Source: Clostridiaceae bacterium (GTDB lineage: Bacteria; Bacillota_A; Clostridia; Clostridiales; Clostridiaceae). Taken from it: a stretch of DNA of 64,000 nucleotides. The stretch spans positions 62,001 through 126,000 of the forward strand of contig JAQSXU010000003.1 in the NCBI GenBank assembly GCA_029256485.1. Reading direction: 5' to 3'. The notes below the pieces were generated by a model that saw only the letters and a list, made by a program, of their open reading frames with translations, had not been told where the DNA came from and made no database searches. Below, piece by piece: positions 1 to 64,000 of this stretch. A program made the translations under genes and the position numbers. Every line of letters starts with the position of its first letter. Positions within the stretch are counted from its first letter, which is position 1.

Positions 1-1046
1 AATAATTTTGTATCAACTAATTGTTTATTTAAGTTATCAACCATTTCTTTATATAACATATTTGGTTTTTCTTTTGCATTTTTAAAATCATTTGTTAATT
101 TTTGTATTTGGTTGTCTTTATTCTTGATAGAATCAAGTAACTTATTAATAATTTCATTATCTTCCGCATTATTCTTCGGAGATTTTTTAAAATCATTTAA
201 TTCTTTTAGTAAAGTTTTCTTATCTTCAGCAAACTTTTTGACTAACTCTTTATCCTTTTTATTTATATTTTCTTGTTTAATTAAATTATTATTCAATATA
301 TTTAACTGCATTATTAATTCATTATTTTCTTTTAAAATTTCAGTTTTTTCTTTTTCATTTAATAATTTAAAATAATATATTAACTTTGTATTTATAACAT
401 ATTTATATGGCAATATACTTGTCAATGAAAGTTTGGCATTATTATAATCAACATCAGGAAACATATCTTTTTCCATTATTTCACTGAGTTTTTCTTTTAG
501 TTCTTCTTTGTCTATACTTTCTTCAAAGAATTTTTTAAATTGTTCAATAATAGATAACAAATGAACTAAACATAAAATATTTAAACAAACTTTACCTTTA
601 ATATTAAAGCTATCTATAAGTTTATCAACATCATTAAATAAATTATCATTAAAAGTAAAATTATTAGTAGATATGTATTCACATAATTTGATTATCTTGG
701 TTCTGAATAAAAATTTTGCCAAAACATCAATTGCTAAGATAATTAAATTATTATCATCTGGTTCTATTTCCTCATTATAAATAAAACTTAAAATTACAGG
801 GTTTACCTTTTTTAAATCAAACATTTCTTTAATCATTTTTATTAAATCATTTTTTGATTTCTTAGGAAAAGAGAATCCCTGCTCTTTAATGCTTTTTTCA
901 AAATTGTCAAGTTTAATAGAATTTATATCTTCTAATTTTTCAAAATTACCACTGCAAAAAAAATGAATAAACAACAATTGGTTTTTGTCTAACTCAGATA
1001 ATAAGATGTCTGTCGGAAATACTATTTTCTTTAATATTTTTTCCAT
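1..1046 (-). CDS. Partial coiled-coil protein of unknown function (C-terminus off window)
   Basis: An open frame reads without a stop from an ATG at 1046 to the window edge, giving about 348 residues. The start has GGGAGG 11-16 bases upstream. The first 220 residues are Leu/Ile/Lys/Asp-rich and probably helical. From about residue 240 on, Lys/Glu/Asn-rich heptad-like sequence suggests a long coiled coil. No family is recognised. The gene is cut by the window boundary, so its true length is unknown. The plus-strand frame at 112-375 is a shadow of it. Confidence 0.75.
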   Translation of the reverse strand, partial: MEKILKKIVFPTDILLSELDKNQLLFIHFFCSGNFEKLEDINSIKLDNFEKSIKEQGFSFPKKSKNDLIKMIKEMFDLKKVNPVILSFIYNEEIEPDDNNLIILAIDVLAKFLFRTKIIKLCEYISTNNFTFNDNLFNDVDKLIDSFNIKGKVCLNILCLVHLLSIIEQFKKFFEESIDKEELKEKLSEIMEKDMFPDVDYNNAKLSLTSILPYKYVINTKLIYYFKLLNEKEKTEILKENNELIMQLNILNNNLIKQENINKKDKELVKKFAEDKKTLLKELNDFKKSPKNNAEDNEIINKLLDSIKNKDNQIQKLTNDFKNAKEKPNMLYKEMVDNLNKQLVDTKL

Positions 1047-1453
1047 TATTAAAAACCTCCCTTATGAATTAAATTATTTAATTTTTATAATACATACACC
1101 ATAAAATATTATCTTATATTATAAAAAATAGTAGTATTAAAATAATATCAACTTTCGGAATACATAAACCTATATATAGTTAAAATTTAAAAACAATAAT
1201 AATTTAGATAAATCTAAAGTAATATTTTTATTCATTAGTGTCAAAAATTAAAAACAATATATCTAATCATTTAATAATACCATTCAATACTTATATTTGT
1301 AAAGCAATTTTAACCTTTTAGCCTTTGCTAAATCACAACAAATTACATCAATAATGTTTACAACTAAACGTTATTAGATTCAGTTAGACAAATCTTACAG
1401 CTTTTTAATAATTAATATATTTAATATAGAGATTGTCATTATTCTTAATTATA

Positions 1454-1487
1454 ACAAAAAACACATACATTTACGCATGTGCTTTTT
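1454..1487 (-). terminator. Terminator-like hairpin downstream of a gene remnant
   Basis: On the minus strand an A-rich arm with CACAT pairs with ATGTG followed by TTTTTT. It lies just past the stop of the remnant ending at 1495, which suggests the remnant was once a complete gene with its own terminator. Confidence 0.5.
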
Positions 1488-1494
1488 TCTTTAT

Positions 1495-1680
1495 TCATTT
1501 CGCTATTTCTAAGTTAAGCCCTACATTTTTTGCAACTCTATTTACCTGCATCTGCTTTTACTTTTTTAAATCCCTGTTTCTTATAAGTATCAAAGCATCC
1601 TCCAAAAACATGCAACATTTCTTGTTTTGATATTTCTAAATTTTTTTTATCGAATTTAATTTCATAATCTGTAGGCAAGT
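1495..1680 (-). pseudogene. Remnant of a paralogue of the 16561 STAS-like gene
   Basis: The minus strand encodes a stretch (DYEIKFD, then EMLHVFGGCFDTYKKQGF) that aligns with YELKFD and EMLQGCLDMYKKDGF of the 120-residue protein at 16561-16923. The end (MQVNRVAKNVGLNLEIAK, stop at 1495) matches MQLNRLGKQVGLPNFKVIS, but lies in another frame, so a frameshift separates the two parts near 1555. The N-terminal third is missing and the sequence breaks off near 1680, where an unrelated plus-strand fragment begins. It is a decayed copy, not a functional gene. Confidence 0.7.
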
Positions 1681-1920
1681 ATAATAGGCGTTCCAGATTC
1701 CGATTTTGGTGAAGAAATATGTGCATTTATTATTCTTAAAGAAGGTTTTACAGTTAACAAAGATGAAATATTAAAACTTATAAAATTAAACCTCGCAACA
1801 TATAAAATACCAAAATATATAGAATTTATTAATGAATTTCCAACAACCTCTAATGGGAAAATACGTAAATTTATTTATGTTAAAGGATTTAGCTATAAAA
1901 ATCTATGGTTTAGTTTAGAA
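1678..1920 (+). pseudogene. C-terminal fragment of an AMP-forming acyl-CoA synthetase / ligase
   Basis: The plus strand encodes IIGVPDSDFGEEICAFI, later YKIPKYIEFINEFPTTSNGK followed by IRKF. These match the C-terminal domain (AMP-binding_C) of acyl-CoA synthetases, including the Gly-Lys-Ile/Arg-Lys motif with the catalytic lysine. No start codon and no N-terminal adenylation domain are present. The fragment begins abruptly at about 1678, next to the oppositely oriented remnant. The last codons run into a terminator. Confidence 0.75.
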
Positions 1921-1922
1921 AT

Positions 1923-1953
1923 AAAAAAGATGGTTTATGTAACCATCTTTTTT
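1923..1953. terminator. Bidirectional terminator
   Basis: AAAAAAGATGGTT and AACCATCTTTTTT form a perfect stem with a 5-base loop. The A and T runs on both sides allow termination in either direction. It lies just past the stop of the exonuclease gene (minus) and the acyl-CoA synthetase fragment (plus). Confidence 0.8.
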
Positions 1954-1963
1954 ATTATCATAA

Positions 1964-2842
1964 TTAATTTCTGTAGTTACATAATTCTTCAACTGTGTTT
2001 AGTTTTAAATATTTTAAAACAGAATTTTGAAGAATTTCTTTATTTACTTCATTTTGAATATCTTTAAACTGCCATGTCATAGTTGGTATATCAAAAAATG
2101 CAGTACCGTTGTTTAAAGTAACGTAGATTCTTTTAAAAGATTCATTTTTGGTTTTCTGTTTTTCCCAATATTTCACTCTTTTTATTTTAATTTTATCACT
2201 TATTGCCTCATTACTTTTTATTTCATTGATATTTACTATAGTTGTTTGTGTTGAAATAGGCCCTGTTGCAACCATTCCCCTATTTATTAATATTTTTTTT
2301 AATTTCAAAAGTGCCTTTGCTGTAACTAAGCAATCGTCAAAAGCTCTGTGATGGTTAGTTATTTTGATATTAAGTTCATTACATAATTCTTCTAAATTAT
2401 GTTTTTTCTTATTTGGAAAAATATATTTTGATAGTTGAACGGTATCAATAATTTGGTTTTTTGCTATAATACCCACTTTTAAGAAAAACTTTAGCAAAAA
2501 TCTATCCCAGTCGAATCCTGCATTATGTGCTACTATGATATTATCCCCTATAAACTTGTGAAATTCTGGAAGAACTTGTGCGTATACAGGCATACCTTGT
2601 AGCATTTCATTTGTAATTCCAGTTAATTCAATAGTCTTTGCATATATCTTTTGTTCAGGATATATTAGTTGTGAGTATTTTTCTATAATTTTAGTACCTC
2701 TTATTTTTACTGCACCGATTTCTATAATTCTTCCACCCTTATCTGGCGATAATCCTGATGTTTCTATATCAAGAATAACAAATTCATTATTGGATAATAG
2801 CAAACTAACTAATTCATTATCTGAGCATTTTTTTCTTTCCAT
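1964..2842 (-). CDS. DnaQ-family 3'-5' exonuclease (DNA polymerase III epsilon-like)
   Basis: A predicted DEDDh exonuclease of 292 residues that would remove nucleotides from DNA 3' ends. Exo I is FVILDIETSGL (D25, E27), Exo II is HNAGFDWDRF (D111), Exo III is HHRAFDDCLVTA (H165, D170). The domain covers residues 18-185. The remaining 100 residues are a basic linker and a small C-terminal region I do not recognise. I place the start at the ATG at 2842, because GGGGG lies 7 bases upstream. A TTG at 2848 is in frame but abuts the GGGGG. It may act in element replication or repair together with the ligase on the other side of the promoter region. Confidence in the family is high, in the exact role low. 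Confidence 0.9.
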   Translation of the reverse strand: MERKKCSDNELVSLLLSNNEFVILDIETSGLSPDKGGRIIEIGAVKIRGTKIIEKYSQLIYPEQKIYAKTIELTGITNEMLQGMPVYAQVLPEFHKFIGDNIIVAHNAGFDWDRFLLKFFLKVGIIAKNQIIDTVQLSKYIFPNKKKHNLEELCNELNIKITNHHRAFDDCLVTAKALLKLKKILINRGMVATGPISTQTTIVNINEIKSNEAISDKIKIKRVKYWEKQKTKNESFKRIYVTLNNGTAFFDIPTMTWQFKDIQNEVNKEILQNSVLKYLKLNTVEELCNYRN

Positions 2843-2895
2843 AACCAACCCCCTATTAACAGTTTATATATTTTTGAACTTAAATTATATTTTTA

Positions 2896-2936
2896 TGTAA
2901 ATTTTATTTTACTTTTTCATAATAATATAGTATAAT
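2896..2936 (+). promoter_or_regulatory. 41-bp promoter module (copy 1)
   Basis: TGTAAA (2896-2901), 6 bp, TTTACT as -35 (2908-2913), exactly 17 bp, TATAAT as -10 (2931-2936). Same layout as ten other sites in the window. It points at the 3123/ligase genes and is the first of two tandem copies. Confidence 0.7.
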
Positions 2937-2964
2937 ATTTTTTGCTTAGAGTCAAGGTATATTT

Positions 2965-3005
2965 TGTAAAGTTAAATCTACTTATAAGTGATTATATGGT
3001 ATAAT
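2965..3005 (+). promoter_or_regulatory. 41-bp promoter module (copy 2)
   Basis: TGTAAA (2965-2970), 6 bp, TCTACT (2977-2982), 17 bp, TATAAT (3000-3005). Second tandem copy, 69 bp after the first, driving the 3123 gene and probably the DNA ligase. Confidence 0.7.
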
Positions 3006-3122
3006 CTATATATATTTGTTTTTACATCGAATTAAATAAAACCATTTCAACTAAAATATAAAATAGTTATAAAAAAGGAAAGATTAAATCTTACAAATAA
3101 AAGTTACATGGAGGAAAATAAA

Positions 3123-3308
3123 ATGACAGTAGATAAACTTATTGAGCATTTGCAAATACTTTCAAGCAGAGGGTTTGGAAATAATGAAGTTGTAATGTTT
3201 GAACAATTATTTACATCAGAAGAACCATATCATACGACAGTTGAAGATATTAAACGTCAAAAGGCAACTTATGATGTTTCAAAAGAAGTTATCGTTTTAC
3301 TTAGATAA
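3123..3308 (+). CDS. Small protein of unknown function upstream of DNA ligase
   Basis: A 61-residue acidic protein. An ATG at 3108 is in frame, but the sequence TGGAGG (3109-3114) lies inside that extension and is ideally spaced (8 bases) for the ATG at 3123, so I choose the latter. The protein has an N-terminal helix (TVDKLIEHLQILSSRGFGNN) and no recognised domain. It follows two tandem copies of the regulon promoter and precedes the ligase gene by 85 bp, so the two are probably co-transcribed. Confidence 0.7.
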   Translation: MTVDKLIEHLQILSSRGFGNNEVVMFEQLFTSEEPYHTTVEDIKRQKATYDVSKEVIVLLR

Positions 3309-3393
3309 TAAGTAACTATAGGTATTTATAACACAAAAAGCAATTAAGGCTACAAAATAAGTCAGTTAAAAAATTGAAAGGTTGGTTAAATAA

Positions 3394-5361
3394 ATGGATA
3401 AAATTAAGAGAATAGAAGAACTTGTAACTGGTTTAAACAAAGCATCGGAAACTTACTATAATAAACAAGAAGAAATCATGTCTAATTATGAATGGGATGC
3501 TATGTTTGATGAATTATTGTCTCTGGAAATTGAAACTGGGCATATTTTACCTAACAGTCCTACTCAAAGCACAGGCTATGAAGAAAATAATGGAGAAAAA
3601 GAACAGCATGAGTTTACAGCACTATCATTAGCTAAAACAAAGAAGATTGCTGAATTACAGAAGTGGGCTGAGGATAAACCTATTTGGCTTTCATGGAAGT
3701 TAGATGGATTAACACTGGTAATTACTTACGATGGTGGTAATCTTACAAAAATTCTTACAAGGGGAAATGGTGTAATTGGAACAAATATTACATTTATGAA
3801 AGAGGCAATTAAGGGTTTTCCATTAAAAATCAAAAATAAAGGACATGTTGTTGTACGTGGTGAAGCTACAATTTCTTATACTGATTTCGACATGATTAAC
3901 GACACAATCGAAGATGATAATGAAAAGTATTCAAACCCTCGTAATTTAGCTTCTGGAACACTTGGGCTGGATGATGCGAATAAAGCTAAGGAACGCCATG
4001 TTCATTTTAATGCCTTTACATTGGTTTATATTGAAGACAATATTAAATCATGGGGAGAGAGAATGAAATATCTCGAATCGGAAGGATTTACCGTTGTTGA
4101 AAGCGAAGCTACAACAGCAGATGGTATTCAAGAGGTCATAGAGAAATGGACTAAAAAAGTTGAATCTGGTGAAATGGATATTCCTGTAGACGGTCTTGTT
4201 ATTTGTTATGATGATACGGAATATGCCTCAACAGGTAGTGTTACAGGTCATCATGCAAATAGAGCAGGTTTTGCATTTAAGTGGCAGGATATATCTGCAG
4301 ATACGGAACTTGAATATATTGAATGGTCATGTGCTACTTCAACAATATCTCCTGTAGCAGTATTTAAGCCTGTTCAACTCGAAGGAACTACTGTATCAAG
4401 AGCCTCACTGTGTAATATCAGCGAGATGGAACGCCTTGGCATTGGGGAAAAAAGTATCCTTGAAATCATAAAGGCAAATAAAATTATCCCAAAATGTATT
4501 TCTGTAAAGAAGTCAGAAGGAAAATTTCAGATTCCAAGTGAATGTCCTGTATGTCATGCTAAAACAGAAATAAGAACTAATCCTAAGAGTAATACTAAGA
4601 CGCTACATTGCACTAATCCAAATTGCACAGCAAAACATGTTAAGAAATTTACCCGTTTTGTAAGTAAAACTGGAATGAATATTGATGGTTTATCTATCCA
4701 AACTATGTTGAAATTCATAAACGAAGGTTATATTTCCAAGTTTGCTGACATATTTAATCTTAAACAGCATATGGATGTTATTAGCAAAATGGAAGGTTTC
4801 GGTGCGAAATCCTGTAAAAATATTGATAAGGCTATTGAAAAGAGTAGAAACGTTAATCCTGTTAACTTTATTTATTCTTTGTGTATTCCGATGATTGGAA
4901 CAGATGCAGGAAAAAAAATTATTGGAGCAATAGGGTTTGACAGCTTCTTGAATAGGCTTTATACTGGCGAGGGTTTTGAAGATATTGACGGTATTGGACC
5001 AGAAAAGTCTAACTCAATAATTGAATGGTATCAGGCACAAGATAATAAGATTACCCTTGAAGCATTGCTTAAAGAAGTAATTATTGAAAAAGTTGAGGTT
5101 AAGGAAAATTTAGATGGTATTTGTTCTGGACTTACATTTGTAATTACAGGAGATGTTCACCATTTTAAAAATCGTGATGAATTCAAAGCTTATGTTGAAT
5201 CAGAAAATGGCAAGGTTACAAATAGCATTACTTCTAAAACAAACTATCTTGTTAATAATAATGTTGACTCAGGTTCTTCAAAAAACAAGAAAGCAAAAGA
5301 ACTTGGAATTGCAATTATTTCCGAAGATGAATTCGTTGAATTATTTGGTGTTAAAAACTAA
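3394..5361 (+). CDS. ligA: NAD-dependent DNA ligase
   Basis: A full-length bacterial-type ligase (655 residues; family about 670) that seals nicks in duplex DNA using NAD+. In order: Ia-like region with YYNKQ and NYEWD (20-37), nucleotidyltransferase domain with the KxDG motif WKLDG (adenylated lysine K102), OB fold, a four-Cys zinc finger (CPVC, then CTNPNC), helix-hairpin-helix repeats around residues 430-570, and a C-terminal BRCT domain from about 585 (GLTFVITGDV). It is the second gene after two copies of the 41-bp promoter module. The ribosome binding site is weak (AAAGG 13-14 bases before ATG). A chromosomal ligA is expected elsewhere, so this is likely the element's own copy for replication. 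Confidence 0.97.
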   Translation: MDKIKRIEELVTGLNKASETYYNKQEEIMSNYEWDAMFDELLSLEIETGHILPNSPTQSTGYEENNGEKEQHEFTALSLAKTKKIAELQKWAEDKPIWLSWKLDGLTLVITYDGGNLTKILTRGNGVIGTNITFMKEAIKGFPLKIKNKGHVVVRGEATISYTDFDMINDTIEDDNEKYSNPRNLASGTLGLDDANKAKERHVHFNAFTLVYIEDNIKSWGERMKYLESEGFTVVESEATTADGIQEVIEKWTKKVESGEMDIPVDGLVICYDDTEYASTGSVTGHHANRAGFAFKWQDISADTELEYIEWSCATSTISPVAVFKPVQLEGTTVSRASLCNISEMERLGIGEKSILEIIKANKIIPKCISVKKSEGKFQIPSECPVCHAKTEIRTNPKSNTKTLHCTNPNCTAKHVKKFTRFVSKTGMNIDGLSIQTMLKFINEGYISKFADIFNLKQHMDVISKMEGFGAKSCKNIDKAIEKSRNVNPVNFIYSLCIPMIGTDAGKKIIGAIGFDSFLNRLYTGEGFEDIDGIGPEKSNSIIEWYQAQDNKITLEALLKEVIIEKVEVKENLDGICSGLTFVITGDVHHFKNRDEFKAYVESENGKVTNSITSKTNYLVNNNVDSGSSKNKKAKELGIAIISEDEFVELFGVKN

Positions 5362-5365
5362 TGCG

Positions 5366-5391
5366 AAAAGAGGTAATAATACCTCTTTTTT
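5366..5391 (+). terminator. Terminator after ligase gene
   Basis: AAGAGGT, a 6-base loop, ACCTCTT, then TTTT; immediately follows the ligA stop codon. Confidence 0.8.
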
Positions 5392-5478
5392 AGCGTAAAT
5401 AATGATTAAACAGTTTGTAAAAAATAAGAAACTAAAGGATATTTTGAACTTTAAAAAATAATTATATGAGGTAATAAA

Positions 5479-5679
5479 ATGGAAAATAAATTTATAGATA
5501 ATATTGAAATTTATAATTTACCATTCGGAACAAAAATAAAAATTATATGGAGTGATGAAGAATTTTATATTGGTGTAATTGTAAATGATACGATTTATTA
5601 TGAAGATGGGATAAATGATAAAATAACTGTAATTGCAGAACACATGTCAAGAGAAATGTGTAAAGTACAGTTATTTTAA
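5479..5679 (+). CDS. Small protein of unknown function
   Basis: A 66-residue protein with alternating hydrophobic and charged residues (GTKIKIIW, FYIGVIVND, KITVIAEHM) that suggest a small beta-barrel. GAGGT lies 8 bases before the ATG. No family is recognised. It sits between two terminators, so it is probably a single-gene transcript. Confidence 0.6.
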   Translation: MENKFIDNIEIYNLPFGTKIKIIWSDEEFYIGVIVNDTIYYEDGINDKITVIAEHMSREMCKVQLF

Positions 5680-5721
5680 ATCAAAGTTTAAATTTTAAAA
5701 TGGTTTATATCTAATTATTGC

Positions 5722-5749
5722 AAAAAAGAGGTTATATAACCTCTTTTTT
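5722..5749. terminator. Bidirectional terminator between convergent genes
   Basis: AAAAAAGAGGTTAT pairs with ATAACCTCTTTTTT as an almost perfect palindrome between the convergent genes at 5679 and 5748. Confidence 0.8.
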
Positions 5750-5969
5750 ATTGCTCTATATCTTCTATCTTGCTACTTTCATGAAGCTTATATGTTTCCA
5801 TTTCTAATTTAAATACGCCAAAGATAGGTATACTCAATTTCGCTGTTTCTTCTCCAGTAGCAGTTCCAAAGGTACTAATTAATTTCATTAATATATCAGG
5901 ACTTGTAAATATCTGAATAATGAGCACACATACTATTACTATACACAAAACACTAATCCAACTTTTCAT
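5748..5969 (-). CDS. Small single-pass membrane protein
   Basis: A 73-residue protein whose residues 4-24 (WISVLCIVIVCVLIIQIFT) form one hydrophobic segment after a single Lys, so it is an N-terminal anchor or uncleaved signal. The C-terminal 45 residues are hydrophilic. It lies 15 bp after the stop of the 5985 gene and is probably the last gene of the 8000-to-5748 operon, which also encodes a signal peptidase. No family is recognised; its ribosome binding site is weak. Confidence 0.55.
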   Translation of the reverse strand: MKSWISVLCIVIVCVLIIQIFTSPDILMKLISTFGTATGEETAKLSIPIFGVFKLEMETYKLHESSKIEDIEQ

Positions 5970-5984
5970 ATTTCTGTCAGCTTC

Positions 5985-6683
5985 TTAAATTTGTATTTTA
6001 TTGTTATATGTTTCATCAATTGTTAAAGCTATTTCCTTTATTTTATCACACGCCTCATATAATTTTGATTTATCCTCTATTAACTCTATTGATATATCAA
6101 ATGTAAAATCAATTGAATAACCGTTTTTTTCCGTATCAAAATATACAAGAGAAGTGTCACATTTTAATAAGTCTTCAGGATATGATAACTGACTTTTAAT
6201 ATCATTAAATATTTTTGTAAGTCTTAATACTGCAAATTTCTCAATAAAACCTCTTCTTTTCATAAGATTTAAAACATCTTCTTCTGATGCTCCAAAAAAC
6301 TCCATTGTAAATTGTTCATCAATGCAAAATGTCTTAGAAGCTAAGATAATATCTTTATCAATTATACTTTCTGTTTTTAATTTCTGGAGTATTCCTAATT
6401 CTTCAAGCTTACTGTTTAATATGTTTCTTAAAATTTCAAATTCTTTTAATATTTCTTCGTCAGATTTAATAAACATATTTTTCGTGTACAAATATCCAGT
6501 AAACTCTTCAACATTAACATTATTATCTTTTATAACATAACATGTATCCAAATCTAAAACTTTGATTTCAACCATTTGGTCAATTGCAAGCAAAAGTGAT
6601 TTTTTTACTAACTCTGGGTAATCTTTTAATAATTCGCTTTTATATTGGATTAACTCTAATCCTATTTTATTTATTTTATTCAT
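5985..6683 (-). CDS. Unknown protein in the signal-peptidase operon
   Basis: A 232-residue, mostly helical protein with no recognised domain, signal peptide or membrane segment. AGGAGG lies 6 bases before the ATG. The gene begins 16 bp after the signal peptidase gene and is followed 15 bp later by a small membrane protein, so the three are likely co-transcribed. Confidence 0.75.
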   Translation of the reverse strand: MNKINKIGLELIQYKSELLKDYPELVKKSLLLAIDQMVEIKVLDLDTCYVIKDNNVNVEEFTGYLYTKNMFIKSDEEILKEFEILRNILNSKLEELGILQKLKTESIIDKDIILASKTFCIDEQFTMEFFGASEEDVLNLMKRRGFIEKFAVLRLTKIFNDIKSQLSYPEDLLKCDTSLVYFDTEKNGYSIDFTFDISIELIEDKSKLYEACDKIKEIALTIDETYNNKIQI

Positions 6684-6699
6684 TACAACCTCCTATGTT

Positions 6700-7245
6700 T
6701 TAATATAACGTTATTTGGCTTATAGGTAGAAGTCTAATAAATACTTCCCCTATAATAGTGCTTCTATCAATAAATCCTACATTGGGATTTCTACTATCCG
6801 AACTAAAATTTCTATTGTCCCCCATAGCAAAAACACAATTTTTAGGAACTATTTCATCAATATTACCAAGTGTTTTTGTGTCTTCCTGGTTAATAAAAGG
6901 TTCATTTTGAAGTTCTTCATTAATGTAAACACTTCCATTTTTTATAGTTATCCTATCTCCTTCTATAGCAATAACTCTTTTAATTAATATTTTTTCGCCC
7001 TTTAATTTGGAGTTAAACACAATGACATCATGGCGATTTGGCATTTCTGATTTATATGCTAATCTATTAATAAATAAGTAATCTTTATCTTTAAATGTGG
7101 GATACATTGAGCTTCCTATGACTAATGTTGGTTTAACAAAACTGGTTATTATAATTGCTACTATAAAAGCTAAAACGATTGATTTACACCATTGGAATAT
7201 CTCATTTTTAATTAACTTTTTTTCTTTTGTTGAATTTAAATCCAT
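6700..7245 (-). CDS. lepB: Signal peptidase I
   Basis: A type I signal peptidase (181 residues) that cleaves signal peptides at the outer face of the membrane. Residues 18-38 form the single N-terminal membrane anchor. The catalytic serine is S46 in GSSMYPT and the general-base lysine is K89 in LIKRVIA. The GDNR box is MGDNRNFSSDSR. Length and layout are typical of Firmicute SipS/SipT enzymes. It lies in an operon with unknown genes and a membrane protein. A second copy on a mobile element may serve element-encoded secreted or pilin-like substrates, such as those of the Tad-like module at 60-64 kb; that link is inference. Confidence 0.95.
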   Translation of the reverse strand: MDLNSTKEKKLIKNEIFQWCKSIVLAFIVAIIITSFVKPTLVIGSSMYPTFKDKDYLFINRLAYKSEMPNRHDVIVFNSKLKGEKILIKRVIAIEGDRITIKNGSVYINEELQNEPFINQEDTKTLGNIDEIVPKNCVFAMGDNRNFSSDSRNPNVGFIDRSTIIGEVFIRLLPISQITLY

Positions 7246-7262
7246 TTAAACAATCATCTCCT

Positions 7263-8000
7263 TTAATACTTTTTTAATTTATTTAGTCCATTTATTATTT
7301 CATCCCTTACTTGTAAAAAATTTTCTTGAGTTACGTCAATATAAAGTTTATATAATGTAGAAACACTATAAATACTATCTTGCTCATGTACTACTTTTTT
7401 ATCAAGTTCATGAACTTTACTATTAAAGGAAAAACTTTTTTTAATTTCATCCTTTACATTAGGAGCATGTATCCTTATAATCTTATCTACATCTCCTATT
7501 TCATCTAAGTTATAGTATTCAAAAGTATTAAAAACTTGTATATTTAGTTCTATTTGACTATTAGGATTAGAAGAAAAACTTGTTTTGAAGGTTAAAACGT
7601 CTCTTTTAAAACTAAACAAAGAATTATCAATGGAATTTTCTATTCTGTTTTTAGCACCAACAATATTAAATTTAGCTAAAAAATTAGCATCATAAAGAGT
7701 CTCTTTCAAATTCTTTTCATTTGATTGTAATTGTTTTATTTTGTTTGTAAGTTCATAAATTTCATTGTAATGATTTTTTACATCAGTCAAAGAATCAGAT
7801 ACTATTTTATCGAAATTTATTTTAGTGATACTAAGTACCTTATCTTCTGGGATACTTGCAAGTTCACCAAAATCAGTAACAAGTATTAATTCTCCATCAT
7901 CAACTTGAAGCACTATCCCCTTTACATTTCTCATAGCAGTATTTTCGCTTTCGCACTCAATCTGCAGTCTATTATTAATTTTAATTTCATTAAAATCCAA
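7263..8000 (-). CDS. Coiled-coil protein of unknown function
   Basis: A 245-residue protein starting at TTG: AGGAGG lies 7 bases upstream, and the nearby ATG (in CATGATT) is out of frame. Residues 1-60 look like a small beta-rich domain (GIVLQVDDGELILVTDFGEL), residues 65-105 a coiled coil, and the rest is mixed alpha/beta (residues 140-235). No family is recognised. First gene of the operon that continues with signal peptidase I. Confidence 0.75.
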   Translation of the reverse strand: MDFNEIKINNRLQIECESENTAMRNVKGIVLQVDDGELILVTDFGELASIPEDKVLSITKINFDKIVSDSLTDVKNHYNEIYELTNKIKQLQSNEKNLKETLYDANFLAKFNIVGAKNRIENSIDNSLFSFKRDVLTFKTSFSSNPNSQIELNIQVFNTFEYYNLDEIGDVDKIIRIHAPNVKDEIKKSFSFNSKVHELDKKVVHEQDSIYSVSTLYKLYIDVTQENFLQVRDEIINGLNKLKKY

Positions 8001-8128
8001 ATCATGCCTCCTTAAATTTATTTTTTATATAATATGCAATAATTCACTAATTAAAATTTATCTATATTTCATTTATTTTACTAATTAATTATATGGTTTT
8101 AGAATAAATTGAGATATATTAAATCTGT

Positions 8129-8692
8129 TTAATACAGTTCTATATTGTCTAATATGCTTAAATCTAAAGTCCAATTAATCTTACTTCGTTCATCAAATAT
8201 ATTGAAAGCTTCACATATATATTTATCCACATCTTCTTTTTTCCACTTATTAATCTTCATAATATGCTTCTTTATAACTTCTCCATTACCATTAATCATT
8301 GCTAAACCAATATGTTTTGATTGATGGCATAGCTTATCTAAAGCTAAAATGTTCTTAAGCTTTTGTATTTTATTTTTAGTGTCATATGTCCATTCTTCAT
8401 GGGCTTCAACAGGGTGTTCCTTGCCTACTCCTCCACAAATTTCACAGCGATAATTCGAGTGTCTATAAATAAGACTTCTTATATCATCCCATTTATCTTT
8501 ACATACAGAACGCACATTGTTTTCCCAGTTTGATGCAGGCACAAGTTCTATAGTAAGTGGAATAAACTCATTAAAGTCAGAAATTTTTAGATTTTCTGGG
8601 ACATAAAAGCTTTTCATTCTTCCATCATATTTCGCACCTTTTTCTTTAGCTATTTCTACACATTCAATAGGAACATCTATTCTTGTTTTCAT
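8129..8692 (-). CDS. HNH-like protein with N-terminal DUF5710-type domain
   Basis: A 187-residue protein. Residues 1-45 (IDVPIECVEIAKEKGAKYDG, then SFYVPEN) resemble the DUF5710 motif found on plasmid and phage DNA-processing proteins. Residues 70-140 resemble an HNH/McrA-type fold: CEIC at the first knuckle, then AHEEW, then LDKLCHQSKHIGLA. Only part of the zinc ligands and the catalytic His are obvious, so nuclease activity is not certain. A GGGGG ribosome binding site lies about 10 bases before the ATG. Could be a homing-like or accessory endonuclease. Confidence 0.7.
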   Translation of the reverse strand: MKTRIDVPIECVEIAKEKGAKYDGRMKSFYVPENLKISDFNEFIPLTIELVPASNWENNVRSVCKDKWDDIRSLIYRHSNYRCEICGGVGKEHPVEAHEEWTYDTKNKIQKLKNILALDKLCHQSKHIGLAMINGNGEVIKKHIMKINKWKKEDVDKYICEAFNIFDERSKINWTLDLSILDNIELY

Positions 8693-9014
8693 TTTTTTTT
8701 ATCCCCCTTCTTATAATTGAGTTATATTTTATTTAGATTATTTGTATAATATAATAATTTAATAGAGTATATATAAGGATTATGAAATTCATAAACTTTG
8801 GTACACTTGTGTATGGAAAGAAAAGTATCTTGTATAACGGTGTGGCTGACTTATATTATCTCAATAATGAGATAATAAGTGCACTCCCCGTACAATAGCA
8901 AGCATACGATTACGCCCATAGCACAGGTTTTATATAAATATAATATTTTATTTAGGCTGAATCTCTTTAAATTTAAAGAGATTTTATTATTTAACTTGAA
9001 AAAGGAGATTTTAC
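8693..9014 (+). other. Intergenic region with several hairpins; possible 5' leader RNA
   Basis: No gene is seen. Possible -10 boxes (TATAAT at 8745-8750 and 8750-8755) precede a GC-richer segment (about 8775-8950) containing the hairpins TACAC/GTGTA and TTATCTCA/TGAGATAA. A terminator-like palindrome AATCTCTTT/AAAGAGATT with TTTATT (8961-8990) ends just before the ribosome binding site AGGAGA of the 9015 gene. This could be an attenuator leader or small RNA. No known riboswitch core is recognised. Confidence 0.35.
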
Positions 9015-9797
9015 ATGAAAATTAAAGCGATTTATATTTATCAAGAGGGATATCTGCCAACTAAAAGATGCAGGAAATTAAGATACAGGGAAGCTACTGA
9101 CACTATAGAGGTAGAATTAAAAGAAGTTACTGCTGAAGAAGCACCTATTGCAGTAGAGGTAACAACTCCATGTTTTGAAACTGGGAAAACTACTAAAAAA
9201 ACAGAGGAATATAGAATATTTAATGGAAGTTTCTACAAAAAAGCTTACCTTAGTGAATATGAAAGTAAGCAAAAGGGATTATATCCTTTGGAAAAGCTTA
9301 TTGAATCATTTGAGAAATTCAACTACTATAGTGATTATGGTAAAGAAGTTGAGCAGTCTAAAATATTGAAAAAAATCAATGATTATATTTTAATTGATAA
9401 CGTAATTTGGGTAAAAACTGGTGAACCAAGATATTGTATTGTGACATTCGGGCTTGGAAGAAACCATGGTTCAACAGGATTTTTTTGTGAACACCATTAC
9501 AATCCAAATATAAGTAAAAACAATTATTTTAATGCTCTTGAGCGTGATAAAGCACTTGAATATGGAAGAGATGTTGCTATAAGACGTGGGGATACTGAAA
9601 GTGTAGAACGAATGGGCAAATACTATGATATTAAAGTTTTAATCCCAGAAGCCATAAAATGCAATCCACAAGCCGAACATGGTGAAGGTAATGAATTCCT
9701 TAATATGATGGAAAATGTTATAAATAACTCAAATTCTTCGATTGAAGCTGGACTTATGGCAGTATCTTTAACTATGGCGATGGCTAACTCTAAATAA
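9015..9797 (+). CDS. Unknown protein, conserved-looking
   Basis: A 260-residue protein with no recognised domain. It has a strongly patterned central segment (VIWVKTGEPRYCIVTFGLG, then NHGSTGFFCEHHYNPN) with several His and Cys residues that could bind metal, and a C-terminal hydrophobic helix (AGLMAVSLTMAMA). AAGGAGA lies 6 bases before the ATG. The next gene starts 22 bp later, so they form a two-gene operon downstream of the leader at 8693-9014. Confidence 0.75.
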   Translation: MKIKAIYIYQEGYLPTKRCRKLRYREATDTIEVELKEVTAEEAPIAVEVTTPCFETGKTTKKTEEYRIFNGSFYKKAYLSEYESKQKGLYPLEKLIESFEKFNYYSDYGKEVEQSKILKKINDYILIDNVIWVKTGEPRYCIVTFGLGRNHGSTGFFCEHHYNPNISKNNYFNALERDKALEYGRDVAIRRGDTESVERMGKYYDIKVLIPEAIKCNPQAEHGEGNEFLNMMENVINNSNSSIEAGLMAVSLTMAMANSK

Positions 9798-9818
9798 TAT
9801 AAGGAAAGGTAAATTAAA

Positions 9819-10448
9819 ATGGAAAACAATCTAAATTTAGAACAAGTGTATGAAGTAATTTCATTATTAGACACTATAAAAATGAATATTAATAAAATTG
9901 ATTTATTCAAAGAAGAAGTAGAAGAATATTTGAAAAATTCAGTTTTGGAACTTTCAGAAATCTTAAGCGAAGAAGAACTCCAAGCAGAAATCAATCGAGT
10001 TACTGAATTATATTTATGTATAAAAGAACAAGTTATTAGCGTTAAGGATTTCTTGCTTGAAGCACCAAATATTGAGGAGTTTATTAATACTCGCACTGTT
10101 TCTTCTTTAGAAGAATTGATTAATATATTAAATGAATATATCAATTTAATACCAGCTCCATTAATAGAAGCTGTAAAAGGTTATTCTCATGGTGAGTTAG
10201 GAAGTAATAAATATTACAATGAATTAAGTATTGAGATGATTAAGCCATTTATTGATATTTTTCATAAAATCATTAATCAACCAAAAGAGTATGAGTATGT
10301 TGCATCTCCATACGACCTTAATTATGAATTACTTGTTGCTTTTGAAACCGAAGAAAGTGCAAGGCAATTTGCACAATCAATAGCACCATCAGTTTTGTGG
10401 TTATGGAAAGATGAAGACATTTGTACAACAGCTTTAGATAGTTTTTAA
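9819..10448 (+). CDS. Unknown acidic helical protein
   Basis: A 209-residue, acidic and largely helical protein. The C-terminal 45 residues (NYELLVAFETEESARQFAQS, then APSVLWLW) look like a small ferredoxin-like fold. GGAAAGG precedes the ATG. It is the second gene of the 9015 operon and ends at a strong terminator. No family is recognised. Confidence 0.7.
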   Translation: MENNLNLEQVYEVISLLDTIKMNINKIDLFKEEVEEYLKNSVLELSEILSEEELQAEINRVTELYLCIKEQVISVKDFLLEAPNIEEFINTRTVSSLEELINILNEYINLIPAPLIEAVKGYSHGELGSNKYYNELSIEMIKPFIDIFHKIINQPKEYEYVASPYDLNYELLVAFETEESARQFAQSIAPSVLWLWKDEDICTTALDSF

Positions 10449-10452
10449 TGTT

Positions 10453-10489
10453 AAAGAAAAAGAACCCTAAATTAAGGTTCTTTTTCTTT
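10453..10489. terminator. Terminator between convergent genes
   Basis: AAAGAAAAAGAACC(C) pairs with GGTTCTTTTTCTTT across an AT loop. Follows the 10448 stop; the minus-strand gene ends at 10520. Confidence 0.8.
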
Positions 10490-10519
10490 AGGAGGGATAA
10501 TCCTTTATTGTGGAAGGAT

Positions 10520-11071
10520 TTATTTGTTTAGCACTTTAATTACAAGGTTTTTTTGAGGTATAAAGTGATAAAAAGTACCTTCACAATCATTAACTATACC
10601 AGGCAAATTTGTTAAATATTCTTCTTTTGATTTATATATAATTTTTTTTAATACTTTTACAGGTTTTTTGATGTTATACCCTAATGATTTTAATATATTA
10701 TTTATATTCTTCCCAAGAATTTCTTTTGCCGAAATGCAATCATTCATTTCTTCAAGTTCATCAATATTTGGAAATCTTCCATTAATTTTGTAATAACAAT
10801 CAATTTGCGTCTTCAAATTCTTAATAAATATATCTTTTCCACAGATACCTTTACTTGTTTCAACTAAACATAATATATCGTTAATTAAATATGTATATGA
10901 AATTTCATTTTCTAATAAAAAATAATTAATTACACCTTCTTCTTTATATTCTCTATTATATTCTGTAATTGAAGGTATTTTCCCATAGTTATCACTGTAC
11001 CGAACAATATTTTCTTTAATTTTGTTCAAAGTTTCGTTTTCTTTTGAATTATTTTTTTCAATCTTCGACAT
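10520..11071 (-). CDS. Repeat protein paired with DUF262 gene (cassette A)
   Basis: A 183-residue protein with two copies of a short repeat: YSDNYGKIPSITEYNREY (residues about 24-41) and YYKINGRFPNIDELEEM (about 93-109). The pattern Gly-(Lys/Arg)-(Ile/Phe)-Pro-(Ser/Asn) resembles homing-endonuclease-associated DNA-binding repeats; that link is weak. It is paralogous to the protein at 12306-12902 and ends with the shared motif NLVIKVLNK. It is divergent from a DUF262 gene across 118 bp, like its paralogue, so it is probably a DNA-binding partner or regulator of the cassette. Confidence 0.7.
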   Translation of the reverse strand: MSKIEKNNSKENETLNKIKENIVRYSDNYGKIPSITEYNREYKEEGVINYFLLENEISYTYLINDILCLVETSKGICGKDIFIKNLKTQIDCYYKINGRFPNIDELEEMNDCISAKEILGKNINNILKSLGYNIKKPVKVLKKIIYKSKEEYLTNLPGIVNDCEGTFYHFIPQKNLVIKVLNK

Positions 11072-11110
11072 TTCTAACTGTACTCCTTTCTAAATATATG
11101 CTTTTTAAAT

Positions 11111-11156
11111 AGTATATGAAATCTTTTGGTATTTATTAACAATTTCTTCATATACT
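11111..11156. promoter_or_regulatory. Inverted repeat in divergent promoter region (cassette A)
   Basis: AGTATATGAA (11111-11120) and TTCATATACT (11147-11156) are a perfect 10-bp inverted repeat 26 bp apart. They lie between the divergent start codons at 11071 and 11190. The half site TATATGAA recurs in cassette B. Probably the operator of an autoregulated cassette. Confidence 0.6.
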
Positions 11157-11189
11157 ATAAAAAATATAAAATTTACAAGGGAGCAAAGT

Positions 11190-12281
11190 ATGGATAAAAT
11201 AAAATTACATGAACAGAACTACATAATGAGACTTTCTGTGCAGGAACTAACTGTTTTATATGACAGAGGGTTATTATCAGTTAATTTATTTGTTGGAGAT
11301 TCAGATGTTCAAAGAAATTTTGTATGGACACCTAAAAAAAGTGCGAGATTAATTGATTCATTGCTTAATCAGAAAAATGGTTTTATTATTCCTGCATTAA
11401 TAGGAATAGATAAACAGGGAATTATTTATATCGCAGATGGTCAACAACGTCTATTAACACTCATTAATTTCGTGCAAAATAATATCAAATTTCCAAAAGA
11501 AACTAAAATAGAAAACAAAGACGTTTCAAACTTAACATTTAATAAACTTCCAGAAGAAATGCAAAAAAGAATTTTAAAAGAAACTGTAAATATATCAGTA
11601 GTAGAATACATATCAGACGAACAAGTAAAAGAAATATTTTTAAGATTAAATTCAGGACTTAATTTGCAAACAATTGAGGCAATAAGACCTTATTTAGCAC
11701 CAAAATTAAAAGATTTAAAAATTATTACTGGAAGTAAATTTTTTAATGAAGTAATAAAATTTGGAAAGCAAAGAAGTCTTCATTTTGCTGATTTAGATTT
11801 AGCATTAGGATTTTTAATGGAACATTTATACCCAAATAGCGACCAAAATAAACGTACAAGAGAAATTTTTGCTATGAATACTATTAAGAGTATTACTTTT
11901 AATAATGAGCTAAAAGAATCTGTATTAGGAAGACTTAATTATCTATATAAGGTATTTGATAAAGACGATATAGGTAAAGAAAACTTTGCTATTGCTAAAT
12001 CGAAAATACTTAAAAATGCAAACTTTATTATTCTTTATAAAATGGCAGGATATTTAGTTGAAGAAGATGTGAATGCGGAAAAAGCTTTTAACTTCTTCAA
12101 TTGGTACTTTGTAGATAATGATTTTAACTACAAGGTTGTAGCAGGAACAACCTCAACTTCAAATAAGTCTTCTATCGAAGTAAGATATGAACATATTCTG
12201 AAAGAATTTAAAAAATTCAACAAAAGAAAAAACAGTAATAAAGTGAAAAATGTAATCAAAAATGTATTGGCTACTTCGTAA
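11190..12281 (+). CDS. DUF262 (GmrS N-domain / ParB-like fold) protein, cassette A
   Basis: A 363-residue DUF262 protein. The diagnostic motifs are DVQRNFVWTPKKSARLIDSL (about 39-58) and ADGQQRL (D83, Q85, Q86, R87), which in GmrSD-like and related defence proteins form the nucleotide-binding DGQQR site. There is no DUF1524 HNH nuclease domain; the C-terminal part is a helical region followed by a Lys-rich tail. It is paralogous to the protein at 13070-14122 and related to the one at 55919. AGGGAG lies 7 bases before the ATG. In known systems DUF262 proteins work in restriction of modified or foreign DNA; here the role is inferred only from the fold. Confidence 0.85.
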   Translation: MDKIKLHEQNYIMRLSVQELTVLYDRGLLSVNLFVGDSDVQRNFVWTPKKSARLIDSLLNQKNGFIIPALIGIDKQGIIYIADGQQRLLTLINFVQNNIKFPKETKIENKDVSNLTFNKLPEEMQKRILKETVNISVVEYISDEQVKEIFLRLNSGLNLQTIEAIRPYLAPKLKDLKIITGSKFFNEVIKFGKQRSLHFADLDLALGFLMEHLYPNSDQNKRTREIFAMNTIKSITFNNELKESVLGRLNYLYKVFDKDDIGKENFAIAKSKILKNANFIILYKMAGYLVEEDVNAEKAFNFFNWYFVDNDFNYKVVAGTTSTSNKSSIEVRYEHILKEFKKFNKRKNSNKVKNVIKNVLATS

Positions 12282-12292
12282 GATTTAAAGCA

Positions 12293-12325
12293 AAAAGAAA
12301 GTATGTTATGCACATACTTTCTTTT
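12293..12325. terminator. Terminator between cassettes A and B
   Basis: AAAAGAAAGTATG pairs with CATACTTTCTTTT. It overlaps the last codons of the minus-strand 12306 gene and follows the 12281 stop, so it can serve both convergent genes. Confidence 0.75.
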
Positions 12326-12902
12326 CTTTTTTATTTAAAACTTTTACAACAATATTTTGTTTTGGAAGAAAGTTTTGAAATAATCCATCTTCTTCAGATA
12401 TTAAAGAAGGCAATGCCTTGCAATAATCTTCTACAGTATTAAATGTAACTCGTTTTATAGATGGTTTATTACTTTTTTTAGGAACATTATATCCTAATTG
12501 GGTATATATTTTATTTAAATTCCCCCCTAACACTTCTTTCATTAGTACGTCATCATCCTCTGAACAGTTTATCTTGCTTAATTTTTCAAGTTGTTCCATA
12601 TTTGGCAATTTACCATTACATCTAAAAAAACTGTCAACTTCTTTTTTTAATGCTTTTATGTAAATTGGTTTACCAATAACACCTTTTGTAGTTTTTACTA
12701 ATTCTAATACATCGTTAATTAAATAAGAATAAGAAATATCATTCTCTATTAAAAAATAATTAATTAATTTATCTGAAAATGTACGATTATATTGTTGTAT
12801 TGTTGGTATCTTACCTTTTTTATCACAATACAATAATATATTTGCTTTCACCTCTTTAAAAGTAGCACTATCTAAAAAGTAAATTAAATTTTCTTGCTTC
12901 AT
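12306..12902 (-). CDS. Repeat protein paired with DUF262 gene (cassette B)
   Basis: A 198-residue paralogue of the 10520 protein. It shares YCDKKGKIPTIQQYNRTF, then LINYFLIENDISYSYLIND, FRCNGKLPNMEQLEK and a NIVVKVLNKK end. I choose the ATG at 12902 because GGAGG lies 6 bases upstream; a longer frame to 12953 would run into the divergent promoter region. It is divergent from the DUF262 gene at 13070. The two repeats (Gly-Lys-(Ile/Leu)-Pro) suggest helix-turn-helix-like DNA binding, as an inference. Confidence 0.72.
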   Translation of the reverse strand: MKQENLIYFLDSATFKEVKANILLYCDKKGKIPTIQQYNRTFSDKLINYFLIENDISYSYLINDVLELVKTTKGVIGKPIYIKALKKEVDSFFRCNGKLPNMEQLEKLSKINCSEDDDVLMKEVLGGNLNKIYTQLGYNVPKKSNKPSIKRVTFNTVEDYCKALPSLISEEDGLFQNFLPKQNIVVKVLNKKEKKVCA

Positions 12903-12945
12903 AGCAATCCTCCGTAAATATTTAAGTAAATACCTTTTATAATAA

Positions 12946-12971
12946 AAGTTCATTTAATATTATATGAACTT
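12946..12971. promoter_or_regulatory. Inverted repeat in divergent promoter region (cassette B)
   Basis: AAGTTCAT (12946-12953) and ATGAACTT (12964-12971) are a perfect 8-bp inverted repeat 10 bp apart. They lie between divergent starts at 12902 and 13070 and contain the TATATGAA half site seen in cassette A. Confidence 0.6.
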
Positions 12972-13069
12972 TGTAAGTAATTAATTATTGCGATTTACAA
13001 TATAATATTCTATTGATTAGAAAAAAGGAATTTTTATAAAAAATAATTTTACTTAGGAGAGAAATAAAA

Positions 13070-14122
13070 ATGGAAAAATTTAAATTAAACAACATAACAT
13101 CATTAGTTAAGTTATCAGTTAGAGAGGCAATTGAATTATATGACAAAGGAATACTATCTGTAAATTTGATTGTTGATGGTGTAGATATTCAAAGAAACTT
13201 TGTTTGGTCAGCTAAAAAAAGCTTTTATTTTATCGAATCTTTATTAGACCAAAAAAATGGCATAGTAATTCCGTCATTAATAGGAGTTGAGCAAAATGGG
13301 TCTATTCAATTAGCAGATGGGCATCAAAGATTTATGTCTATTATAAAGTTAGTACAGAATAATCTTAGATTCCCTAAAAAAGCAATGTTAGAAGGAAAAG
13401 ATGTTTCTCAACTTAAATTCAGCAAATTGTCTGAAAAAGTCCAAGAAGAAATTCTTAATGCAACTTTTTCTATACAAGTAACAGAATATATTAGTGATAA
13501 ACAAAAAAAAGAAATTTTTATAAGATTAAATTCTGGTGAAGGCTTAAAGAATATTGAATCTACAAGACCTTTTTTAGCTCCACAGTTAAGAGAGTTAGAA
13601 AGCATTACTGAAACAAAATTCTTTAAAGAAATTTTGAAAATTCGCAATAAAAATTTTGCTGATTTAAACTTAGCATTAGGATTCGTAATTGAACAGCATT
13701 TTCCAAATCATGACCAAAATCCAGCATCAAGAAAATTTTTTGCAGAAGAAACACTTGAATCTACTAAAATAAATACAGCATTTTTAAATAAAATGAATGT
13801 AAAATTAGATTATTTATATGATTTGTTTCATGAAAATAATATTGGTAAAGGTAATTTAACTGCAACTAAAAAAACTATTTTAAAAAATTCAAATTATATT
13901 ATTCTTTATAAAATGGCAGGATATTTTGTACAAGAAGATATTAATGTTGATGTAGCTTGGGCTTTTTTAAATTGGTATTTTGTTGATAATGGTTTCGATT
14001 ATATAAAAGTTGCTGGAACTACTTCAACTAACAATAAACCATCTATTGAAAAAAGACATGAGCATATTGTAAATGAATTTAAGAAATTTGCAAAACTAAG
14101 TAAAAAAGGAAAAAGAATATAA
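13070..14122 (+). CDS. DUF262 protein, cassette B
   Basis: A 350-residue paralogue of the 11190 protein, similar along the whole length (QRNFVWSAKKS, ADGHQRF, EIFIRLNSGEGL, KMAGYFVQEDIN). The DGQQR motif reads DGHQR (D83, H85, Q86, R87), a substitution at a position expected to contact nucleotide. No nuclease domain is present. AGGAGA precedes the ATG. With its divergent partner it forms the second copy of a duplicated cassette. Confidence 0.85.
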   Translation: MEKFKLNNITSLVKLSVREAIELYDKGILSVNLIVDGVDIQRNFVWSAKKSFYFIESLLDQKNGIVIPSLIGVEQNGSIQLADGHQRFMSIIKLVQNNLRFPKKAMLEGKDVSQLKFSKLSEKVQEEILNATFSIQVTEYISDKQKKEIFIRLNSGEGLKNIESTRPFLAPQLRELESITETKFFKEILKIRNKNFADLNLALGFVIEQHFPNHDQNPASRKFFAEETLESTKINTAFLNKMNVKLDYLYDLFHENNIGKGNLTATKKTILKNSNYIILYKMAGYFVQEDINVDVAWAFLNWYFVDNGFDYIKVAGTTSTNNKPSIEKRHEHIVNEFKKFAKLSKKGKRI

Positions 14123-14124
14123 AT

Positions 14125-14154
14125 AAAAAAAGTATGCATTATAGCATACTTTTT
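14125..14154. terminator. Terminator between convergent genes
   Basis: AAAAAGTATGC, 6-base loop, GCATACTTTTT between the stops at 14122 and 14160. The stem core AGTATG/CATACT is shared with the terminator at 12293, in keeping with duplication of the cassette. Confidence 0.8.
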
Positions 14155-14159
14155 ATTTT

Positions 14160-14438
14160 CTAATAAACTTCATATAAAACAGTTAGTCTATCTACTACAT
14201 GCTTTTTTAAAGTATTTATTTTATACTCCACTTCTTCATCTTCTACTTCCTGTTCTTGAAGTTGATTTTTTATTTCTGCATAAATTGATAAACTAATCAT
14301 ATCAATCAACAATTCATCACATTCAACACCGTTATATATTTTATCTATATCAACCTTATCTTTCAAATGACTTAAATTCTCATTTAACTCAACCTCTATT
14401 TCAGCTCTTATTGAAAAATCCCTATCTTTTCTTTCCAT
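14160..14438 (-). CDS. Small acidic protein of unknown function
   Basis: A 92-residue acidic, probably helical protein (RAEIEVELNENLSHLKDKVD, EVEDEEVEYKINTLKKHVVD). AGGAGG lies about 10 bases before the ATG. No family is recognised. Single gene convergent with cassette B. Confidence 0.6.
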   Translation of the reverse strand: MERKDRDFSIRAEIEVELNENLSHLKDKVDIDKIYNGVECDELLIDMISLSIYAEIKNQLQEQEVEDEEVEYKINTLKKHVVDRLTVLYEVY

Positions 14439-14608
14439 CTTATCTTATCCTCCTAATGTGTTCATTGTTTTATGAACTCCTATTTTTATATTAACTCTAC
14501 ATTATACTTATAGATTATTTTAATTATTACATAGTATTAAAAAGTATTAAATCTATTAAAGTTATAAACAAAACCCTAATGCATTATAATTTTTTTAAGG
14601 AGGTAAAT

Positions 14609-15328
14609 ATGATAAATTTAAAAGAATTCATAAAATCATTGAGAGATATAAATATTAATAATAAATTAGTAAATGCAAACAAAATAGACTTTTATTTAGC
14701 TAATGAACTAATTAATTTTACTGAAAATATAATTATATCTGAAATTAGTAATCCGTTAAATAATCAAGAAGATATTCAAATTTCAATAAATAACACAATG
14801 CTTCTTATGATAGTTCAAGCTGTTAAATCTTATAAAAGCTGTCTACTTTTGTGTATTGATGGTTATTATACAACAGCTATTATTATTTTAAGAAATATAC
14901 TTGATATTATATTTAATATTAAATTCATAATTGAAGAAACACCAGAAAAAAGTTTACAAAGAGCTGAGGATTATTTAAATAACCCTTCCAGATGGACTTC
15001 TGAAACAATAAAAAACAGAGCGTATTTATCTCAAAGTTCTACTTTATATAACATATATAGGGATATTAGTGATTTTTCTCATGCAAACTACATTTCTACA
15101 GCAAAAAATATAACTAAAGAAGGGTACTTATCACCTTATTCTTCTTGTGAAAATATAAAAGAAGCAATAACTTTAATTAATACAGTTTTTTATTATTTAG
15201 TTGAAATGGTATGTAATATTTATAGCATAAATAAAAAAAGCTTAGACAGTATAGAAAAAACTACTGAATTTGATAATAAATATAAAACATACAAAATGTT
15301 TAATTTTTCTAAAAAATATTATAATTAA
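14609..15328 (+). CDS. DUF5677-like helical protein
   Basis: A 239-residue helical protein. A frame from 14579 exists, but AGGAGG 6 bases before the ATG at 14609 sets the start (MINLKEFIKSLRD). The segment GYYTTAIIILRNILDIIFNI, the RAEDYLNNPSRW region and the later YRDISDFSHANY resemble the DUF5677/AbiV-like group, which has been linked with phage abortive infection; the similarity is modest. No membrane segment is certain. Confidence 0.6.
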   Translation: MINLKEFIKSLRDININNKLVNANKIDFYLANELINFTENIIISEISNPLNNQEDIQISINNTMLLMIVQAVKSYKSCLLLCIDGYYTTAIIILRNILDIIFNIKFIIEETPEKSLQRAEDYLNNPSRWTSETIKNRAYLSQSSTLYNIYRDISDFSHANYISTAKNITKEGYLSPYSSCENIKEAITLINTVFYYLVEMVCNIYSINKKSLDSIEKTTEFDNKYKTYKMFNFSKKYYN

Positions 15329-15388
15329 AATAACCCTTAGAATCACTTATTCACATTCTATTTCATTGTTATTTTTTAAAGGTATTTG

Positions 15389-15406
15389 ATACTATAATAA
15401 TAGTAT
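15389..15406 (+). promoter_or_regulatory. Palindrome overlapping a -10 box
   Basis: ATACTAT-AATA-ATAGTAT is a perfect 7-bp inverted repeat that contains the sequence TATAAT. It lies 66 bp before the 15472 start and may be an operator. Confidence 0.45.
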
Positions 15407-15471
15407 TAATAATAGACAAGGTGTTCATCTATTGGTGAATAAAATGCGAATTTTAAGGGAGTTGAAAAGAA

Positions 15472-15771
15472 GTGAATGATATTAATAGAGGTCAAAAAGT
15501 ATATGTATCATTAAAAAATGAAATAAAAGAAACTACAGTAAAATCAGTAGGTTCTAAATATGTAACTTTAGAATGTGATAGTAGTATACTATTTGATAGA
15601 AGAACATTAAGAAAAGCAGGTAGTGGTCATTCTAAATACTTTATAATTACAGATATAAAGAAGTACGAAGAATACTACAAGGAATTAATTGATAGAATCA
15701 AGGATTTTAAATGGGACAAAGTAAATAAAGAAGATTTGGAGAAAGTTGCTGATATTTTAAAAAAATATTAA
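15472..15771 (+). CDS. Small beta-barrel / phage-type protein
   Basis: A 99-residue protein starting at GTG, with AAGGGAG about 10 bases upstream. Residues 1-45 (RGQKVYVSLKNEIKETTVKS, KYVTLECD) have the pattern of a small SH3-like or KOW-like barrel common in phage hypothetical proteins. The C-terminal half is charged and helical. Function unknown. Confidence 0.65.
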   Translation: MNDINRGQKVYVSLKNEIKETTVKSVGSKYVTLECDSSILFDRRTLRKAGSGHSKYFIITDIKKYEEYYKELIDRIKDFKWDKVNKEDLEKVADILKKY

Positions 15772-15796
15772 TTCTTGATTCATGATTATCTTACAT

Positions 15797-15827
15797 TAAA
15801 AAAAGCAGACTATATTCTGCTTTTTTT
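15797..15827. terminator. Terminator between convergent genes
   Basis: AAAAAAAGCAGA, short loop, TCTGCTTTTTTT between stops at 15771 and 15835. Confidence 0.8.
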
Positions 15828-15834
15828 GTATATT

Positions 15835-16353
15835 CTATGATGCTTTACGCAATTCATAAACCATGCACTTCTTACCTTTAATTTGATTATCATATACCAT
15901 TCCTGTATTACCATCATATTTTTTGCCTTGCTTAGTATTATGACCTAATAAATACTCAAACCCATTATCAATAAAATAATATTTTTTTTGCCAGTACGTA
16001 CTTGAACCGTCAGTATACAAATCTACTGTTGCCCTACTTTCATAATCAGTTTTTTTCTTTTCTTCTTCCCATTTTGCTAAAAATGTCTTTTCTTCTTCAT
16101 TTAATTCCCTAAGACCTGGATTATAAAGTATAAGTTCATTGTCAGTATACTCTATTAAACTACTGCAAGGTATATCTAATGCACTTTTTTTATTTTTGTT
16201 ATTTAAAAATGTAATGCTAACTGTATTTGAATCTACAATTTTTCTCCAACCTTTTAAAGTATCAGGTATATCAGAATCCCCATTTCTTAAAACCATTTGT
16301 CCTTCCAATAATCCTGCTTTTGCATCTCTTTTTAATTGTGCTAATGTCTTCAT
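15835..16353 (-). CDS. Unknown protein
   Basis: A 172-residue protein. N-terminal helix (LAQLKRDAKAGLLEGQMVLR), then beta-rich segments with many aromatic residues (GWRKIVDSNTVSITF, STYWQKKYYFIDNGFEYLLG) and a basic end. AAGGAG lies about 10 bases before the ATG. No family is recognised and there are no membrane segments. Confidence 0.7.
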   Translation of the reverse strand: MKTLAQLKRDAKAGLLEGQMVLRNGDSDIPDTLKGWRKIVDSNTVSITFLNNKNKKSALDIPCSSLIEYTDNELILYNPGLRELNEEEKTFLAKWEEEKKKTDYESRATVDLYTDGSSTYWQKKYYFIDNGFEYLLGHNTKQGKKYDGNTGMVYDNQIKGKKCMVYELRKAS

Positions 16354-16464
16354 TTAAACACACTCCTTATAATATATAAAATTAATTTAAACCTTTTTAA
16401 TAAGTTTATATATTATAGATAAAAAGCAATATATAATAACATTTGAAAAATTTTTAATATATTT

Positions 16465-16505
16465 TGTAAATTATAATTGACAATATATTTTTTAAATGAT
16501 ATAAT
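16465..16505 (+). promoter_or_regulatory. 41-bp promoter module (copy 3)
   Basis: TGTAAA (16465-16470), 6 bp, consensus TTGACA (16477-16482), 17 bp, consensus TATAAT (16500-16505). Drives the 16561 gene. Confidence 0.85.
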
Positions 16506-16560
16506 GTATTTATAAGGTATTTAATAAAAAAATATAATAATATTTAAAAGGGGTGTTGTT

Positions 16561-16923
16561 ATGACAACTAAAAAATTTGATTTGAGATTAGAAAGAGCTA
16601 AGAAAATATTATATGCTACAGTACAGGGAAACTTTGGTCCAGAAGATTGTAATGGATTTGTAACTGATTACAACCAAAACGTTAAATCCGTAAATGCAAA
16701 AGAATATGAATTGAAATTTGACTGCACAAAATTAGGAGTTACGGGGAAAAGTGCAACAACTGGGGTAAATATGACAGAAATGCTACAAGGTTGTTTGGAT
16801 ATGTACAAAAAAGATGGATTTGCAAGTGTAGTATTTGATTGCACTGGTAATGCAATAATGGCTATGCAATTAAATAGACTTGGCAAACAAGTTGGTCTTC
16901 CGAATTTTAAAGTTATAAGCTAA
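16561..16923 (+). CDS. Possible STAS-like small protein
   Basis: A 120-residue protein with an alternating beta/alpha pattern: KILYATVQGNF, then YELKFDCTKLG, then EMLQGCLDMYKKDGFASVVF and a final MQLNRLGKQVGL. The order and length resemble a STAS (SpoIIAA-type) domain, but the phospho-Ser motif is not clear, so this is a guess. A frameshifted paralogue lies at 1495-1680, next to an acyl-CoA synthetase fragment, while this copy is convergent with a ketoacyl-synthase-like gene; the family may be linked to acyl metabolism. Strong regulon promoter, AAGGGG ribosome binding site, own terminator. Confidence 0.7.
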   Translation: MTTKKFDLRLERAKKILYATVQGNFGPEDCNGFVTDYNQNVKSVNAKEYELKFDCTKLGVTGKSATTGVNMTEMLQGCLDMYKKDGFASVVFDCTGNAIMAMQLNRLGKQVGLPNFKVIS

Positions 16924-16959
16924 AAAAGAAAGTGGATAAATTATCCACTTTCTTTTTTT
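16922..16959. terminator. Bidirectional terminator
   Basis: AAAAAAGAAAGTGGATAA pairs with TTATCCACTTTCTTTTTT across a 2-base loop; serves both convergent genes. Confidence 0.85.
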
Positions 16960-16960
16960 A

Positions 16961-17962
16961 TTAATATCTAAAAAGCACCGTACATATTGACCAATGTATT
17001 CCAACAGACCATAAGCATATCATGTCGCCTCTTTTTATTTGACCACTTTTTATCCCTTCATATAATGCTATAAACGGACTACTTGTGCCAGTGTAGCCAT
17101 ATTTGTCGCCTATATAAATAAATTTATCTATACTTTGACCTAAATCGTTAGCTCCTTTATCACAAAAGCCTTTAACGAATTGTGAAAAACAATAAAAATC
17201 AATATCATCTATTTTAAAATTATTTCTATCTAATAAAGTATGAATTGATTTAACTGCTTCATCAACAGAAAACATACCATTGAACGGAGTCCAATTTATA
17301 TATTTATCGTTTTTTGATATATATTCGTTGTGTAGTTGCGACATACCGCAAGCAGGATATTTAACAAGCTCCCATGTAGTCCCATCACTTTTACACATAC
17401 TATCTATATATCCATATTGAATATCGTCTTCTACTTTCTCTAATATTAAAGCAACTGCACCATCACCAAAGTTTGCAAAAGTTAATTCATCATCATGTCT
17501 ACAGTGTATAGAAGCATAATCAGAACCTATTAATAAAGCTCTTTTTACATAAGGGTTTCCAAGCATTGCTCTTGCTGTTGTTTCTAATGATACCAATAAT
17601 CCAACACAATTAACATTAGAGTCTAAGCACATTGTATCTTCTTTACCATTTATTGCGTGTTGCACAATTAAAGCCTGACTTGGCATAGTGTATTCAGGAA
17701 ACTGTGAAGAAAATATTATCATATCTATATCTTTTCCTTCTAAATCTGCAGTTTGTAGCACTCTTTTTGATGCTTCAATGCCCATGGTCAAAGTATTTTC
17801 ATACTCATTATCAATAATATATCTCTTATTTCTTCCACATGTTTCTAATAAACCTCTAATATCCTTTCCTTGTTTATCAAAAATTTCTAAAAAGAAGTCA
17901 TTACCCACTACATTTTCTGGATGATAGACTTCTATTGCTTTTAGTTTTATATTTGTCATCAT
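16961..17962 (-). CDS. Ketoacyl-ACP synthase III-like protein with altered active site
   Basis: A 333-residue thiolase-fold protein of the FabH family. The nucleophile Cys is in place (DSNVNCVGLL, C119), as are the FGDGAVALIL strand and the C-terminal fold. The usual active-site His (in a PHQAN-like motif) is replaced: the segment reads FYCFSQFVKGF. The usual Asn (GNTSAAS-like) reads YGYTGTSSPFIAL, so Asn is Tyr. Loss of His and Asn argues against decarboxylative condensation and for acyl transfer or a non-elongating role, as in some KAS III-like acyltransferases. AGGAGA lies 5 or 8 bases before two ATGs. Confidence 0.85.
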   Translation of the reverse strand: MMTNIKLKAIEVYHPENVVGNDFFLEIFDKQGKDIRGLLETCGRNKRYIIDNEYENTLTMGIEASKRVLQTADLEGKDIDMIIFSSQFPEYTMPSQALIVQHAINGKEDTMCLDSNVNCVGLLVSLETTARAMLGNPYVKRALLIGSDYASIHCRHDDELTFANFGDGAVALILEKVEDDIQYGYIDSMCKSDGTTWELVKYPACGMSQLHNEYISKNDKYINWTPFNGMFSVDEAVKSIHTLLDRNNFKIDDIDFYCFSQFVKGFCDKGANDLGQSIDKFIYIGDKYGYTGTSSPFIALYEGIKSGQIKRGDMICLWSVGIHWSICTVLFRY

Positions 17963-18367
17963 GTTTCTCCTTTTGATTTAATTTTATTTTCATTTAAAAA
18001 TATTTTTTAACGAAAACCGATAAGAATATCTTATTAATTAAATAACAAATTTATAACTAATAAAGGGTTGCTAATGTTCTAAAATGCTTGTTTTATCTGT
18101 AAAAAAAAATAGACCATTTATGTCTACTTTTTACTTCCAATTTTTAAATAATTTCACATTATCTCTTTAATATAAAACATCCTACTTTTATGTCTATTTT
18201 ATAATTAGTGCTTCAATTTTTTAAATTTTTATTTAATATTGTATTTCAGAATAGATATAGGATTATTGAAATAGAGTCCCTATTATTTACTTGACTATAG
18301 CAATACAGAATTATAAACATAAAAAATAGACTTTTAAAGTCTATTTTAAACTAATAATTAAATTCTA
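17963..18367. other. Intergenic region with terminator-like hairpins
   Basis: No gene is seen in these 405 bases. A hairpin TAGAC/GTCTA (18110-18126) is flanked by an A run and a T run, and the phrase ATGTCTA recurs at about 18191. The 18321-18347 terminator ends the biosynthetic operon. The promoter of the ketoacyl-synthase-like gene should lie near 17980-18060; no box stands out. Confidence 0.5.
18321..18347 (-). terminator. Terminator of the biosynthetic operon
   Basis: AAAATAGACTTT pairs with AAAGTCTATTTT as a near-perfect palindrome 20 bp past the last gene of the operon. Confidence 0.75.
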
Positions 18368-18805
18368 TTATATTAGATTTTTAATATACATAGGTTCATC
18401 ATTTTCATTATACGATAATTTTTTATCTTTACAATAAATATCATGAATATGAACTAAAACAATTGCTTTAGGTATTAAACTTGATTTCCTACTTTGTACC
18501 CATGCTTTACCTTCTTCATAAATTTCATCATTTTCATGGATTGTTACTCTTCCCTTTATCTGGTATGATTTATTGCTTTCAGGATTATAAACTGTAATTG
18601 CAATTTCAGGATTAGTTTCTAAATTTATTCTTGTTTTATAAAATTTATTGTCGGCTATTAGTATAGTTTCATCGTTATAAGGTTTAATAAAAGAAACATA
18701 CACTAAGTTAGGTATTGCTAAGTTATCTTCTATAATAGTGCAAGTTGCAATAGGTATAGGTCTTTGATTTTGTAATACTGAAATTATATCTTCTGTTAAT
18801 TTCAC
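18368..18805 (-). CDS. Pyridoxamine-5'-phosphate-oxidase-like FMN-binding protein
   Basis: A 145-residue split-barrel protein of the PNPOx-like group, expected to bind FMN or a related flavin. The pattern PIATCTIIEDNLAIPNLVYV, then ILIADNKFYKTRINLETNPE followed by IAITVYNP is typical. AGGAGG lies 8 bases before the GTG at 18805; an earlier GTG at 18814 overlaps the Shine-Dalgarno itself and is unlikely. Last gene of the RiPP-type operon, 15 bp after the exporter permease. It could be a redox tailoring enzyme for the product. Confidence 0.8.
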   Translation of the reverse strand: MKLTEDIISVLQNQRPIPIATCTIIEDNLAIPNLVYVSFIKPYNDETILIADNKFYKTRINLETNPEIAITVYNPESNKSYQIKGRVTIHENDEIYEEGKAWVQSRKSSLIPKAIVLVHIHDIYCKDKKLSYNENDEPMYIKNLI

Positions 18806-18820
18806 ATTATTCACCTCCTT

Positions 18821-19633
18821 TTAAAAAAATGTTAGACTTCCAGTTTTCTTTAGATGTTTTTCTGCTTTTTTACATAAAAATCCTGCAATAATAATTATTA
18901 ATACCGAATACGCAAGAGACATAATAATTTCGAACGTTATAGTTTTTAATGCCATATTAGCAATAGTAATTGTTCTTATTGCTTTGATAGAATATGTTAA
19001 TGGAATGAAACAAGATAATGTTTGAATCCAATTTGGTAGAATATTTAATGGAATTTCTACTCCACTTAAAATACTTATTGGTCTTTCCATAATAGATAAT
19101 ATACTATTATTATTTCTCGAAAATAACATAAGTGAATTTGTTAAAGTTCCCCAAGCTATAGAAGGAATTAAAAATAAAGGAATAATGATTATTGTTTTAA
19201 TAAAATTTAAATTTAAGCTATTAGGTATAAAAATAATTATTAAAATTGAGAATATTAAAGACATCCATGAATTTTGTATAATTCCAACAAAAGCATTTCC
19301 AATTAATAATCCTAATCTGTTAGCTGGTGTCAAATACACCAATTCTAATGTTCCCATTATTCTTTCTTTAGAGTATAGCCAGCCAGCTAAAATAACCGAT
19401 TGAAAAAGCATGAATCCAATATATCCAATTAGAAAAAATGAGAAGTAATCAAAAGAAACATTATCTATAACTAAAGTTTGTACATTATCTTTAAATGGCA
19501 GGTATCTTCCATATAACAAACAAAACTCAAGTATGGGAAACAACGTCATCATTATAAACATCTTTTTTGATTTTAATAAAGCTTGATATTGTTTACGTAT
19601 TTCAGTTCGAATTGTATTAAAAAAATTTTTCAT
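18821..19633 (-). CDS. ABC-2 type transporter permease
   Basis: A 270-residue membrane protein with about six hydrophobic segments in the ABC2_membrane order (FIMMTLFPILEFCLLYG, YFSFFLIGYIGFMLFQ, and a last AYSVLIIIIAGFLC). Typical ABC-2 loop phrase NILPNWIQTLSCFIPLTYSI. It overlaps the ATPase gene by one base and is its direct partner. Likely forms the exporter of the operon's product with the ATPase and the second permease at 20625. Confidence 0.9.
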   Translation of the reverse strand: MKNFFNTIRTEIRKQYQALLKSKKMFIMMTLFPILEFCLLYGRYLPFKDNVQTLVIDNVSFDYFSFFLIGYIGFMLFQSVILAGWLYSKERIMGTLELVYLTPANRLGLLIGNAFVGIIQNSWMSLIFSILIIIFIPNSLNLNFIKTIIIIPLFLIPSIAWGTLTNSLMLFSRNNNSILSIMERPISILSGVEIPLNILPNWIQTLSCFIPLTYSIKAIRTITIANMALKTITFEIIMSLAYSVLIIIIAGFLCKKAEKHLKKTGSLTFF

Positions 19634-20616
19634 TATTTATCCTCCAACAATTTTGCTATTGCCTCTTCTAATGTAATAGCAATTGTAGAAAATGATACAA
19701 TTTGTGTATATTTATTTATAATATTAAAAATTTCATTTGTACAATTTTTACTTGTTTCTATTTTAAAATAGTTTCTATTATTTTCACACTCGGATATAAC
19801 ATTAATTGAAATTCCTTTTAAAGATTCTAAAATTATATCTATTACATCAGGTAGTAAAACTGAAGTTTCAATAACATATTTCGTTTTTTCACTATTTATG
19901 GATATAATTATTTCTGAAGGAGTTCCTTCAAAAACAATTAATCCTTTATCTAATACATACACGTAATCGCAAAGTTCTTCAATTTCTGATATGTAATGAG
20001 TAGTTAATAAAATTCCTTTATTTTGTTCTTTAGATAACTCCTTGACTTTAGCTCTAAGAATTTTAGCAATATTTATGTCTAATCCAACTGTTGGTTCATC
20101 CATGAAAATATATGAGGGATTATTTATTAATCCTCTGGCAATTTGCAATCTTTGTTTCATTCCTTTAGAAAATTGTTCGATAGGTATATCTTTTTTTTCA
20201 GATAATCCCACAAAATCTAATAAAGAACTAATTCTTTCTTCTAATTCTTTTGAAGCAATACCATAAAGGCTTCCAAAATACTGAAGGTTTTCTTTTGCAG
20301 TTAATTGCCAATATAGCATTCTATCACCACTTGTAATCATATTTAGTTTTCTTTTAATTACATCTTCATTACTCTCTAATTTTAAACCATCTACATATAT
20401 TTCACCTTCATCTTGTGAAATTAATGTGGAAAGAATTTTTATTATAGTAGTTTTTCCAGCCCCATTTATACCGATTAATCCTGTTATCTGCCCCTCTTTT
20501 ATTTTTAAATTAACTCCATTAACAGCATTTGTTGTTACTATTTTTTTAAAAATACCTTTACTTGATTTAACTTTATATGATTTTTTTAAATTTCTAACTT
20601 CTATCAAGACAGTCAT
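19633..20616 (-). CDS. ABC transporter ATP-binding protein
   Basis: A 327-residue ABC ATPase. Walker A GINGAGKTT (K55), Q-loop in the SGDRMLYWQL region, signature FSKGMKQRLQIARG, Walker B YIFMDEPTVGLD, and the H-loop TTHY. A C-terminal 90-residue extension after the nucleotide-binding domain is common in DrrA/NatA-like exporters. It lies between two permeases, one-base overlap with 18821 and 8 bp after 20625. Powers export of the mature product, possibly also giving self-immunity. Confidence 0.93.
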   Translation of the reverse strand: MTVLIEVRNLKKSYKVKSSKGIFKKIVTTNAVNGVNLKIKEGQITGLIGINGAGKTTIIKILSTLISQDEGEIYVDGLKLESNEDVIKRKLNMITSGDRMLYWQLTAKENLQYFGSLYGIASKELEERISSLLDFVGLSEKKDIPIEQFSKGMKQRLQIARGLINNPSYIFMDEPTVGLDINIAKILRAKVKELSKEQNKGILLTTHYISEIEELCDYVYVLDKGLIVFEGTPSEIIISINSEKTKYVIETSVLLPDVIDIILESLKGISINVISECENNRNYFKIETSKNCTNEIFNIINKYTQIVSFSTIAITLEEAIAKLLEDK

Positions 20617-20624
20617 TCCCTCCT

Positions 20625-21452
20625 TTATAAAAAACTTTCATTTAGTTGTTTTTTTATTATTTTTTTTATTATGAATGATGAAATTATATAATATAAAACG
20701 CTTAATAATGTTAATATTATTACATCCTCTACAAGACTATTAATTGAAGCATTTACAAGAATGCTTGAACGTAAAATCTTAACCGAGTAGGTTATAGGTA
20801 TAAATAATGAAATTTTTTGCACTATGATTGGCAGATATTGTATTGGAAATGTTATCCCACACAATATACTAAGTATAACAGTGAAAATGTTTAAAACATT
20901 TAATGTATCTTTAGCCCAAACCATTATTCCCCATAGTATTACACTCATGCCATAAATTGATATAACAGTTAAACCCATGCCCAATAATAGTGTTGGAATA
21001 TTTAATATTGAAATTTTTAATCCTAATGGTATAGCAAAAATAGCTAATAAGGCGATTTGAAACAAAGCAAATATCATTTGTTCAATAATGTTTGCTAATA
21101 AATATATTTTAGAGCTAAAGTTAGCAATATAAATACTTTCAAGTGTACCCATTCTCATTTCATTAATTAAATTTCTGCTAACAGTTGTTACTGTCGATAT
21201 AGTTAATATATATATCATTGCACCCAATATTGAATATGACATATAATCAGTAGTGTTTACAAACTCCACAAAAGAATTCGATACTTGTCTTTTAAACATA
21301 TATGCGTACATTAAATATGTTATTATAATGGTAAATAAACTACTAATGATTGATTGTATAAAAAATTGAAATGGATATGCCCTTTTTTTTATTAATAAGT
21401 TTTTTTTAATTGTAATTAAAATAATTTTTAAATTATTAATTGTAATCATCAA
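20625..21452 (-). CDS. ABC-2 type transporter permease
   Basis: A 275-residue polytopic protein with six predicted membrane segments; the phrases GTLESIYIAN and PIQYLPIIVQKISLFIPITY are typical of ABC-2 permeases. It overlaps the upstream CPBP gene by 17 bp. Two different permeases with one ATPase suggest a heteromeric exporter. Confidence 0.9.
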   Translation of the reverse strand: MMITINNLKIILITIKKNLLIKKRAYPFQFFIQSIISSLFTIIITYLMYAYMFKRQVSNSFVEFVNTTDYMSYSILGAMIYILTISTVTTVSRNLINEMRMGTLESIYIANFSSKIYLLANIIEQMIFALFQIALLAIFAIPLGLKISILNIPTLLLGMGLTVISIYGMSVILWGIMVWAKDTLNVLNIFTVILSILCGITFPIQYLPIIVQKISLFIPITYSVKILRSSILVNASINSLVEDVIILTLLSVLYYIISSFIIKKIIKKQLNESFL

Positions 21453-22152
21453 ATAATTTAGCCTCCTTAGCTACTTTAGTTCTTTTGTATTGTAAAATTA
21501 TATGTGGTGTATTGAATAATAAATGAGCAATAATGCAGGATAATATATTTTTAAATAGTACAAATACAGTTGCACAAATTAATCCTACAATAAAATGTAA
21601 TATATATATTTTAGCATTAAAGTTGTCTTTAGCCCATCTATTTAAATAATGCATATAGACAAACAATATTGTAGATATTAATATGGAATAGTTTGTTAAC
21701 ATGCTTATTTTACCTAATAAGAAAAACCTAAAAAACAATTCTTCTCCTATTACAGAAACTAAAGTTAAATATACTCTGTAGTAAAATTCCTTTTTATCAA
21801 GATAAACTGACGACATTGCATTTTTATTAGATAAATAATATAAAAAGGTTTTTATATTAATTAATATCATTATCAGCCCAAACATAATGCCTATAAAGAA
21901 AACTTTAATATTTACTTCTATAACTTCAGGAGATAACCCTATTATAAATACTGGTATATATAAAGGCAAATAAAATATATGATTCTTAATAATTCTATTT
22001 ATTTTAAAAAATGGTACAAATATTGTAAAAATAATCAGCATTAAATATGCAAGTATTGAATTTACAATAATAGATGGTAACTTTAGTTTAAAAGCTATAA
22101 TTAATATCGAGATTAAAAAAAATAATGAAAACTTTTGTCTTACATTTATCAT
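21436..22152 (-). CDS. CPBP-family intramembrane metalloprotease
   Basis: A 238-residue membrane protein of the CAAX protease/bacteriocin-processing group. The catalytic motif EELFFR (E137, E138, R142) is followed by a HYLNR motif near 169 and by HLLFN near the end; about eight hydrophobic segments. In bacteriocin clusters such proteins act in maturation or immunity. It abuts the PqqD gene (one base apart), so translation is probably coupled. Leader removal from the precursor at 23267 is a reasonable guess, because no other protease is seen in the operon. Confidence 0.88.
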   Translation of the reverse strand: MINVRQKFSLFFLISILIIAFKLKLPSIIVNSILAYLMLIIFTIFVPFFKINRIIKNHIFYLPLYIPVFIIGLSPEVIEVNIKVFFIGIMFGLIMILINIKTFLYYLSNKNAMSSVYLDKKEFYYRVYLTLVSVIGEELFFRFFLLGKISMLTNYSILISTILFVYMHYLNRWAKDNFNAKIYILHFIVGLICATVFVLFKNILSCIIAHLLFNTPHIILQYKRTKVAKEAKLFDDYN

Positions 22153-22401
22153 TTATTTTTCTATTAATGACATTGCGATTAATTGATTTATAAATTTATC
22201 AATATCATTAACTAATATCTTCTTATCAATATCGAAAATCATCCCTAATTTCTCAATAATTTGTTCTTTTGTGTTTACACCATTACATAAATCAAATATT
22301 CTTGCACCAATTTCATTTAATTCAAATAATTCACGTTCATATGTCAAAATATAAAATACTTCTTTATGCTTTATTAATGTAGCTCCAATTCTTTTTTTCA
22401 T
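22153..22401 (-). CDS. PqqD-like peptide-binding protein (RRE)
   Basis: An 82-residue PqqD-family protein: beta-strands (VFYILTYERELFELNEIG) followed by a three-helix part (RIFDLCNGVNTKEQIIEKL). Such RiPP recognition elements bind leader peptides and present them to radical SAM enzymes. AGGAGG lies 7 bases upstream. Its presence supports a ribosomal peptide as the substrate of this operon. Confidence 0.88.
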   Translation of the reverse strand: MKKRIGATLIKHKEVFYILTYERELFELNEIGARIFDLCNGVNTKEQIIEKLGMIFDIDKKILVNDIDKFINQLIAMSLIEK

Positions 22402-22416
22402 ATAAATTCCTCCTTT

Positions 22417-23169
22417 CTAATCAAACATCGATTCTGAAATCATTTCTTCTGCTAAATTTAATATTTCAATAATATACGTTGAAATATTATCTTTATTTAT
22501 GTTGGGGTATATGCAATACTTTATATATCTTTCTAAAAAATCTTGTTTATAACCTCCATTATTTAAAAATATTCTTGTTGCCCATTTTGGTTTTAAATTT
22601 AAATTTCCATTATTAGCATTTAAAACTGATATTGAACTTTGTATAAGATAATTTGCTAATATTATTGCAGATTCATAATCTTGTGCTTTATAAAAGCTTA
22701 AACAATCATGAATATTGGATATTACCTCAGCCTTAAATTCTTTCAAAGCTATATCATATATTATTTTTTTATCTATTAAATTTTTAATATAATTTCCGTA
22801 TTTTTCATTATAAATAATATTGGATGTGATTAATCGTTGTAGTAATTTTAAATTATTAATATCAGATACATAATAATTTGATTTTAACTTTTCCATGAGC
22901 AATAAAATATCACTCTCTGCCCAAAATTCAACATCTAATTCGATATTCTTAATATTTAAAGAAATTTTTTTAGTACCATTATATAAATTATCATACAAAA
23001 TATAAATATCAAAATCCGAATCTTTATTTCCTAAATTATCTATCTGTGAACAATATAAAAATATTGAGTAACTTTTAGTATTTAATTTATCTAAGCTAAT
23101 AGCACTTAATATATCTGAAATGTTTAAATCTATTTCAATTAATCTATTCACAACTTCTTTATTAAGCAT
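22417..23169 (-). CDS. Nucleotidyltransferase-like protein
   Basis: A 250-residue protein. The start is the ATG at 23169 with GGAGG 9 bases upstream; a longer open frame to 23298 covers the hairpin and is not used. Residues 36-85 hold a Pol-beta-type nucleotidyltransferase core: CSQIDNLGNKDSDFDIYIL (D52, D54) and LDVEFW (D79); the usual GS is CS. Residues 130-250 are helical and HEPN-like (YESAIILANYLIQSS). Similar two-part proteins modify antibiotics (kanamycin/lincosamide nucleotidyltransferases). Here it may add a nucleotide to the product, for maturation or self-protection. Confidence 0.75.
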   Translation of the reverse strand: MLNKEVVNRLIEIDLNISDILSAISLDKLNTKSYSIFLYCSQIDNLGNKDSDFDIYILYDNLYNGTKKISLNIKNIELDVEFWAESDILLLMEKLKSNYYVSDINNLKLLQRLITSNIIYNEKYGNYIKNLIDKKIIYDIALKEFKAEVISNIHDCLSFYKAQDYESAIILANYLIQSSISVLNANNGNLNLKPKWATRIFLNNGGYKQDFLERYIKYCIYPNINKDNISTYIIEILNLAEEMISESMFD

Positions 23170-23212
23170 ATTGATTGTTCCTCCTTTGTTTTTGAATTTA
23201 AATATAATAATC

Positions 23213-23250
23213 AATAATTTTGCAAGAGAAACTTCTCTTGCAAAATTATT
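23213..23250 (-). other. Perfect 18-bp inverted repeat between precursor and next gene
   Basis: AATAATTTTGCAAGAGAA (23213-23230) and its exact complement (23233-23250) are separated by 2 bases. On the minus-strand transcript it lies just past the precursor stop. There is no T run, so it more likely stabilises the 3' end of the precursor message or lowers transcription into the downstream genes, giving excess precursor over enzymes. Confidence 0.75.
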
Positions 23251-23266
23251 AAAACTATTCTTTAAT

Positions 23267-23350
23267 TTATGGAGCATGTTCTGCTTTAACTTCAGCAATA
23301 AATTGAGAATCTACTACTTGGTTAATTACTGGTGCGTCATATTTTTTCAC
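23267..23350 (-). CDS. Candidate RiPP precursor peptide (27 residues)
   Basis: A short open frame starting at GTG with AGGAGG 8 bases upstream, the strongest ribosome binding site of the operon. It encodes 27 residues: MKKYDAPVINQVVDSQF, then IAEVKAEHAP. The KKY-x-x-P start resembles leaders of small peptides modified with PqqD-type proteins. There is no Cys, Ser is single, and the tail is AEHAP, so thioether rings or lanthionines are not expected. Position between the kinase-like gene and the PqqD/nucleotidyltransferase genes, and a strong hairpin just after it, fit a precursor gene. Seen: ORF, ribosome binding site, context. Inferred: role as substrate. Confidence 0.75.
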   Translation of the reverse strand: MKKYDAPVINQVVDSQFIAEVKAEHAP

Positions 23351-23387
23351 TATAATCACCTCCTTTCTAAGAAAACGATATTTTTTA

Positions 23388-24659
23388 TTATAAGTACATT
23401 TTAATATATTTATAACTTGAACCAAGATAATTTTTTGAAATTTTTTCTAATTCTTCAGGTTTTAAAGTATCTTTATTTATGGTATTAGAATTAATCTTTA
23501 AGAACTTTGGATAAATTAAATTCAAACAAAGAATATAAAATATATCAGTGTCAAATTTAAATGATTTTCTTATTTCTTTAGGAATATCACTAAGTTTATC
23601 CTCATTCTTTTTCATAATCATAAAATAAGGCATAAAGAATAACCATATCTTTTGCGACATTTCTTCAAGTTCACTATCACTAATTTCTGGCAGATATCCT
23701 TTTAGTAAATAATATAAAACATTGTGCTCTAATAAAATTTCAGGATTGTAAATTTTTATTGCTTTAGGGAAATATATTTTATTAATATATCTATAAATAT
23801 TGCTAACAAAGTCTCTTAATGCAATAATCGCCTTCATTTCGTTTTTAACTTGGTTAAGCTGTCTACTGCTATCTAAGTCGGTTAGAAAAATATGTTTTCT
23901 TTCTCTGTCGTATTGAATATTCTCCCAACCACCAGAATGAATATATAATCCTGCCTCCGATAATCTTCTAACACTATCTCCGAATTGTTGAGCGATAATC
24001 TTTGATATTTCCAACTTAACATTAACATTTCGTATATCACCATTTATGTTTAAACCTTTTTTAATAGCGTCATAATACTCTAATATCTCAACATCAAGAT
24101 AATCATTGTCCCACCCAAGAAACAATAGACGGTGTGGCATATCTTCTGTACTAAAACAAAAAACAGCTCCCATTTGTTTATCGTCAAAGAATAAATCATT
24201 ATAGGATATAACCATAAATGGGATAATGGTTGGAACATTATTTTCAAATAAAATACGTGCATTATCATATTCTCTTACTGCCCTATCATGGCAAATGCCA
24301 CCATAAGGTGCATGGTCTGAATGAATCTTTATTATTTGATTATTTTTGTCAAATCCAAAATGAGGTTCGTCTCTTTTGTATATCTTATTTGTGGGAGGAA
24401 TTGGTTTTTCACTTTTTTCTGAAGCATGTCTACCTTCTGGGTTATATACTCCCACTCCTTTCATTTTTACAGCTTTTAATTTGTGTTTTATGCCATTAAA
24501 TTCAATTTCAATGGGTTCTGGTAACTTGTACCAGGCAGTTCTTCCATTGGTTAAAAAAGTGGGTTCTATTACCCATGAAGCTCTGTCTATAACCTCTCTT
24601 ATAACTTTTTCTGGTACGTTAATTTTTTCGTATTTATGTGTTATTTCATATTTTAACAT
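23388..24659 (-). CDS. Kinase-like (SelO-like?) protein in the biosynthetic operon
   Basis: A 423-residue protein. Residues 65-150 (KAVKMKGVGVYN, then PYGGICHDRAVREYDNARIL followed by FENNVPTI) resemble the KGxG and RSSIREFxxSE-GIPTT region of SelO-type pseudokinases. Around 250 the segment HSGGWENIQYDRERKHIFLTDL plus DSSR has the layout of a kinase catalytic loop and DFG-like metal-binding Asp. The similarity is remote; it could transfer phosphate or AMP. It directly precedes the precursor gene (37 bp), so it may modify the peptide or its neighbours. Second choice: an unrecognised family. Confidence 0.6.
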   Translation of the reverse strand: MLKYEITHKYEKINVPEKVIREVIDRASWVIEPTFLTNGRTAWYKLPEPIEIEFNGIKHKLKAVKMKGVGVYNPEGRHASEKSEKPIPPTNKIYKRDEPHFGFDKNNQIIKIHSDHAPYGGICHDRAVREYDNARILFENNVPTIIPFMVISYNDLFFDDKQMGAVFCFSTEDMPHRLLFLGWDNDYLDVEILEYYDAIKKGLNINGDIRNVNVKLEISKIIAQQFGDSVRRLSEAGLYIHSGGWENIQYDRERKHIFLTDLDSSRQLNQVKNEMKAIIALRDFVSNIYRYINKIYFPKAIKIYNPEILLEHNVLYYLLKGYLPEISDSELEEMSQKIWLFFMPYFMIMKKNEDKLSDIPKEIRKSFKFDTDIFYILCLNLIYPKFLKINSNTINKDTLKPEELEKISKNYLGSSYKYIKMYL

Positions 24660-24673
24660 TTTTTCTCCTTTCT

Positions 24674-26251
24674 TTAAAAAAACATATCATTTGATTTTTT
24701 TATATTTAATTTTTTAAAACTGTTATCTATTTTTTCTTTATTTAAGTTAATGAATCCATCTAATTCTATTATTCTTTTATTAAAAAATTTAGGAAGTTCA
24801 TTTTTATAATTTTTTTGTGATGATATTTCAATTCCTTTCATATATGTATAAAAGGCTAAATCATCTAATTTCTTTCGATTTGATAATATAAAATTATAAT
24901 CATTTGTTTTGTTATTTAATTTTATAAATGCTTTTTCTAACACTCTATAGTTATCCCTTTCGTATGAATATTTATCAAAATATTCTATTAAGTATTTATA
25001 AAATTTACCAACTCTCTTGCTTTTAAACTGATTTTCTTCTGAATATTCGGGAAATTCCTTTATTATTTTATTATAAACTGCTCTTTTATTATCAAATAAT
25101 ATTAATTTTTTCGATAATTTCTTATAAGTTAACCCATATTTTTTAAAGAATTTTCCTGATTCCTTTAGACCTTCCAGTGTGGACAAAGGATTGAAATTGA
25201 TATATCCATATCTAAGTCTATATTCTGCGGTTAAATCAGTTGAATAGCCAACTCTTAAAATAATGTCTAACGCATTCTCTACATCTTCTTTTATATAAGT
25301 TCTGTTATACAATGATAAATCTTTAGAATTAATAGATTCAAGTCCTAAAAAAAATCTTGTCATACCAGCACTTTTTAGTAATGTAAGAATGTCAAAGGAT
25401 ATATATTCAGGTCTGAATTGCATGAAAAATGTAATATTCAATTTTCTTTTTAATACTTCATAATTAAATTCTTTAACTCTCTTTAGTGCATTCTCTTTAT
25501 CAGGTAAAAGAAAGTTGTCATCAACAAACTCAAAATCTGTAATATTATAAGTTTTATTTAAGTACTCAATTTCATTTACTATACTCACTATTGTTCTCAC
25601 TCTATAAACTTCACCCTCTTGGCACTTTAAGTAATCTGGAGTTGAGCAAAATGAACATTTCATATAACAACCTCTACTACCTTGAATTTGTGGAGATATA
25701 AACTTATTACCATAAACTTCACACATCTTTTCATATATTTCTCTTGAAGGGTATGGTAAAGTATCTAAGTCCTTAATTAACATCTGATGCTTATTTTTTA
25801 TAATATTTAACCCATCAATATAAGCAATACCTTCAACTTCTTTCCAATTTTCTTTTTCTTTTAATTTTGTAGCTAAATTATAAAAAGTAACTTCTCCCTC
25901 TCCTATTACTACAGAGTCTGCACCCATGCTACAAAATTTCTTCCAATTAGTTGTAGGTCCATATCCACCTAATGTTATATGTCCTTTAAATCCCATAATT
26001 TTGATTAAATCAATTGTTTGTATTATTTCTTCATGATAATAGTCACAACATGTTATTCCAATTAAAAAATAATTAGCTATCTTGTTTTCTAAATATTGAA
26101 TCATCATGTTTAAATCGAATGAATAAATACGTGGGTCTAATATATCTACATCAAATCCTTTACTCTTTAAGTATGAAGAAATATAGCAAATTCCCAATGG
26201 TTCTGTAATTTTATAGTCTTTGTAAGCAGGATGAATTAATAATATTTTCAT
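24674..26251 (-). CDS. Cobalamin-binding-domain radical SAM enzyme (third)
   Basis: A 525-residue enzyme. Residues 1-135 form a B12-binding Rossmann-like domain (ILLIHPAYKDYKITEPLGIC, HITLGGYGPT, VVIGEGE). The radical SAM core starts at 190 with GCYMKCSFC (C195, C199, C202 ligate the 4Fe-4S cluster). A 180-residue C-terminal extension follows. Class B-like enzymes of this type methylate unactivated carbons or rearrange rings. It overlaps the next rSAM gene by 4 bp (ATGA), so the two are translationally coupled. Confidence 0.92.
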   Translation of the reverse strand: MKILLIHPAYKDYKITEPLGICYISSYLKSKGFDVDILDPRIYSFDLNMMIQYLENKIANYFLIGITCCDYYHEEIIQTIDLIKIMGFKGHITLGGYGPTTNWKKFCSMGADSVVIGEGEVTFYNLATKLKEKENWKEVEGIAYIDGLNIIKNKHQMLIKDLDTLPYPSREIYEKMCEVYGNKFISPQIQGSRGCYMKCSFCSTPDYLKCQEGEVYRVRTIVSIVNEIEYLNKTYNITDFEFVDDNFLLPDKENALKRVKEFNYEVLKRKLNITFFMQFRPEYISFDILTLLKSAGMTRFFLGLESINSKDLSLYNRTYIKEDVENALDIILRVGYSTDLTAEYRLRYGYINFNPLSTLEGLKESGKFFKKYGLTYKKLSKKLILFDNKRAVYNKIIKEFPEYSEENQFKSKRVGKFYKYLIEYFDKYSYERDNYRVLEKAFIKLNNKTNDYNFILSNRKKLDDLAFYTYMKGIEISSQKNYKNELPKFFNKRIIELDGFINLNKEKIDNSFKKLNIKKSNDMFF

Positions 26252-27567
26252 TTCTTATCACCTAAAATAAATTCTTCTTGAAGCTTCAGAGCTACATTAT
26301 ATGGAAACTGTGGTTGGTCAAGTATAGGTGTATAAATAAATTCTTTCTCTATTTTTTCTTTATCAAAATAAAAATTATTATTTTCATTATATTCTTTAAT
26401 CATATGCCCTCTCGAAGAAATATCATCTATCGCTGGTGCTCTAATAATTTTTATAAAATTAACTATATCATTTGGTATTTTTAATCCAGCCCAAGGCTGA
26501 TAAATGTGTAAAAATGATTCGTTAGGTGATAACTCCTTAAGCATTTCAATAGTTTTAAAAGCTGTATCTAATGTTTCATAAGGTATTCCCAACATAGCGT
26601 TTAGTGATAATTTTATATCATACTTCTTAATTAATTTTATAGATTCTACAAATTCTTCGTCTGTTTCCCCTTTAAACAACACTTTATTTCTCATATACTC
26701 CGAGCCACTTTCAAGTCCCATCTTAATTTTTGAGCAACCTGTATCTTTTAACATAAAAGCTATATTTTCATTAAATATATCAGCTCTAACATTGCATGTA
26801 TAAGGTAAACCTATTTGTTTTTTATATAATTCTAAAAATTCTGACACCCAATCAATATCCCTGACTCCTATAAATAGTGGGTCACGTAGATGTATTTTCT
26901 TATAATCATTTTTAGTAATCAATTTATCTAATTCTTTTATCGCTTTGGGAATACTTAGTCTTGGCTTATTATTTAATCCTGTAATTTTTCTCAAATGGTT
27001 AGAACAGCAAAAGGAACACTTAAATTCACATGTATAACTTGTCCAATAATCAAGTTTATTAGCTATTTTAAGTCCTCTTATTTTTGAACAATCAAAAAAT
27101 AATTCATAATCTATCTCATTCAACGCACAAGCATTCCATTTTTTATATTTGCCCCTTTGTCCATTATAATATACAAAATTCGTAGCAGGATGAATATTAT
27201 TTATATACTCTAATATTCCATCTGTACCCTCACCTATACACATAGCGTCTATTCCTATTATTTTTATTGCTTCATCAGGTTCAAGAATAGGAAAAATTCC
27301 ACCTAATAAAATAGGAACACTTGTTATTTGTTTAAAAAATTTACCTAATTTTATTACTTGTTGTTTCGACATACTCGTTGCAGAAATACAAATAAAGTCA
27401 GGCTTATAACATGATATCTCTGTTATTAAATCAGTTTCACTGAAATACATGTATGGATATAACTTCGTTTCATGTCCTGCTTTTTTAAGAGCAGTTGATA
27501 ATACTCCAACACCAGGATGAACTTCTATCTCTAATTTATTGTAAAACGTAATTAGTAAAATTTTCAT
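26248..27567 (-). CDS. Cobalamin-binding-domain radical SAM enzyme (second)
   Basis: A 439-residue enzyme with an N-terminal B12-binding-like domain (ILLITFYNKLEIEVHPGVGV, LGGIFPILEPDEAI, CIGEGTDG) and a radical SAM core with CEFKCSFC (C180, C184, C187), followed by MGLESGSEYM typical of the core strands. Overlaps its neighbours by 1 and 4 bp. Probably modifies the same substrate as the other two radical SAM enzymes. Confidence 0.92.
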   Translation of the reverse strand: MKILLITFYNKLEIEVHPGVGVLSTALKKAGHETKLYPYMYFSETDLITEISCYKPDFICISATSMSKQQVIKLGKFFKQITSVPILLGGIFPILEPDEAIKIIGIDAMCIGEGTDGILEYINNIHPATNFVYYNGQRGKYKKWNACALNEIDYELFFDCSKIRGLKIANKLDYWTSYTCEFKCSFCCSNHLRKITGLNNKPRLSIPKAIKELDKLITKNDYKKIHLRDPLFIGVRDIDWVSEFLELYKKQIGLPYTCNVRADIFNENIAFMLKDTGCSKIKMGLESGSEYMRNKVLFKGETDEEFVESIKLIKKYDIKLSLNAMLGIPYETLDTAFKTIEMLKELSPNESFLHIYQPWAGLKIPNDIVNFIKIIRAPAIDDISSRGHMIKEYNENNNFYFDKEKIEKEFIYTPILDQPQFPYNVALKLQEEFILGDKK

Positions 27568-29504
27568 TATTTAATAATGCCTCCTTCACTTGCATTTAAT
27601 TCACAAATATCACCATCTATAAAATCTATTTTTTGATTGTCTAAAGATATTGCTGGTATATTTCTTTCTCTTAAAATTAATGATAAGTGACATAACATTG
27701 AAGCACTATTAAAAACAAATCCACCAATATATTTTAAAAAGGGTGCTAAGAATAAATATGGTTTATCACAATAAAGAATGATTTTACCCTCTTTAGACCA
27801 TTCATTAAGAGTATTGTCTAAATAAGAATATATTTCTGATTTTTGAAAATCTAAATTATGTTCATTAACAGAGAAAGTATTTGATTTATTTATGTTATCC
27901 AACATTTTTTCATCAATCTTTGGCATATTATATATTTTCCCTTTATATACACCATTTGAAATGGTTTTGTTATTAATAGAATTATGTGAATTATTTAAAA
28001 TAGATATATCTGAAGCATATAATTTTTCATTCCAAATCCACCATTCGACAGTACATTTACCAAACTTGTTTGATATAATCTGGGTTTGTTTGAATATCTT
28101 TTGTAAAATTCCATTATCCATTTTTAATAATTCTTTTTTTTCAGTTTGAAATATATCGGCAGTTTTTTTATCAAACTCCCATATAAACTGCTCAGTAATA
28201 TTGGTATCAATAATTTCTCCATTAATACCTAAATGATAGGTAGTTGGAGTTATTATCCCAGAATTAAGATTTCTTGTTTTCCCATAAAAATATTCTACAA
28301 CCATTTCGCCATCACCTTTAATTGTTGATATAGCTGAAAGAGTGTTAGGAATACTTTCTCTTAAACTTACGCAATATGAATTTTCATCCACATTATCAAT
28401 AAGTTCTTGTATGTTCGATTTTATTTCATTAATATAACAACGTCTGTTGGTATTACTGTTTAGATGATAAATAATTATATCCGAATCAAAATCGAAGAAT
28501 AATTTTTTATACGAAAATTTACTTATAAGTTCTTTATTAAAAATGATAAACTTCCATTTATTATTTTCGATATTTGATTTTTCACAAAAATCAAAAAATT
28601 TAGCTTTCTTTCTCCATGAAGGATATCTACCATGCAAATAACTTAAATAAGGATAATTTTCCTCATTTAATTCTGACATTGAAAATATTTTTATTTCATT
28701 AATTATTGGCTTAGGTTTTATTGAAGTTATTGGTCTATATTGTAAAAAATAAAATCCTTCCTTTCCAACAGTCCACTCCATATCTACAGCAAACCCAACA
28801 GCTTTTTCTAAATTAATGATTTGATTTTTAACATCATAAAGAAAAGGAAATTTTGTATATTCCAATTCATCTATATCTTTGCGTATGTTAAATGTCTCAA
28901 TATTTCCTAAACCATTAACAACATTTTCACATAACCCTTTATTAAATTCCACAATAATTGTAGTATTATCACCTGTTATAGGATTTGAACTAAAAGCTAC
29001 ACCACTATAAATTGGCTCTACCATTTCCTGAAAAACTATACCCATAAAATAACTATTTGGATGAAAATCTTGTTGAGGAAGAAGAAAAATGTTCTTTTTT
29101 TCATATAACGATGCTAATACTTTTCTTGTTTCATTTATTACATTATTTTTTTCAACATTAAGTGATGTAAAAAAAATTCCTGCACCTGATTTAATTGTTC
29201 CATCTTCGGCAGAAGAAGAAGAACGTATTGAAATTGGAAAATTTAAATTTTTAACTGAATTTATAATTTTAAATTCGATTTTTTTTGATATTGGATTATA
29301 TAATATGGCATTCCTAATTAATTCAAATTTTGACTCAATCATTCCACTTCTATGCTCAAGTAATTGAGCTTCTTCTAATATTCCAACATCAGTTAGAAAT
29401 TCATCAAAAAAGCCTTTCCCTAATAACGTAAATTCAGGCACATTATATCCAAGTTTTTTTAATTTAATTAAATTATTTCCTTTATTTCCATAGTAACTTT
29501 GCAT
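27567..29504 (-). CDS. PEP-synthase-like ATP-dependent phosphotransferase
   Basis: A 645-residue protein of the PEP-synthase/PPDK/rifampin-phosphotransferase group. Residues 1-260 form the ATP-grasp pair (KGNNLIKLKKLGYNVPEF, ISIRSSSSAEDG at about 91-102, FYFLQYRPIT). The C-terminal swivelling phosphohistidine domain has GGFVFNSASMLCHLSLIL followed by RERNIPA with the phospho-acceptor His at 606. The PEP/pyruvate-binding TIM barrel of true PEP synthases is missing, as in rifampin phosphotransferase, where the acceptor is an alcohol. The middle part (280-560) is divergent. It likely phosphorylates the product or an intermediate. Confidence 0.88.
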   Translation of the reverse strand: MQSYYGNKGNNLIKLKKLGYNVPEFTLLGKGFFDEFLTDVGILEEAQLLEHRSGMIESKFELIRNAILYNPISKKIEFKIINSVKNLNFPISIRSSSSAEDGTIKSGAGIFFTSLNVEKNNVINETRKVLASLYEKKNIFLLPQQDFHPNSYFMGIVFQEMVEPIYSGVAFSSNPITGDNTTIIVEFNKGLCENVVNGLGNIETFNIRKDIDELEYTKFPFLYDVKNQIINLEKAVGFAVDMEWTVGKEGFYFLQYRPITSIKPKPIINEIKIFSMSELNEENYPYLSYLHGRYPSWRKKAKFFDFCEKSNIENNKWKFIIFNKELISKFSYKKLFFDFDSDIIIYHLNSNTNRRCYINEIKSNIQELIDNVDENSYCVSLRESIPNTLSAISTIKGDGEMVVEYFYGKTRNLNSGIITPTTYHLGINGEIIDTNITEQFIWEFDKKTADIFQTEKKELLKMDNGILQKIFKQTQIISNKFGKCTVEWWIWNEKLYASDISILNNSHNSINNKTISNGVYKGKIYNMPKIDEKMLDNINKSNTFSVNEHNLDFQKSEIYSYLDNTLNEWSKEGKIILYCDKPYLFLAPFLKYIGGFVFNSASMLCHLSLILRERNIPAISLDNQKIDFIDGDICELNASEGGIIK

Positions 29505-30217
29505 TATATATCCTCCTTTCTATTATAATTTCTCTCGCCAAATATGGCAGACCCTATTCTTACCATATTAGCTCCTTCTTCAATTGCTAAACTGAAATCT
29601 TTACTCATTCCCATTGATAAATATTTAAAATCTATATTGTAAGAATTTCCATACTTTGATTGAATTGAATCATATAAGCACTTCGTTTCCCTAAATACTT
29701 TTTTAATTACTTCTTTATCTTCTGTATTAGGTGCAATAGTCATAAGACCTTGAATTCTTATATTTTTGTAATTCTTTATTTTTTCAATCATATTAATTAA
29801 TTCTTCTTTATTAATTCCGAATTTCGTTTCCTCTTGGGATATATTAATTTGAATTAGTATATTACATATTATTTCTCTTTGTTCAGCTTGTTTTTGGATT
29901 TCAGTGGCAAGTTTTATACTATCTACTGTATGAATTAAGGCTACTTTATCAATAATCTTTTTAACTTTATTACATTGTAAATGTCCAATAAAATGCCATT
30001 GAATAGATTTAATATCATAAAGTTCTTTTGTTTTAACAGATAATTCTTGTTCTTTATTTTCCCCAAAATTCGTAACCCCAAATTTATAGGCTTCAAAAAT
30101 TTTATCAGTAGGATATGTTTTACTTACAGCAATGAGTGTTATATCCTCACTATTTCTATTATTTTCTTTAGCAATTTTTCGGATTTTTTCATAAATAAGT
30201 TGAATGTTTTCTTTCAT
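29504..30217 (-). CDS. YggS/PLPBP-family PLP-binding protein
   Basis: A 237-residue TIM-barrel protein of the alanine-racemase N-domain type. The PLP lysine is K33 in ITLIAVSKTYPTDK; further hallmarks are FGENKEQEL, WHFIGHLQCNK, FGINKEE, GLMTIAPN, and LSMGMSKDFSLAIEEGANMV followed by RIGSAIFGER. Family members hold PLP for homeostasis; a copy inside this operon may instead have a role in the pathway, for example amino acid epimerisation or PLP supply. It overlaps the phosphotransferase gene by one base. Confidence 0.93.
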   Translation of the reverse strand: MKENIQLIYEKIRKIAKENNRNSEDITLIAVSKTYPTDKIFEAYKFGVTNFGENKEQELSVKTKELYDIKSIQWHFIGHLQCNKVKKIIDKVALIHTVDSIKLATEIQKQAEQREIICNILIQINISQEETKFGINKEELINMIEKIKNYKNIRIQGLMTIAPNTEDKEVIKKVFRETKCLYDSIQSKYGNSYNIDFKYLSMGMSKDFSLAIEEGANMVRIGSAIFGERNYNRKEDI

Positions 30218-30228
30218 TAGTAACCTCC

Positions 30229-31494
30229 TTATAACTTACAGTTTAACAATACTTTGTAAATATCTATTTCTGCAATTTCTTTATTTATAACCTGTATGCA
30301 CTCTTTTTTATTCCAATCTTCCAAATCGAGATTATCTAATTCTTCAACAGAGTAGCTCGATAATAAATGGAAAGGAGTATATGTTGCTGGTCTAATTATC
30401 ACATTATATTTATTTAGTATATCTATAGTATATTTAACATCATCAATCATTTGGTTTTCTGTACCAAGCATAATAAATCCTTTGTATTTTATTGGATATT
30501 TAGAAAATAATTTCATATTTCTTTCAAATTCACTTACTTTTAATTTCATTCCCATATCTTTATTTTTGTAAAATGTTTCAACTCCAAAACCAATCCCTAC
30601 ACATCCTGCGTCATAACATAATTTGATAATTTCTTCATCCATTGATGAAAAACATGCTGTTCCTTTCCATTTTACATTAATTTTTCTTCTAATCATTTCT
30701 TCACAAAACTCAATAACCCATTGTCTATCTGCTAAAAAATCAGCAGAATGTAATTTGAATAACTTGAAGTTATTCTTATTTGCTTCTAAAAAGTCAATTA
30801 CTTGATTTATTGAACGCCTTCTATCTACTACCCCTTCTCTTTTTAAGCATAAACAATATTTGCATCTTTTAGAACAACCTTTAGAAATATAAATAGAACA
30901 TGCATATATTGAATTTTTAAATTCTTTTGCAAATTTTTTATATTCTTCTATCGGTAATTTATCTATTGGAGGTAACGCCCATTCTTCAGTTAAAAGTCTT
31001 AAACCATTACTATATTTAATAATGGTTTCGCATTCACAAATGCATACTCCTCTGAGACATTCTCTATTGCCACTTAACATATATTCTACATAACTGCTTA
31101 TTGATGCTTCTTGGTCTCCGTCAATGTGAAATGCATCAAAAGGACTTCTTTCAAAGAATTGAGGTATTGTCAATGTTGAATCTCCATATATAAAATTTCG
31201 GCTTTCTGGGCTTAATATTTTCAATATTTTACAGAGTTTTTTTACCATATGCGATTCAGTAATATCAGTATAAAAAACAACTAAATCATATTTTTTCGCA
31301 AATAACCTATAAATACTTCTAATTGTTGCACAAGGAATTGACATATCATATATGTCAACAGTTACATTTTTATTCTCAAACTTATTTATTATATATTGTG
31401 CTGTTTCGCCAAAATCGGTACACCTATCGTGTAAGTTTCTATCATATACTACTCTTGGTATTGATAGAAATAAAATTTTAAAAATTTTATCCAT
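30229..31494 (-). CDS. Radical SAM enzyme (first of the operon)
   Basis: A 421-residue enzyme. Residues 1-190 resemble a B12-binding N-domain (TAQYIINKFENKNVTVDIYD, LVVFYTDITESHMVKKL), though less clearly than in the other two. The cluster motif is GCSKRCKYC (C207, C211, C214). Further Cys-rich stretch at 146-155 (CLRGVCICEC) just before the core might bind another cluster. It precedes the YggS gene by 11 bp. Confidence 0.9.
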   Translation of the reverse strand: MDKIFKILFLSIPRVVYDRNLHDRCTDFGETAQYIINKFENKNVTVDIYDMSIPCATIRSIYRLFAKKYDLVVFYTDITESHMVKKLCKILKILSPESRNFIYGDSTLTIPQFFERSPFDAFHIDGDQEASISSYVEYMLSGNRECLRGVCICECETIIKYSNGLRLLTEEWALPPIDKLPIEEYKKFAKEFKNSIYACSIYISKGCSKRCKYCLCLKREGVVDRRRSINQVIDFLEANKNNFKLFKLHSADFLADRQWVIEFCEEMIRRKINVKWKGTACFSSMDEEIIKLCYDAGCVGIGFGVETFYKNKDMGMKLKVSEFERNMKLFSKYPIKYKGFIMLGTENQMIDDVKYTIDILNKYNVIIRPATYTPFHLLSSYSVEELDNLDLEDWNKKECIQVINKEIAEIDIYKVLLNCKL

Positions 31495-31545
31495 TGTTGT
31501 TTATTTCCTCTCTTTTTTCTATATTTCTAATAAAAAACATATCAA

Positions 31546-32121
31546 TTAAATAATTTTTTTTAATACTCCATTAGCGATATAAAAAAGACTTCCATTTTGA
31601 AATTGATAATCATTAAAATTACTAAATCCAAAACAATAAATTAACTCACGCATAAATCCTCCATGAGTTATTACTAAAATATTGTCATCTTTAATCATTT
31701 CTAATTTATTTATAAATTTTTTTGCTCTGTCTCTCACTAATATTAAAGGTTCGCCATTAAATATTGAATAATCATAATTATTTTTATTGAGTAATTTAAA
31801 TTCTTCATTATAATACAAATCCCTATCTTTCTTTGTTATTCCTTCTAACTTTCCAAAAGAAATTTCCTCCAATAATGAGTCCGTAATTATCCTTATATTT
31901 GAACTCAATTCATTTTTAATTACAATTGAACTTTCTATTGTTCTTTTTAACGGAGAAGTTATTATTAAATTTGGATTATATGATTTTATTTTCGTTGAGG
32001 CTTTTTTACATTGAGATATTCCTTTTTTTGATAATCCATATTGGTCATATTTCCCTTGTATTATTTTTAATTTATTACCTTCACTTTCCCCATGTCTTAA
32101 TAATAATAATTTTTTATTCAC
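31546..32121 (-). CDS. Histidine phosphatase (phosphoglycerate-mutase-like)
   Basis: A 191-residue phosphatase with the phospho-His motif LLLRHGESEGN (H10), SPLKRTIES and the second catalytic His in VITHGGFMREL. First gene of the operon, with AGGAGG upstream of a start at 32121. In a pathway with a phosphotransferase and a kinase-like protein, a phosphatase could remove a protecting phosphate at the end of biosynthesis. Confidence 0.9.
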   Translation of the reverse strand: MNKKLLLLRHGESEGNKLKIIQGKYDQYGLSKKGISQCKKASTKIKSYNPNLIITSPLKRTIESSIVIKNELSSNIRIITDSLLEEISFGKLEGITKKDRDLYYNEEFKLLNKNNYDYSIFNGEPLILVRDRAKKFINKLEMIKDDNILVITHGGFMRELIYCFGFSNFNDYQFQNGSLFYIANGVLKKII

Positions 32122-32211
32122 ACTTAACCTCCTACTTCAGATAAAAAATTTATAAACAAATAAAATTAATCTACTATTTAATATTTGGTAATGTTTTCTT
32201 ATAGATTTCTT

Positions 32212-32240
32212 ATTATACTTAGAAAAATATTTACCTATAA
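32212..32240 (-). promoter_or_regulatory. Possible promoter of the biosynthetic operon
   Basis: Minus-strand TATAAT (32212-32217) with a weak TTATAG 17 bp upstream (32235-32240). No TGTAAA box, so it is not part of the 41-bp module set. Confidence 0.45.
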
Positions 32241-32261
32241 CCTTTAAACAAAATTTTTCAA

Positions 32262-32288
32262 AAAAAATAAGAAGGTTTAACCTTCCTA
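32262..32288 (-). terminator. Terminator after the Nudix gene
   Basis: GAAGGTT pairs with AACCTTC, followed on the minus strand by TTATTTTTTTT; ends transcription from the Nudix gene before the biosynthetic operon. Confidence 0.75.
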
Positions 32289-32301
32289 CTTTAATCATAT
32301 T

Positions 32302-32742
32302 CTATAATTCTTTTACTTTTTCTTTTATTTGCTTTAACGTTGGAAAAAACTGTGCCCTTTTTAAATGATTTGTCCATTTTAATTCATTCTTAAGTGAAAT
32401 CCATGATACTTTAGTTAATACTTTATAGCAATTTGATTCTGTTCCTACTCTTATTTTATTGTTTGTCAAAGGAACGCATAAAAAGGTTACATATCTTTCA
32501 TAATCATTATTATTTTCATTATCATCAAATAAAACACTTACAATTTCTACATCTATATTTAACTCCTCTTTTAATTCTCTTTTAATACATTCCTCTTCGG
32601 TTTCATTTGTTTCTTTTTCCCCACCTGGTAATAGCCAAAATTCTTCATTATTAATTCTATTATAATGACATAATACAAGTAGTTTATCATTTTTCATTAT
32701 CACTGCTTGACAACGAACTGCCCTTTTATTTTCCATAGTCAT
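32302..32742 (-). CDS. Nudix hydrolase
   Basis: A 146-residue Nudix protein with the full box: G41, E47, R55, E56, E59, E60 (LPGGEKETNETEEECIKREL, then KEELNID; the last Gly is Asn). Cleaves nucleoside diphosphates linked to another group. It lies 38 bp after the tandem YfbR-like gene, so both probably act in nucleotide pool control or clean-up. Confidence 0.92.
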   Translation of the reverse strand: MTMENKRAVRCQAVIMKNDKLLVLCHYNRINNEEFWLLPGGEKETNETEEECIKRELKEELNIDVEIVSVLFDDNENNNDYERYVTFLCVPLTNNKIRVGTESNCYKVLTKVSWISLKNELKWTNHLKRAQFFPTLKQIKEKVKEL

Positions 32743-32780
32743 TCTTTACACACATCCTATTGATTATAGTTTTTTAATTT

Positions 32781-34076
32781 TTAACAGTCCTTATTCTGTA
32801 ACTCTTTAATAAATGCAAATACTTTATCACCATAATAAGTCTTAATATCAAGACCAAAATCATTTAAAGAATACTGTAAGAAATATCTTACACTTGGTAA
32901 ATCAATCTTAATTAGATTTTCAGTTACATTTTGCAATATTCCTTTAAAATACTCTTCATTTCCAAGCTTAATTTCTTCAACACTTTCAAGTATAGTATCA
33001 ATAATATCTGAAGCTGAAACAATTTTTCCTTCAATTGTATCACTTTTTGGATTTAACATTTTTCTTCTAAAATCCTTATGCCAGCTTTTAGGGAGTATAT
33101 TAACTATTACCGTATCAAAAGCTTCTTCTTCTCTATTCTCTACTGATTCCAACATTCTTTGAGTTGTTCTTTTAACACCAGAAAGCACATCGCCCACTTC
33201 GTATTCTGGAGTGTCGTGGACAAGGGTTGTGGATAAAAGTTCGTAAATATCAACGTAATTGCCAAATTTATTCATTTCCCATAATGCTAACCCATGTGCT
33301 ATTACACTCACTGACCATTCATGTTGAGATACATTTCTTGTAGTGTGCCTGTTAAGATTTTGATATCTTTCCGTATTCATCAAATCTCTAATATTATATA
33401 GATAGACTGCAAGTGTTTCTTCATAATCCCTGGAATTTATATTATTGTTTGTTTTGTATTCTTTAATAAAGTTATATACTTTTTCACCATAGCTTCTTTT
33501 AATATCATACAACCCTAAATCTTTCAAACAATAAGCTACGAACCATTTTGCAACGTCTAAATCTAACTCTATTAATCTTTCAGTTTGTTGTATTAAAACA
33601 TTTTCAAAATATCTTTTATTTCCAAGTTCTATTTCCTCAACACACTCTATAATTTTATCTATAATATTTGATGCTTGAACTAATTTTCCTTCTATGCTGT
33701 CATCTTTTGCATTTATAATATATTTTCTAAATGGTTTTTGCCAACTTTGAGGCAACATTTGTTTAAAATTAGTATCATATACAATTTCTTTTACTTCGCT
33801 AAACGCATCAGCCATAAATTCCTTATTTTTTGGGTTTGATTGAATATCGCCCGTATACACCTTTAAAACATCATGAAGCATGGAACGGGTTAGCACATCC
33901 CCTAAATCAACCTTTTCGTTTGAACACTCTATTTGCCATAATGCAAGCCCTTGTGCAATTCTCATAGTTGCCCACTGATGGTCTGCGACTGTTCTTTTCT
34001 TATGTCTGAATTTGTTTTGATATCTCTTTATTGACATTAACCTTCTTGATTCGTAAATATATGTACCAAATGGCAT
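32781..34076 (-). CDS. Tandem YfbR-like HD-domain 5'-nucleotidase
   Basis: A 431-residue protein made of two copies of a YfbR-like HD domain (about 1-205 and 215-431). Copy 1 has RTVADHQW (H33), LTRSMLHDVLKVYTGDI (H68, D69) and EGKLVQASNIIDKI. Copy 2 has NVSQHEWSVSVIAHGLA, STTLVHDTPEYEVGDVLSG and EGKIVSASDIIDTI. Both keep the metal ligands. YfbR hydrolyses deoxynucleoside monophosphates. Single-copy enzymes are about 200 residues and dimerise, so this may be a fused dimer. AGGAGG precedes the ATG. Confidence 0.88.
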   Translation of the reverse strand: MPFGTYIYESRRLMSIKRYQNKFRHKKRTVADHQWATMRIAQGLALWQIECSNEKVDLGDVLTRSMLHDVLKVYTGDIQSNPKNKEFMADAFSEVKEIVYDTNFKQMLPQSWQKPFRKYIINAKDDSIEGKLVQASNIIDKIIECVEEIELGNKRYFENVLIQQTERLIELDLDVAKWFVAYCLKDLGLYDIKRSYGEKVYNFIKEYKTNNNINSRDYEETLAVYLYNIRDLMNTERYQNLNRHTTRNVSQHEWSVSVIAHGLALWEMNKFGNYVDIYELLSTTLVHDTPEYEVGDVLSGVKRTTQRMLESVENREEEAFDTVIVNILPKSWHKDFRRKMLNPKSDTIEGKIVSASDIIDTILESVEEIKLGNEEYFKGILQNVTENLIKIDLPSVRYFLQYSLNDFGLDIKTYYGDKVFAFIKELQNKDC

Positions 34077-34197
34077 TTTCTTTACCTCCTAATATATGTA
34101 TTTTCCTTTTGTATTTTTAATTATTATTAATGTTTGTTACTAAGTTACTAACTCCTTTTATATTTAATCTTTATATTATATAGAAGACAAGACGAAA

Positions 34198-34896
34198 TTA
34201 TTTTTTTATCTCATAATTATGTTTAGAAGAAAACCAGTTAGAAATATACTCTTGTTTTAATTCTAATGGCTTTATGAAGTTCTCCATTTTTTCTATTCTA
34301 AGAGATAGATTTACAGTTGTTTTATCCAATTCTAAAGATTTATTAACAAGTTCCATATATTCTTTCATTATTTTCTTTTTATAACTTTTTTGCCTAAATA
34401 ATATGACAAATTTTTTTAAAAATTTGTCACCCAATGACAAAATATTTTCGCTATATTTTTCAAGTATAGTCATTTTTTCATTTATCTGAATTTTCTTACA
34501 TTCAACATTTTGTAATTCTTCTTTAACTTCATCTAATTCTAAGTAAGAGTATTGAGTAAAGCTTTTTTCAAAGATATCTATGTGTCCTATGGGTAAATCA
34601 TTATATATAATTTTTATTAATGCAGGATATTTTGTTTTATCATAATTAAATACAATATCTTTAAAACTGTTTTGTAAAAATGGTAGCAGTATATTATATA
34701 ATCGCTCTTGAAACTCATAAATCAATGAAATATTTTTATATTTTTCAATATAATTTAAAATATAATTTTGAACTTCCTCATTACAAAAATTAGAAAGTAT
34801 TTTGCTTGGATTTTTTATAGAAGAATCAAGTATTTTATCAAATGTAATATCTGTTTCTATTTCAGTTATTTCTTCATTAATTTTTATTCTTGTCAT
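34198..34896 (-). CDS. Unknown coiled-coil protein
   Basis: A 232-residue protein; helical, with a coiled coil at about 125-215 (VKEELQNVECKKIQINEKMT, LDKTTVNLSLRIEKMENF). No family is recognised. GGGGG lies 3-7 bases before the ATG. Confidence 0.7.
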   Translation of the reverse strand: MTRIKINEEITEIETDITFDKILDSSIKNPSKILSNFCNEEVQNYILNYIEKYKNISLIYEFQERLYNILLPFLQNSFKDIVFNYDKTKYPALIKIIYNDLPIGHIDIFEKSFTQYSYLELDEVKEELQNVECKKIQINEKMTILEKYSENILSLGDKFLKKFVILFRQKSYKKKIMKEYMELVNKSLELDKTTVNLSLRIEKMENFIKPLELKQEYISNWFSSKHNYEIKK

Positions 34897-34929
34897 CCCC
34901 CTTTTAGAATTTCAAATTTTACATATATT

Positions 34930-34979
34930 ATTATAACAAATGTGTAATGCTTTTGCAATAGAGTAAAATAAAATTTACA
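34930..34979 (-). promoter_or_regulatory. Promoter with displaced TGTAAA operator
   Basis: Minus strand: TTGCAA (34953-34958), 17 bp, TATAAT (34930-34935). The inverted repeat TGTAAA-N6-TTTACT (34962-34979) lies just upstream of the -35 instead of overlapping it, unlike the 41-bp modules. The same repeat reads AGTAAA-N6-TTTACA towards the 35092 gene, whose -10 may be TATAAT at 35002-35007 with a long spacer. Confidence 0.55.
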
Positions 34980-35091
34980 TATTATTAAAGATATTAGACG
35001 GTATAATACCCATTAGGCATTGAATTAATGTTTAAACTGACATATATTCAATATAAAAGTATAAATAAAATATTCGAGAGGAGATGATTAA

Positions 35092-35553
35092 ATGGAATTA
35101 GAATTGGAACAAATAGAAAATGTCATAAAAAAGAAATTAAAAACAAATCAATTATTATTAGCAATGTCTATATTAATGTCTTTAACAGTTTTCCTTACTA
35201 ATACAGATTATGTTTTTTGGGCTATTGCATTTATATCAATAGGAGCTTTAAGTTTGCCAAATATAACAAAAAGCAAAAAGGATTTAATAGATTATAAAAA
35301 TTATAAATATTCTATGACAGAAGGTATATTGATTGACATGTTCCCAGAAAAAAAAGACGTAGAAAACGGAAATTGGATAATCTTTATACATGAAGAAAAT
35401 AAGAAAAAAGATTATACCGAATTTGTCGTTATGCAAAATCCTAATATAGCTATTAATTCAAAAATAAAAATCCAACACACAAAGGAATTATCAATACCTA
35501 TAAAAATTGAAGTAATTGAATTAGACAAAGAAACTCTTATTGAAGAAAATTAA
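35092..35553 (+). CDS. Small membrane protein
   Basis: A 153-residue protein with two adjacent membrane segments (about 21-37 and 43-60) in a hairpin, then a soluble C-terminal beta-rich domain of about 80 residues. GAGGAG lies 7 bases before the ATG. No family is recognised. Confidence 0.65.
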   Translation: MELELEQIENVIKKKLKTNQLLLAMSILMSLTVFLTNTDYVFWAIAFISIGALSLPNITKSKKDLIDYKNYKYSMTEGILIDMFPEKKDVENGNWIIFIHEENKKKDYTEFVVMQNPNIAINSKIKIQHTKELSIPIKIEVIELDKETLIEEN

Positions 35554-35700
35554 CAACAAAATGACCAATCGAAAGTATAAGAGGAATTAATTTTCTCTTA
35601 TAAAACTTATTTTTAAGTATTAAACAGATTAGTAGTAATAAAATAAAATATTACTGCATATAACATTAAATAATATAAAAAGGGATTAAACAAAATTTTT
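35554..35700 (+). other. Intergenic region before the tRNA-array promoter
   Basis: A weak hairpin (GAGGAATTAATTTTCTC, about 35580-35598) follows the 35553 stop. Nothing else is seen before the promoter module. Confidence 0.4.
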
Positions 35701-35741
35701 TGTAAATTTTACTTGACAATTAATTTTAGATATTGTATAAT
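35701..35741 (+). promoter_or_regulatory. 41-bp promoter module (copy 4), tRNA array 1
   Basis: TGTAAA (35701-35706), 6 bp, TTGACA (35713-35718), 17 bp, TATAAT (35736-35741). It precedes the 72-residue ORF and, beyond its terminator, tRNA array 1. No other promoter is seen before the first tRNA. Confidence 0.88.
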
Positions 35742-35787
35742 GTAAATATATTAAATAAACTATAAAAGAAAGAGGAGGCAAATTGAG

Positions 35788-36006
35788 ATGAAAAATTTAT
35801 TATCATTGTTAAACAAAGTTAATGAAACATTAGAAGCTATGAGTAGTACGTCAGTGCGAACATGGTCTATTAATGATATTCAAATTTCAGCTTGCTCTGA
35901 ATCGAATTGTAGTCAATTAAATATTTATAAAAAGAACAATATCTTCATAAGGTTGTTGCGTTATATGATAAAACCATTATATTTTAACGAATACCTATGT
36001 TATTAG
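35788..36006 (+). CDS. Leader ORF of tRNA array 1
   Basis: A 72-residue ORF with GAGGAGG 9 bases before the ATG. No family is recognised. It is Ser/Asn-rich with two Cys in the middle and ends in an aromatic stretch (YMIKPLYFNEYLCY). It lies between a strong promoter and a terminator, and the tRNA array starts 12 bases after the terminator. A second, unrelated ORF holds the same place before array 2. Could be a regulatory leader peptide, or a real small protein. Confidence 0.6.
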   Translation: MKNLLSLLNKVNETLEAMSSTSVRTWSINDIQISACSESNCSQLNIYKKNNIFIRLLRYMIKPLYFNEYLCY

Positions 36007-36030
36007 TATAAACTTATAACGAAATATATG

Positions 36031-36060
36031 AGGATTGTTCTGAAAAGACAATCCTTTTTT
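36031..36060 (+). terminator. Terminator/attenuator before tRNA array 1
   Basis: AGGATTGTTC pairs with GACAATCCT, then TTTTTT; loop TGAAAA. Similar in core and position to the hairpin at 42346-42377 before array 2. Confidence 0.8.
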
Positions 36061-36072
36061 ATTTACAAATTT

Positions 36073-36156
36073 GGAGAGTTCGCCTAAAGGTAGGGAAGCT
36101 GTTTGCTAAACAGTCGGGTGTGAAAGCATCTGGGGGTTCGACTCCCTCACTCTCCG
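36073..36156 (+). tRNA. tRNA-Ser(GCT)
   Basis: Acceptor GGAGAGT/ACTCTCC, discriminator G, anticodon loop TTGCTAA, long class II variable arm. CCA not encoded. Confidence 0.9.
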
Positions 36157-36165
36157 TTTAAATAT

Positions 36166-36240
36166 TGTAGTGTAGCTCAATGGTGGAGCATTCGACTGTT
36201 AATCGAAGGGTTGTAGGTTCAAGTCCTATCACTACAGCCA
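36166..36240 (+). tRNA. tRNA-Asn(GTT)
   Basis: Acceptor TGTAGTG/CACTACA, anticodon loop CTGTTAA, CCA encoded. Confidence 0.92.
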
Positions 36241-36244
36241 ATAT

Positions 36245-36320
36245 GCTGACGTAGCTCAGTCGGTAGAGCAACTGCGTGGTAAGCAGTAGGTCAGGAGTTC
36301 AATTCTCCTCGTTAGCTCCA
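36245..36320 (+). tRNA. tRNA-Thr(GGT)
   Basis: Acceptor GCTGACG/CGTTAGC with one G-T pair, anticodon loop GTGGTAA, CCA encoded. Confidence 0.9.
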
Positions 36321-36380
36321 ATTAAAATTAGATGTATTACTATGGTGTTACTGATAAGATGTTTAATAAAAATAAATTAT

Positions 36381-36452
36381 GGAGTGTTGGTCAAGTGGCT
36401 AAGACATGCAACTTTCTATTGCAGAGCGAGGGTTCAATTCCCTCACACTTCA
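36381..36452 (+). tRNA. tRNA-Glu(TTC)
   Basis: Acceptor GGAGTGT/ACACTTC, anticodon loop CTTTCTA, T arm GGGTTCAATTCCC. CCA not encoded. Confidence 0.88.
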
Positions 36453-36458
36453 TTAAAT

Positions 36459-36532
36459 GTGGGTATAGTTTAGTGGTAAAACGGTGGTCTCCAAAACCAG
36501 AGTCGTAGGTTCGATTCCTGCTACCTGTGCCA
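36459..36532 (+). tRNA. tRNA-Trp(CCA), weak acceptor stem
   Basis: Anticodon loop CTCCAAA, short variable loop, CCA encoded. The outer acceptor pairs (GTG with TGT) are G-T or U-G wobble only, and the top anticodon-stem pair is G-G, so the tRNA looks partly degraded or needs repair. Confidence 0.8.
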
Positions 36533-36535
36533 TAT

Positions 36536-36608
36536 GTTAGTGTATCCAAGCGGTTTAAGGAGCTTGACTGCAAATCAAGTATCGTGAGTTCAAATCTCGC
36601 CACTAACT
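36536..36608 (+). tRNA. tRNA-Cys(GCA)
   Basis: Acceptor GTTAGTG/CACTAAC, anticodon loop CTGCAAA, discriminator T. CCA not encoded. Confidence 0.9.
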
Positions 36609-36615
36609 TTAATAT

Positions 36616-36688
36616 GCTGATATAGCTCAATTGGAAGAGTGTCTGACTTGTAATCAGGATGTTATGGGTTCAACTCCCTTTGTCAGCT
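36616..36688 (+). tRNA. tRNA-Thr(TGT), copy 1
   Basis: Acceptor GCTGATA/TGTCAGC, anticodon loop CTTGTAA, discriminator T. CCA not encoded. Confidence 0.9.
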
Positions 36689-36695
36689 TTAATTT

Positions 36696-36770
36696 GGAGG
36701 ATTAGTATAATGGTCATTATAATTGGCTGTCTACCAATAGAAGGGGGTTCAATTCCCCTATCCTTCGCCA
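36696..36770 (+). tRNA. tRNA-Asp(GTC)
   Basis: Acceptor GGAGGAT/ATCCTTC, anticodon loop CTGTCTA, CCA encoded. Confidence 0.9.
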
Positions 36771-36796
36771 AATAAAAATTTGAGAGGAATGTTAAT

Positions 36797-36844
36797 ATGG
36801 TTATAAAAAAAACTGTATTCCTTGATATGATGCGTAGTCTGTAG
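36797..36844 (+). CDS. Possible 15-residue leader peptide
   Basis: A short frame (MVIKKTVFLDMMRSL) with GAGAGGAA about 8 bases before the ATG. It is followed by a GTTCTAATCAGAAC hairpin and the 36919 gene. It may be a leader for that gene; too short to be sure. Confidence 0.3.
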   Translation: MVIKKTVFLDMMRSL

Positions 36845-36918
36845 GGTGTTCTAATCAGAACTATCTACCTTGATTGTACTCTATGGACTAAGTAAATAAA
36901 TCAAGGAAGGTGAATTAA

Positions 36919-37179
36919 TTGAAAAGAAATAAAAGTTATTACAGATACCAAAGAAACCGAGCAATTAATAGAAAGTTTAATATCCTAAGAAAAGATTGGG
37001 GAACTGAAGAAACTGAAAAATTTTACGATAAAACCAATAAAGGAAAGCTTTCAAAAGGAAAAATTCATTGTTCTTGTTGGATGTGTAGAGAAAAGTCATA
37101 TATAGAGCTTAAACATACTGATAAGAAAAAAATATTAAAATGCAATCAATCTTTAAATGATTTTCACAGAGAAGATTAG
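36919..37179 (+). CDS. Basic Cys-motif protein inside tRNA array 1
   Basis: An 86-residue, very basic protein starting at TTG with AAGGAAGG 8 bases upstream. The N-terminus is Arg/Lys/Tyr-rich (MKRNKSYYRYQRNRAINRKF). The motif KGKIHCSCWMCREKSY gives three Cys and a His in CxCxxC order, probably a zinc or RNA-binding knuckle. Similar small basic HCSCxxC proteins are, to my memory, often found near tRNA genes in Firmicutes. It is on the same strand as, and embedded in, the tRNA array, so it is probably co-transcribed and may bind tRNA or rRNA. Confidence 0.7.
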   Translation: MKRNKSYYRYQRNRAINRKFNILRKDWGTEETEKFYDKTNKGKLSKGKIHCSCWMCREKSYIELKHTDKKKILKCNQSLNDFHRED

Positions 37180-37194
37180 TTCTTCTCTTTACAT

Positions 37195-37270
37195 TGGGGA
37201 GTAGCCTAACGGTTCAGGGCACAGGACTTTGACTCCTGTCGTAAAGGTTCAATTCCTTTCTCCTCAGCCA
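37195..37270 (+). tRNA. tRNA-Gln(TTG)
   Basis: Acceptor TGGGGAG/CTCCTCA, anticodon loop CTTTGAC, CCA encoded. Confidence 0.9.
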
Positions 37271-37273
37271 TAT

Positions 37274-37346
37274 GCTGATATAGCTCAATTGGCAGAGTGC
37301 CTGTTTTGTAATCAGGTTGTTGTGGGTTCAAGTCCCTCTATCAGCT
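37274..37346 (+). tRNA. tRNA-Thr(TGT), copy 2
   Basis: Acceptor GCTGATA/TATCAGC, anticodon loop TTTGTAA, with a T-T mismatch closing the anticodon stem. CCA not encoded. Confidence 0.85.
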
Positions 37347-37402
37347 TTGTATTTACCAAATATATAAAATATATCGGTTGTTTTAAATGCAACCGATACT
37401 GT

Positions 37403-37490
37403 AAGGGTATAGTTTAACTGGAAAAACGCTGGTCTCCAAAACCAGAGACAAGAAATGCTTGTATAGGTTCGATTCCTACTACCCTTGCCA
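37403..37490 (+). tRNA. tRNA with CCA anticodon (Trp) and a long variable arm
   Basis: Acceptor AAGGGTA/TACCCTT, anticodon stem CTGGT/ACCAG with loop CTCCAAA, CCA encoded. Unlike the Trp tRNA at 36459 it has an 18-base variable region forming ACAAG/CTTGT, as in class II tRNAs (Ser, Leu, Tyr). Trp tRNAs are normally class I. Confidence 0.75.
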
Positions 37491-37495
37491 AATAT

Positions 37496-37574
37496 GGGAA
37501 GTGATTGGTCTGAGTTTCGGTTCGATTCCGAATTAAGCAAGGTGTGAGAAAGGGTTCGAATCCCTTGCTTCCCC
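37496..37574 (+). tRNA. tRNA-Ser(CGA)-like, atypical D arm
   Basis: Acceptor GGGAAGT/GCTTCCC, anticodon stem TTCGG/CCGAA with loop TTCGATT, T arm AAGGGTTCGAATCCCTT. The D arm is short and lacks the usual GG. Possibly a degraded gene. Confidence 0.5.
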
Positions 37575-37593
37575 AAAAACCATTTTGTGTTTT

Positions 37594-37701
37594 TTCATCG
37601 GTTACTACTTTGTCTGTCTATGTGGTAATGGACAGAATAGAAATCCTTTTTGTCCAACGGGATATTAAGATTACCACGTTTCTATGGTAGTGGTCGATGA
37701 A
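37594..37701 (+). ncRNA. Unidentified structured RNA element 1
   Basis: Three nested stems: TTCATCGGTTACTAC (37594-37608) with GTAGTGGTCGATGAA (37687-37701, three G-U pairs), GTGGTAAT (37622-37629) with ATTACCAC (37670-37677), and GGACA (37630-37634) with TGTCC (37651-37655). It lies between tRNAs and is not a tRNA. No known RNA family is recognised. Confidence 0.55.
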
Positions 37702-37714
37702 AGAATATTAATAT

Positions 37715-37800
37715 GCAGAAGTGATGGAATGGCAGACATCTCGGACTTAAAATCCGATGCTTTTAAAAGCGTAGGGGTTCAAATCCCCTCTTCTGTACCA
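37715..37800 (+). tRNA. tRNA-Leu(TAA)
   Basis: Acceptor GCAGAAG/CTTCTGT, anticodon loop CTTAAAA, class II variable arm, CCA encoded. Confidence 0.92.
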
Positions 37801-37808
37801 TGTATTTT

Positions 37809-37898
37809 GGAGAGTTAACCCTAATTGGTAAGGGAGCAGTCTTGAAAACTGCCAGTAACTGCGTAAGTGGCGTAGGAGTTCGAGTCCCCTACTCTCCG
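37809..37898 (+). tRNA. tRNA-Ser(TGA), copy 1
   Basis: Acceptor GGAGAGT/ACTCTCC, anticodon loop CTTGAAA, long variable arm, discriminator G. Confidence 0.92.
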
Positions 37899-37920
37899 TT
37901 TTAATAAATAATAATATTAA

Positions 37921-38094
37921 GTAATTATGTTGACATAGGCTCTGCATTATGCCTGTTCGAGTCAGGAAGGTAATTGGCGAATTATCTATAACTGGAAACC
38001 ATAATTAGCATCCCATAGACCAGGGGTTCGAATCCCTTTAGTGAATAGACGTGTTTACTATTAAGCTGGATGCAGTCTATGTGAGCATAATTGC
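37921..38094 (+). ncRNA. Unidentified structured RNA element 2
   Basis: A 22-bp interrupted stem encloses about 120 bases: GTAATTATGT (37921) with GCATAATTGC (38085), ACATAG (37933) with CTATGT (38077), CTGCAT (37942) with ATGCAG (38070). Inside are two T-arm-like hairpins (CCTGTTCGAGTCAGG and GGGGTTCGAATCCC) and a hairpin TAGTGAATA/TGTTTACTA (about 38037-38061). It sits between tRNA-Ser and tRNA-Met. It is not a normal tRNA. Confidence 0.6.
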
Positions 38095-38104
38095 AATATA
38101 TTAT

Positions 38105-38181
38105 ACTAATGTAGTTCAGTCGGTTAGAACGCCTGTTTCATAAGCAGAAGGTCATTGGTTCAAATCCAATCATTAGTACCA
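38105..38181 (+). tRNA. tRNA-Met(CAT) (or Ile reading AUA)
   Basis: Acceptor ACTAATG/CATTAGT, anticodon loop TTCATAA, CCA encoded. The anticodon stem has one mismatch. CAT could be elongator Met or lysidine-modified Ile; the sequence alone does not decide. Confidence 0.82.
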
Positions 38182-38189
38182 TATTTTTT

Positions 38190-38261
38190 GGGCTTGTAGT
38201 TCAGAGGGAGAACGCAACACTTGCAATGTTGATGTCGTGGGTTCGAGTCCCACCTTGTCCA
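38190..38261 (+). tRNA. tRNA-Ala(TGC) with mismatched acceptor stem
   Basis: Anticodon loop CTTGCAA, good T arm. Acceptor GGGCTTG against CTTGTCC leaves two T-T mismatches (positions 5 and 6), while the Ala identity pair G3-T70 is kept. CCA not encoded. Confidence 0.8.
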
Positions 38262-38270
38262 TTTAAATAT

Positions 38271-38342
38271 ACTGAATTAACTCAATGGGAGAGTGCATCC
38301 CTTACAAGGATGAAGTTGTGGGTTCAAGTCCCTCATTCAGTA
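38271..38342 (+). tRNA. tRNA-Val(TAC)
   Basis: Acceptor ACTGAAT/ATTCAGT, anticodon stem CATCC/GGATG with loop CTTACAA. One T-T mismatch in the T stem. CCA not encoded. Confidence 0.88.
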
Positions 38343-38352
38343 TCAAAATTTT

Positions 38353-38439
38353 GGGGAGTTGGCAGAGTTGGTTTATTGCACCAGTCTTGAAAACTGTGTA
38401 GTCGTAAAAGGCACAGGGGTTCGAATCCCTTACTCTCCG
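38353..38439 (+). tRNA. tRNA-Ser(TGA), copy 2
   Basis: Acceptor GGGGAGT/ACTCTCC, anticodon loop CTTGAAA, long variable arm, discriminator G. Confidence 0.88.
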
Positions 38440-38445
38440 TTTAAT

Positions 38446-38522
38446 GCTAATGTAGTTCAGTTGGTTAGAGCACCTGCCTGATACGCAGAAAGTCATAGGT
38501 TCAAGTCCTATCATTAGTACCA
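38446..38522 (+). tRNA. tRNA-Ile(GAT)
   Basis: Acceptor GCTAATG/CATTAGT, anticodon loop CTGATAC, CCA encoded. Last tRNA of array 1. Confidence 0.92.
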
Positions 38523-38541
38523 TATGGTTTAAAGTTCTCCT

Positions 38542-38582
38542 AAAAAAACTTGCAGAGTTTTTAATAATCTGCAAGTTTTTTT
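38542..38582. terminator. Terminator of tRNA array 1
   Basis: AAAAAACTTGCAGA pairs with TCTGCAAGTTTTTT; the convergent gene ends at 38584. Confidence 0.85.
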
Positions 38583-38583
38583 A

Positions 38584-39168
38584 TTATAAATTGCTATTTA
38601 CTTGAATTGATAATTCATTTTCAGAGTACATATATTTTATTTCATCTTCACACAGAAATATAGTGCCTGTTTCTACAGTCTCTTTAAACAAACTTAATAT
38701 CAAGAATAAATCACTATATTTTTGAACATTAGTATATATAATTTCAGTTGCATCTTGATAAAAAGGATAAAGAATTTCATTCCAATAATTAGGACTTTCT
38801 TTATTTAAATCTTGAAAATTTGAAACCATTTTTAATTTAGGTGTTTCCATTTCTCCGTTTTTAAATTTATCTACTAAATATTCCAAAACTGCCTTTTTGT
38901 AATTATCTAAACAATCATGGTCTATATCAAACTCTTCTTGCTCTTCATCCGTCATTTCTACATCAGAATCAATTACCCATCCAAGTTTATTTGCCTTTTC
39001 TTTAATGTTTTCATATGGCAAACTATTAGCTGTTTTAATATAAACTTCTACTTCCATATTCTCTATTCGGCTATCAGTACAAAGATGTACTTCACTAAAT
39101 GGTTCTCCACAAAAGTCTATGAGTTCACACTCTCCACAGCAATCCTTTTTAATATCTTTTATTTTCAT
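38584..39168 (-). CDS. Unknown protein with N-terminal Cys cluster
   Basis: A 194-residue acidic protein. Residues 10-30 (CCGECELIDFCGEPFSEVHL, then C) hold five Cys that could bind a metal. The rest is mixed alpha/beta without a recognised family. GGAGG precedes the ATG. First of a series of small minus-strand genes (38.6-41.1 kb) without strong promoters of the 41-bp type. Confidence 0.7.
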   Translation of the reverse strand: MKIKDIKKDCCGECELIDFCGEPFSEVHLCTDSRIENMEVEVYIKTANSLPYENIKEKANKLGWVIDSDVEMTDEEQEEFDIDHDCLDNYKKAVLEYLVDKFKNGEMETPKLKMVSNFQDLNKESPNYWNEILYPFYQDATEIIYTNVQKYSDLFLILSLFKETVETGTIFLCEDEIKYMYSENELSIQVNSNL

Positions 39169-39189
39169 AATCCCTCCGTATTTTTTTAT

Positions 39190-39555
39190 TTAATTCGCTA
39201 ATTTTTCCCTAATATTTTTAGATATAATTTCCTTTTGAGTATTTATATCTAAATCTATCCATTCATAACAATCTTCAATTAAATCAAACATATTGCTAAT
39301 GGGGATTGCTGTTCCACGCCCTGTAATTTCTGCTTCCATCCATCCAACTATAAAATTAGCAGTCAAATCATTGTCATATGATTTATATATTATTGAATAA
39401 TAAAGATATATTAACAAATCATTGTCTATAATACATGGATAATTATTAACAGCTTCTCCTAATGCTTCTAAAGACGAATCAAATGTTATAACTTCCTTCA
39501 AATCTTCACTTCTAACCAAATAGTAACCTTTAAATTCAACTCTTTCATTATTCAT
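39190..39555 (-). CDS. Unknown acidic protein
   Basis: A 121-residue acidic protein (VEFKGYYLVRSEDLKEVITF, CYEWIDLDINTQKEIISKNI). No family is recognised. It ends 21 bp before the 38584 gene's start, so the two are probably co-transcribed. Confidence 0.65.
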   Translation of the reverse strand: MNNERVEFKGYYLVRSEDLKEVITFDSSLEALGEAVNNYPCIIDNDLLIYLYYSIIYKSYDNDLTANFIVGWMEAEITGRGTAIPISNMFDLIEDCYEWIDLDINTQKEIISKNIREKLAN

Positions 39556-39604
39556 TTTTTCACATCCCTAAGATAAACTGTGTTTATTCTTATACCTTCC
39601 TTTT

Positions 39605-39967
39605 TTAGATTAATTCAACCTCACAATTGTAATATGCTTCAATGTCATTATATTCACCTTCAATAGCACTATCTTCTTCAGAAAGTTTATACCCCAATTC
39701 TCTTAAAACATTAGTTAGTGATTTATAATTCTCACTGTCTGTCAACTTGTAATCATAATTAGCAAGCACTGGGGAATACTTAACTAAATCCAGAACTGTA
39801 AACTTATAATTACTGTTAACAGATTTAAACGAATACCTGCCTGTACAACTATTATCAGAACCAGAAAAATGTCCTTCACCTATCCTTCTAACAACCTCTG
39901 ATAAAGCTATATCTATATCATCTATTGTTTCTCCCTCAACTTCAATATTAAACTTTACTGCACACAT
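39605..39967 (-). CDS. Unknown acidic protein
   Basis: A 120-residue protein with a ferredoxin-like alternation (VKFNIEVEGETIDDIDIALS, YDYKLTDSENYKSLTNVLRE). AGGAGG lies 8 bases before the ATG. No family is recognised. Confidence 0.65.
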   Translation of the reverse strand: MCAVKFNIEVEGETIDDIDIALSEVVRRIGEGHFSGSDNSCTGRYSFKSVNSNYKFTVLDLVKYSPVLANYDYKLTDSENYKSLTNVLRELGYKLSEEDSAIEGEYNDIEAYYNCEVELI

Positions 39968-40076
39968 ATCTTTTCCTCCTAATATATTTAATTATACTAA
40001 ATTCCAATTTACTTTATTTCTTATTTTATTATATTCCTTATTTAAAAATCAATAATTTTCACACTCTAACATCCTG

Positions 40077-40216
40077 TTATATGAATTTTTTTGGAGCATA
40101 ACCGTTACAGTTTCCGCAATTTTCACAGTCACTGTCTCCTGTATTGTTTTTCTTACATTCGAAGCACAGGCAATTCTCGCATTCTCACCATAATCATAAA
40201 AGTTATTATTTTTCAC
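40077..40216 (-). pseudogene. Frameshifted Cys-rich small protein
   Basis: From GTG at 40216 (GGGG 8 bases upstream) the frame reads MKNNNFYDYGE; after a one-base shift near 40180 it continues ECENCLCFECKKNNTGDSDC, then ENCGNCNGYAPKKFI and a stop at 40077. Eight Cys in CxxCxCxxC and CxxCGxC spacing suggest a small zinc or iron-sulphur knuckle. The two parts do not lie in one frame, so it is a pseudogene, a sequencing error, or a programmed frameshift. The Cys-rich part is preceded directly by TGA in its own frame. Confidence 0.6.
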
Positions 40217-40230
40217 ATAAATCGCCCCTA

Positions 40231-40653
40231 CTAATTAAATGCATCAAGTAACATTTTACCTTTTTCATTATTATATACCATAATATAGGAATCATCACAA
40301 GTTTCTATATGTTCGGTTATATCAACAAAACCTCTTTTATTATAAAATTTAGCTAATTTATCTGATACATCTTTTCTCTTTTCTTTTATAAGTTTTTCAG
40401 AATATTCTTCATCTAATACCCCTGCTTGTAAAAAAATTAAAGATTCTTTATATGTATCACAAAAATCTTCTAATAGTTTTGTAGCTATACCCCTACCTCT
40501 ATCAATTTTATCTACAAATAATTTATCAATCCATCGAATATCAATCTCATTTGGATTGTTATTTTTACTTATATAATGTTTTAAGATTAACTCCCAATAT
40601 ACAAGTTTTCTATTTTTGCTAAATTCAATTTTCCTATGCAATAATTCATTCAT
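40231..40653 (-). CDS. GNAT-family acetyltransferase
   Basis: A 140-residue protein with the acetyl-CoA-binding motif A (IDKLFVDKIDRGRGIATKLL, R/Q-x-x-G-x-G/A) and a C-terminal strand KFYNKRGFVDI typical of GNATs. Substrate unknown. GGAGA precedes the ATG. Confidence 0.8.
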   Translation of the reverse strand: MNELLHRKIEFSKNRKLVYWELILKHYISKNNNPNEIDIRWIDKLFVDKIDRGRGIATKLLEDFCDTYKESLIFLQAGVLDEEYSEKLIKEKRKDVSDKLAKFYNKRGFVDITEHIETCDDSYIMVYNNEKGKMLLDAFN

Positions 40654-40680
40654 ACAATCTCTCCTTATTAATAAAATTAG

Positions 40681-41109
40681 TTAGTTAACCTTTTGGACAT
40701 TTACTGCATTAAGGTTTTTTATAACAACTTGTTTTCCAATTGGTATTCCAATTCCTTCATGACGGACAATCCAACCATCTACATTAGAATAATTCTTTTT
40801 CACAAAGTCTTCTATAATGCTTCCAAACCTTTGATAATTATTAATATTTATCTGAGGAACTTTGTAATATTCCATTCTCTTTCCTATTTCTAATACATAT
40901 TTTTTCATATAAGTAATCAACTCTCTTAATAATTCTCTTTTTGTAAAATCAAGAAATATTGAGTTTTGATTAGGTATTAATGTATATAAAATTTCGCCAT
41001 TTGAAGTATAATAAGCCCTCATAGCATTATTTGAAGCAACATATGCATAAATGCCCACTCCTGCTTCACCACATGATTCTCTAATATCTCCACCACGCTC
41101 AAAAACCAT
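40681..41109 (-). CDS. Unknown protein
   Basis: A 142-residue protein. The segment VFERGGDIRESCGEAGVGIY and the later YYTSNGEILYTLIPNQNSIF hint at a mixed alpha/beta fold; no family is recognised. It lies 27 bp upstream of the GNAT gene. Confidence 0.65.
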   Translation of the reverse strand: MVFERGGDIRESCGEAGVGIYAYVASNNAMRAYYTSNGEILYTLIPNQNSIFLDFTKRELLRELITYMKKYVLEIGKRMEYYKVPQININNYQRFGSIIEDFVKKNYSNVDGWIVRHEGIGIPIGKQVVIKNLNAVNVQKVN

Positions 41110-41254
41110 ATTATTTCTCCTTATAAAGTATTTATATTAAATTCCTATTTTGTATTTTTAATATTATATTTTAAAACTTCTTTATATATTAGCTTGATTG
41201 CTATAATTTAAATTCAGTGACTATAATATCAAACTATGTCAAACATCCTAATTA

Positions 41255-41283
41255 TTGACACCATTTACGGTGTCACATATAAT
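41255..41283 (+). promoter_or_regulatory. Promoter with palindromic operator
   Basis: Consensus TTGACA (41255-41260), 17 bp, TATAAT (41278-41283). The perfect repeat TGACACC-N4-GGTGTCA (41256-41273, spacer ATTTAC minus overlap) covers the -35 box and the spacer, so a bound dimer would block transcription of the 41328 gene. Confidence 0.75.
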
Positions 41284-41327
41284 AAAATTATTAAATGTGA
41301 TATGTAATAATTTGAGAGGAGATAACA

Positions 41328-41957
41328 ATGAAAAATAAAATTATATACGGAAGCACAGGTACTGGGAAAACAGTAAATTACTTTAAACCAGAAATACAAA
41401 ATTGGAAAGGTAAAACAATTGCAATTTCAAATCATAATGAAGGAATTAATGACTTTAAAAAGTTTGAGTTAGGAGTTTTAAATCTTTCTTATGAGGAAAT
41501 TCTTGTTTATGATAAAATTCTTTTAACAAAAAATCCAAAGGTTGATTCTTACTTTTGTAATAAAGATTTGCTGGGTGTAATAAAGTATTTAATTGAGAAT
41601 ATATCGTATTTTAAAGAACCTGTATTAGTAGCTATTGATGAATTTGCTCAATTTAATTTAACTGAAAAATTTAGTAATAACGAATCTATAATTCTGAATT
41701 TATTAAAATCAAATGAAATTAATACGCTTTTTTTAGTTCAGTCATTAAAACAGATAAGGGAAGTTTATAAAAGTGATTATGAAAAAATAATGGAGTTAAG
41801 TGAACTTTTTTGTACTAAAGTGTACGAAGATTACTCAGGAGAATTAAGAGTAAGATTTCCCAAGAGTTTACACAAATATTTAAAAGAAAAAGCAGAAAAA
41901 GAAGGGGTAAGCTTAAATCAATATATAGTATATGAACTAACTAAAGCTATGAAATGA
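41328..41957 (+). CDS. P-loop ATPase fused to a ribbon-helix-helix domain
   Basis: A 209-residue protein. Residues 4-110 are a P-loop domain: Walker A GSTGTGKT (G8-T15), Walker B LVAIDEFAQF, then LFLVQSLKQIREVY resembling the sensor region of FtsK/VirD4-like ATPases, but far shorter. The last 40 residues (RVRFPKSLHKYLKEKAEKEG, then VSLNQYIVYEL) are an Arc/HicB-type ribbon-helix-helix DNA-binding domain. Its promoter holds a palindromic operator over the -35 box, so it may repress itself. Possibly a mobilisation or partition accessory; that is inference. Confidence 0.75.
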   Translation: MKNKIIYGSTGTGKTVNYFKPEIQNWKGKTIAISNHNEGINDFKKFELGVLNLSYEEILVYDKILLTKNPKVDSYFCNKDLLGVIKYLIENISYFKEPVLVAIDEFAQFNLTEKFSNNESIILNLLKSNEINTLFLVQSLKQIREVYKSDYEKIMELSELFCTKVYEDYSGELRVRFPKSLHKYLKEKAEKEGVSLNQYIVYELTKAMK

Positions 41958-41994
41958 GAAAATTAATTATAAAACAAATATAGAACAATTATTT

Positions 41995-42035
41995 TGTAAA
42001 TTATGCTTGACAAACAATTTTTATTATTATATAAT
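41995..42035 (+). promoter_or_regulatory. 41-bp promoter module (copy 5), tRNA array 2
   Basis: TGTAAA (41995-42000), 6 bp, TTGACA (42007-42012), 17 bp, TATAAT (42030-42035). Precedes the leader ORF of array 2. Confidence 0.88.
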
Positions 42036-42096
42036 GAATAATATCAAAAACATGGTAATATAATATTTAAAATACTATTGAAGGAGGAAATGAACA

Positions 42097-42282
42097 ATGA
42101 GAAACTTAACAATTAGATTTAGAAAACTAAATAACAATAAACCTGTTAACTTTAAATTCAACGGGCTTGTTTCTTATGCTCATTTTAATCCGTATAAACC
42201 TGGATATAAACTCGGCTTCTATAAATTTATAAAACAGCTTTATAAGAATAGTATTTATTCGTGCAGTATGAGGTATACTTAA
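42097..42282 (+). CDS. Leader ORF of tRNA array 2
   Basis: A 61-residue basic ORF (MRNLTIRFRKLNNNKPVNFK) with GGAGG 10 bases before the ATG. Not similar to the array 1 leader beyond the MxNL start, but in the same position: promoter module, ORF, terminator, tRNAs. Aromatic and Lys-rich C-terminal half (FNPYKPGYKLGFYKFIKQLY). Confidence 0.55.
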   Translation: MRNLTIRFRKLNNNKPVNFKFNGLVSYAHFNPYKPGYKLGFYKFIKQLYKNSIYSCSMRYT

Positions 42283-42345
42283 GTATTCAATTAGAAATAA
42301 TTTTATCTTTTTACTTTCACGAAATTAATATAACTTTGTATATGC

Positions 42346-42377
42346 AAAGGACTGTTCTTATAGAGAATAGTCCTTTT
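42346..42377 (+). terminator. Terminator/attenuator before tRNA array 2
   Basis: AAAGGACTGTTC, loop TTATAGA, GAATAGTCCTTTTTT. Closely similar to the hairpin at 36031-36060. The first tRNA starts 14 bases later. Confidence 0.8.
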
Positions 42378-42390
42378 TTATATTTATTTT

Positions 42391-42464
42391 CAGGGTGTAG
42401 TCAAATTTGGTATGACGCTGTATTTGGGATACAGAGGTCGAAGGTTCGAATCATTTCGCTCTGA
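42391..42464 (+). tRNA. tRNA-Pro(TGG), copy 1
   Basis: Acceptor CAGGGTG/CGCTCTG, anticodon stem CTGTA/TACAG with loop TTTGGGA. The T stem has a G-A mismatch. CCA not encoded. Confidence 0.8.
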
Positions 42465-42470
42465 CTTAGT

Positions 42471-42546
42471 GGTGGATATGGTGCAATGGTTAGCACATGT
42501 GACTGTGAATCACAGAATGTAGGTTCAATTCCTAATATTCACCCCA
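42471..42546 (+). tRNA. tRNA-His(GTG)
   Basis: Anticodon loop CTGTGAA, acceptor GTGGATA/TATTCAC, C73 and an encoded extra G-1 (42471), CCA encoded. Because G-1 is in the gene, it does not need a guanylyltransferase. Confidence 0.93.
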
Positions 42547-42590
42547 ATAGAATATTCAATAATGTTTTAAAGTAAACGACAAATTAATAT

Positions 42591-42674
42591 GGGCAGGTAT
42601 CCAAGAGGCTGAAGGAAGCTGACTGTAAATCAGTGACGTAAGATACAACGGGAGTTCAAATCTCTCCCTGCTCA
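42591..42674 (+). tRNA. tRNA-Tyr(GTA), copy 1
   Basis: Acceptor GGGCAGG/CCTGCTC, anticodon loop CTGTAAA, class II variable arm. CCA not encoded. Confidence 0.9.
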
Positions 42675-42677
42675 CTT

Positions 42678-42753
42678 AAACAATGAGGTGCTCATAAGAC
42701 TACATTAAAATTTGGATTTAAAACGTGTCTTATAAATATTTTCCTTATTGTTT
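42678..42753 (+). ncRNA. Unidentified structured RNA element 3
   Basis: AAACAATGAGG (42678-42688) pairs with CCTTATTGTTT (42743-42753), and ATAAGAC (42694-42700) with GTCTTAT (42727-42733) inside it. Lies between tRNA-Tyr and tRNA-Phe; the layout (outer and inner nested stems) resembles element 1. Confidence 0.5.
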
Positions 42754-42755
42754 AC

Positions 42756-42828
42756 GGGAAGGTAGCTCAAATGGTAGAGCATGGGACTGAAAATCCCAGT
42801 GTAGCGAGTTCGATACTCGCCTTTCCCA
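42756..42828 (+). tRNA. tRNA-Phe(GAA), copy 1
   Basis: Acceptor GGGAAGG/CTTTCCC, anticodon loop CTGAAAA. CCA not encoded. Confidence 0.92.
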
Positions 42829-42839
42829 TCAATAATCAT

Positions 42840-42914
42840 CAGGGTATAGTCAAGTGGTATGACGCTGTATTTGGGATACAGAAACCGAAGGTTCAAATCC
42901 TTCTACTCTGACCA
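42840..42914 (+). tRNA. tRNA-Pro(TGG), copy 2
   Basis: Acceptor CAGGGTA/TACTCTG, anticodon loop TTTGGGA, CCA encoded; intact T arm. Confidence 0.92.
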
Positions 42915-42916
42915 TT

Positions 42917-42994
42917 GGGGGATTAGCTCAGTTGGAATAGAGCAATAGACTTCTAATCTATAAGTCATAGGTTCAAATCCTATATCCCTCACCA
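42917..42994 (+). tRNA. tRNA-Arg(TCT)
   Basis: Acceptor GGGGGAT/ATCCCTC, anticodon loop CTTCTAA, CCA encoded. Reads AGA/AGG, the main Arg codons of AT-rich genes. Confidence 0.92.
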
Positions 42995-42998
42995 ATAT

Positions 42999-43072
42999 GC
43001 ATATATGGTGTAATTTGGCTAACACTACTGCCTTCCAAGCAGTAATTATGGGTTCGAGTCCCATTATATGCT
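42999..43072 (+). tRNA. tRNA-Gly(TCC)
   Basis: Acceptor GCATATA/TATATGC, anticodon stem ACTGC/GCAGT with loop CTTCCAA. CCA not encoded. Confidence 0.92.
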
Positions 43073-43084
43073 TTTAAAAATACT

Positions 43085-43159
43085 GGGAGTATAGCTCAAT
43101 GGTTGAGCAGTAGCCTGTTAAGCTACCTGATGTGGGTTCAAATCCCATTGCTCCCTCCA
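43085..43159 (+). tRNA. tRNA-Asn(GTT), copy 2
   Basis: Acceptor GGGAGTA/TGCTCCC, anticodon stem GTAGC/GCTAC with loop CTGTTAA, CCA encoded. Confidence 0.92.
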
Positions 43160-43164
43160 ATCAT

Positions 43165-43241
43165 ACGGATGTAGCCTAATGGCTGAGGCACACGACTTTT
43201 AATCGTGATAATGTCGGGTTCAAATCCCACCATCCGTACCA
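43165..43241 (+). tRNA. tRNA-Lys(TTT)
   Basis: Acceptor ACGGATG/CATCCGT, anticodon stem CACGA/TCGTG with loop CTTTTAA, CCA encoded. Confidence 0.93.
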
Positions 43242-43245
43242 ATAC

Positions 43246-43318
43246 CAGGGAATAGTTCAGTTGGTAGAACGCATGTTTTGGGAACATGAGGTCGTAGGTT
43301 CGAATCCTACTTCTCTGA
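43246..43318 (+). tRNA. tRNA-Pro(TGG), copy 3
   Basis: Acceptor CAGGGAA/TTCTCTG, anticodon stem CATGT/ACATG with loop TTTGGGA. CCA not encoded. Confidence 0.9.
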
Positions 43319-43325
43319 CTTTAAT

Positions 43326-43401
43326 GGTTAAATAGCTCAGTTGGTAGAGCGTTGGTCTGAAGAGCCAAGCGTCATAGGTTCAAACCCTATTTTAACCACC
43401 A
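43326..43401 (+). tRNA. tRNA-Phe(GAA), copy 2
   Basis: Acceptor GGTTAAA/TTTAACC, anticodon loop CTGAAGA, CCA encoded. Sequence quite unlike the other two Phe tRNAs. Confidence 0.9.
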
Positions 43402-43406
43402 TATAA

Positions 43407-43495
43407 GGGAGTATAATTCGTTAAGGAAGGCGAGGCGGTCTGTAAAACCGTTAGCATTGTGCTTCAAGTGGGTTCAATTCCCTCTACTCCCACCA
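43407..43495 (+). tRNA. tRNA-Tyr(GTA), copy 2
   Basis: Acceptor GGGAGTA/TACTCCC, anticodon loop CTGTAAA, class II variable arm, CCA encoded. Confidence 0.92.
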
Positions 43496-43500
43496 AATTT

Positions 43501-43582
43501 GTCGCTGTGGTGGAATGGCATACACAAATGGCTAAGAACCATTGCTTTAAACAGCGTGAGAGTTCGAATCTCTCCAGCGATA
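43501..43582 (+). tRNA. tRNA-Leu(AAG)
   Basis: Acceptor GTCGCTG/CAGCGAT, anticodon stem AATGG/CCATT with loop CTAAGAA, class II variable arm. The AAG anticodon (A34) is rare in bacteria. Confidence 0.88.
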
Positions 43583-43588
43583 CTTTAT

Positions 43589-43671
43589 GTCAAAGTGATG
43601 GAATGGATTACATGGCTGACTTAGAATCAGTTGTCCTAAAGGATTTAGGGGTTCGAATCCCCTCTTTGATA
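43589..43671 (+). tRNA. tRNA-Leu(TAG)
   Basis: Acceptor GTCAAAG/CTTTGAT, anticodon loop CTTAGAA, class II variable arm. CCA not encoded. Confidence 0.92.
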
Positions 43672-43675
43672 CTAT

Positions 43676-43751
43676 GGGAAGGTAGCTCAAAAGGTAGAGC
43701 ATGGGACTGAAAATCCCAGTGTAGTGAGTTCGATACTCACCCTTCACACCA
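43676..43751 (+). tRNA. tRNA-Phe(GAA), copy 3, acceptor mismatch
   Basis: Nearly identical to copy 1 in the 5' half (GGGAAGG), but the 3' acceptor strand reads CCTTCAC, giving a G2-A71 mismatch. CCA encoded. Confidence 0.85.
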
Positions 43752-43763
43752 TATTTATAATTA

Positions 43764-43837
43764 CAGGGTGTAGTCAAGTCTGGTATGACGCTGTATTTGG
43801 GATACAGAAATCAAAGGTTCAAATCCTTTCACTCTGA
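43764..43837 (+). tRNA. tRNA-Pro(TGG), copy 4
   Basis: Acceptor CAGGGTG/CACTCTG, anticodon loop TTTGGGA. CCA not encoded. Last tRNA of array 2. Confidence 0.9.
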
Positions 43838-44052
43838 CTTGCATATTAAAAAAATATAAAAGGGATTATTTAGCTCTTTTATTAAGACAAAATAGTTGCG
43901 ACATGATGTTTATAATTGATATAGTGGATTTTACGGAGGATGACAATAAAATCAATAAACATAGCCATTCAAAGGTCTGTTCTTTATTAAAAATAAAAAA
44001 ACAGAGGAGCTCTCATCAAGAAAGCACTCTGCTTTTTTGCATTACCAGACTA
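43838..44052. other. Intergenic region after tRNA array 2
   Basis: A frame at 43903-44085 exists but runs through the terminator and has no good ribosome binding site, so I do not call it. A hairpin CAGAG/CTCTG followed by TTTTTT (about 44000-44037) may end array 2 and the 44053 gene. Confidence 0.45.
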
Positions 44053-44271
44053 TTATTGAATAAGCTCTGCGTTAGAAAAATATGATTCATTGCCATTAAT
44101 TAAAAGTATATTCCTTGGGTATTCAACATTCTGTTCGTGCCCAATTACTTGATATAGATTTTCTGGGTTATTCATAATAATATTCTTCTCAGCACTAAAT
44201 AATCCTGAGCACTCCCAATAACTATCCATGAATCCTACATTAATTTTAACTACATTTCCTATGTTTATCAT
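44053..44271 (-). CDS. Small unknown protein
   Basis: A 72-residue protein with a beta-rich pattern (GNVVKINVGFMDSYWECSGL, NILLINGNESYFSNAELI). AGGAG lies about 12 bases before the ATG. The VxVKINVGFM start resembles short barrel-like phage proteins. Function unknown. Confidence 0.55.
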   Translation of the reverse strand: MINIGNVVKINVGFMDSYWECSGLFSAEKNIIMNNPENLYQVIGHEQNVEYPRNILLINGNESYFSNAELIQ

Positions 44272-44390
44272 TTTCCCATCATTCTCCTTTTTTTAATAAA
44301 TTCCCTGTTTTTATTAAGCAAAACCTAACCTGTTAATTTAACTATTTTATATTATAGATTTTCGATTTGATTTCATAACGCAATAATTAA

Positions 44391-44589
44391 ATGTTATCAA
44401 AGTCAAATACATGGTTATCAAGGATTAATGGATTATATTAATAAAAATAGTCCTAAATATTGTTTACATGGTCATCAACATATAAATAAAATATCAAAAT
44501 ACAACGAAACATATATAATCGGAGTTTACGTAGGAGTTATCTTGGATACTAAAAACGGTGAAATCTCAGCAATTATGCATATAGATTAA
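44391..44589 (+). pseudogene. C-terminal remnant of a metallophosphoesterase
   Basis: The frame reads CYQSQIHGYQGLMDYINKNS, then PKYCLHGHQHINKISKYNET followed by YIIGVYVGVILD to a stop at 44589. The GHxH motif (HGHQH) and its surroundings are typical of the C-terminus of calcineurin-like phosphoesterases, which carry two metal-ligand His there. The rest of the enzyme is missing. An internal ATG at 44428 would give only 53 residues. Confidence 0.6.
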
Positions 44590-44676
44590 ACAAAAGATAA
44601 AGCTACTTTTAGCTTCATTTTTGTTGTCCATATATAGCGATTTTTACCTATGCAACTACTATATATAGTATGTTTT

Positions 44677-44717
44677 TGTAAATTATATTTGACACTTTTT
44701 TAAATTGATGATATAAT
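44677..44717 (+). promoter_or_regulatory. 41-bp promoter module (copy 6)
   Basis: TGTAAA (44677-44682), 6 bp, TTGACA (44689-44694), 17 bp, TATAAT (44712-44717). Drives the 44784 gene. Confidence 0.87.
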
Positions 44718-44783
44718 GTAAATATAAAGAAATTAATACATAAAAATGATAATAAATCTAAATTGACATATAGGAGAGATAAA

Positions 44784-45233
44784 ATGAATATAGTAAAGGT
44801 TATATGTAAAGAAACTGAAATCCAGGGAGTAATAATCGGAGAAAATAAGATTGGTATAAAAATGATTACAAATGATAGAAAAAGTGTTCTTATACCAAAA
44901 GATATAATAAAGAAGGTAGAATCTGTAAGAGATTTGAACATTAAAGAAGAAATTGAGGCTTCAACAATTATAAAAAATAGACAGCGTATTGTAGAGAAAA
45001 CTAATGAAATAAAAAGACTTCAAAATGAGCTTGAAGCTTTGAAAAAATTTAATAAAGAACAAGAAGTATATGTTGCTTCATTAATTTGTGATAAAAATAA
45101 TATTGAAAAAAATAACGAAGATGATAAGTTGAATTTTGATTTCAATTCAATGGATTTTAACTTGCCCAATGATTGTATGAACGCATTAAAAGTTCTTATT
45201 GAAAATAATATAATAAACATTAAAAATAGTTAA
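44784..45233 (+). CDS. Coiled-coil protein of unknown function
   Basis: A 149-residue protein; AGGAGA 6 bases upstream selects the ATG at 44784 over a TTG at 44763. Residues 1-55 are beta-rich (NIVKVICKETEIQGVIIGEN); residues 65-100 form a coiled coil (KNRQRIVEKTNEIKRLQNEL); the C-terminus is acidic. No family is recognised. Strong regulon promoter. Confidence 0.7.
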   Translation: MNIVKVICKETEIQGVIIGENKIGIKMITNDRKSVLIPKDIIKKVESVRDLNIKEEIEASTIIKNRQRIVEKTNEIKRLQNELEALKKFNKEQEVYVASLICDKNNIEKNNEDDKLNFDFNSMDFNLPNDCMNALKVLIENNIINIKNS

Positions 45234-45444
45234 TTACCATGATATATTGACAAAAAACTAAAAAGTTCTCTTTTTTATTTTGCCCAACTATAGTATTTCC
45301 AGCAATACTGAAATTAATACTGTATAGCAGAAGAGAAGTCTCTCTTTAAAAAGAGGGAAGCTACTTCTATAATCTTTGATTTAAAAGGAGAGGTTCACAT
45401 ATATTTAATTAAACTTAATACTAATGAAGAAAATCACGAAAAAG
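45234..45444 (+). other. Intergenic region with stem-loops
   Basis: Hairpins AGTATT/AATACT (about 45290-45310) and AGAAG...CTTCT around CTCTTT/AGAGGG (about 45329-45374) are followed by a ribosome-binding-like AAGGAGAGG (45387) without a normal start codon. Possibly a small RNA or a decayed short gene. Confidence 0.35.
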
Positions 45445-45473
45445 AAAAACACTCCAATTAAGAGTGTTTTTTT
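45445..45473. terminator. Bidirectional terminator
   Basis: AAAAACACTC, loop CAATTAA, GAGTGTTTTTTT; it overlaps the end of the 45458 gene. Confidence 0.75.
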
Positions 45474-46168
45474 ATAATATTTTCATAAATTAGTTTTGTC
45501 CATGGTTCAAAATTTTCATAATAATCTTTTAGTTTATTTTCATGTATCCATATTCCCTGAAGTTTTTCTTCATTTGCAATTCTAACTTCATCTGTACTTA
45601 TTTCAATGAGATATATGACTCCTAATTGATTATAATTATTATCATTATTCGCCTTAATTAGCCCTTTAAAATTCAAATTAACAACCATTCCATCACTTAT
45701 ACCTGAACTCTCATAAATTTCTTTTTTAAGGGCATTTAAAACTGTCTTATTTAAACTATTGATATTAATATTATTTTTTCTTACATATCTACTAAATAGA
45801 CCTATTCTTAGATTATTATTGTTTTCATTTATCCTAAAAAAATAGTTTCTACCATACTTTATTACAATATATGGGATAGGAAACCTATACTCAGGATTAT
45901 GTTCAACAACACTTCGTCTATTTATGCTATATCTAAAATCTGGCAATTGATTTAATTCTATAAATCCCTCAACTAAGTCAATCAAAGAATATTCATGAAA
46001 ATATATTACTTCTTCTTTCATTTCAGGGTTTTCATTTTCTAATAACTCTGCTTTTTTATTGTCTATAAATTCCCATTCAGCAGAATCTATCTCATAATCA
46101 TTAAGTAGTAATAGTATTTCATTAAGCGATTTCCCTTCGATTAATTGTTCTAATTCAATATTCAGCAA
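45458..46168 (-). CDS. Degenerate Nudix-like protein
   Basis: A 236-residue protein. From residue 80 the pattern FPIPYIVIKYGRNYFFRINE, then LRIGLFSRYVRK, NALKKEIYESSGI, and NQLGVIYLIEISTDEVRIAN followed by GIWI resembles the phage Nudix-like group, in which the box is degenerate (KEIYESSG in place of REL-EEG). Catalysis is doubtful. AGGAGG precedes the ATG. Confidence 0.6.
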   Translation of the reverse strand: MLNIELEQLIEGKSLNEILLLLNDYEIDSAEWEFIDNKKAELLENENPEMKEEVIYFHEYSLIDLVEGFIELNQLPDFRYSINRRSVVEHNPEYRFPIPYIVIKYGRNYFFRINENNNNLRIGLFSRYVRKNNININSLNKTVLNALKKEIYESSGISDGMVVNLNFKGLIKANNDNNYNQLGVIYLIEISTDEVRIANEEKLQGIWIHENKLKDYYENFEPWTKLIYENIIKKHS

Positions 46169-46197
46169 AATCTCCTCCTATAAATTAATTTTTTTAT

Positions 46198-46422
46198 TCA
46201 CTCTAAATCGCCACTTGCTATTTTTTTCAGTTTTAAATTAAATTCATCATTTATATATGAAATTAACTTTTTTCCACGAATTACATTTTCCTCAACGCTA
46301 TTAATATCTCTTTGAGATGTTTCTATCTTTTTCATTTCATTAACCATTTCATCAATTTTAGGTATGTAATTCTCTAAAGCATTTTTAATTAGAATTAAAT
46401 CTTTAAAATCATTAATTTTCAT
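46198..46422 (-). CDS. Small coiled-coil protein
   Basis: A 74-residue helical protein. GGAGG lies 7 bases before the ATG at 46422; a TTG at 46425 is less well placed. Possible heptads over most of its length. It lies 29 bp upstream of the Nudix-like gene. Confidence 0.6.
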   Translation of the reverse strand: MKINDFKDLILIKNALENYIPKIDEMVNEMKKIETSQRDINSVEENVIRGKKLISYINDEFNLKLKKIASGDLE

Positions 46423-46425
46423 CAA

Positions 46426-46648
46426 AATTCCTCCATTTCTTAAAGTTTTAATTTATCTCAAATTTTATAATTATTAAATATTGCAAGTAAAATGTCATAA
46501 ATACTTCCTTGAAGACATAAATTTTACCTAATGTTAATCAAATTAAACTCAAATATAGTTTAACTCATTAGAGTATTCACATCATATTTTATCTTACGCT
46601 CTCAAATTATCCCAATTAATTATAATCATAAAATTAGGTGAATTCAAG
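46426..46648. other. Intergenic region
   Basis: No gene, repeat or clear promoter is seen. The Thg1 gene ends at 46649 without an obvious terminator. Confidence 0.4.
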
Positions 46649-47422
46649 TTATATATATTTTTCTATATAACTTCTTTCAGCAGTAAATAAAGGTATATCT
46701 TTATCAACCATCCATCTACCTCTTTCAGTTTGTTGAGAATTATCTAACGTATAAGTTTCCTTTACAATACAAGCTCCTCTTTTTTCATATGTGGGAAGCA
46801 TACCCCAGTTTATATTTTTCTCCTGGAATAGTTTTTCTTGCAATTGATTACAGTTTAATGATATTAATGATTTGTGTGAAAAATTAGCCCTTGCAACCAT
46901 TTGTATTGAGTTTTTTGAGCAATCCCCTTGTCTCCATATAAAATAGTTAGTAACTTCTTCTTTGGGCAATGTGAATACTCTACTGTCAAAAATAGCTGTA
47001 TTTTTTCTTTTAAAATATGTATCTATATAATCACTAACTTCATTCGCATCTATTTTATCAATTATCTCTGAAAATGCTTTATTAAATGCTAAAGTTGCCA
47101 TACTTGCAGAAATGCTTACTATTTTTTGAACATTATTATCAAACCAAGCACATGTATCTAAATTATCATAATCAGTTAAAAATAAACTAATTTCATCAGA
47201 TTGTACATAAGCCATTTTACAACCTTGAATATTTGAACATAGATATTTAGCTGTTTCCCACATTGTTTCTATCAATATATTATCGAAAGGCTTCTTAAAT
47301 CCTCTTGTGAACGTGTGAAATGACTTTCCATCGAGTCTAATGATAATAGGTGTTCTTCTTGTTAAAAATATTTTGGGCACACTTTCATATGTTTTCATTC
47401 TACTTCCTAATTTATCTTTCAT
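46649..47422 (-). CDS. tRNA-His guanylyltransferase-like protein (Thg1-like)
   Basis: A 257-residue Thg1-superfamily 3'-5' nucleotide polymerase. Hallmarks are KLGSRMKTYE, IIIRLDGKSFHTFTRGF (metal ligand D31) and AYVQSDEISLF (D76, E77). True Thg1 adds G-1 to tRNA-His; bacterial Thg1-like proteins repair truncated tRNA 5' ends using the 3' strand as template. Here the element's tRNA-His already encodes G-1, so 5'-end repair or editing is the more likely task. It overlaps the upstream 47419 gene by 4 bases and is driven by the regulon promoter at 48049. Confidence 0.93.
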   Translation of the reverse strand: MKDKLGSRMKTYESVPKIFLTRRTPIIIRLDGKSFHTFTRGFKKPFDNILIETMWETAKYLCSNIQGCKMAYVQSDEISLFLTDYDNLDTCAWFDNNVQKIVSISASMATLAFNKAFSEIIDKIDANEVSDYIDTYFKRKNTAIFDSRVFTLPKEEVTNYFIWRQGDCSKNSIQMVARANFSHKSLISLNCNQLQEKLFQEKNINWGMLPTYEKRGACIVKETYTLDNSQQTERGRWMVDKDIPLFTAERSYIEKYI

Positions 47423-48021
47423 ACAACTTCTCCTTCACTTTGATTTACGTTATCTTCATGCATATTAACTTTAAATTTTCCAATCTGTGCAAAAAGCCAA
47501 CCTATTGCCACACCTTTACCATTTTCTGTATCTATTATATTTTTTTTAGGTTTCCACCAGCAATTGCTATCAGCTTGTAAAAAATATATAGTATTGGTTT
47601 TTAGATTGATAATTTCAAAAAAGAAACTAAGTCTTTCTTTCCCTGCAATTTGTTTCTTTTTTATAGTCTTTGAAAATTTTATATTACTAATATTTTTAAC
47701 AATTATTACTCTTAAATGCTCTTTTTTTAAACGCATAACTTCTTTAAACATTTCAAAGTTAGCTTTAAACTTAGCTCCTTTTACATATCGAAAGTTTATT
47801 GAAAACTTTATGTCTCTTTGTACAAAGAAATTACAAATATCCCATGGAAATGCATCATTATCCCCTGTTACTAACTGAGCAAACTCTTCCTGTGTATTTT
47901 GGTCAACTATTTTAAATTTAAATTTAAAACAACTATAACTATAGCTATTAATTTCTTTCAATTTTCCATTATGAACTTGCCAATTAAATTTTATATTGAA
48001 CCTCTCTCTTCTATTCTCCAT
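47419..48021 (-). CDS. Unknown protein co-transcribed with Thg1-like gene
   Basis: A 200-residue basic protein. A longer frame reaches 48060, but it would run across the -10 box at 48049-48054; the ATG at 48021 has AGGGTAGG upstream and lies after the expected transcription start. Sequence is beta-rich in the N-terminal half (FKFKFKIVDQNTQEEFAQLV) and has a Trp-rich segment (SNCWWKPKK). No family is recognised. Overlap with Thg1 suggests a functional partner in tRNA repair. Confidence 0.75.
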   Translation of the reverse strand: MENRRERFNIKFNWQVHNGKLKEINSYSYSCFKFKFKIVDQNTQEEFAQLVTGDNDAFPWDICNFFVQRDIKFSINFRYVKGAKFKANFEMFKEVMRLKKEHLRVIIVKNISNIKFSKTIKKKQIAGKERLSFFFEIINLKTNTIYFLQADSNCWWKPKKNIIDTENGKGVAIGWLFAQIGKFKVNMHEDNVNQSEGEVV

Positions 48022-48048
48022 ATACCTACCCTTATTAGTCTTTTTTTC

Positions 48049-48089
48049 ATTATACCACATATTTAATTACTTGTAAATTATATTTTACG
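48049..48089 (-). promoter_or_regulatory. 41-bp promoter module (copy 7)
   Basis: Minus strand: CGTAAA (48084-48089), 6 bp, TTTACA (48072-48077), 17 bp, TATAAT (48049-48054). Drives the Thg1 operon. Confidence 0.85.
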
Positions 48090-48092
48090 CAA

Positions 48093-48139
48093 AACAAAAA
48101 GCAAGTCTATGTACTTATTAGACTTGCTTTTTGTTTTTT
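48093..48139. terminator. Terminator of the ART-HD gene
   Basis: AACAAAAAGCAAGTCTA pairs with TAGACTTGCTTTTTGTT; past the end of the minus-strand 48172 gene. Confidence 0.85.
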
Positions 48140-48171
48140 ATATGAATAACAAATGCTATGACACTCTTATT

Positions 48172-49548
48172 TTACCTTAGATTTGCTAATAATTGATGTG
48201 CAATTAAAACCATTTTTTTAGCGGAATCGCTTCTTAAATATTTAATATTCAAATCGCTTATTCTTACTCTATCCAAATTATCACAATCTTTAAATAATTT
48301 TAAAAGTTTAACAGCTCTATCTTTATCTTTAATAAATTCTTCATTTAAAACATTTTCTATTCCTAAAGAATCTTTAATAGCGTGATTTTTTATAATATAA
48401 TTAATTATTAAATTATCTTCCTTCTCAAAAATAAAATCCATATTTAAACTCTTATAAAGTTTTAATTCTTCTATCTTTTTAACACTTTTAACGCCATGTT
48501 CATTATCTTTATTATCATTATCTCTACCTATGTCATGAAGTAATACTGAATAAGCTAAAATATCACTATCTAAAGAATTTAAATTCTCAAAGTATGATAA
48601 TATTAATGTCAAAAATAAAGTTCTTTTGATATGCATAACGCCATGTATCCCATTAGGTCTATCAAACCATTCTTCATTTATTAAACTTTTTAAATGATTA
48701 TAATAATCAATATAACCGTTAAATGTTAATTCGGTTATTAATTCTTCGTTTAAATTATAATAATCTAATTTTTCAATATTTTCTAAATCTTTTGACAATA
48801 ACAAAACTTCACTTTCATTTCTTGTATCAACATAATCAATGATATTATCTATTCTAATAGAAGCTTTATAGATTTTGCTATTTAAAGAATTAAATCTTGT
48901 AGCAAAATATATTGCTGTATCAATATCTGTAGTCCACGAGTATGATTTATCAATATTCGTTGATTTTTCCGTCATACCTCTATAAATAGTCATATAACCA
49001 TTTCTATCAGAAGTTAGTTTCTTCTTATAATTTTTATCTTTATTTAAAAGAAATATTTTCTCTATCAATTTGTAATTAATTTTATTAAAGCCATAATCAC
49101 TTTTTACATATAGTTTTCTAAATATTCTATAAAGTTTTTCTTCTGGTATTTCATTAATATGTTCAGTAAAAAAGGAAAAAGCAAATCGCTGTTCTATACG
49201 TGAAAAAAATGAATTATAATCTTTTTCATTCCAAGCATTTGTTAAAATCCTGTTTTCTTGCTTTACTAATTTATCTATTGGGTACATATCTAAATATTCT
49301 TTAGATAATGTTAGAATTTCTAAATATGCAAATCCGCTTATGTACCAAAAAGTTCTTAATCCTTTTTTAGAAATATATAAATTTTCAATATCTAATTTTT
49401 TAGAATTTAATAACTTTTTAATAAAATCATATGTTATATTTAAATTAGATAATTCTTTTATTTGTTCAAAATTTTCTGAAGTTATTTTTATTAAGTCTTC
49501 TTTACTCATTGAATTGTTGTAATCCATAAAAAATTGAGAAATATCCAT
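48172..49548 (-). CDS. ADP-ribosyltransferase-like domain fused to HD phosphohydrolase
   Basis: A 458-residue protein. I start at the ATG at 49548 (AAAGG 8 bases upstream). Residues 180-265 look like an ADP-ribosyltransferase of the R-S-E class: YRGMTEK, SYSWTTDIDTAIYFATRF and NESEVLLL (ExE). Residues 300-445 are an HD domain: GIHGVMHIKR, VLLHDIGRD, EHGVKSVKKIEEL, IINYIIKNHAI, and a last DCDNLDRVR. The N-terminal part is helical. A transferase and a phosphohydrolase in one chain might attach and process nucleotides on RNA or protein. Driven alone by a regulon promoter. Confidence 0.78.
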   Translation of the reverse strand: MDISQFFMDYNNSMSKEDLIKITSENFEQIKELSNLNITYDFIKKLLNSKKLDIENLYISKKGLRTFWYISGFAYLEILTLSKEYLDMYPIDKLVKQENRILTNAWNEKDYNSFFSRIEQRFAFSFFTEHINEIPEEKLYRIFRKLYVKSDYGFNKINYKLIEKIFLLNKDKNYKKKLTSDRNGYMTIYRGMTEKSTNIDKSYSWTTDIDTAIYFATRFNSLNSKIYKASIRIDNIIDYVDTRNESEVLLLSKDLENIEKLDYYNLNEELITELTFNGYIDYYNHLKSLINEEWFDRPNGIHGVMHIKRTLFLTLILSYFENLNSLDSDILAYSVLLHDIGRDNDNKDNEHGVKSVKKIEELKLYKSLNMDFIFEKEDNLIINYIIKNHAIKDSLGIENVLNEEFIKDKDRAVKLLKLFKDCDNLDRVRISDLNIKYLRSDSAKKMVLIAHQLLANLR

Positions 49549-49577
49549 AGCTTTCACCTTTCTTTTTATTGATATTA

Positions 49578-49618
49578 ATTATATCATAAAAATATCCATT
49601 TGTAAAATATAATTTACA
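49578..49618 (-). promoter_or_regulatory. 41-bp promoter module (copy 8)
   Basis: Minus strand: TGTAAA (49613-49618), 6 bp, TTTACA (49601-49606), 17 bp, TATAAT (49578-49583). TGTAAA and TTTACA form a perfect inverted repeat. Drives the ART-HD gene. Confidence 0.88.
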
Positions 49619-49675
49619 CATTAAAAAACATTAAAAAACAACAGAAGTCATATAAATGTCTCTGTTGTCTTATTG

Positions 49676-50461
49676 TTATTTTATTTGAAGTTTTTCATAC
49701 ATACGTTTAGGAATAATATTAAACAAAAACAATTGCTTTTTTGCATACAAATCTCTTATTATATTAAATTCCACCTCAGAAACTTGTATTTCCTTTAAAA
49801 ACTCTAATCGTTCTTCTACTGAAGCATTTTCTACTAATTCATTAAGTGTTTTTACATATTCCCTATAAGAATGTAATGTAATATACCAGCACATTTCGTT
49901 AATAGTATCATACTCTACTCTGTCAAATAATTCGTCTACTATTTCAATCCAATTATCTTTTTTTATATAACTATTAATAAAATAATTAAGCGTAAATGAG
50001 TTACAATCATTTTCTAATATTTGTTTTTTTACAAAATCTGCTTTTAATAGTAATCTATTTATAACTTCTTGATTAGTTGACAAATTTTTATACTCAAGTA
50101 CATTTTTAAACCAACCTGGGAAATAAATATCATCATATAAAATATTAAAACTATATAAATTGTTATTCTCATAATTTATCATTCTTGAAGTTTTTAGTTT
50201 TTCTATGTTATTTCCGAAATTATTTCTTATTGCATTATTAAATATACCATTAACCACAATTACGTTAAAATTATTTTTATCATTAATAGTTAAAAAATAA
50301 TTAAGTTTTTTTCTAATTGCCTGCCAATCACCTTTATTAAAGCTATAATCAATAAAGGTTGCAAAATTACCCATTGTAATATCATCATTCCTTACAAAAT
50401 TATTCATTATCGCTTCATTATACAAATAGAAAAAGTCCTTTTTCATTTTATAATCAACCAT
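49676..50461 (-). CDS. Unknown protein
   Basis: A 261-residue, Asn- and aromatic-rich, probably helical protein (KKDFFYLYNEAIMNNFVRND, NEMCWYITLHSYREYVKTLN). GGAGG lies 8 bases before the ATG. No family is recognised. Preceded and followed by short hairpins. Confidence 0.7.
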   Translation of the reverse strand: MVDYKMKKDFFYLYNEAIMNNFVRNDDITMGNFATFIDYSFNKGDWQAIRKKLNYFLTINDKNNFNVIVVNGIFNNAIRNNFGNNIEKLKTSRMINYENNNLYSFNILYDDIYFPGWFKNVLEYKNLSTNQEVINRLLLKADFVKKQILENDCNSFTLNYFINSYIKKDNWIEIVDELFDRVEYDTINEMCWYITLHSYREYVKTLNELVENASVEERLEFLKEIQVSEVEFNIIRDLYAKKQLFLFNIIPKRMYEKLQIK

Positions 50462-50620
50462 AAAACATACCTCCCTCCTTTTATTTTTATTATTTTATTC
50501 ATTATTTGATAAAAGAATAAAATTTATTGGATTAATGTGGTTTTATAGTTAAGAAACCAAAAAGAATGTTTTTTAGTTACAAAAAAAAATAGAGTAAATA
50601 ATTTACTCTATTTTTTTATC

Positions 50621-51766
50621 TCATGCAGATATTTTCAACAATGTTTCTGTGGTAATTTGCTCATTTTCTTGGTCAGTAACTTTAATCCCTCCAACTACTT
50701 CATAAATTTCAAGAAGTTCAGCTTCGGATAATGAACTATATCTAATGTCTATTGTAGAATCAATGTTAAGTTCCATTGCATATCCATAGATTTTAGAAAG
50801 AATTATTTCTGCTTCTTCAACCATTTCGTCTTCATCTAATGCTCCTGAAATCATGTAAAGAATAGAATCTTTAATTGAATCAATTTTTTTATTATTAAAA
50901 ATATTCTTTTGTGCTATTCTCTTTGCAGATTTTTTTATCGCTCCAAGTGTCTTACCTGCGATTTTCCCACTTTGGCTTTTGTTCACAGCAATAATTATTT
51001 TATTTACATTTTCGAAAGCATCATTTAGAGTATTACCAACAATATCATAAAGAGTAGCTATCGTTTCTTGATTTAAGCCTTCTTTTATTTGCAACTGAAT
51101 ATCATTTGAAAACATATCTAAGTTTTCCGTAACTGGAAATGCTTTAGCGGATATAGTCATATAGAAACTGTTTAGATATTCTTCTTTAGTTGGTAGTTTT
51201 GATATAACACTATGATAAACTTTGTCTTTATCTATAGTATGGAGTTCATCTAACGCTATAGATAATAGTTCTTTAAAACGTGCAATCAATAACTCCCATC
51301 TTGATACAATATCATCTCTTACTCCAAAATATTCCTTTTTCTTGTCTTCAAACATTTCTTGAAACTCTTCGTATAAAGGCAATGTCATAAATGAATCGTC
51401 ATAGCCTATCGTATTTCTACGTTTTTGCATACGAACACTACTCTCAATATTGACTAAATTTTTTTCATCCGAATCTGGAATAAAGCTCATTTTACCCATT
51501 TTCATGTGTTCTTTGAAAAATTCCTTAACATTATTGCCTTCTTTTTCCAAATCTACACCGAAAATTTTAGGAGAAACCTCAACGTAATTTCTTTTTCTAC
51601 CTATATGAACCTTAACAATTAACCCTTGCTCTCTGATATAAGTACCTAAATCTTCAATTCCAATACTAACTCCATCCTTTGTAAGATTTGAAATTAACTC
51701 TTGTGTTTTTTCTTTATTAAATCCTAATTTATCTATTTCTTTAGCTTTTTCTGCTACTGTATTCAT
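50621..51766 (-). CDS. Unknown phage-type protein (possibly DUF3150-like)
   Basis: A 381-residue helical protein. The region RKRNYVEVSPKIFGVDLEKE, FIPDSDEKN and later YFGVRDDIVSRWELLIARFK has the spacing I associate with the phage DUF3150 group, but this is uncertain. AGGAG precedes the ATG. It follows the YhaM-like gene by 72 bp on the same strand and may share its promoter. Confidence 0.65.
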   Translation of the reverse strand: MNTVAEKAKEIDKLGFNKEKTQELISNLTKDGVSIGIEDLGTYIREQGLIVKVHIGRKRNYVEVSPKIFGVDLEKEGNNVKEFFKEHMKMGKMSFIPDSDEKNLVNIESSVRMQKRRNTIGYDDSFMTLPLYEEFQEMFEDKKKEYFGVRDDIVSRWELLIARFKELLSIALDELHTIDKDKVYHSVISKLPTKEEYLNSFYMTISAKAFPVTENLDMFSNDIQLQIKEGLNQETIATLYDIVGNTLNDAFENVNKIIIAVNKSQSGKIAGKTLGAIKKSAKRIAQKNIFNNKKIDSIKDSILYMISGALDEDEMVEEAEIILSKIYGYAMELNIDSTIDIRYSSLSEAELLEIYEVVGGIKVTDQENEQITTETLLKISA

Positions 51767-51838
51767 AATATTCTCCTTTTATATATAAATTATTTGGAAA
51801 GGCAATTTTTATGCCTTTCCCTTTAAAATTTGCTACAT

Positions 51839-52804
51839 TTATTCTTCTTCGTAGCCACCTAAAAATATTGTTTTCTGAAACAATTGTGCAAATATGTCTG
51901 CTTGTCCTGAATTTCTATTAAGAAATTCAAAATTAGCCATTTGAACGTCTAAATTTTCAATAAATTGAAAAGCAAGTGCTTCTTTTTGACGACCAACAAA
52001 TAATGCTCCAAATGTTTGTTTTCCTTTACTTGAACCTATAACATGTTCAATTATCATCTTTTGTTCATCTGAAAGTTTGCTTTTAGCAAGTTCTTCAAGT
52101 ATAATCTTTAATCCAACATAAGTATCTTCAAATAATTCACCTTGTATTGTTTTTACATATTTTTGTTTTTCTTTTATTAAAGTATGAACCTTGCCAACAT
52201 CATGAAGTATTGAAGCTGTTACAAGTAAATCTTCATTTAAATTCACTTTACTGTCATCGATATTAAACTTCCACTCAGAAAACACTTTAATAACAGCTTT
52301 TGTAAGAAATACAAGTCTTACAGTATGAGCAAGTAATCCTCCTTCAAAACTATAAGCACTCATTTGAGAGCCAGGAGCTTTGAAAAAAGCTTTATTTACA
52401 TCTTCTCTGCTAAATACAGAATTTAATAAAAACCTTAATTTTTCATCCTTTATTGATTTAAAAATAAGCTTTAGTTCCTTTGTAAGTGCTTTTATGTCAA
52501 CTACTTTATCTTCTTCTTTTTCAATTGTTTTAATTGAAATTAGGTCAAAATATGTGTATTCTCCCTTTTCTGTAATTTGAATCTCAGCCTCTACATAATC
52601 TCCATTTTCAATAGCTTGACAAAGGGGATAAGCTTCTAAATTGTTCCAGATATTCGAATATACAGCATTGCCAACAGCATCACTAATTTTAACATTTAAG
52701 TAAGGTTCTATTTTTTTATTTTCTTTTTCCTTCTTGGTGTATTCACCTTGTATTATAGCTTTTTGTCCTTTTACTAAATCTACTATTCTTACCTTATCGC
52801 TCAT
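51839..52804 (-). CDS. YhaM-like 3'-5' exoribonuclease (OB fold plus HD)
   Basis: A 321-residue protein with the YhaM/CBF1 layout: an OB-fold (residues 5-90, VRIVDLVKGQKAIIQGEYTK, GDYVEAEIQI) followed by an HD domain (140-310) with SFEGGLLAHTVRL, ASILHDVGKVH, GELFEDTYVGLKIILEEL and IEHVIGSSKGKQTFGAL. YhaM trims RNA (and can degrade DNA) from 3' ends. The regulon promoter at 52861 drives it. Fits the theme of RNA processing and repair. Confidence 0.9.
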   Translation of the reverse strand: MSDKVRIVDLVKGQKAIIQGEYTKKEKENKKIEPYLNVKISDAVGNAVYSNIWNNLEAYPLCQAIENGDYVEAEIQITEKGEYTYFDLISIKTIEKEEDKVVDIKALTKELKLIFKSIKDEKLRFLLNSVFSREDVNKAFFKAPGSQMSAYSFEGGLLAHTVRLVFLTKAVIKVFSEWKFNIDDSKVNLNEDLLVTASILHDVGKVHTLIKEKQKYVKTIQGELFEDTYVGLKIILEELAKSKLSDEQKMIIEHVIGSSKGKQTFGALFVGRQKEALAFQFIENLDVQMANFEFLNRNSGQADIFAQLFQKTIFLGGYEEE

Positions 52805-52860
52805 TTTTGATTACCTCCTAAATTAATATGTCTGTCCAATGTTGTTTGTTTGTTAACTTT

Positions 52861-52901
52861 ATTATACCATATTCATAGTTTTTTGTCAATTATTTTTTAC
52901 A
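52861..52901 (-). promoter_or_regulatory. 41-bp promoter module (copy 9)
   Basis: Minus strand: TGTAAA (52896-52901), 6 bp, TTGACA (52884-52889), 17 bp, TATAAT (52861-52866). Drives the YhaM-like gene. Confidence 0.88.
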
Positions 52902-53096
52902 AATAACTAATTGCGTGGTATATTAACAACCTATTTAAACTAAAGAATTTTTATTTTCCACCTTTCTTATGAATTTATATATTTTACTTTTTTTATATTG
53001 CTTTTATTCAATACGAAATATCTTCTACGTAAATATAAAATTAAAAAACAAAAAACGTAGAAAAAATCTACGTTTCTTAAATTTACTATTACTTCT

Positions 53097-53594
53097 TTAT
53101 TTTCTTATAGTTTCTTCTAACTTTTGAAGAGCATTTTTTATATCATTTTCAAATACAGTATCATTAGAAAGATTGATATAATATTCTTTTGTTTCTTCCA
53201 CATATTTTTTTCTAAACTTTTCCTTAGCTACAAGTGAAGATTGTAAATTATGAAGTCTATCAGCTAATTTTACCATAAGTGCTAATTCATTATTTTTAAT
53301 TTTTTCAATATATTCATTCATATCGTAATTTTTTTCTTTAGTCAAAAGTTTTACTGCAGTTAATACTCTTTTATTAGTAAGTGCCAATATTTCTTCTTCT
53401 GTCGCTGAAGTATCTTCTAAAACATCATGAAGTAAAGCTGTGTTAACATAATCTTCACCAAATCCCCTATTTTTTAGTTCTTTTGCAACTGCTACTGGGT
53501 GTGTTATATAAGGTAAACCCCCAATTCTCAATTGACCTTTGTGTTTTTTATAAGCAAAAAAACATACATTAGCATTAGATTGAACGTAATCCAT
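53097..53594 (-). CDS. SpoT-like HD-domain (p)ppGpp hydrolase candidate
   Basis: A 165-residue HD protein: YITHPVAVAKEL, ALLHDVLEDT, EEILALTNKRVLTAVKLLTK and MVKLADRLHNL match the hydrolase domain of RelA/SpoT and small alarmone hydrolases. No synthetase domain. It lies 14 bp after the RNA-repair gene in one operon. Could lower alarmones or act on other pyrophosphate-bearing nucleotides. Confidence 0.88.
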   Translation of the reverse strand: MDYVQSNANVCFFAYKKHKGQLRIGGLPYITHPVAVAKELKNRGFGEDYVNTALLHDVLEDTSATEEEILALTNKRVLTAVKLLTKEKNYDMNEYIEKIKNNELALMVKLADRLHNLQSSLVAKEKFRKKYVEETKEYYINLSNDTVFENDIKNALQKLEETIRK

Positions 53595-53608
53595 ATTATC
53601 CTCCTAAT

Positions 53609-55759
53609 TTACAAATTGCAAGCATTTAAATATTCATTTCTTAATGTTATAATATCATTAATAGATTTTTCTACAGGTTTTGATTTTAACCATATTATAA
53701 AACCTTTTGCAGTTTCGTCTTCAATAGCATCAATATTAACTTTAACTATATTAGTTTTGACTGAACGAAGATGTTTCCATAGTTTATAGTAATGAAGTTT
53801 AATTTTAATCATATATCCATTAGAATCTTCTAAAACAAATCCTTCTATATTATTACCCATATATTTATAATCTTCTTTAGTTACTTCTTTATACCAAGAA
53901 TCAAATTCAGTCCAATCATTAATAACTTTTGCCATTTTTTTATAAGAAAACCCATATTCATTTGCAATATTTATCATATCATTATAATTTAGCTTTTCAA
54001 AACGTGGAGTTCTTTTTATAATATCAAGAAGTATTAATTCTTTATGTTGATAATCAATTATATGTGCGTCATTTACTGGGTCAATAACTTCAAACACTAA
54101 TGTAGCGTTAGTATCTTTTAAATATCTTAGAAGCTTTAAACGCTGATTTAACGAACTTATTTTCTCATTGAACATATCTCTTAGCCATAACGCATAATCG
54201 TTATCTATAGTTGATTTTGAAGCGAATACGAAGTCATTTTTTTCTTTATCATATCCTACAAGTCCCAAATACCCATTCTCTTTAACATACGCATTAACAG
54301 GAAATTCTAAATTTTCTTCAAGGCTTTCAAATTGTGTTTCAGGCATTTCACCGATATTAAAAAATTTCTCATATCCTCTTGCGACAATGTTTTTAGTTTT
54401 AGTATTAATGAACAACCCTCTTGCTTTTATATTTTTTAATGTCCAAGTTCCATTATGAAACACACTCTTTTTAAAATTAAAAGATGAAATATTTTCATAT
54501 TTCTTTTCAAGTATATCTTCACTGTTTCTTAAAATTTCTATTAATGTTTCAGTGTTCTCTTCCATTTTTAAATGCTCTGGAAGTCTGTAAACATTATTTT
54601 TTACTTCTGAAAATTCAAATCCATTTTTATCAAGTGTTACAACCCTTAAATGTCCTCCAAATTCTATATTTCCTTCCAAAGAAATGCTTTTTTGATATCT
54701 CCCAAGTGGTGCAGATTTATAATTTCTATGACCATGAATTTGATAAACATTATTGTCTTTTTCTTTATCTGAAAATATCTTGTCTATATCTATATCATAA
54801 TTACCAACTCCTCTTATAAATTGTTCTGATGATACAAAATTAAGATTTTCTGGAACACATGGAATTCCCCCATGTGAAACAATAATTGTTTTATCATTAT
54901 AAGTGTAATAAGCAATACTACTTAATTTTCTATATAACCTTCTTACATCTTTTTTATCAATAATACCTTCTATTTCTAATTTTGTATAATTCTCAAAAAC
55001 CTGTGAATGAATAGTTTCATTTTTTGACCAATTCCAGCAATGCACCTCATGATTACCTTCAAGCAAAATTACATTAGGTTTATTCATAATTGTTATAATG
55101 AAATTTAACACCCTGGCATTTTCTATTCCTCTATCTATATAATCTCCAAGAAAAATATATAATTCATTTTCTTTAAGACCTTCTTTTAGATAATCCTTAA
55201 GCACAGTATAACAACCATGAATATCTCCTATATGGTGAATTTTTGAATATGAAGAAAAATCTAATGGTGTTAAATTAATAACTGTATTGGCTTCTGATTC
55301 CTTCACAGTATGAATATATTTAGGAACTTCTTGTGATTTTAAAACTTCAAAAGCTTTCCTTATTTTATATTCTCCAACACGTTTATACACTTCTCTCTCA
55401 TTATCCCTTTTTAATGCTTCTTCTAATGTAACTTTAAATTCAATACAGTAAACTCTATATCTATATTTTAACGCTTTTTCCTTATATCTTAGCATATCCG
55501 ATGTCTTTAAATGAGTTGCGTCTATTATTATAAAATCACCATTTGCCATTCTTTGTTCCATAGCCTCATTCAACATTTTTGAAGCTTCATTAGTATACAT
55601 CTGTGAAATCATAAAATCACCGTTTTCTATAAGAATTGGTGATTTTACAAATGTTCTAAAATCATCAAGACATAATGTATATGGAATTAAGCCATTTTGT
55701 TTTATCCATGTGCTTTTCCCAGCACCCATTACTCCTCTAAGTAAAATTAATTTTCTCAT
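53609..55759 (-). CDS. pnkp: Polynucleotide kinase-phosphatase-RNA ligase
   Basis: A 716-residue three-domain RNA repair enzyme. 1-150: 5'-OH kinase (P-loop GVMGAGKS, G9-S16; LDDFR, D32/D33). 175-380: binuclear metallophosphoesterase for 2',3'-phosphate removal (GDIHGC, GDYIDRG, EGNHEVH, VSHGG, IHGH). 430-716: RNA ligase with motif I KENG (K493), FEVIDPVN (about 556-563) and EGFVLED plus IKIK (639-654). The ligase looks closer to T4 Rnl1-type ligases than to classical Pnkp adenylyltransferase domains. No Hen1 gene is seen nearby. Such enzymes heal and seal RNA cut by tRNA nucleases. Regulon promoter at 55818. Confidence 0.93.
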   Translation of the reverse strand: MRKLILLRGVMGAGKSTWIKQNGLIPYTLCLDDFRTFVKSPILIENGDFMISQMYTNEASKMLNEAMEQRMANGDFIIIDATHLKTSDMLRYKEKALKYRYRVYCIEFKVTLEEALKRDNEREVYKRVGEYKIRKAFEVLKSQEVPKYIHTVKESEANTVINLTPLDFSSYSKIHHIGDIHGCYTVLKDYLKEGLKENELYIFLGDYIDRGIENARVLNFIITIMNKPNVILLEGNHEVHCWNWSKNETIHSQVFENYTKLEIEGIIDKKDVRRLYRKLSSIAYYTYNDKTIIVSHGGIPCVPENLNFVSSEQFIRGVGNYDIDIDKIFSDKEKDNNVYQIHGHRNYKSAPLGRYQKSISLEGNIEFGGHLRVVTLDKNGFEFSEVKNNVYRLPEHLKMEENTETLIEILRNSEDILEKKYENISSFNFKKSVFHNGTWTLKNIKARGLFINTKTKNIVARGYEKFFNIGEMPETQFESLEENLEFPVNAYVKENGYLGLVGYDKEKNDFVFASKSTIDNDYALWLRDMFNEKISSLNQRLKLLRYLKDTNATLVFEVIDPVNDAHIIDYQHKELILLDIIKRTPRFEKLNYNDMINIANEYGFSYKKMAKVINDWTEFDSWYKEVTKEDYKYMGNNIEGFVLEDSNGYMIKIKLHYYKLWKHLRSVKTNIVKVNIDAIEDETAKGFIIWLKSKPVEKSINDIITLRNEYLNACNL

Positions 55760-55817
55760 ATATTTAAAACACCTTTCTTTTTTATCTAATATTAATCGTT
55801 AACTAAACTATTAAAAC

Positions 55818-55858
55818 ATTATATCACATTAATATTATTTTGTAAATTTTATTTTACC
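55818..55858 (-). promoter_or_regulatory. 41-bp promoter module (copy 10)
   Basis: Minus strand: GGTAAA (55853-55858), 6 bp, TTTACA (55841-55846), 17 bp, TATAAT (55818-55823). Drives the RNA-repair operon. Confidence 0.85.
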
Positions 55859-55918
55859 ATTAAACATTCTTATGTATATCGTTACATAAAAAAAAGACCA
55901 TACGGTCTTTATATTTGT

Positions 55919-56878
55919 TTAAAAATAAATATTGTAAGAATAATTAATTTCATTCAATCTTTTTTGAACATTTTCCTTTTTTGCACTTCCACTTTGAGAA
56001 GCTATTGAATATGGGCTATCTTTGTCAAGATTATAATAAAATTCATTTACCCAAGTAGCAAAATACTTAGCATCTACATTTAAGCTTTTCGCTTTCTTTG
56101 CAACATAACATATCATAGGTAAATTTAATTTTTTTAGATATTTAGATTTTTTTTCAAACCCTTCATCTAAATAATCAAAAATTTCTTTTACACTATTAAC
56201 CAATTCATCAGATATTTTTTTTCCTTTAATATTTTTAACATAATTTCGTACTTCTTTACTGCTAAAACCAGTATCATTTAAATCATAGAGCATAAATATA
56301 TGCAAGATAATTTCTTGGTCATTATATCTATTTCTTGATATGTTTGCTTTATTTAATAAAAATGGGTGCATAGTTAAAGCTTCAATAATCTTCATATTTT
56401 CATTTCCAAGGAGCACTCTGGTACTTTCAATTGCTTTAAGAGTAACACCATTATTAAGCCTAAAAAAGATTTCTTCTACTTCTTCATCAGTAATGCTTTC
56501 AAATTTTGTTATAGTTAAAGTTGCATTTGTTAGTACTTTTTGCAAGTCTTCGGGCAGTTCTGAAAATTTCATGCCAATTATTTCTTTTCCTTCAACATTA
56601 GGAGTATTATCTGATAATGCAAATTCATCATTAAGATAAGATAATATACTTGTCATTCTTTGTTTACCATCAATAAAGTAATAAATTCCTTCTAATGTTT
56701 TACAAAAGAATGGTGGCACTGGATAACCCGTAATAAGGCTATGGATTAACAGTGATTTCCTATCAATGTCCCACATGTTACTTTTTCTTTGAATCGCCAT
56801 TTCAAAATTCAACCTATCATTTTGAGACATCGATTTTAATTGTTTTACAGGCCATGGAATTGATGACTTTTTTAGCAT
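55919..56878 (-). CDS. DUF262 protein (third copy)
   Basis: A 319-residue DUF262 protein of a different subgroup from those at 11190 and 13070. It has IQRKSNMWDIDRKSLLIHSL, the nucleotide-binding motif IDGKQRM (D70, K72, Q73, R74) and EIFFRLNNGVTL. No HNH nuclease domain. It lies 26 bp after the 56905 gene, so that protein takes the partner place here. Confidence 0.85.
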   Translation of the reverse strand: MLKKSSIPWPVKQLKSMSQNDRLNFEMAIQRKSNMWDIDRKSLLIHSLITGYPVPPFFCKTLEGIYYFIDGKQRMTSILSYLNDEFALSDNTPNVEGKEIIGMKFSELPEDLQKVLTNATLTITKFESITDEEVEEIFFRLNNGVTLKAIESTRVLLGNENMKIIEALTMHPFLLNKANISRNRYNDQEIILHIFMLYDLNDTGFSSKEVRNYVKNIKGKKISDELVNSVKEIFDYLDEGFEKKSKYLKKLNLPMICYVAKKAKSLNVDAKYFATWVNEFYYNLDKDSPYSIASQSGSAKKENVQKRLNEINYSYNIYF

Positions 56879-56904
56879 TTGTTTCCCCCTTGTAAGATTA
56901 TTTT

Positions 56905-57357
56905 TTAATCTAAAGATTTTAAAAAATCTTTTAATACTGGTTGAAAAATTTCAAAATTAAATTTTTTAGCATTTAAATAAGTAGTATTTTTGTCATATAA
57001 GTATAATATAAACTCATTTTGTTCTGACAATATTTCTAAAGCCTTCTTATGAAGCTTGTTTTTTTTAAATTCTGTCTCTATATATGGAAATTCTTTACGT
57101 GTTTCTATTGTATTAATATTATGGTTTATCAATGTTTCTGTTATATAAAATTGAAATCTTAAAATACAATTATCTTTTTCCTCATAAAAGGTAGCTTCAT
57201 ATTTCACAGTGCCCTCTAATTTTTTTAGTTCAATAACGTTATCTTGATAAAAGAAACATATTTGTTCATTATCAAATGAAGCAAATTTTACAGGTAAAAA
57301 GGATAATGACGGAAAAGGATTTGAATTAAGAAATTCAATTATTTCAGACTCAAACAA
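56905..57357 (-). CDS. Unknown protein upstream of DUF262 gene
   Basis: A 150-residue beta-rich protein (LPVKFASFDNEQICFFYQDN, ETRKEFPYIETEFKKNKLHK). No family is recognised. Promoter at 57390. Likely a partner of the DUF262 protein. Confidence 0.65.
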   Translation of the reverse strand: MFESEIIEFLNSNPFPSLSFLPVKFASFDNEQICFFYQDNVIELKKLEGTVKYEATFYEEKDNCILRFQFYITETLINHNINTIETRKEFPYIETEFKKNKLHKKALEILSEQNEFILYLYDKNTTYLNAKKFNFEIFQPVLKDFLKSLD

Positions 57358-57389
57358 AATGCCAACCCCCCAACATTCTCAATATATTC

Positions 57390-57418
57390 ATTATATTCTA
57401 TAAAATAAATAATTTCAA
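57390..57418 (-). promoter_or_regulatory. Promoter without TGTAAA box
   Basis: Minus strand: TTGAAA (57413-57418), 17 bp, TATAAT (57390-57395). The TGTAAA element is absent, so this operon (56905, DUF262) is outside the regulon. Confidence 0.7.
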
Positions 57419-57495
57419 GTTAAAGGAAAAAAATATATAAAATAAAAAACCATTTAGATAATCTAAAATGGTTTTTGTTGAATGTTATTTCTTAT

Positions 57496-58110
57496 TTAAT
57501 CATTTACACAAGTTAATTCATGAACACCTACTTCGTATGATTTGCGTAAATTATTACACAAATCTATATATCCTTTTGAATGTATTCTTCCTCTTATAGA
57601 AATTTTAGAACCTTCTAATAATCTAACAAAATTTTCAGCTTTCTTGTCATATGCAACCAATGGTATGTAATCAAATCTTTCAGGTTGATTGTCTCTTTGA
57701 ACTTTTAATTTTAGCTCAACAACACTTCTGCCATTCGAAGTTTTCTTCATTATAGGAGATTGACAAATAACTCCTACAGCGTTGTACTTATTAGTATAAT
57801 CGCATTCATTTTTTTCTTTTACCACTTTTGGCAAAACATATAATTCGCAAATTCTTTTTTTATATTCATTACTATACTTATTGAAAGAGCAAAAAGTACC
57901 TTCAATATTTACACAAGTAGATTTACTAAATAGTTCTATAAATTTACTATCACCCCACAATAATACCTTTACTTCGTTATTAATTCCTTGAACTGATTTA
58001 TATAAAAGCTCACTCTCATATACAATTCGCTCTTTGTTGTCTTTCCCTACAAATCTATGATTTTCTCTAATTATGCCTGAAGTCATGCCTTCTAAGATTA
58101 CTTTATTCAT
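57496..58110 (-). CDS. Double OB-fold, SSB-like protein
   Basis: A 204-residue protein. GGAG 9 bases upstream selects the ATG at 58110 over a longer frame to 58155. Two OB-fold halves: 1-100 (VILEGMTSGIIRENHRFV, VNIEGTFCSF) and 105-204 (NAVGVICQSPIMKKTSNGRS, then VVELKLKVQRD and YIPLVAYDKKAENFVRLLEG). The second is clearly similar to bacterial SSB/PriB strands. It may bind single-stranded DNA, or RNA, in element replication. Confidence 0.75.
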   Translation of the reverse strand: MNKVILEGMTSGIIRENHRFVGKDNKERIVYESELLYKSVQGINNEVKVLLWGDSKFIELFSKSTCVNIEGTFCSFNKYSNEYKKRICELYVLPKVVKEKNECDYTNKYNAVGVICQSPIMKKTSNGRSVVELKLKVQRDNQPERFDYIPLVAYDKKAENFVRLLEGSKISIRGRIHSKGYIDLCNNLRKSYEVGVHELTCVND

Positions 58111-58133
58111 ATAAATCTCCTCATTATTATGTA

Positions 58134-58179
58134 ATACATAATGTATGTATCTCAATTTTTATTATTAAGTGTTAAACAC
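58134..58179. promoter_or_regulatory. Palindromes upstream of the SSB-like gene
   Basis: ATACAT-A-ATGTAT (58134-58146) and GTGTTAAACAC (58169-58179) lie in the upstream region of the 58110 gene. Possible operators; no clear -35/-10 pair. Confidence 0.4.
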
Positions 58180-58221
58180 ATAATTTATTATATTAAAAAA
58201 AAATCAGAATATAATATAAGG

Positions 58222-58290
58222 ACAGGTCAAGGCGAAGGGATTATAACTGAGAATCGGCAAAATAAAGGTTCAAATCCCTCTCTTTTACAT
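58222..58290 (+). tRNA. tRNA-like remnant
   Basis: A -10 box TATAAT (58210-58215) precedes a tRNA-like stretch ending in a T-loop (GGTTCAAATCC). The acceptor strands do not pair and no regular anticodon arm is found, but the stretch is followed by a terminator, as a small RNA gene would be. Probably a decayed tRNA. Confidence 0.35.
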
Positions 58291-58299
58291 AAATATTTT

Positions 58300-58335
58300 A
58301 AATAAAAGCAAATGACCTCAATGCTTTTATTTTTT
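58300..58335 (+). terminator. Terminator after the tRNA-like remnant
   Basis: AAATAAAAGCA pairs with TGCTTTTATTT followed by TTTT. Confidence 0.7.
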
Positions 58336-58403
58336 TGTCTAAATTTTTTGCTTTAAGTGTTTGCATATTGAAAATTTTTTACTCTTAAAAGGCAATTAAT
58401 ATG

Positions 58404-58451
58404 TTAAAAACTTAAGGACTGGTATTATAATACCAGTCCTTAAGTTTTTAA
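58404..58451. terminator. 48-bp perfect palindrome (probable bidirectional terminator)
   Basis: A 24-bp arm beginning TTAAAAACTTAAGGACTGG meets its exact complement without a spacer; the centre is between 58427 and 58428. It ends the minus-strand 58460 gene. The length and perfection exceed all other terminators in the window. Confidence 0.75.
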
Positions 58452-58459
58452 TGCATAAA

Positions 58460-58813
58460 TTATTTATTTTTTGTAGGCAATTTTTCCATTGCTTTTTCGA
58501 TAATACTTTGCCCAATCCCTGTTTTTTCTGACATTTCTTCAATAGATACATTTTGAGCTATTAGTTGATTTAACAAATTTAAAACATTATACCCTTTATA
58601 ATTTTCAACATATGGTGCTAACTTTTCAAGTTCACTTTGGTTTTCGTAAAAATACTCAATTGCACCTCTTAAAAAACCTGAACTATCAATTACCACATTG
58701 GAAATTAAGGATGTCATATCTGTCAATTCATTTAAATGTTCCTTATTCCTGTCTAATAATAATAAATTTAACTTTATAAACAATTCTGATTCTGTTATTT
58801 GTTTAGGCCTCAT
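58460..58813 (-). CDS. Small protein with possible helix-turn-helix end
   Basis: A 117-residue helical protein. The last 35 residues (QNVSIEEMSEKTGIGQSIIE) have helix-turn-helix spacing. No family is recognised. GGAG precedes the ATG; it lies 23 bp from the 58837 membrane gene and may be the last gene of the Tad-side operon. Confidence 0.6.
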   Translation of the reverse strand: MRPKQITESELFIKLNLLLLDRNKEHLNELTDMTSLISNVVIDSSGFLRGAIEYFYENQSELEKLAPYVENYKGYNVLNLLNQLIAQNVSIEEMSEKTGIGQSIIEKAMEKLPTKNK

Positions 58814-58836
58814 TTATATCTCCTTTATTCACTTTT

Positions 58837-59628
58837 TTATTTTCTTGCCTTTCTTCTTATATTTGAGTTTTCATAAGATTCTTCATTGATTATTTCTTTA
58901 ATACTTTCAACAGTATTTTCATTTATATTTGCTATAATTGAAGGTTGTTCCATGGTAGTATTATTAGTTATTGGTTTTACATCGCTATCCCGTTTAAAAT
59001 TAGATAACTTATTTAACCCTAATTCTCTATCTCTTAGTGTATTAAAACGTTGAAATGAAGGAATATAAGCTAAATCAGTGCTATTATAAATATCAACTAC
59101 ACTGTTTGATAAATACTTTACTGTTGCATATTTATCATGATAGAATAATAAAAAGATTACCAATATAAATGCTAATATTGCAATTGGTGTTAACATCCAA
59201 TCAAATCCAGACTTAATAAATATTATAATGCTACTACCAATAGGTTTGTTTTTATATATTTTTACAAATGTAAGGAGAATCTCTAATGCAATAAGGATAC
59301 AACCTCTTATTACTGCTCCAACAGTAAAGGGCAATGTATATGTTATAAATGTTGACAAATCATAGTAATTTCTTCGATAATAAGCTTCTATTTTACCAGT
59401 ACGTATCATCGGGAATATTATTCCAAAAAATATCATTGAGCATATGGCAACATCGATATCATATGCTTTTAAAGCTTTAGGATATCCCACTATAAAAAAT
59501 ATTGTCAACAATATTAAATTTATTGGCATTATTGCACGTATAGCATTTTTAAGAATCTCTTTCAGCTCATAATGCACTAAGTATTTCGAATTTTTATTAT
59601 AATTATTATTATCTTTTTTCCATCTCAT
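58837..59628 (-). CDS. Polytopic membrane protein
   Basis: A 263-residue protein with about four membrane segments between residues 30 and 165 (INLILLTIFFIVGYP, ICSMIFFGIIFPMI, LTPIAILAFILVIFLLFY) and a soluble Asn/Glu-rich C-terminal 90 residues. No family is recognised. Its place next to Tad-like genes suggests a part of the same secretion or transfer machine. Confidence 0.65.
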   Translation of the reverse strand: MRWKKDNNNYNKNSKYLVHYELKEILKNAIRAIMPINLILLTIFFIVGYPKALKAYDIDVAICSMIFFGIIFPMIRTGKIEAYYRRNYYDLSTFITYTLPFTVGAVIRGCILIALEILLTFVKIYKNKPIGSSIIIFIKSGFDWMLTPIAILAFILVIFLLFYHDKYATVKYLSNSVVDIYNSTDLAYIPSFQRFNTLRDRELGLNKLSNFKRDSDVKPITNNTTMEQPSIIANINENTVESIKEIINEESYENSNIRRKARK

Positions 59629-59703
59629 GTTTAGCTCCTGTATATTGTGAAATTACAATAATGCTTAGTATATAACACTATTGTAATTTTATATATGCTG
59701 GTA

Positions 59704-60207
59704 TTATTCAGCTACTTTGTCTTGGTTAATCATATCTTTTAATTCCTGTTCAGATACGTTATATTTTTCAAGTTCAGATTTTAAACCGTATAATGCCTCT
59801 GTTATTGTTTCTTGGTCATAATTAGCCAATTTTGAATTTAGTTCATCAATTAACTTTTGTTTATCTATATTACTTATTTCATCTTTGGCATTTTCTAAAG
59901 CATTTTCAATTGTTGTATCTATAGTATTTTTAATATTTTCAGAATCAATAATACCTGTTTCTTCTCTTTTTTTAACAAGTCCATCATATGTGTTTTGAGC
60001 TACATTATCATAACCATTTTTCAAAACCCCTCCTAAAGGAAGATTGCTAAAATCCTCAGAGTTCCATAAAAACCCTATATTAAACAATAAATAGATAATT
60101 CCTAAAAAAATAACAAATTTGATTAACGATTTTACAAAAAATACTGCTAAGGACAATGCAATAAATATCACTATTAATCCTATAATAAATTCATTCAATA
60201 TACCCAC
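59704..60207 (-). CDS. Membrane-anchored coiled-coil protein
   Basis: A 167-residue protein with two adjacent N-terminal membrane segments (about 5-24 and 29-47) and a helical, charged C-terminal 115 residues (NAKDEISNIDKQKLIDELNS, LYGLKSELEKYNVSEQELKD). Regulon promoter at 60298; GGAGG upstream. Function unknown. Confidence 0.65.
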   Translation of the reverse strand: MGILNEFIIGLIVIFIALSLAVFFVKSLIKFVIFLGIIYLLFNIGFLWNSEDFSNLPLGGVLKNGYDNVAQNTYDGLVKKREETGIIDSENIKNTIDTTIENALENAKDEISNIDKQKLIDELNSKLANYDQETITEALYGLKSELEKYNVSEQELKDMINQDKVAE

Positions 60208-60297
60208 CTCCTCTGATTTTTATATTATATGCTTGATTTAGGTTTATATATTAAAGACATTTACTTTTGTTCTAAATTTTAATTTCTTCTTTTCGTA

Positions 60298-60338
60298 ATT
60301 ATATCACATTTTAACCTATTTGTAAATAATATTTTACA
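60298..60338 (-). promoter_or_regulatory. 41-bp promoter module (copy 11)
   Basis: Minus strand: TGTAAA (60333-60338), 6 bp, TTTACA (60321-60326), 17 bp, TATAAT (60298-60303); perfect inverted repeat. Drives the 59704 membrane gene and perhaps 58837. Confidence 0.88.
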
Positions 60339-60416
60339 TTTTTACATTAAGAACATTTTTTCGGATAGATGGTTAAAAAAAGAACTACAGTATCTAAACT
60401 AATAGTTCTTAAATCA

Positions 60417-61346
60417 CTAAAACATTCCTGAATCAGTAAGCATATTTAAACTTGTTACTACCAATGGCATTACTGTGAGAGTAATAATAACTACAAAAGG
60501 AACAACCATTGATGCTTGTGTATATATCAATTGAGATAAGTCATTTTTTCTTTTTATTAAAGCTGTTTCTTCAACAATTGTTTTAAAATTACTCTCAAGT
60601 ATCATAATACAATCATCTTTAGCATATTCTCCTATATCCTCTAACAGGGCGAATGTTTCAACGAATTTTTTGCTTTGAAAATTATCTTTAAGGTATTCCA
60701 TTCCTTCATGCTTATTTCTTATATAAATTCTATAACCTTGTTCAAAAGTAAATCTATGATGTGTGTTTAGTTTTGACAAAGCAAATAATATTTCTGTTAT
60801 AGTTTTACTTGAACGAAGCATCAATATTATAAACATTTGTAATATAGGAATATCTTTATTGCTAATTACTGTATACCTTTTTACTTTGCTTTTTAATATT
60901 ATATTTGGAATTAATGAAATCGCAAGCCAAAACATACTTATTAATAACATTGTTCCAACTTCTAATTCTTTAGCTTCTGTTTCAATCCCTAATAAAATAC
61001 CCGATAATTGAGATGAATATTTAGCAATTAATAAATTAATACCTGCTAACAAAATACATATCATAAACACAAGTGTTTTGTAAGTCATAAAACTGCTTAC
61101 CGTATATTTCTCTAATAAATTAGCAAACTTTAATTTGTTTTTCAGTTCATCGCCTTTAATTGTCAAATTATTGTCGTCTTCTACAAACCATTTAAACGGA
61201 ATCACATATGACCATTGATAAAATTTGTTGTGCCAACTTGATTCAAATTTATTAAATTCGATAGTTTGGGTTTTATTAATAAGATGGGTATTATACATTA
61301 AAACCATAATAATTAACCATAATGTTAAAACTATACCATATATCAT
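60417..61346 (-). CDS. TadC-like (type II secretion F-domain) membrane protein
   Basis: A 309-residue membrane protein with an N-terminal segment, a hydrophobic pair around 85-115 and 130-150, and the C-terminal T2SSF-type layout: a cytosolic helical domain (LKDNFQSKKFVETFALLEDI, then AKDDCIMILESNFKTIVEE) followed by a membrane segment (MVVPFVVIITLTVMPLVV). It starts 4 bp after the 61351 gene. With the next two genes it forms the inner-membrane core of a Tad-like machine. Confidence 0.78.
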   Translation of the reverse strand: MIYGIVLTLWLIIMVLMYNTHLINKTQTIEFNKFESSWHNKFYQWSYVIPFKWFVEDDNNLTIKGDELKNKLKFANLLEKYTVSSFMTYKTLVFMICILLAGINLLIAKYSSQLSGILLGIETEAKELEVGTMLLISMFWLAISLIPNIILKSKVKRYTVISNKDIPILQMFIILMLRSSKTITEILFALSKLNTHHRFTFEQGYRIYIRNKHEGMEYLKDNFQSKKFVETFALLEDIGEYAKDDCIMILESNFKTIVEETALIKRKNDLSQLIYTQASMVVPFVVIITLTVMPLVVTSLNMLTDSGMF

Positions 61347-61350
61347 TTAA

Positions 61351-62337
61351 TTACCTCCTTCCGTTCTTAGCTGTAATTGTAGAATTTATTAATACTGTCC
61401 CAAAAATTGCAGAAATTCCAGCAATTAAGCATATCAGTCCCATAATACTTTCAAAGAAAAATACTTTTGCGTCAGGATTTAACATAAGGTTTCCAAAAAA
61501 ACCTAAAACTCCTACAGCACCTAAACCATAATTTATAATGACCGTTGGCACATTTTCAGTAGTTGACTTCTTTATGGCATTATTTTCTTTATCTATAATA
61601 TCTGCAAGTACTCTTAGATTTGCAATGATATCTTCTTTTTTACTTTGTTCTTTATAACTTATTAAAATTGAAACAAATGAGTGAATCCATACACTATTCA
61701 TTTCATCAGCAAATTCCATTAGACATTTTTCATAATTACCACTAAGCATTTTTCTTGATAAATCAAAGAAAGAACTTCTTAAAGGCTCTTCTAATATTCT
61801 ACTTGTTTCATATACTACTGTTTTCAAATCACCATCTTTTGATAAAAATTTTACAAAATGTTTTATGATATAAGGCAATTGTTGTTGTACTATATTATCT
61901 ATCTTTATTGTATTAAGCTGTATCAACTTAATGGAGCAAAAATGAATTAGTAAAGGCATTAGGACTCCAAGAATTGCTTTATCTAATACAAAAAATACAA
62001 TCAAAGATATAAATTCTAACATATATATTAGTACAGAAAGAATTTTTTCAAATCTCTTATTTTTTTTATAAAAATAATAGTCAGCGATACTTTCTTTTAA
62101 AGAATTAATATAGAAGAAACCTTTGTTTTCCGTATCATTTTCTTTCTCAGTTCCTTCAATACTATCGCTTCCATTATATAATTTTTTAATTCTTTTATAA
62201 TTTTTTGTAATTCGAATAATAGATATAGCTGTAATTACTATTAAACATAATAAAATGATATTTGTATTGTCTTTAGTGAACAATGGAGAAATTATTTTGA
62301 ATATCTCCAAATTCATTATTTTATCTATATAATTCAT
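61351..62337 (-). CDS. TadB-like (type II secretion F-domain) membrane protein
   Basis: A 328-residue protein with an N-terminal membrane segment (23-42), a hydrophobic pair near 105-135, a cytosolic helical F domain (IIKHFVKFLSKDGDLKTVVY, LSGNYEKCLMEFADEMNS) and two C-terminal segments (VIINYGLGAVGVLGFF, SIMGLICLIAGISAIF). Typical TadB length and order. Confidence 0.78.
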   Translation of the reverse strand: MNYIDKIMNLEIFKIISPLFTKDNTNIILLCLIVITAISIIRITKNYKRIKKLYNGSDSIEGTEKENDTENKGFFYINSLKESIADYYFYKKNKRFEKILSVLIYMLEFISLIVFFVLDKAILGVLMPLLIHFCSIKLIQLNTIKIDNIVQQQLPYIIKHFVKFLSKDGDLKTVVYETSRILEEPLRSSFFDLSRKMLSGNYEKCLMEFADEMNSVWIHSFVSILISYKEQSKKEDIIANLRVLADIIDKENNAIKKSTTENVPTVIINYGLGAVGVLGFFGNLMLNPDAKVFFFESIMGLICLIAGISAIFGTVLINSTITAKNGRR

Positions 62338-62388
62338 ATATATAGCAAGAATGGATTATCCATTCTTGCTAAAATTTCACTTCCTTTC

Positions 62389-63993
62389 TTATAAATCTTG
62401 TAATTCTGACATTGGTACTCCATACTCGTTAAGTCTTTGTTTAAATGTATCAGAAATTCGGTTATTAGTCCTTACATATCTACCTTTTGTAGAATCTTCT
62501 TTATCAGATTCCCAATAATATAATAAGTTCATTTTTTCAAAGTCTTTTTTCTCGTTTAAGTAAACTTCACTTATAGATTTAATTCTTATTGAATTTCCAA
62601 CTTTTCTCATAATTATTACAATATCAACAGATTTTGCAATTTTATCTCTAACATTTTTTATATTTGAGTTTGAATTATCTCCATTATACATATCAACACA
62701 CATATCAAGAAATGAATAATCATCTAATGCGTGAGCTGTAAACATGTTTCCTTTTGTCTTTAAGTTTGCTTCATAAACTTGTTTAAATTCGTCACCTCTT
62801 GATTCTGGTATGATAACTCTACTTGCAGTTGTACGAAGTGATGCTCTTATTAATTTAACAAATGAAAAACCTTTTTCATCATTAACGTTTAGTATAACAA
62901 CGTCATGGTCTTTTAATACCCTCTCTACGTCAGTTTCGCTTACAGAAGCTATAACAACTTTTCTTTCTATAGGTTTAGTATAACTTAATAAATAGTTTAT
63001 AAAAGTCGTTTTACCTGTACCCATTTCGCCACCTATGCCTATATTAGCTTTACCAAAAACTAATATTTTCATAAGGTTATCAATGAAAGTATCTACCGTA
63101 CCGTAATTTTTCATATTTTGAAGGTCTGGAACAAAGTTTCCAAACTTTCTGATATTCAATACATAACTTTCAGAAGCGTCAGGTATAATAATGTTAACTC
63201 TATCTCTGTTTGCTCTTGTAGCTTCTATAAGTGCATTTTCTACATTGTTTAATTCCTTTTTGGCAAATGATATTGCCCTTGAATACACATTTATTAATTC
63301 ATCAAGATTTTCAAATGTTTTATTATATTTTATTTTTTCCCCATTCTTTACGTAATAAATATCACATCTGAATTTTGGATGAATAAAACCATTTACCATG
63401 ATTTCTCCAACGTCAATATCGTCATCTATTTCTTGCAATATTCCCATTCCGTAAAAGTTGGCGTATATTTTTTTAGTATAATTATTTATTTGTTCTTCAG
63501 TTAATTCGTCATGATTGAATATTATTTGTCTTATTTTATTTTCAACATAACTTCTTGCATTATCATCCATTGTGCACATTTTAAGCATTAATGTATGATG
63601 TTCTACTTCTTTCTGAGTTCCCCCAGGTTCATCCATTTTATCTTTTACTTCTATTATTAGGTTTTCATAAAACTCTTTTTCACTTAAAACTCTTTGTTTC
63701 TTTAATCGTTCTGTTTCATCGATATTAAACTCTTTGCCTATATTTATAATTTTATCTTCTACTGTTTCTTTTGTAACTGGATTAATATATCTTGTAATAA
63801 TGTTACACAACGATACATCTAAAGAAATAAATGTGTCAGAGTTAACTTTACCATAAAACAAATTATCCCCATTCATTGAACATATATCTAATATAAAATC
63901 ATTATCTTCAAAGTCTAAATCGAGTTCTAAAATATCTACTATTTCATTACCCTTTTTAAGAGTAATAGGATTAGAAGAAAATTTTCTATTCAT
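62389..63993 (-). CDS. TadA/CpaF-like secretion ATPase
   Basis: A 534-residue hexameric-type secretion ATPase. The N-domain (about 100-290) carries INDLMVNG-like VGEIMVNGFIHP; the ATPase domain has Walker A GGEMGTGKTT (K328), the Asp/Walker B region RVIIPESRGDE (E397; usual form VGEVRG) and NMFTAHALDD (His box). It powers pilus assembly or protein/DNA transfer with the two F-domain proteins downstream. The start at 63993 is 7 bases from the window end; a preceding ribosome binding site is outside the window. Confidence 0.9.
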   Translation of the reverse strand: MNRKFSSNPITLKKGNEIVDILELDLDFEDNDFILDICSMNGDNLFYGKVNSDTFISLDVSLCNIITRYINPVTKETVEDKIINIGKEFNIDETERLKKQRVLSEKEFYENLIIEVKDKMDEPGGTQKEVEHHTLMLKMCTMDDNARSYVENKIRQIIFNHDELTEEQINNYTKKIYANFYGMGILQEIDDDIDVGEIMVNGFIHPKFRCDIYYVKNGEKIKYNKTFENLDELINVYSRAISFAKKELNNVENALIEATRANRDRVNIIIPDASESYVLNIRKFGNFVPDLQNMKNYGTVDTFIDNLMKILVFGKANIGIGGEMGTGKTTFINYLLSYTKPIERKVVIASVSETDVERVLKDHDVVILNVNDEKGFSFVKLIRASLRTTASRVIIPESRGDEFKQVYEANLKTKGNMFTAHALDDYSFLDMCVDMYNGDNSNSNIKNVRDKIAKSVDIVIIMRKVGNSIRIKSISEVYLNEKKDFEKMNLLYYWESDKEDSTKGRYVRTNNRISDTFKQRLNEYGVPMSELQDL

Positions 63994-64000
63994 TTAATTC

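What the first reader, a model, noticed from the sequence alone, without database searches (positions are those of the whole stretch)
18368..32121. Undescribed RiPP-type biosynthetic operon with three radical SAM enzymes and a PEP-synthase-like phosphotransferase
Fifteen tightly packed minus-strand genes share overlaps of 1-17 bp and gaps below about 100 bp. Seen: three CX3CX2C radical SAM proteins (two with clear B12-type domains), a PqqD-like RRE, a 27-residue ORF, a CPBP protease, a two-permease ABC exporter, a phosphohistidine-type phosphotransferase, a kinase-like protein, a nucleotidyltransferase, a YggS-like protein, a PNPOx-like protein and a histidine phosphatase. Known: PqqD plus radical SAM plus exporter marks ribosomal peptide clusters. 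Inference: this combination, with two phosphoryl-transfer enzymes, a nucleotidyltransferase and a phosphatase, suggests a new peptide class with carbon methylation or cross-links and a phosphate or nucleotide decoration, possibly a temporarily protected (inactive) form.
Basis: partly seen in the sequence, partly recalled or inferred. Interest (0 to 1): 0.92.

Follow-up and report, generated by a model that had tools for sequence, protein, structure and literature searches.

The report
Peptide-tailoring operon on a bacterial megaplasmid
A large bacterial plasmid carries fifteen packed genes that very probably make and export a tiny chemically modified peptide, using an uncommon mix of three radical enzymes, a divergent kinase-fold enzyme and a phosphate-relay enzyme; neither the product nor the reactions are known yet.

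Summary
In detail: 15 packed minus-strand genes (32121 to 18368) with the named families. The 27-codon ORF (23350-23267) is probably a real precursor gene: it has the strongest Shine-Dalgarno match found in the window, a 19-bp hairpin just downstream, and a YxxPxI motif of the kind bound by PqqD-type leader-recognition proteins; the operon encodes a PqqD. The neighbouring kinase-fold and B12-radical-SAM genes keep company in 6 of 6 closest relatives, judged by shared contig lengths. A distant kinase relative sits beside a different radical SAM/SPASM-type gene and another small ORF. The kinase-fold protein matches no Pfam or NCBIfam family; its model is nearest SelO/YdiU (AMP/UMP transfer) and it lacks the usual catalytic Asp. 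The 'PEP-synthase-like' protein shares the ATP-grasp domain; its acceptor part is not recognised. The operon is cargo in a megaplasmid backbone collinear with Paenibacillus and Brevibacillus plasmids. Best reading: a new RiPP-type cluster; phosphate or nucleotide chemistry is inferred. With lasso-like spacing the core would be VKAEHAP, without Ser, Thr or Tyr, so carboxylate activation or transfer to His/Lys is likelier than Ser/Thr phosphorylation. Precursor conservation could not be tested.

The parts
31546..32121 (-). histidine phosphatase, CobC-like (191 aa)
   Evidence: PF00300 1e-32; TIGR03162 88.8 bits, below its 162.9 cut-off
30229..31494 (-). radical SAM 3 (421 aa), CX3CX2C, no Pfam B12 domain
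   Evidence: PF04055; BchE-type profile over residues 63-403, below cut-off; AprD4 weak
29504..30217 (-). YggS-family PLP protein (237 aa)
   Evidence: TIGR00044 224.6 bits, cut-off 106
27567..29504 (-). ATP-grasp / phosphohistidine-type enzyme (645 aa): ATP-grasp about 1-265, middle part about 270-505 possibly ATP-grasp-like, C-terminal stretch with invariant His606
26248..27567 (-). radical SAM 2 with B12 domain (439 aa)
   Evidence: PF04055 + PF02310
24674..26251 (-). radical SAM 1 with B12 domain (525 aa)
   Evidence: PF04055 + PF02310; best sequence match among solved structures OxsB; shares contig lengths with the kinase-fold protein in 6 of 6 closest relatives
23388..24659 (-). kinase-fold protein (423 aa), SelO-like model
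23267..23350 (-). precursor peptide candidate, GTG start, VKKYDAPVINQVVDSQFIAEVKAEHAP
   Evidence: SD energy -21.9 kcal/mol, best found; YxxPxI motif
23211..23252 (-). 19-bp hairpin just after the precursor ORF
22417..23169 (-). putative nucleotidyltransferase (250 aa)
   Evidence: ATG with SD -12.1; motif read by eye; no family hit
22153..22401 (-). PqqD-type leader-recognition protein (82 aa)
   Evidence: PF05402 2e-12; NCBIfam PqqD and lasso PqqD models below cut-off
21436..22152 (-). CPBP (Rce1-like) membrane protease (238 aa)
   Evidence: PF02517; EExxxR, FxxxH, HxxxN read by eye (sequence; motifs recalled)
20625..21452 (-). ABC exporter permease 1
   Evidence: PF01061
19633..20616 (-). 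ABC exporter ATPase, DrrA-like
   Evidence: PF00005; TIGR01188 231.6 bits, below its 312.45 cut-off
18821..19633 (-). ABC exporter permease 2
   Evidence: PF01061
18368..18814 (-). PNPOx-like flavoprotein (start probably 18805)
   Evidence: PF01243; SD at 18805
18323..18347 (-). 12-bp inverted repeat after the last gene, possible operon end
   Evidence: not in the terminator list

Best explanation
A RiPP-type biosynthetic operon, carried as cargo on a megaplasmid. Supported by sequence: a 27-residue precursor with an exceptional ribosome-binding site and a YxxPxI leader motif, with a PqqD-type leader binder in the same operon. Inferred: PqqD presents the peptide to the B12-radical SAM enzymes, which alter unactivated carbons (methylation or ring/cross-link formation) in a very short C-terminal core, about VKAEHAP. 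The kinase-fold protein and the ATP-grasp/phosphohistidine protein then use ATP to activate or decorate it: transfer of AMP or phosphate to a carboxylate (Glu24 or the C-terminus) or to His25/Lys22, and phosphotransfer through His606. The nucleotidyltransferase and the histidine phosphatase adjust or remove that group. The CPBP protease acts in leader removal or immunity, and the DrrAB-like exporter carries the product out. YggS and PNPOx roles are unknown.
For: Operon order and spacing. The small ORF has SD energy -21.9 kcal/mol; the next best in the operon are the alternative PNPOx start (-18.1) and two genes at -16.2. Among the starts scanned on both strands only it and two starts sharing the PNPOx SD reach -17.5. 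A 19-bp hairpin follows it, and the stretch folds better than all 200 shuffles. YxxPx[ILVM] in the first 20 residues occurs in 14 of 1583 small-ORF starts of the window; the small ORF gives two of the 14 (nested starts) and is the only one between genes of the operon. YxxPxL-type residues were reported as required for recognition by lasso PqqD-type B1 proteins (PMC10368454, passages). Kinase-fold and radical SAM 1 hits share contig lengths in 6 of 6 closest relatives, Paenibacillus wynnii and Abyssisolibacter fermentans among them; both trees have the clades window+19882 and 29155+19275. A distant kinase relative in L001 stands after a radical SAM/SPASM-type protein and a 50-residue ORF. Precedent for kinase plus nucleotidyltransferase in a PqqD-type cluster: pseudomycoidin (PMC8498205, passages).
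Against: Precursor conservation untested: the related contigs could not be read. L001's small ORF was picked by eye, has an ordinary SD (-12.9) and no YxxP; no PqqD is among the five L001 proteins scanned. L001's radical SAM protein scores best against heme-biosynthesis models (AhbD 118 bits, NirJ2 117.5), just ahead of a sactipeptide maturase model (StsB 112), all far below cut-off, so it is not shown to act on a peptide. The second rank of radical SAM 1 relatives (P0055-P0061, 7 proteins) share no contig length with any kinase hit. The PPDK-like protein was found on only 2 of the 6 contigs (which scored only the 7996 candidates sharing most words). The two trees disagree on contig 19502 and on P. 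wynnii with A. fermentans; distances correlate only moderately (r 0.61, 21 pairs). Terminator-like sites as such are common here: 5 found, 2.9 expected. In the YxxPxL paper's own system single alanine changes were still cleaved and only the triple change was impaired. The core boundary is borrowed from lasso peptides. No enzyme's reaction is shown.
Confidence: 0.62

Rival explanations
1. Peptide as scaffold: the 27-mer is a carrier on which a small molecule (a modified amino acid or cofactor) is built and then cut off, as with PQQ, mycofactocin or the pearlins (recalled).
For: Very short putative core without Ser/Thr/Cys; PqqD and radical SAM proteins occur together; many small-molecule-type enzymes (YggS, PNPOx, phosphatase); the exporter is DrrAB-like.
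Against: No LanB/PEARL-like match among the operon proteins. Two of the radical SAM proteins carry B12 domains, unlike the SPASM type of PqqE (SPASM type recalled).
Confidence: 0.2
2. Non-peptide pathway: the enzymes act on a nucleotide, sugar or lipid, and the 27-codon ORF with its hairpin is a leader/attenuator that controls the downstream PqqD, protease and export genes.
For: The small ORF is followed by a terminator-like hairpin; the solved structures nearest the radical SAM proteins include OxsB and AprD4, which act on a nucleotide and an aminoglycoside (substrates recalled); phosphatase and PPDK-like enzyme fit small-molecule chemistry; the L001 radical SAM protein scores best against heme-synthesis models.
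Against: PqqD in the operon; YxxPxI motif; exceptional SD; kinase family next to another small ORF in L001.
Confidence: 0.14
3. A lasso peptide cluster with phosphorylation and nucleotidyltransferase tailoring, like pseudomycoidin.
For: PqqD (B1-like), YxxPxI leader, kinase plus nucleotidyltransferase, ABC exporter.
Against: No transglutaminase-like B2 protease and no asparagine-synthase-like cyclase among the 14 operon proteins scanned; a seven-residue core is too short for a threaded lasso (recalled).
Confidence: 0.03

Closest known systems
Phosphorylated / phosphoglycosylated lasso peptides (paeninodin, pseudomycoidin)
   Same: PqqD-type B1 protein, YxxPxL-type leader, kinase plus nucleotidyltransferase, ABC exporter (PMC8498205, PMC10368454, passages)
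   Different: No B2 protease or asparagine-synthase cyclase in the operon; kinase-fold protein modelled nearest SelO rather than an HPr kinase; three radical SAM enzymes; very short precursor
SelO / YdiU AMPylating or UMPylating kinase-fold enzymes
   Different: No match by sequence to solved SelO structures and no Pfam hit; acidic residue just before Asn247 in only 12 of 38 rows (Glu 8, Asp 4), Ser in 24; ATP orientation unknown
Rifampin phosphotransferase / PEP synthase / PPDK
   Different: Acceptor part not recognised: the best-matched stretches lie within residues 4-270 by sequence and mostly within 1-378 by fold; middle part may be a second, degenerate ATP-grasp
B12-dependent radical SAM enzymes (OxsB, TsrM, CysS, PhpK, BchE class)
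   Same: B12 domain plus CX3CX2C radical SAM core
   Different: All far below the cut-offs of the NCBIfam models they match
Kinase-fold enzymes in lanthipeptide clusters (RosK, RosX)
   Same: Kinase fold used in a RiPP pathway (PMC12291118, passages)
   Different: RosX has lost the kinase residues; here Lys, Asn and Asp are invariant

Membership tests
RiPP biosynthetic gene cluster | small precursor gene beside the modifying enzymes | tested here: met
   27-residue ORF with best SD found, hairpin, YxxPxI; by sequence signals only
RiPP biosynthetic gene cluster | leader recognition element | tested here: met
   PF05402 above gathering score
RiPP biosynthetic gene cluster | precursor conserved in related clusters | not testable with these tools
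   six related contigs known only by protein hits and contig lengths
RiPP biosynthetic gene cluster | modified peptide product | not tested
   needs experiment
Lasso peptide cluster | B2 transglutaminase-like protease | tested here: not met
   no such Pfam match in the 14 operon proteins
Lasso peptide cluster | asparagine-synthase-like cyclase C | tested here: not met
SelO / YdiU family | kinase fold | tested here: met
SelO / YdiU family | SelO sequence family match | tested here: not met
   no Pfam or NCBIfam family at E 0.001
SelO / YdiU family | catalytic Asp shifted next to the metal-binding Asn | tested here: inconclusive
   N-1 position Glu/Asp in 12 of 38, Ser in 24; structural register not checked, exact SelO position recalled
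PEP synthase / rifampin phosphotransferase | ATP-grasp domain | tested here: met
PEP synthase / rifampin phosphotransferase | swivel domain with catalytic His | tested here: inconclusive
   PF00391 21.5 bits, below 23.1 cut-off; His606 invariant in 3 of 3; low pLDDT there
PEP synthase / rifampin phosphotransferase | PEP-binding barrel or rifampin-binding domain | tested here: inconclusive
   no match to those domains reported, but the model is weak (pLDDT 66)
B12-dependent radical SAM, class B | B12 domain and CX3CX2C in one chain | tested here: met
   two of three proteins; third has no Pfam B12 domain
Paenibacillaceae-type megaplasmid | collinear TadABC to ligA backbone | tested here: met
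   14, 13 and 16 of 59 window ORFs matched in L004, L005, L006, all in order but one; 3 of 59 in L007

The most novel reading that the evidence does not exclude
A new RiPP class in which a kinase-fold enzyme nearest SelO transfers AMP (or phosphate) to the carboxylate, His or Lys of a seven-residue, B12-radical-SAM-modified core, and a phosphohistidine enzyme with an unusual, possibly tandem ATP-grasp architecture completes the activation. This would give a nucleotidyl- or phospho-peptide, comparable in idea to microcin C (recalled) but made by a different route, with a SelO-like enzyme acting on a ribosomal peptide, for which my searches showed no precedent.
Probability: 0.2. Interest if true: 0.85.

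Novelty: new variant of a known kind. Interest (0 to 1): 0.62.

Why it matters
It gives a compact, testable system: one 27-residue substrate, one leader binder, and two enzymes with no assigned family or an unrecognised architecture. A kinase-fold family without its usual catalytic Asp that travels with radical SAM enzymes beside small ORFs would add a new kind of ATP-dependent step to ribosomal peptide biosynthesis, and the cluster's place on a megaplasmid shows how such pathways can be carried between species.

Tried and rejected
Searches that found little. One genome-contig scan with the kinase alignment gave a single locus, L001 (11 stretches matched, 1 confirmed). The genome search with the kinase alignment: 1 of 398 genomes of the phylum of G001 and 1 of 385 of its order, in both cases G001 itself; radical SAM 1 alignment at E 1e-80: 0 of 391 of its class (which itself warns that this shows nothing). 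Viral contigs with the kinase, radical SAM 1 and PPDK-like alignments and with a precursor pattern: none; the precursor pattern was in 0 of the 7 loci held. PLSDB plasmids: no match for the kinase protein or the operon DNA; radical SAM 1 (58 records) and PPDK-like (104 records) gave only matches under 60% identity. So the cluster is rare in what could be searched.

Considered and rejected: lasso peptide (no B2 or C in the operon); prodigiosin-ligase or rifampin-phosphotransferase membership for the PPDK-like protein (N-terminal part, far below cut-offs); the long TTG start of the nucleotidyltransferase. A direct profile comparison of the N-terminal and middle parts of the PPDK-like protein gave a collinear but weak match (E 0.083); carbamoyl-phosphate synthetase, which has tandem ATP-grasp domains (recalled), aligns over residues 6-504 with rmsd near 17 A. 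I treat the second ATP-grasp as a suggestion only. PHROGs had nothing for the five operon proteins tried.

Alignment choices: A1 holds 38 of the 41 hits (P0018, P0025, P0031 left out); A2 holds 14 of the 120 listed hits; A3 holds 3 of the 6 hits. The SD scan looked only at starts with GGAG, GAGG or AGGT upstream. Co-location in the six relatives is read from identical longest-contig lengths, not from the contigs.

Change on re-checking: the L001 radical SAM protein turned out to score best against heme-biosynthesis models, not peptide maturases; I lowered confidence in the best explanation from 0.65 to 0.62 and raised the non-peptide rival from 0.12 to 0.14 for that reason.

Literature: six searches listed no paper that I could see to describe this gene combination; in the rows listed, rifampin phosphotransferase (15 of 30), phosphoenolpyruvate synthase (15 of 139) and the two host species names (10 of 236) had zero occurrences. 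Only titles and starts of abstracts of listed rows were seen, and subscription papers are mostly not held. Papers of which passages were seen: PMC13060819 (also abstract), PMC8498205, PMC10368454, PMC5067487, PMC12291118, PMC12409994, PMC12803027. A relation of the kinase-fold protein to CalN, a kinase-derived nitrile-forming enzyme mentioned in PMC13060819, was not tested.
Full report
What is there. On the minus strand from 32121 to 18368 lie fifteen genes with spacings of -17 to +97 bp: histidine phosphatase, radical SAM 3, YggS, a PPDK_N protein, radical SAM 2, radical SAM 1, a 423-residue kinase-like protein, a 27-codon ORF, a putative nucleotidyltransferase, PqqD, a CPBP protease, permease, ATPase, permease and a PNPOx-like flavoprotein. 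Upstream is a 180-bp gap to a Nudix gene, and downstream a 12-bp inverted repeat (18323-18347).

The small ORF. It reads VKKYDAPVINQVVDSQFIAEVKAEHAP from GTG 23350. Its Shine-Dalgarno duplex energy is -21.9 kcal/mol, against -18.1 at the alternative PNPOx start and -16.2 at the next genes. Among starts scanned on both strands of the 64-kb window (those with GGAG, GAGG or AGGT upstream), only it and two starts that share the PNPOx SD reach -17.5. A 19-bp hairpin begins after a 14-base gap behind its stop codon and overlaps the longest inverted repeat of the operon region; the stretch folds better than all of 200 shuffles (z -5.8). Terminator-like sites in general are not rare here (5 found, 2.9 expected). 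YxxPx[ILVM] in the first 20 residues occurs in 14 of 1583 small-ORF starts of the window; two of those 14 are nested starts of this ORF, and it is the only one that lies between genes of the operon. [quoted passage not shown] in the citing paper's own system single alanine changes were still cleaved and only the triple change was impaired (PMC10368454, passages). Laid on the ORF, Tyr4, Pro7 and Ile9 have exactly that spacing and would put the core at residues 21-27, VKAEHAP. That boundary is inference.

Company it keeps. The six closest kinase relatives (contig lengths 19882, 19502, 29155, 19275, 2789729 for P. wynnii, 112358 for A. fermentans) have the same six lengths among the six closest radical SAM 1 relatives. 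PPDK-like relatives appear on 19882 and 19502 only. Trees of the two partners share the clades window+19882 and 29155+19275, but disagree on 19502 and on a P. wynnii with A. fermentans clade (distance correlation 0.61 over 21 pairs). Also against strict pairing, the next seven radical SAM 1 relatives (P0055-P0061) share no contig length with kinase hits. In L001, an uncultured Clostridia contig, a short kinase relative (376 aa) follows a radical SAM/SPASM-type protein, itself preceded by a 50-residue ORF that I picked by eye, with an ordinary SD (-12.9) and no YxxP. That radical SAM protein scores best against heme-synthesis models (AhbD, NirJ2), just ahead of the sactipeptide maturase StsB, all far below cut-off. 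So the family is seen with two kinds of radical SAM enzyme, each time beside a small ORF, but in only two loci.

How it may work. PqqD presents the leader; the B12-radical SAM enzymes change unactivated carbons of the core. VKAEHAP has no Ser, Thr, Tyr or Cys, so the ATP-dependent enzymes more likely activate a carboxylate (Glu24 or the C-terminus) or modify His25 or Lys22 than phosphorylate a hydroxyl group, unless the leader Ser15 or an installed hydroxyl is the target. The nucleotidyltransferase has precedent next to a peptide kinase in pseudomycoidin, where it adds hexose to a phosphoserine (PMC8498205, passages). Histidine phosphatase, CPBP protease and exporter would trim, mature and export. 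All of this paragraph is inference from families and order.

Where it sits. The window is part of a large replicon of megaplasmid type. In the seven best plasmid records its CpaF-type ATPase (62389-63993) finds relatives 58.6-68.9% identical, in Paenibacillus, Brevibacillus, Geobacillus, Aneurinibacillus and Jeotgalibacillus, and the window's kinase protein is listed on a contig of 534,699 bases. Of 59 window ORFs, 14, 13 and 16 match L004, L005 and L006, in the same order except one HD-domain hit in L006, and 3 match L007; 0 of the 14 operon proteins tested match any of the four stretches. Between the YfbR-like gene and the gene before lepB lie 24.8 kb in the window but about 1.3 kb in L004 and 0.8 kb in L006; L005 and L007 gave no YfbR match. 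The operon is thus cargo in a conserved backbone; only 32-42 kb of each plasmid was compared gene by gene.

Verdict. A real, rare RiPP-type operon; new variant of a known kind. The phosphate and nucleotide chemistry is open, and conservation of the precursor is the first thing to test.

Noticed in passing
36072-38522 and 42391-43838: 35 tRNA genes in two arrays, including unusual ones such as tRNA-Leu(aag); such arrays are reported on giant mycobacterial plasmids (PMC12803027, passages).
   Followed up: partly
46649-47422: tRNA-His guanylyltransferase (Thg1-like; PHROG 4717, E 9e-96) near the tRNA arrays.
   Followed up: partly
53609-55759: Kinase/phosphatase/RNA ligase fusion (AAA_33, Metallophos, RNA_lig_T4_1) like those of Bacillus and Staphylococcus phages, an RNA-repair enzyme that could serve the tRNA arrays.
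   Followed up: partly
16961-17962: Ketoacyl synthase III-like gene, same strand, just beyond the operon's terminal inverted repeat; no related DNA in the plasmid collection.
   Followed up: partly
11190-12281 and 13070-14122: Two paralogous GmrSD_N (DUF262) proteins, each beside a small minus-strand gene (10520-11071, 12306-12953; alike by eye), looking like a duplicated two-gene unit.
   Followed up: no
32781-34076: YfbR-like 5'-deoxynucleotidase with two HD halves (two PF12917 stretches); the L004 relative is annotated as a 213-residue single unit.
   Followed up: no
L001 109-864 (-): CbiR-like cobamide-remodelling protein below cut-off about 3 kb from the distant kinase-fold relative.
   Followed up: no
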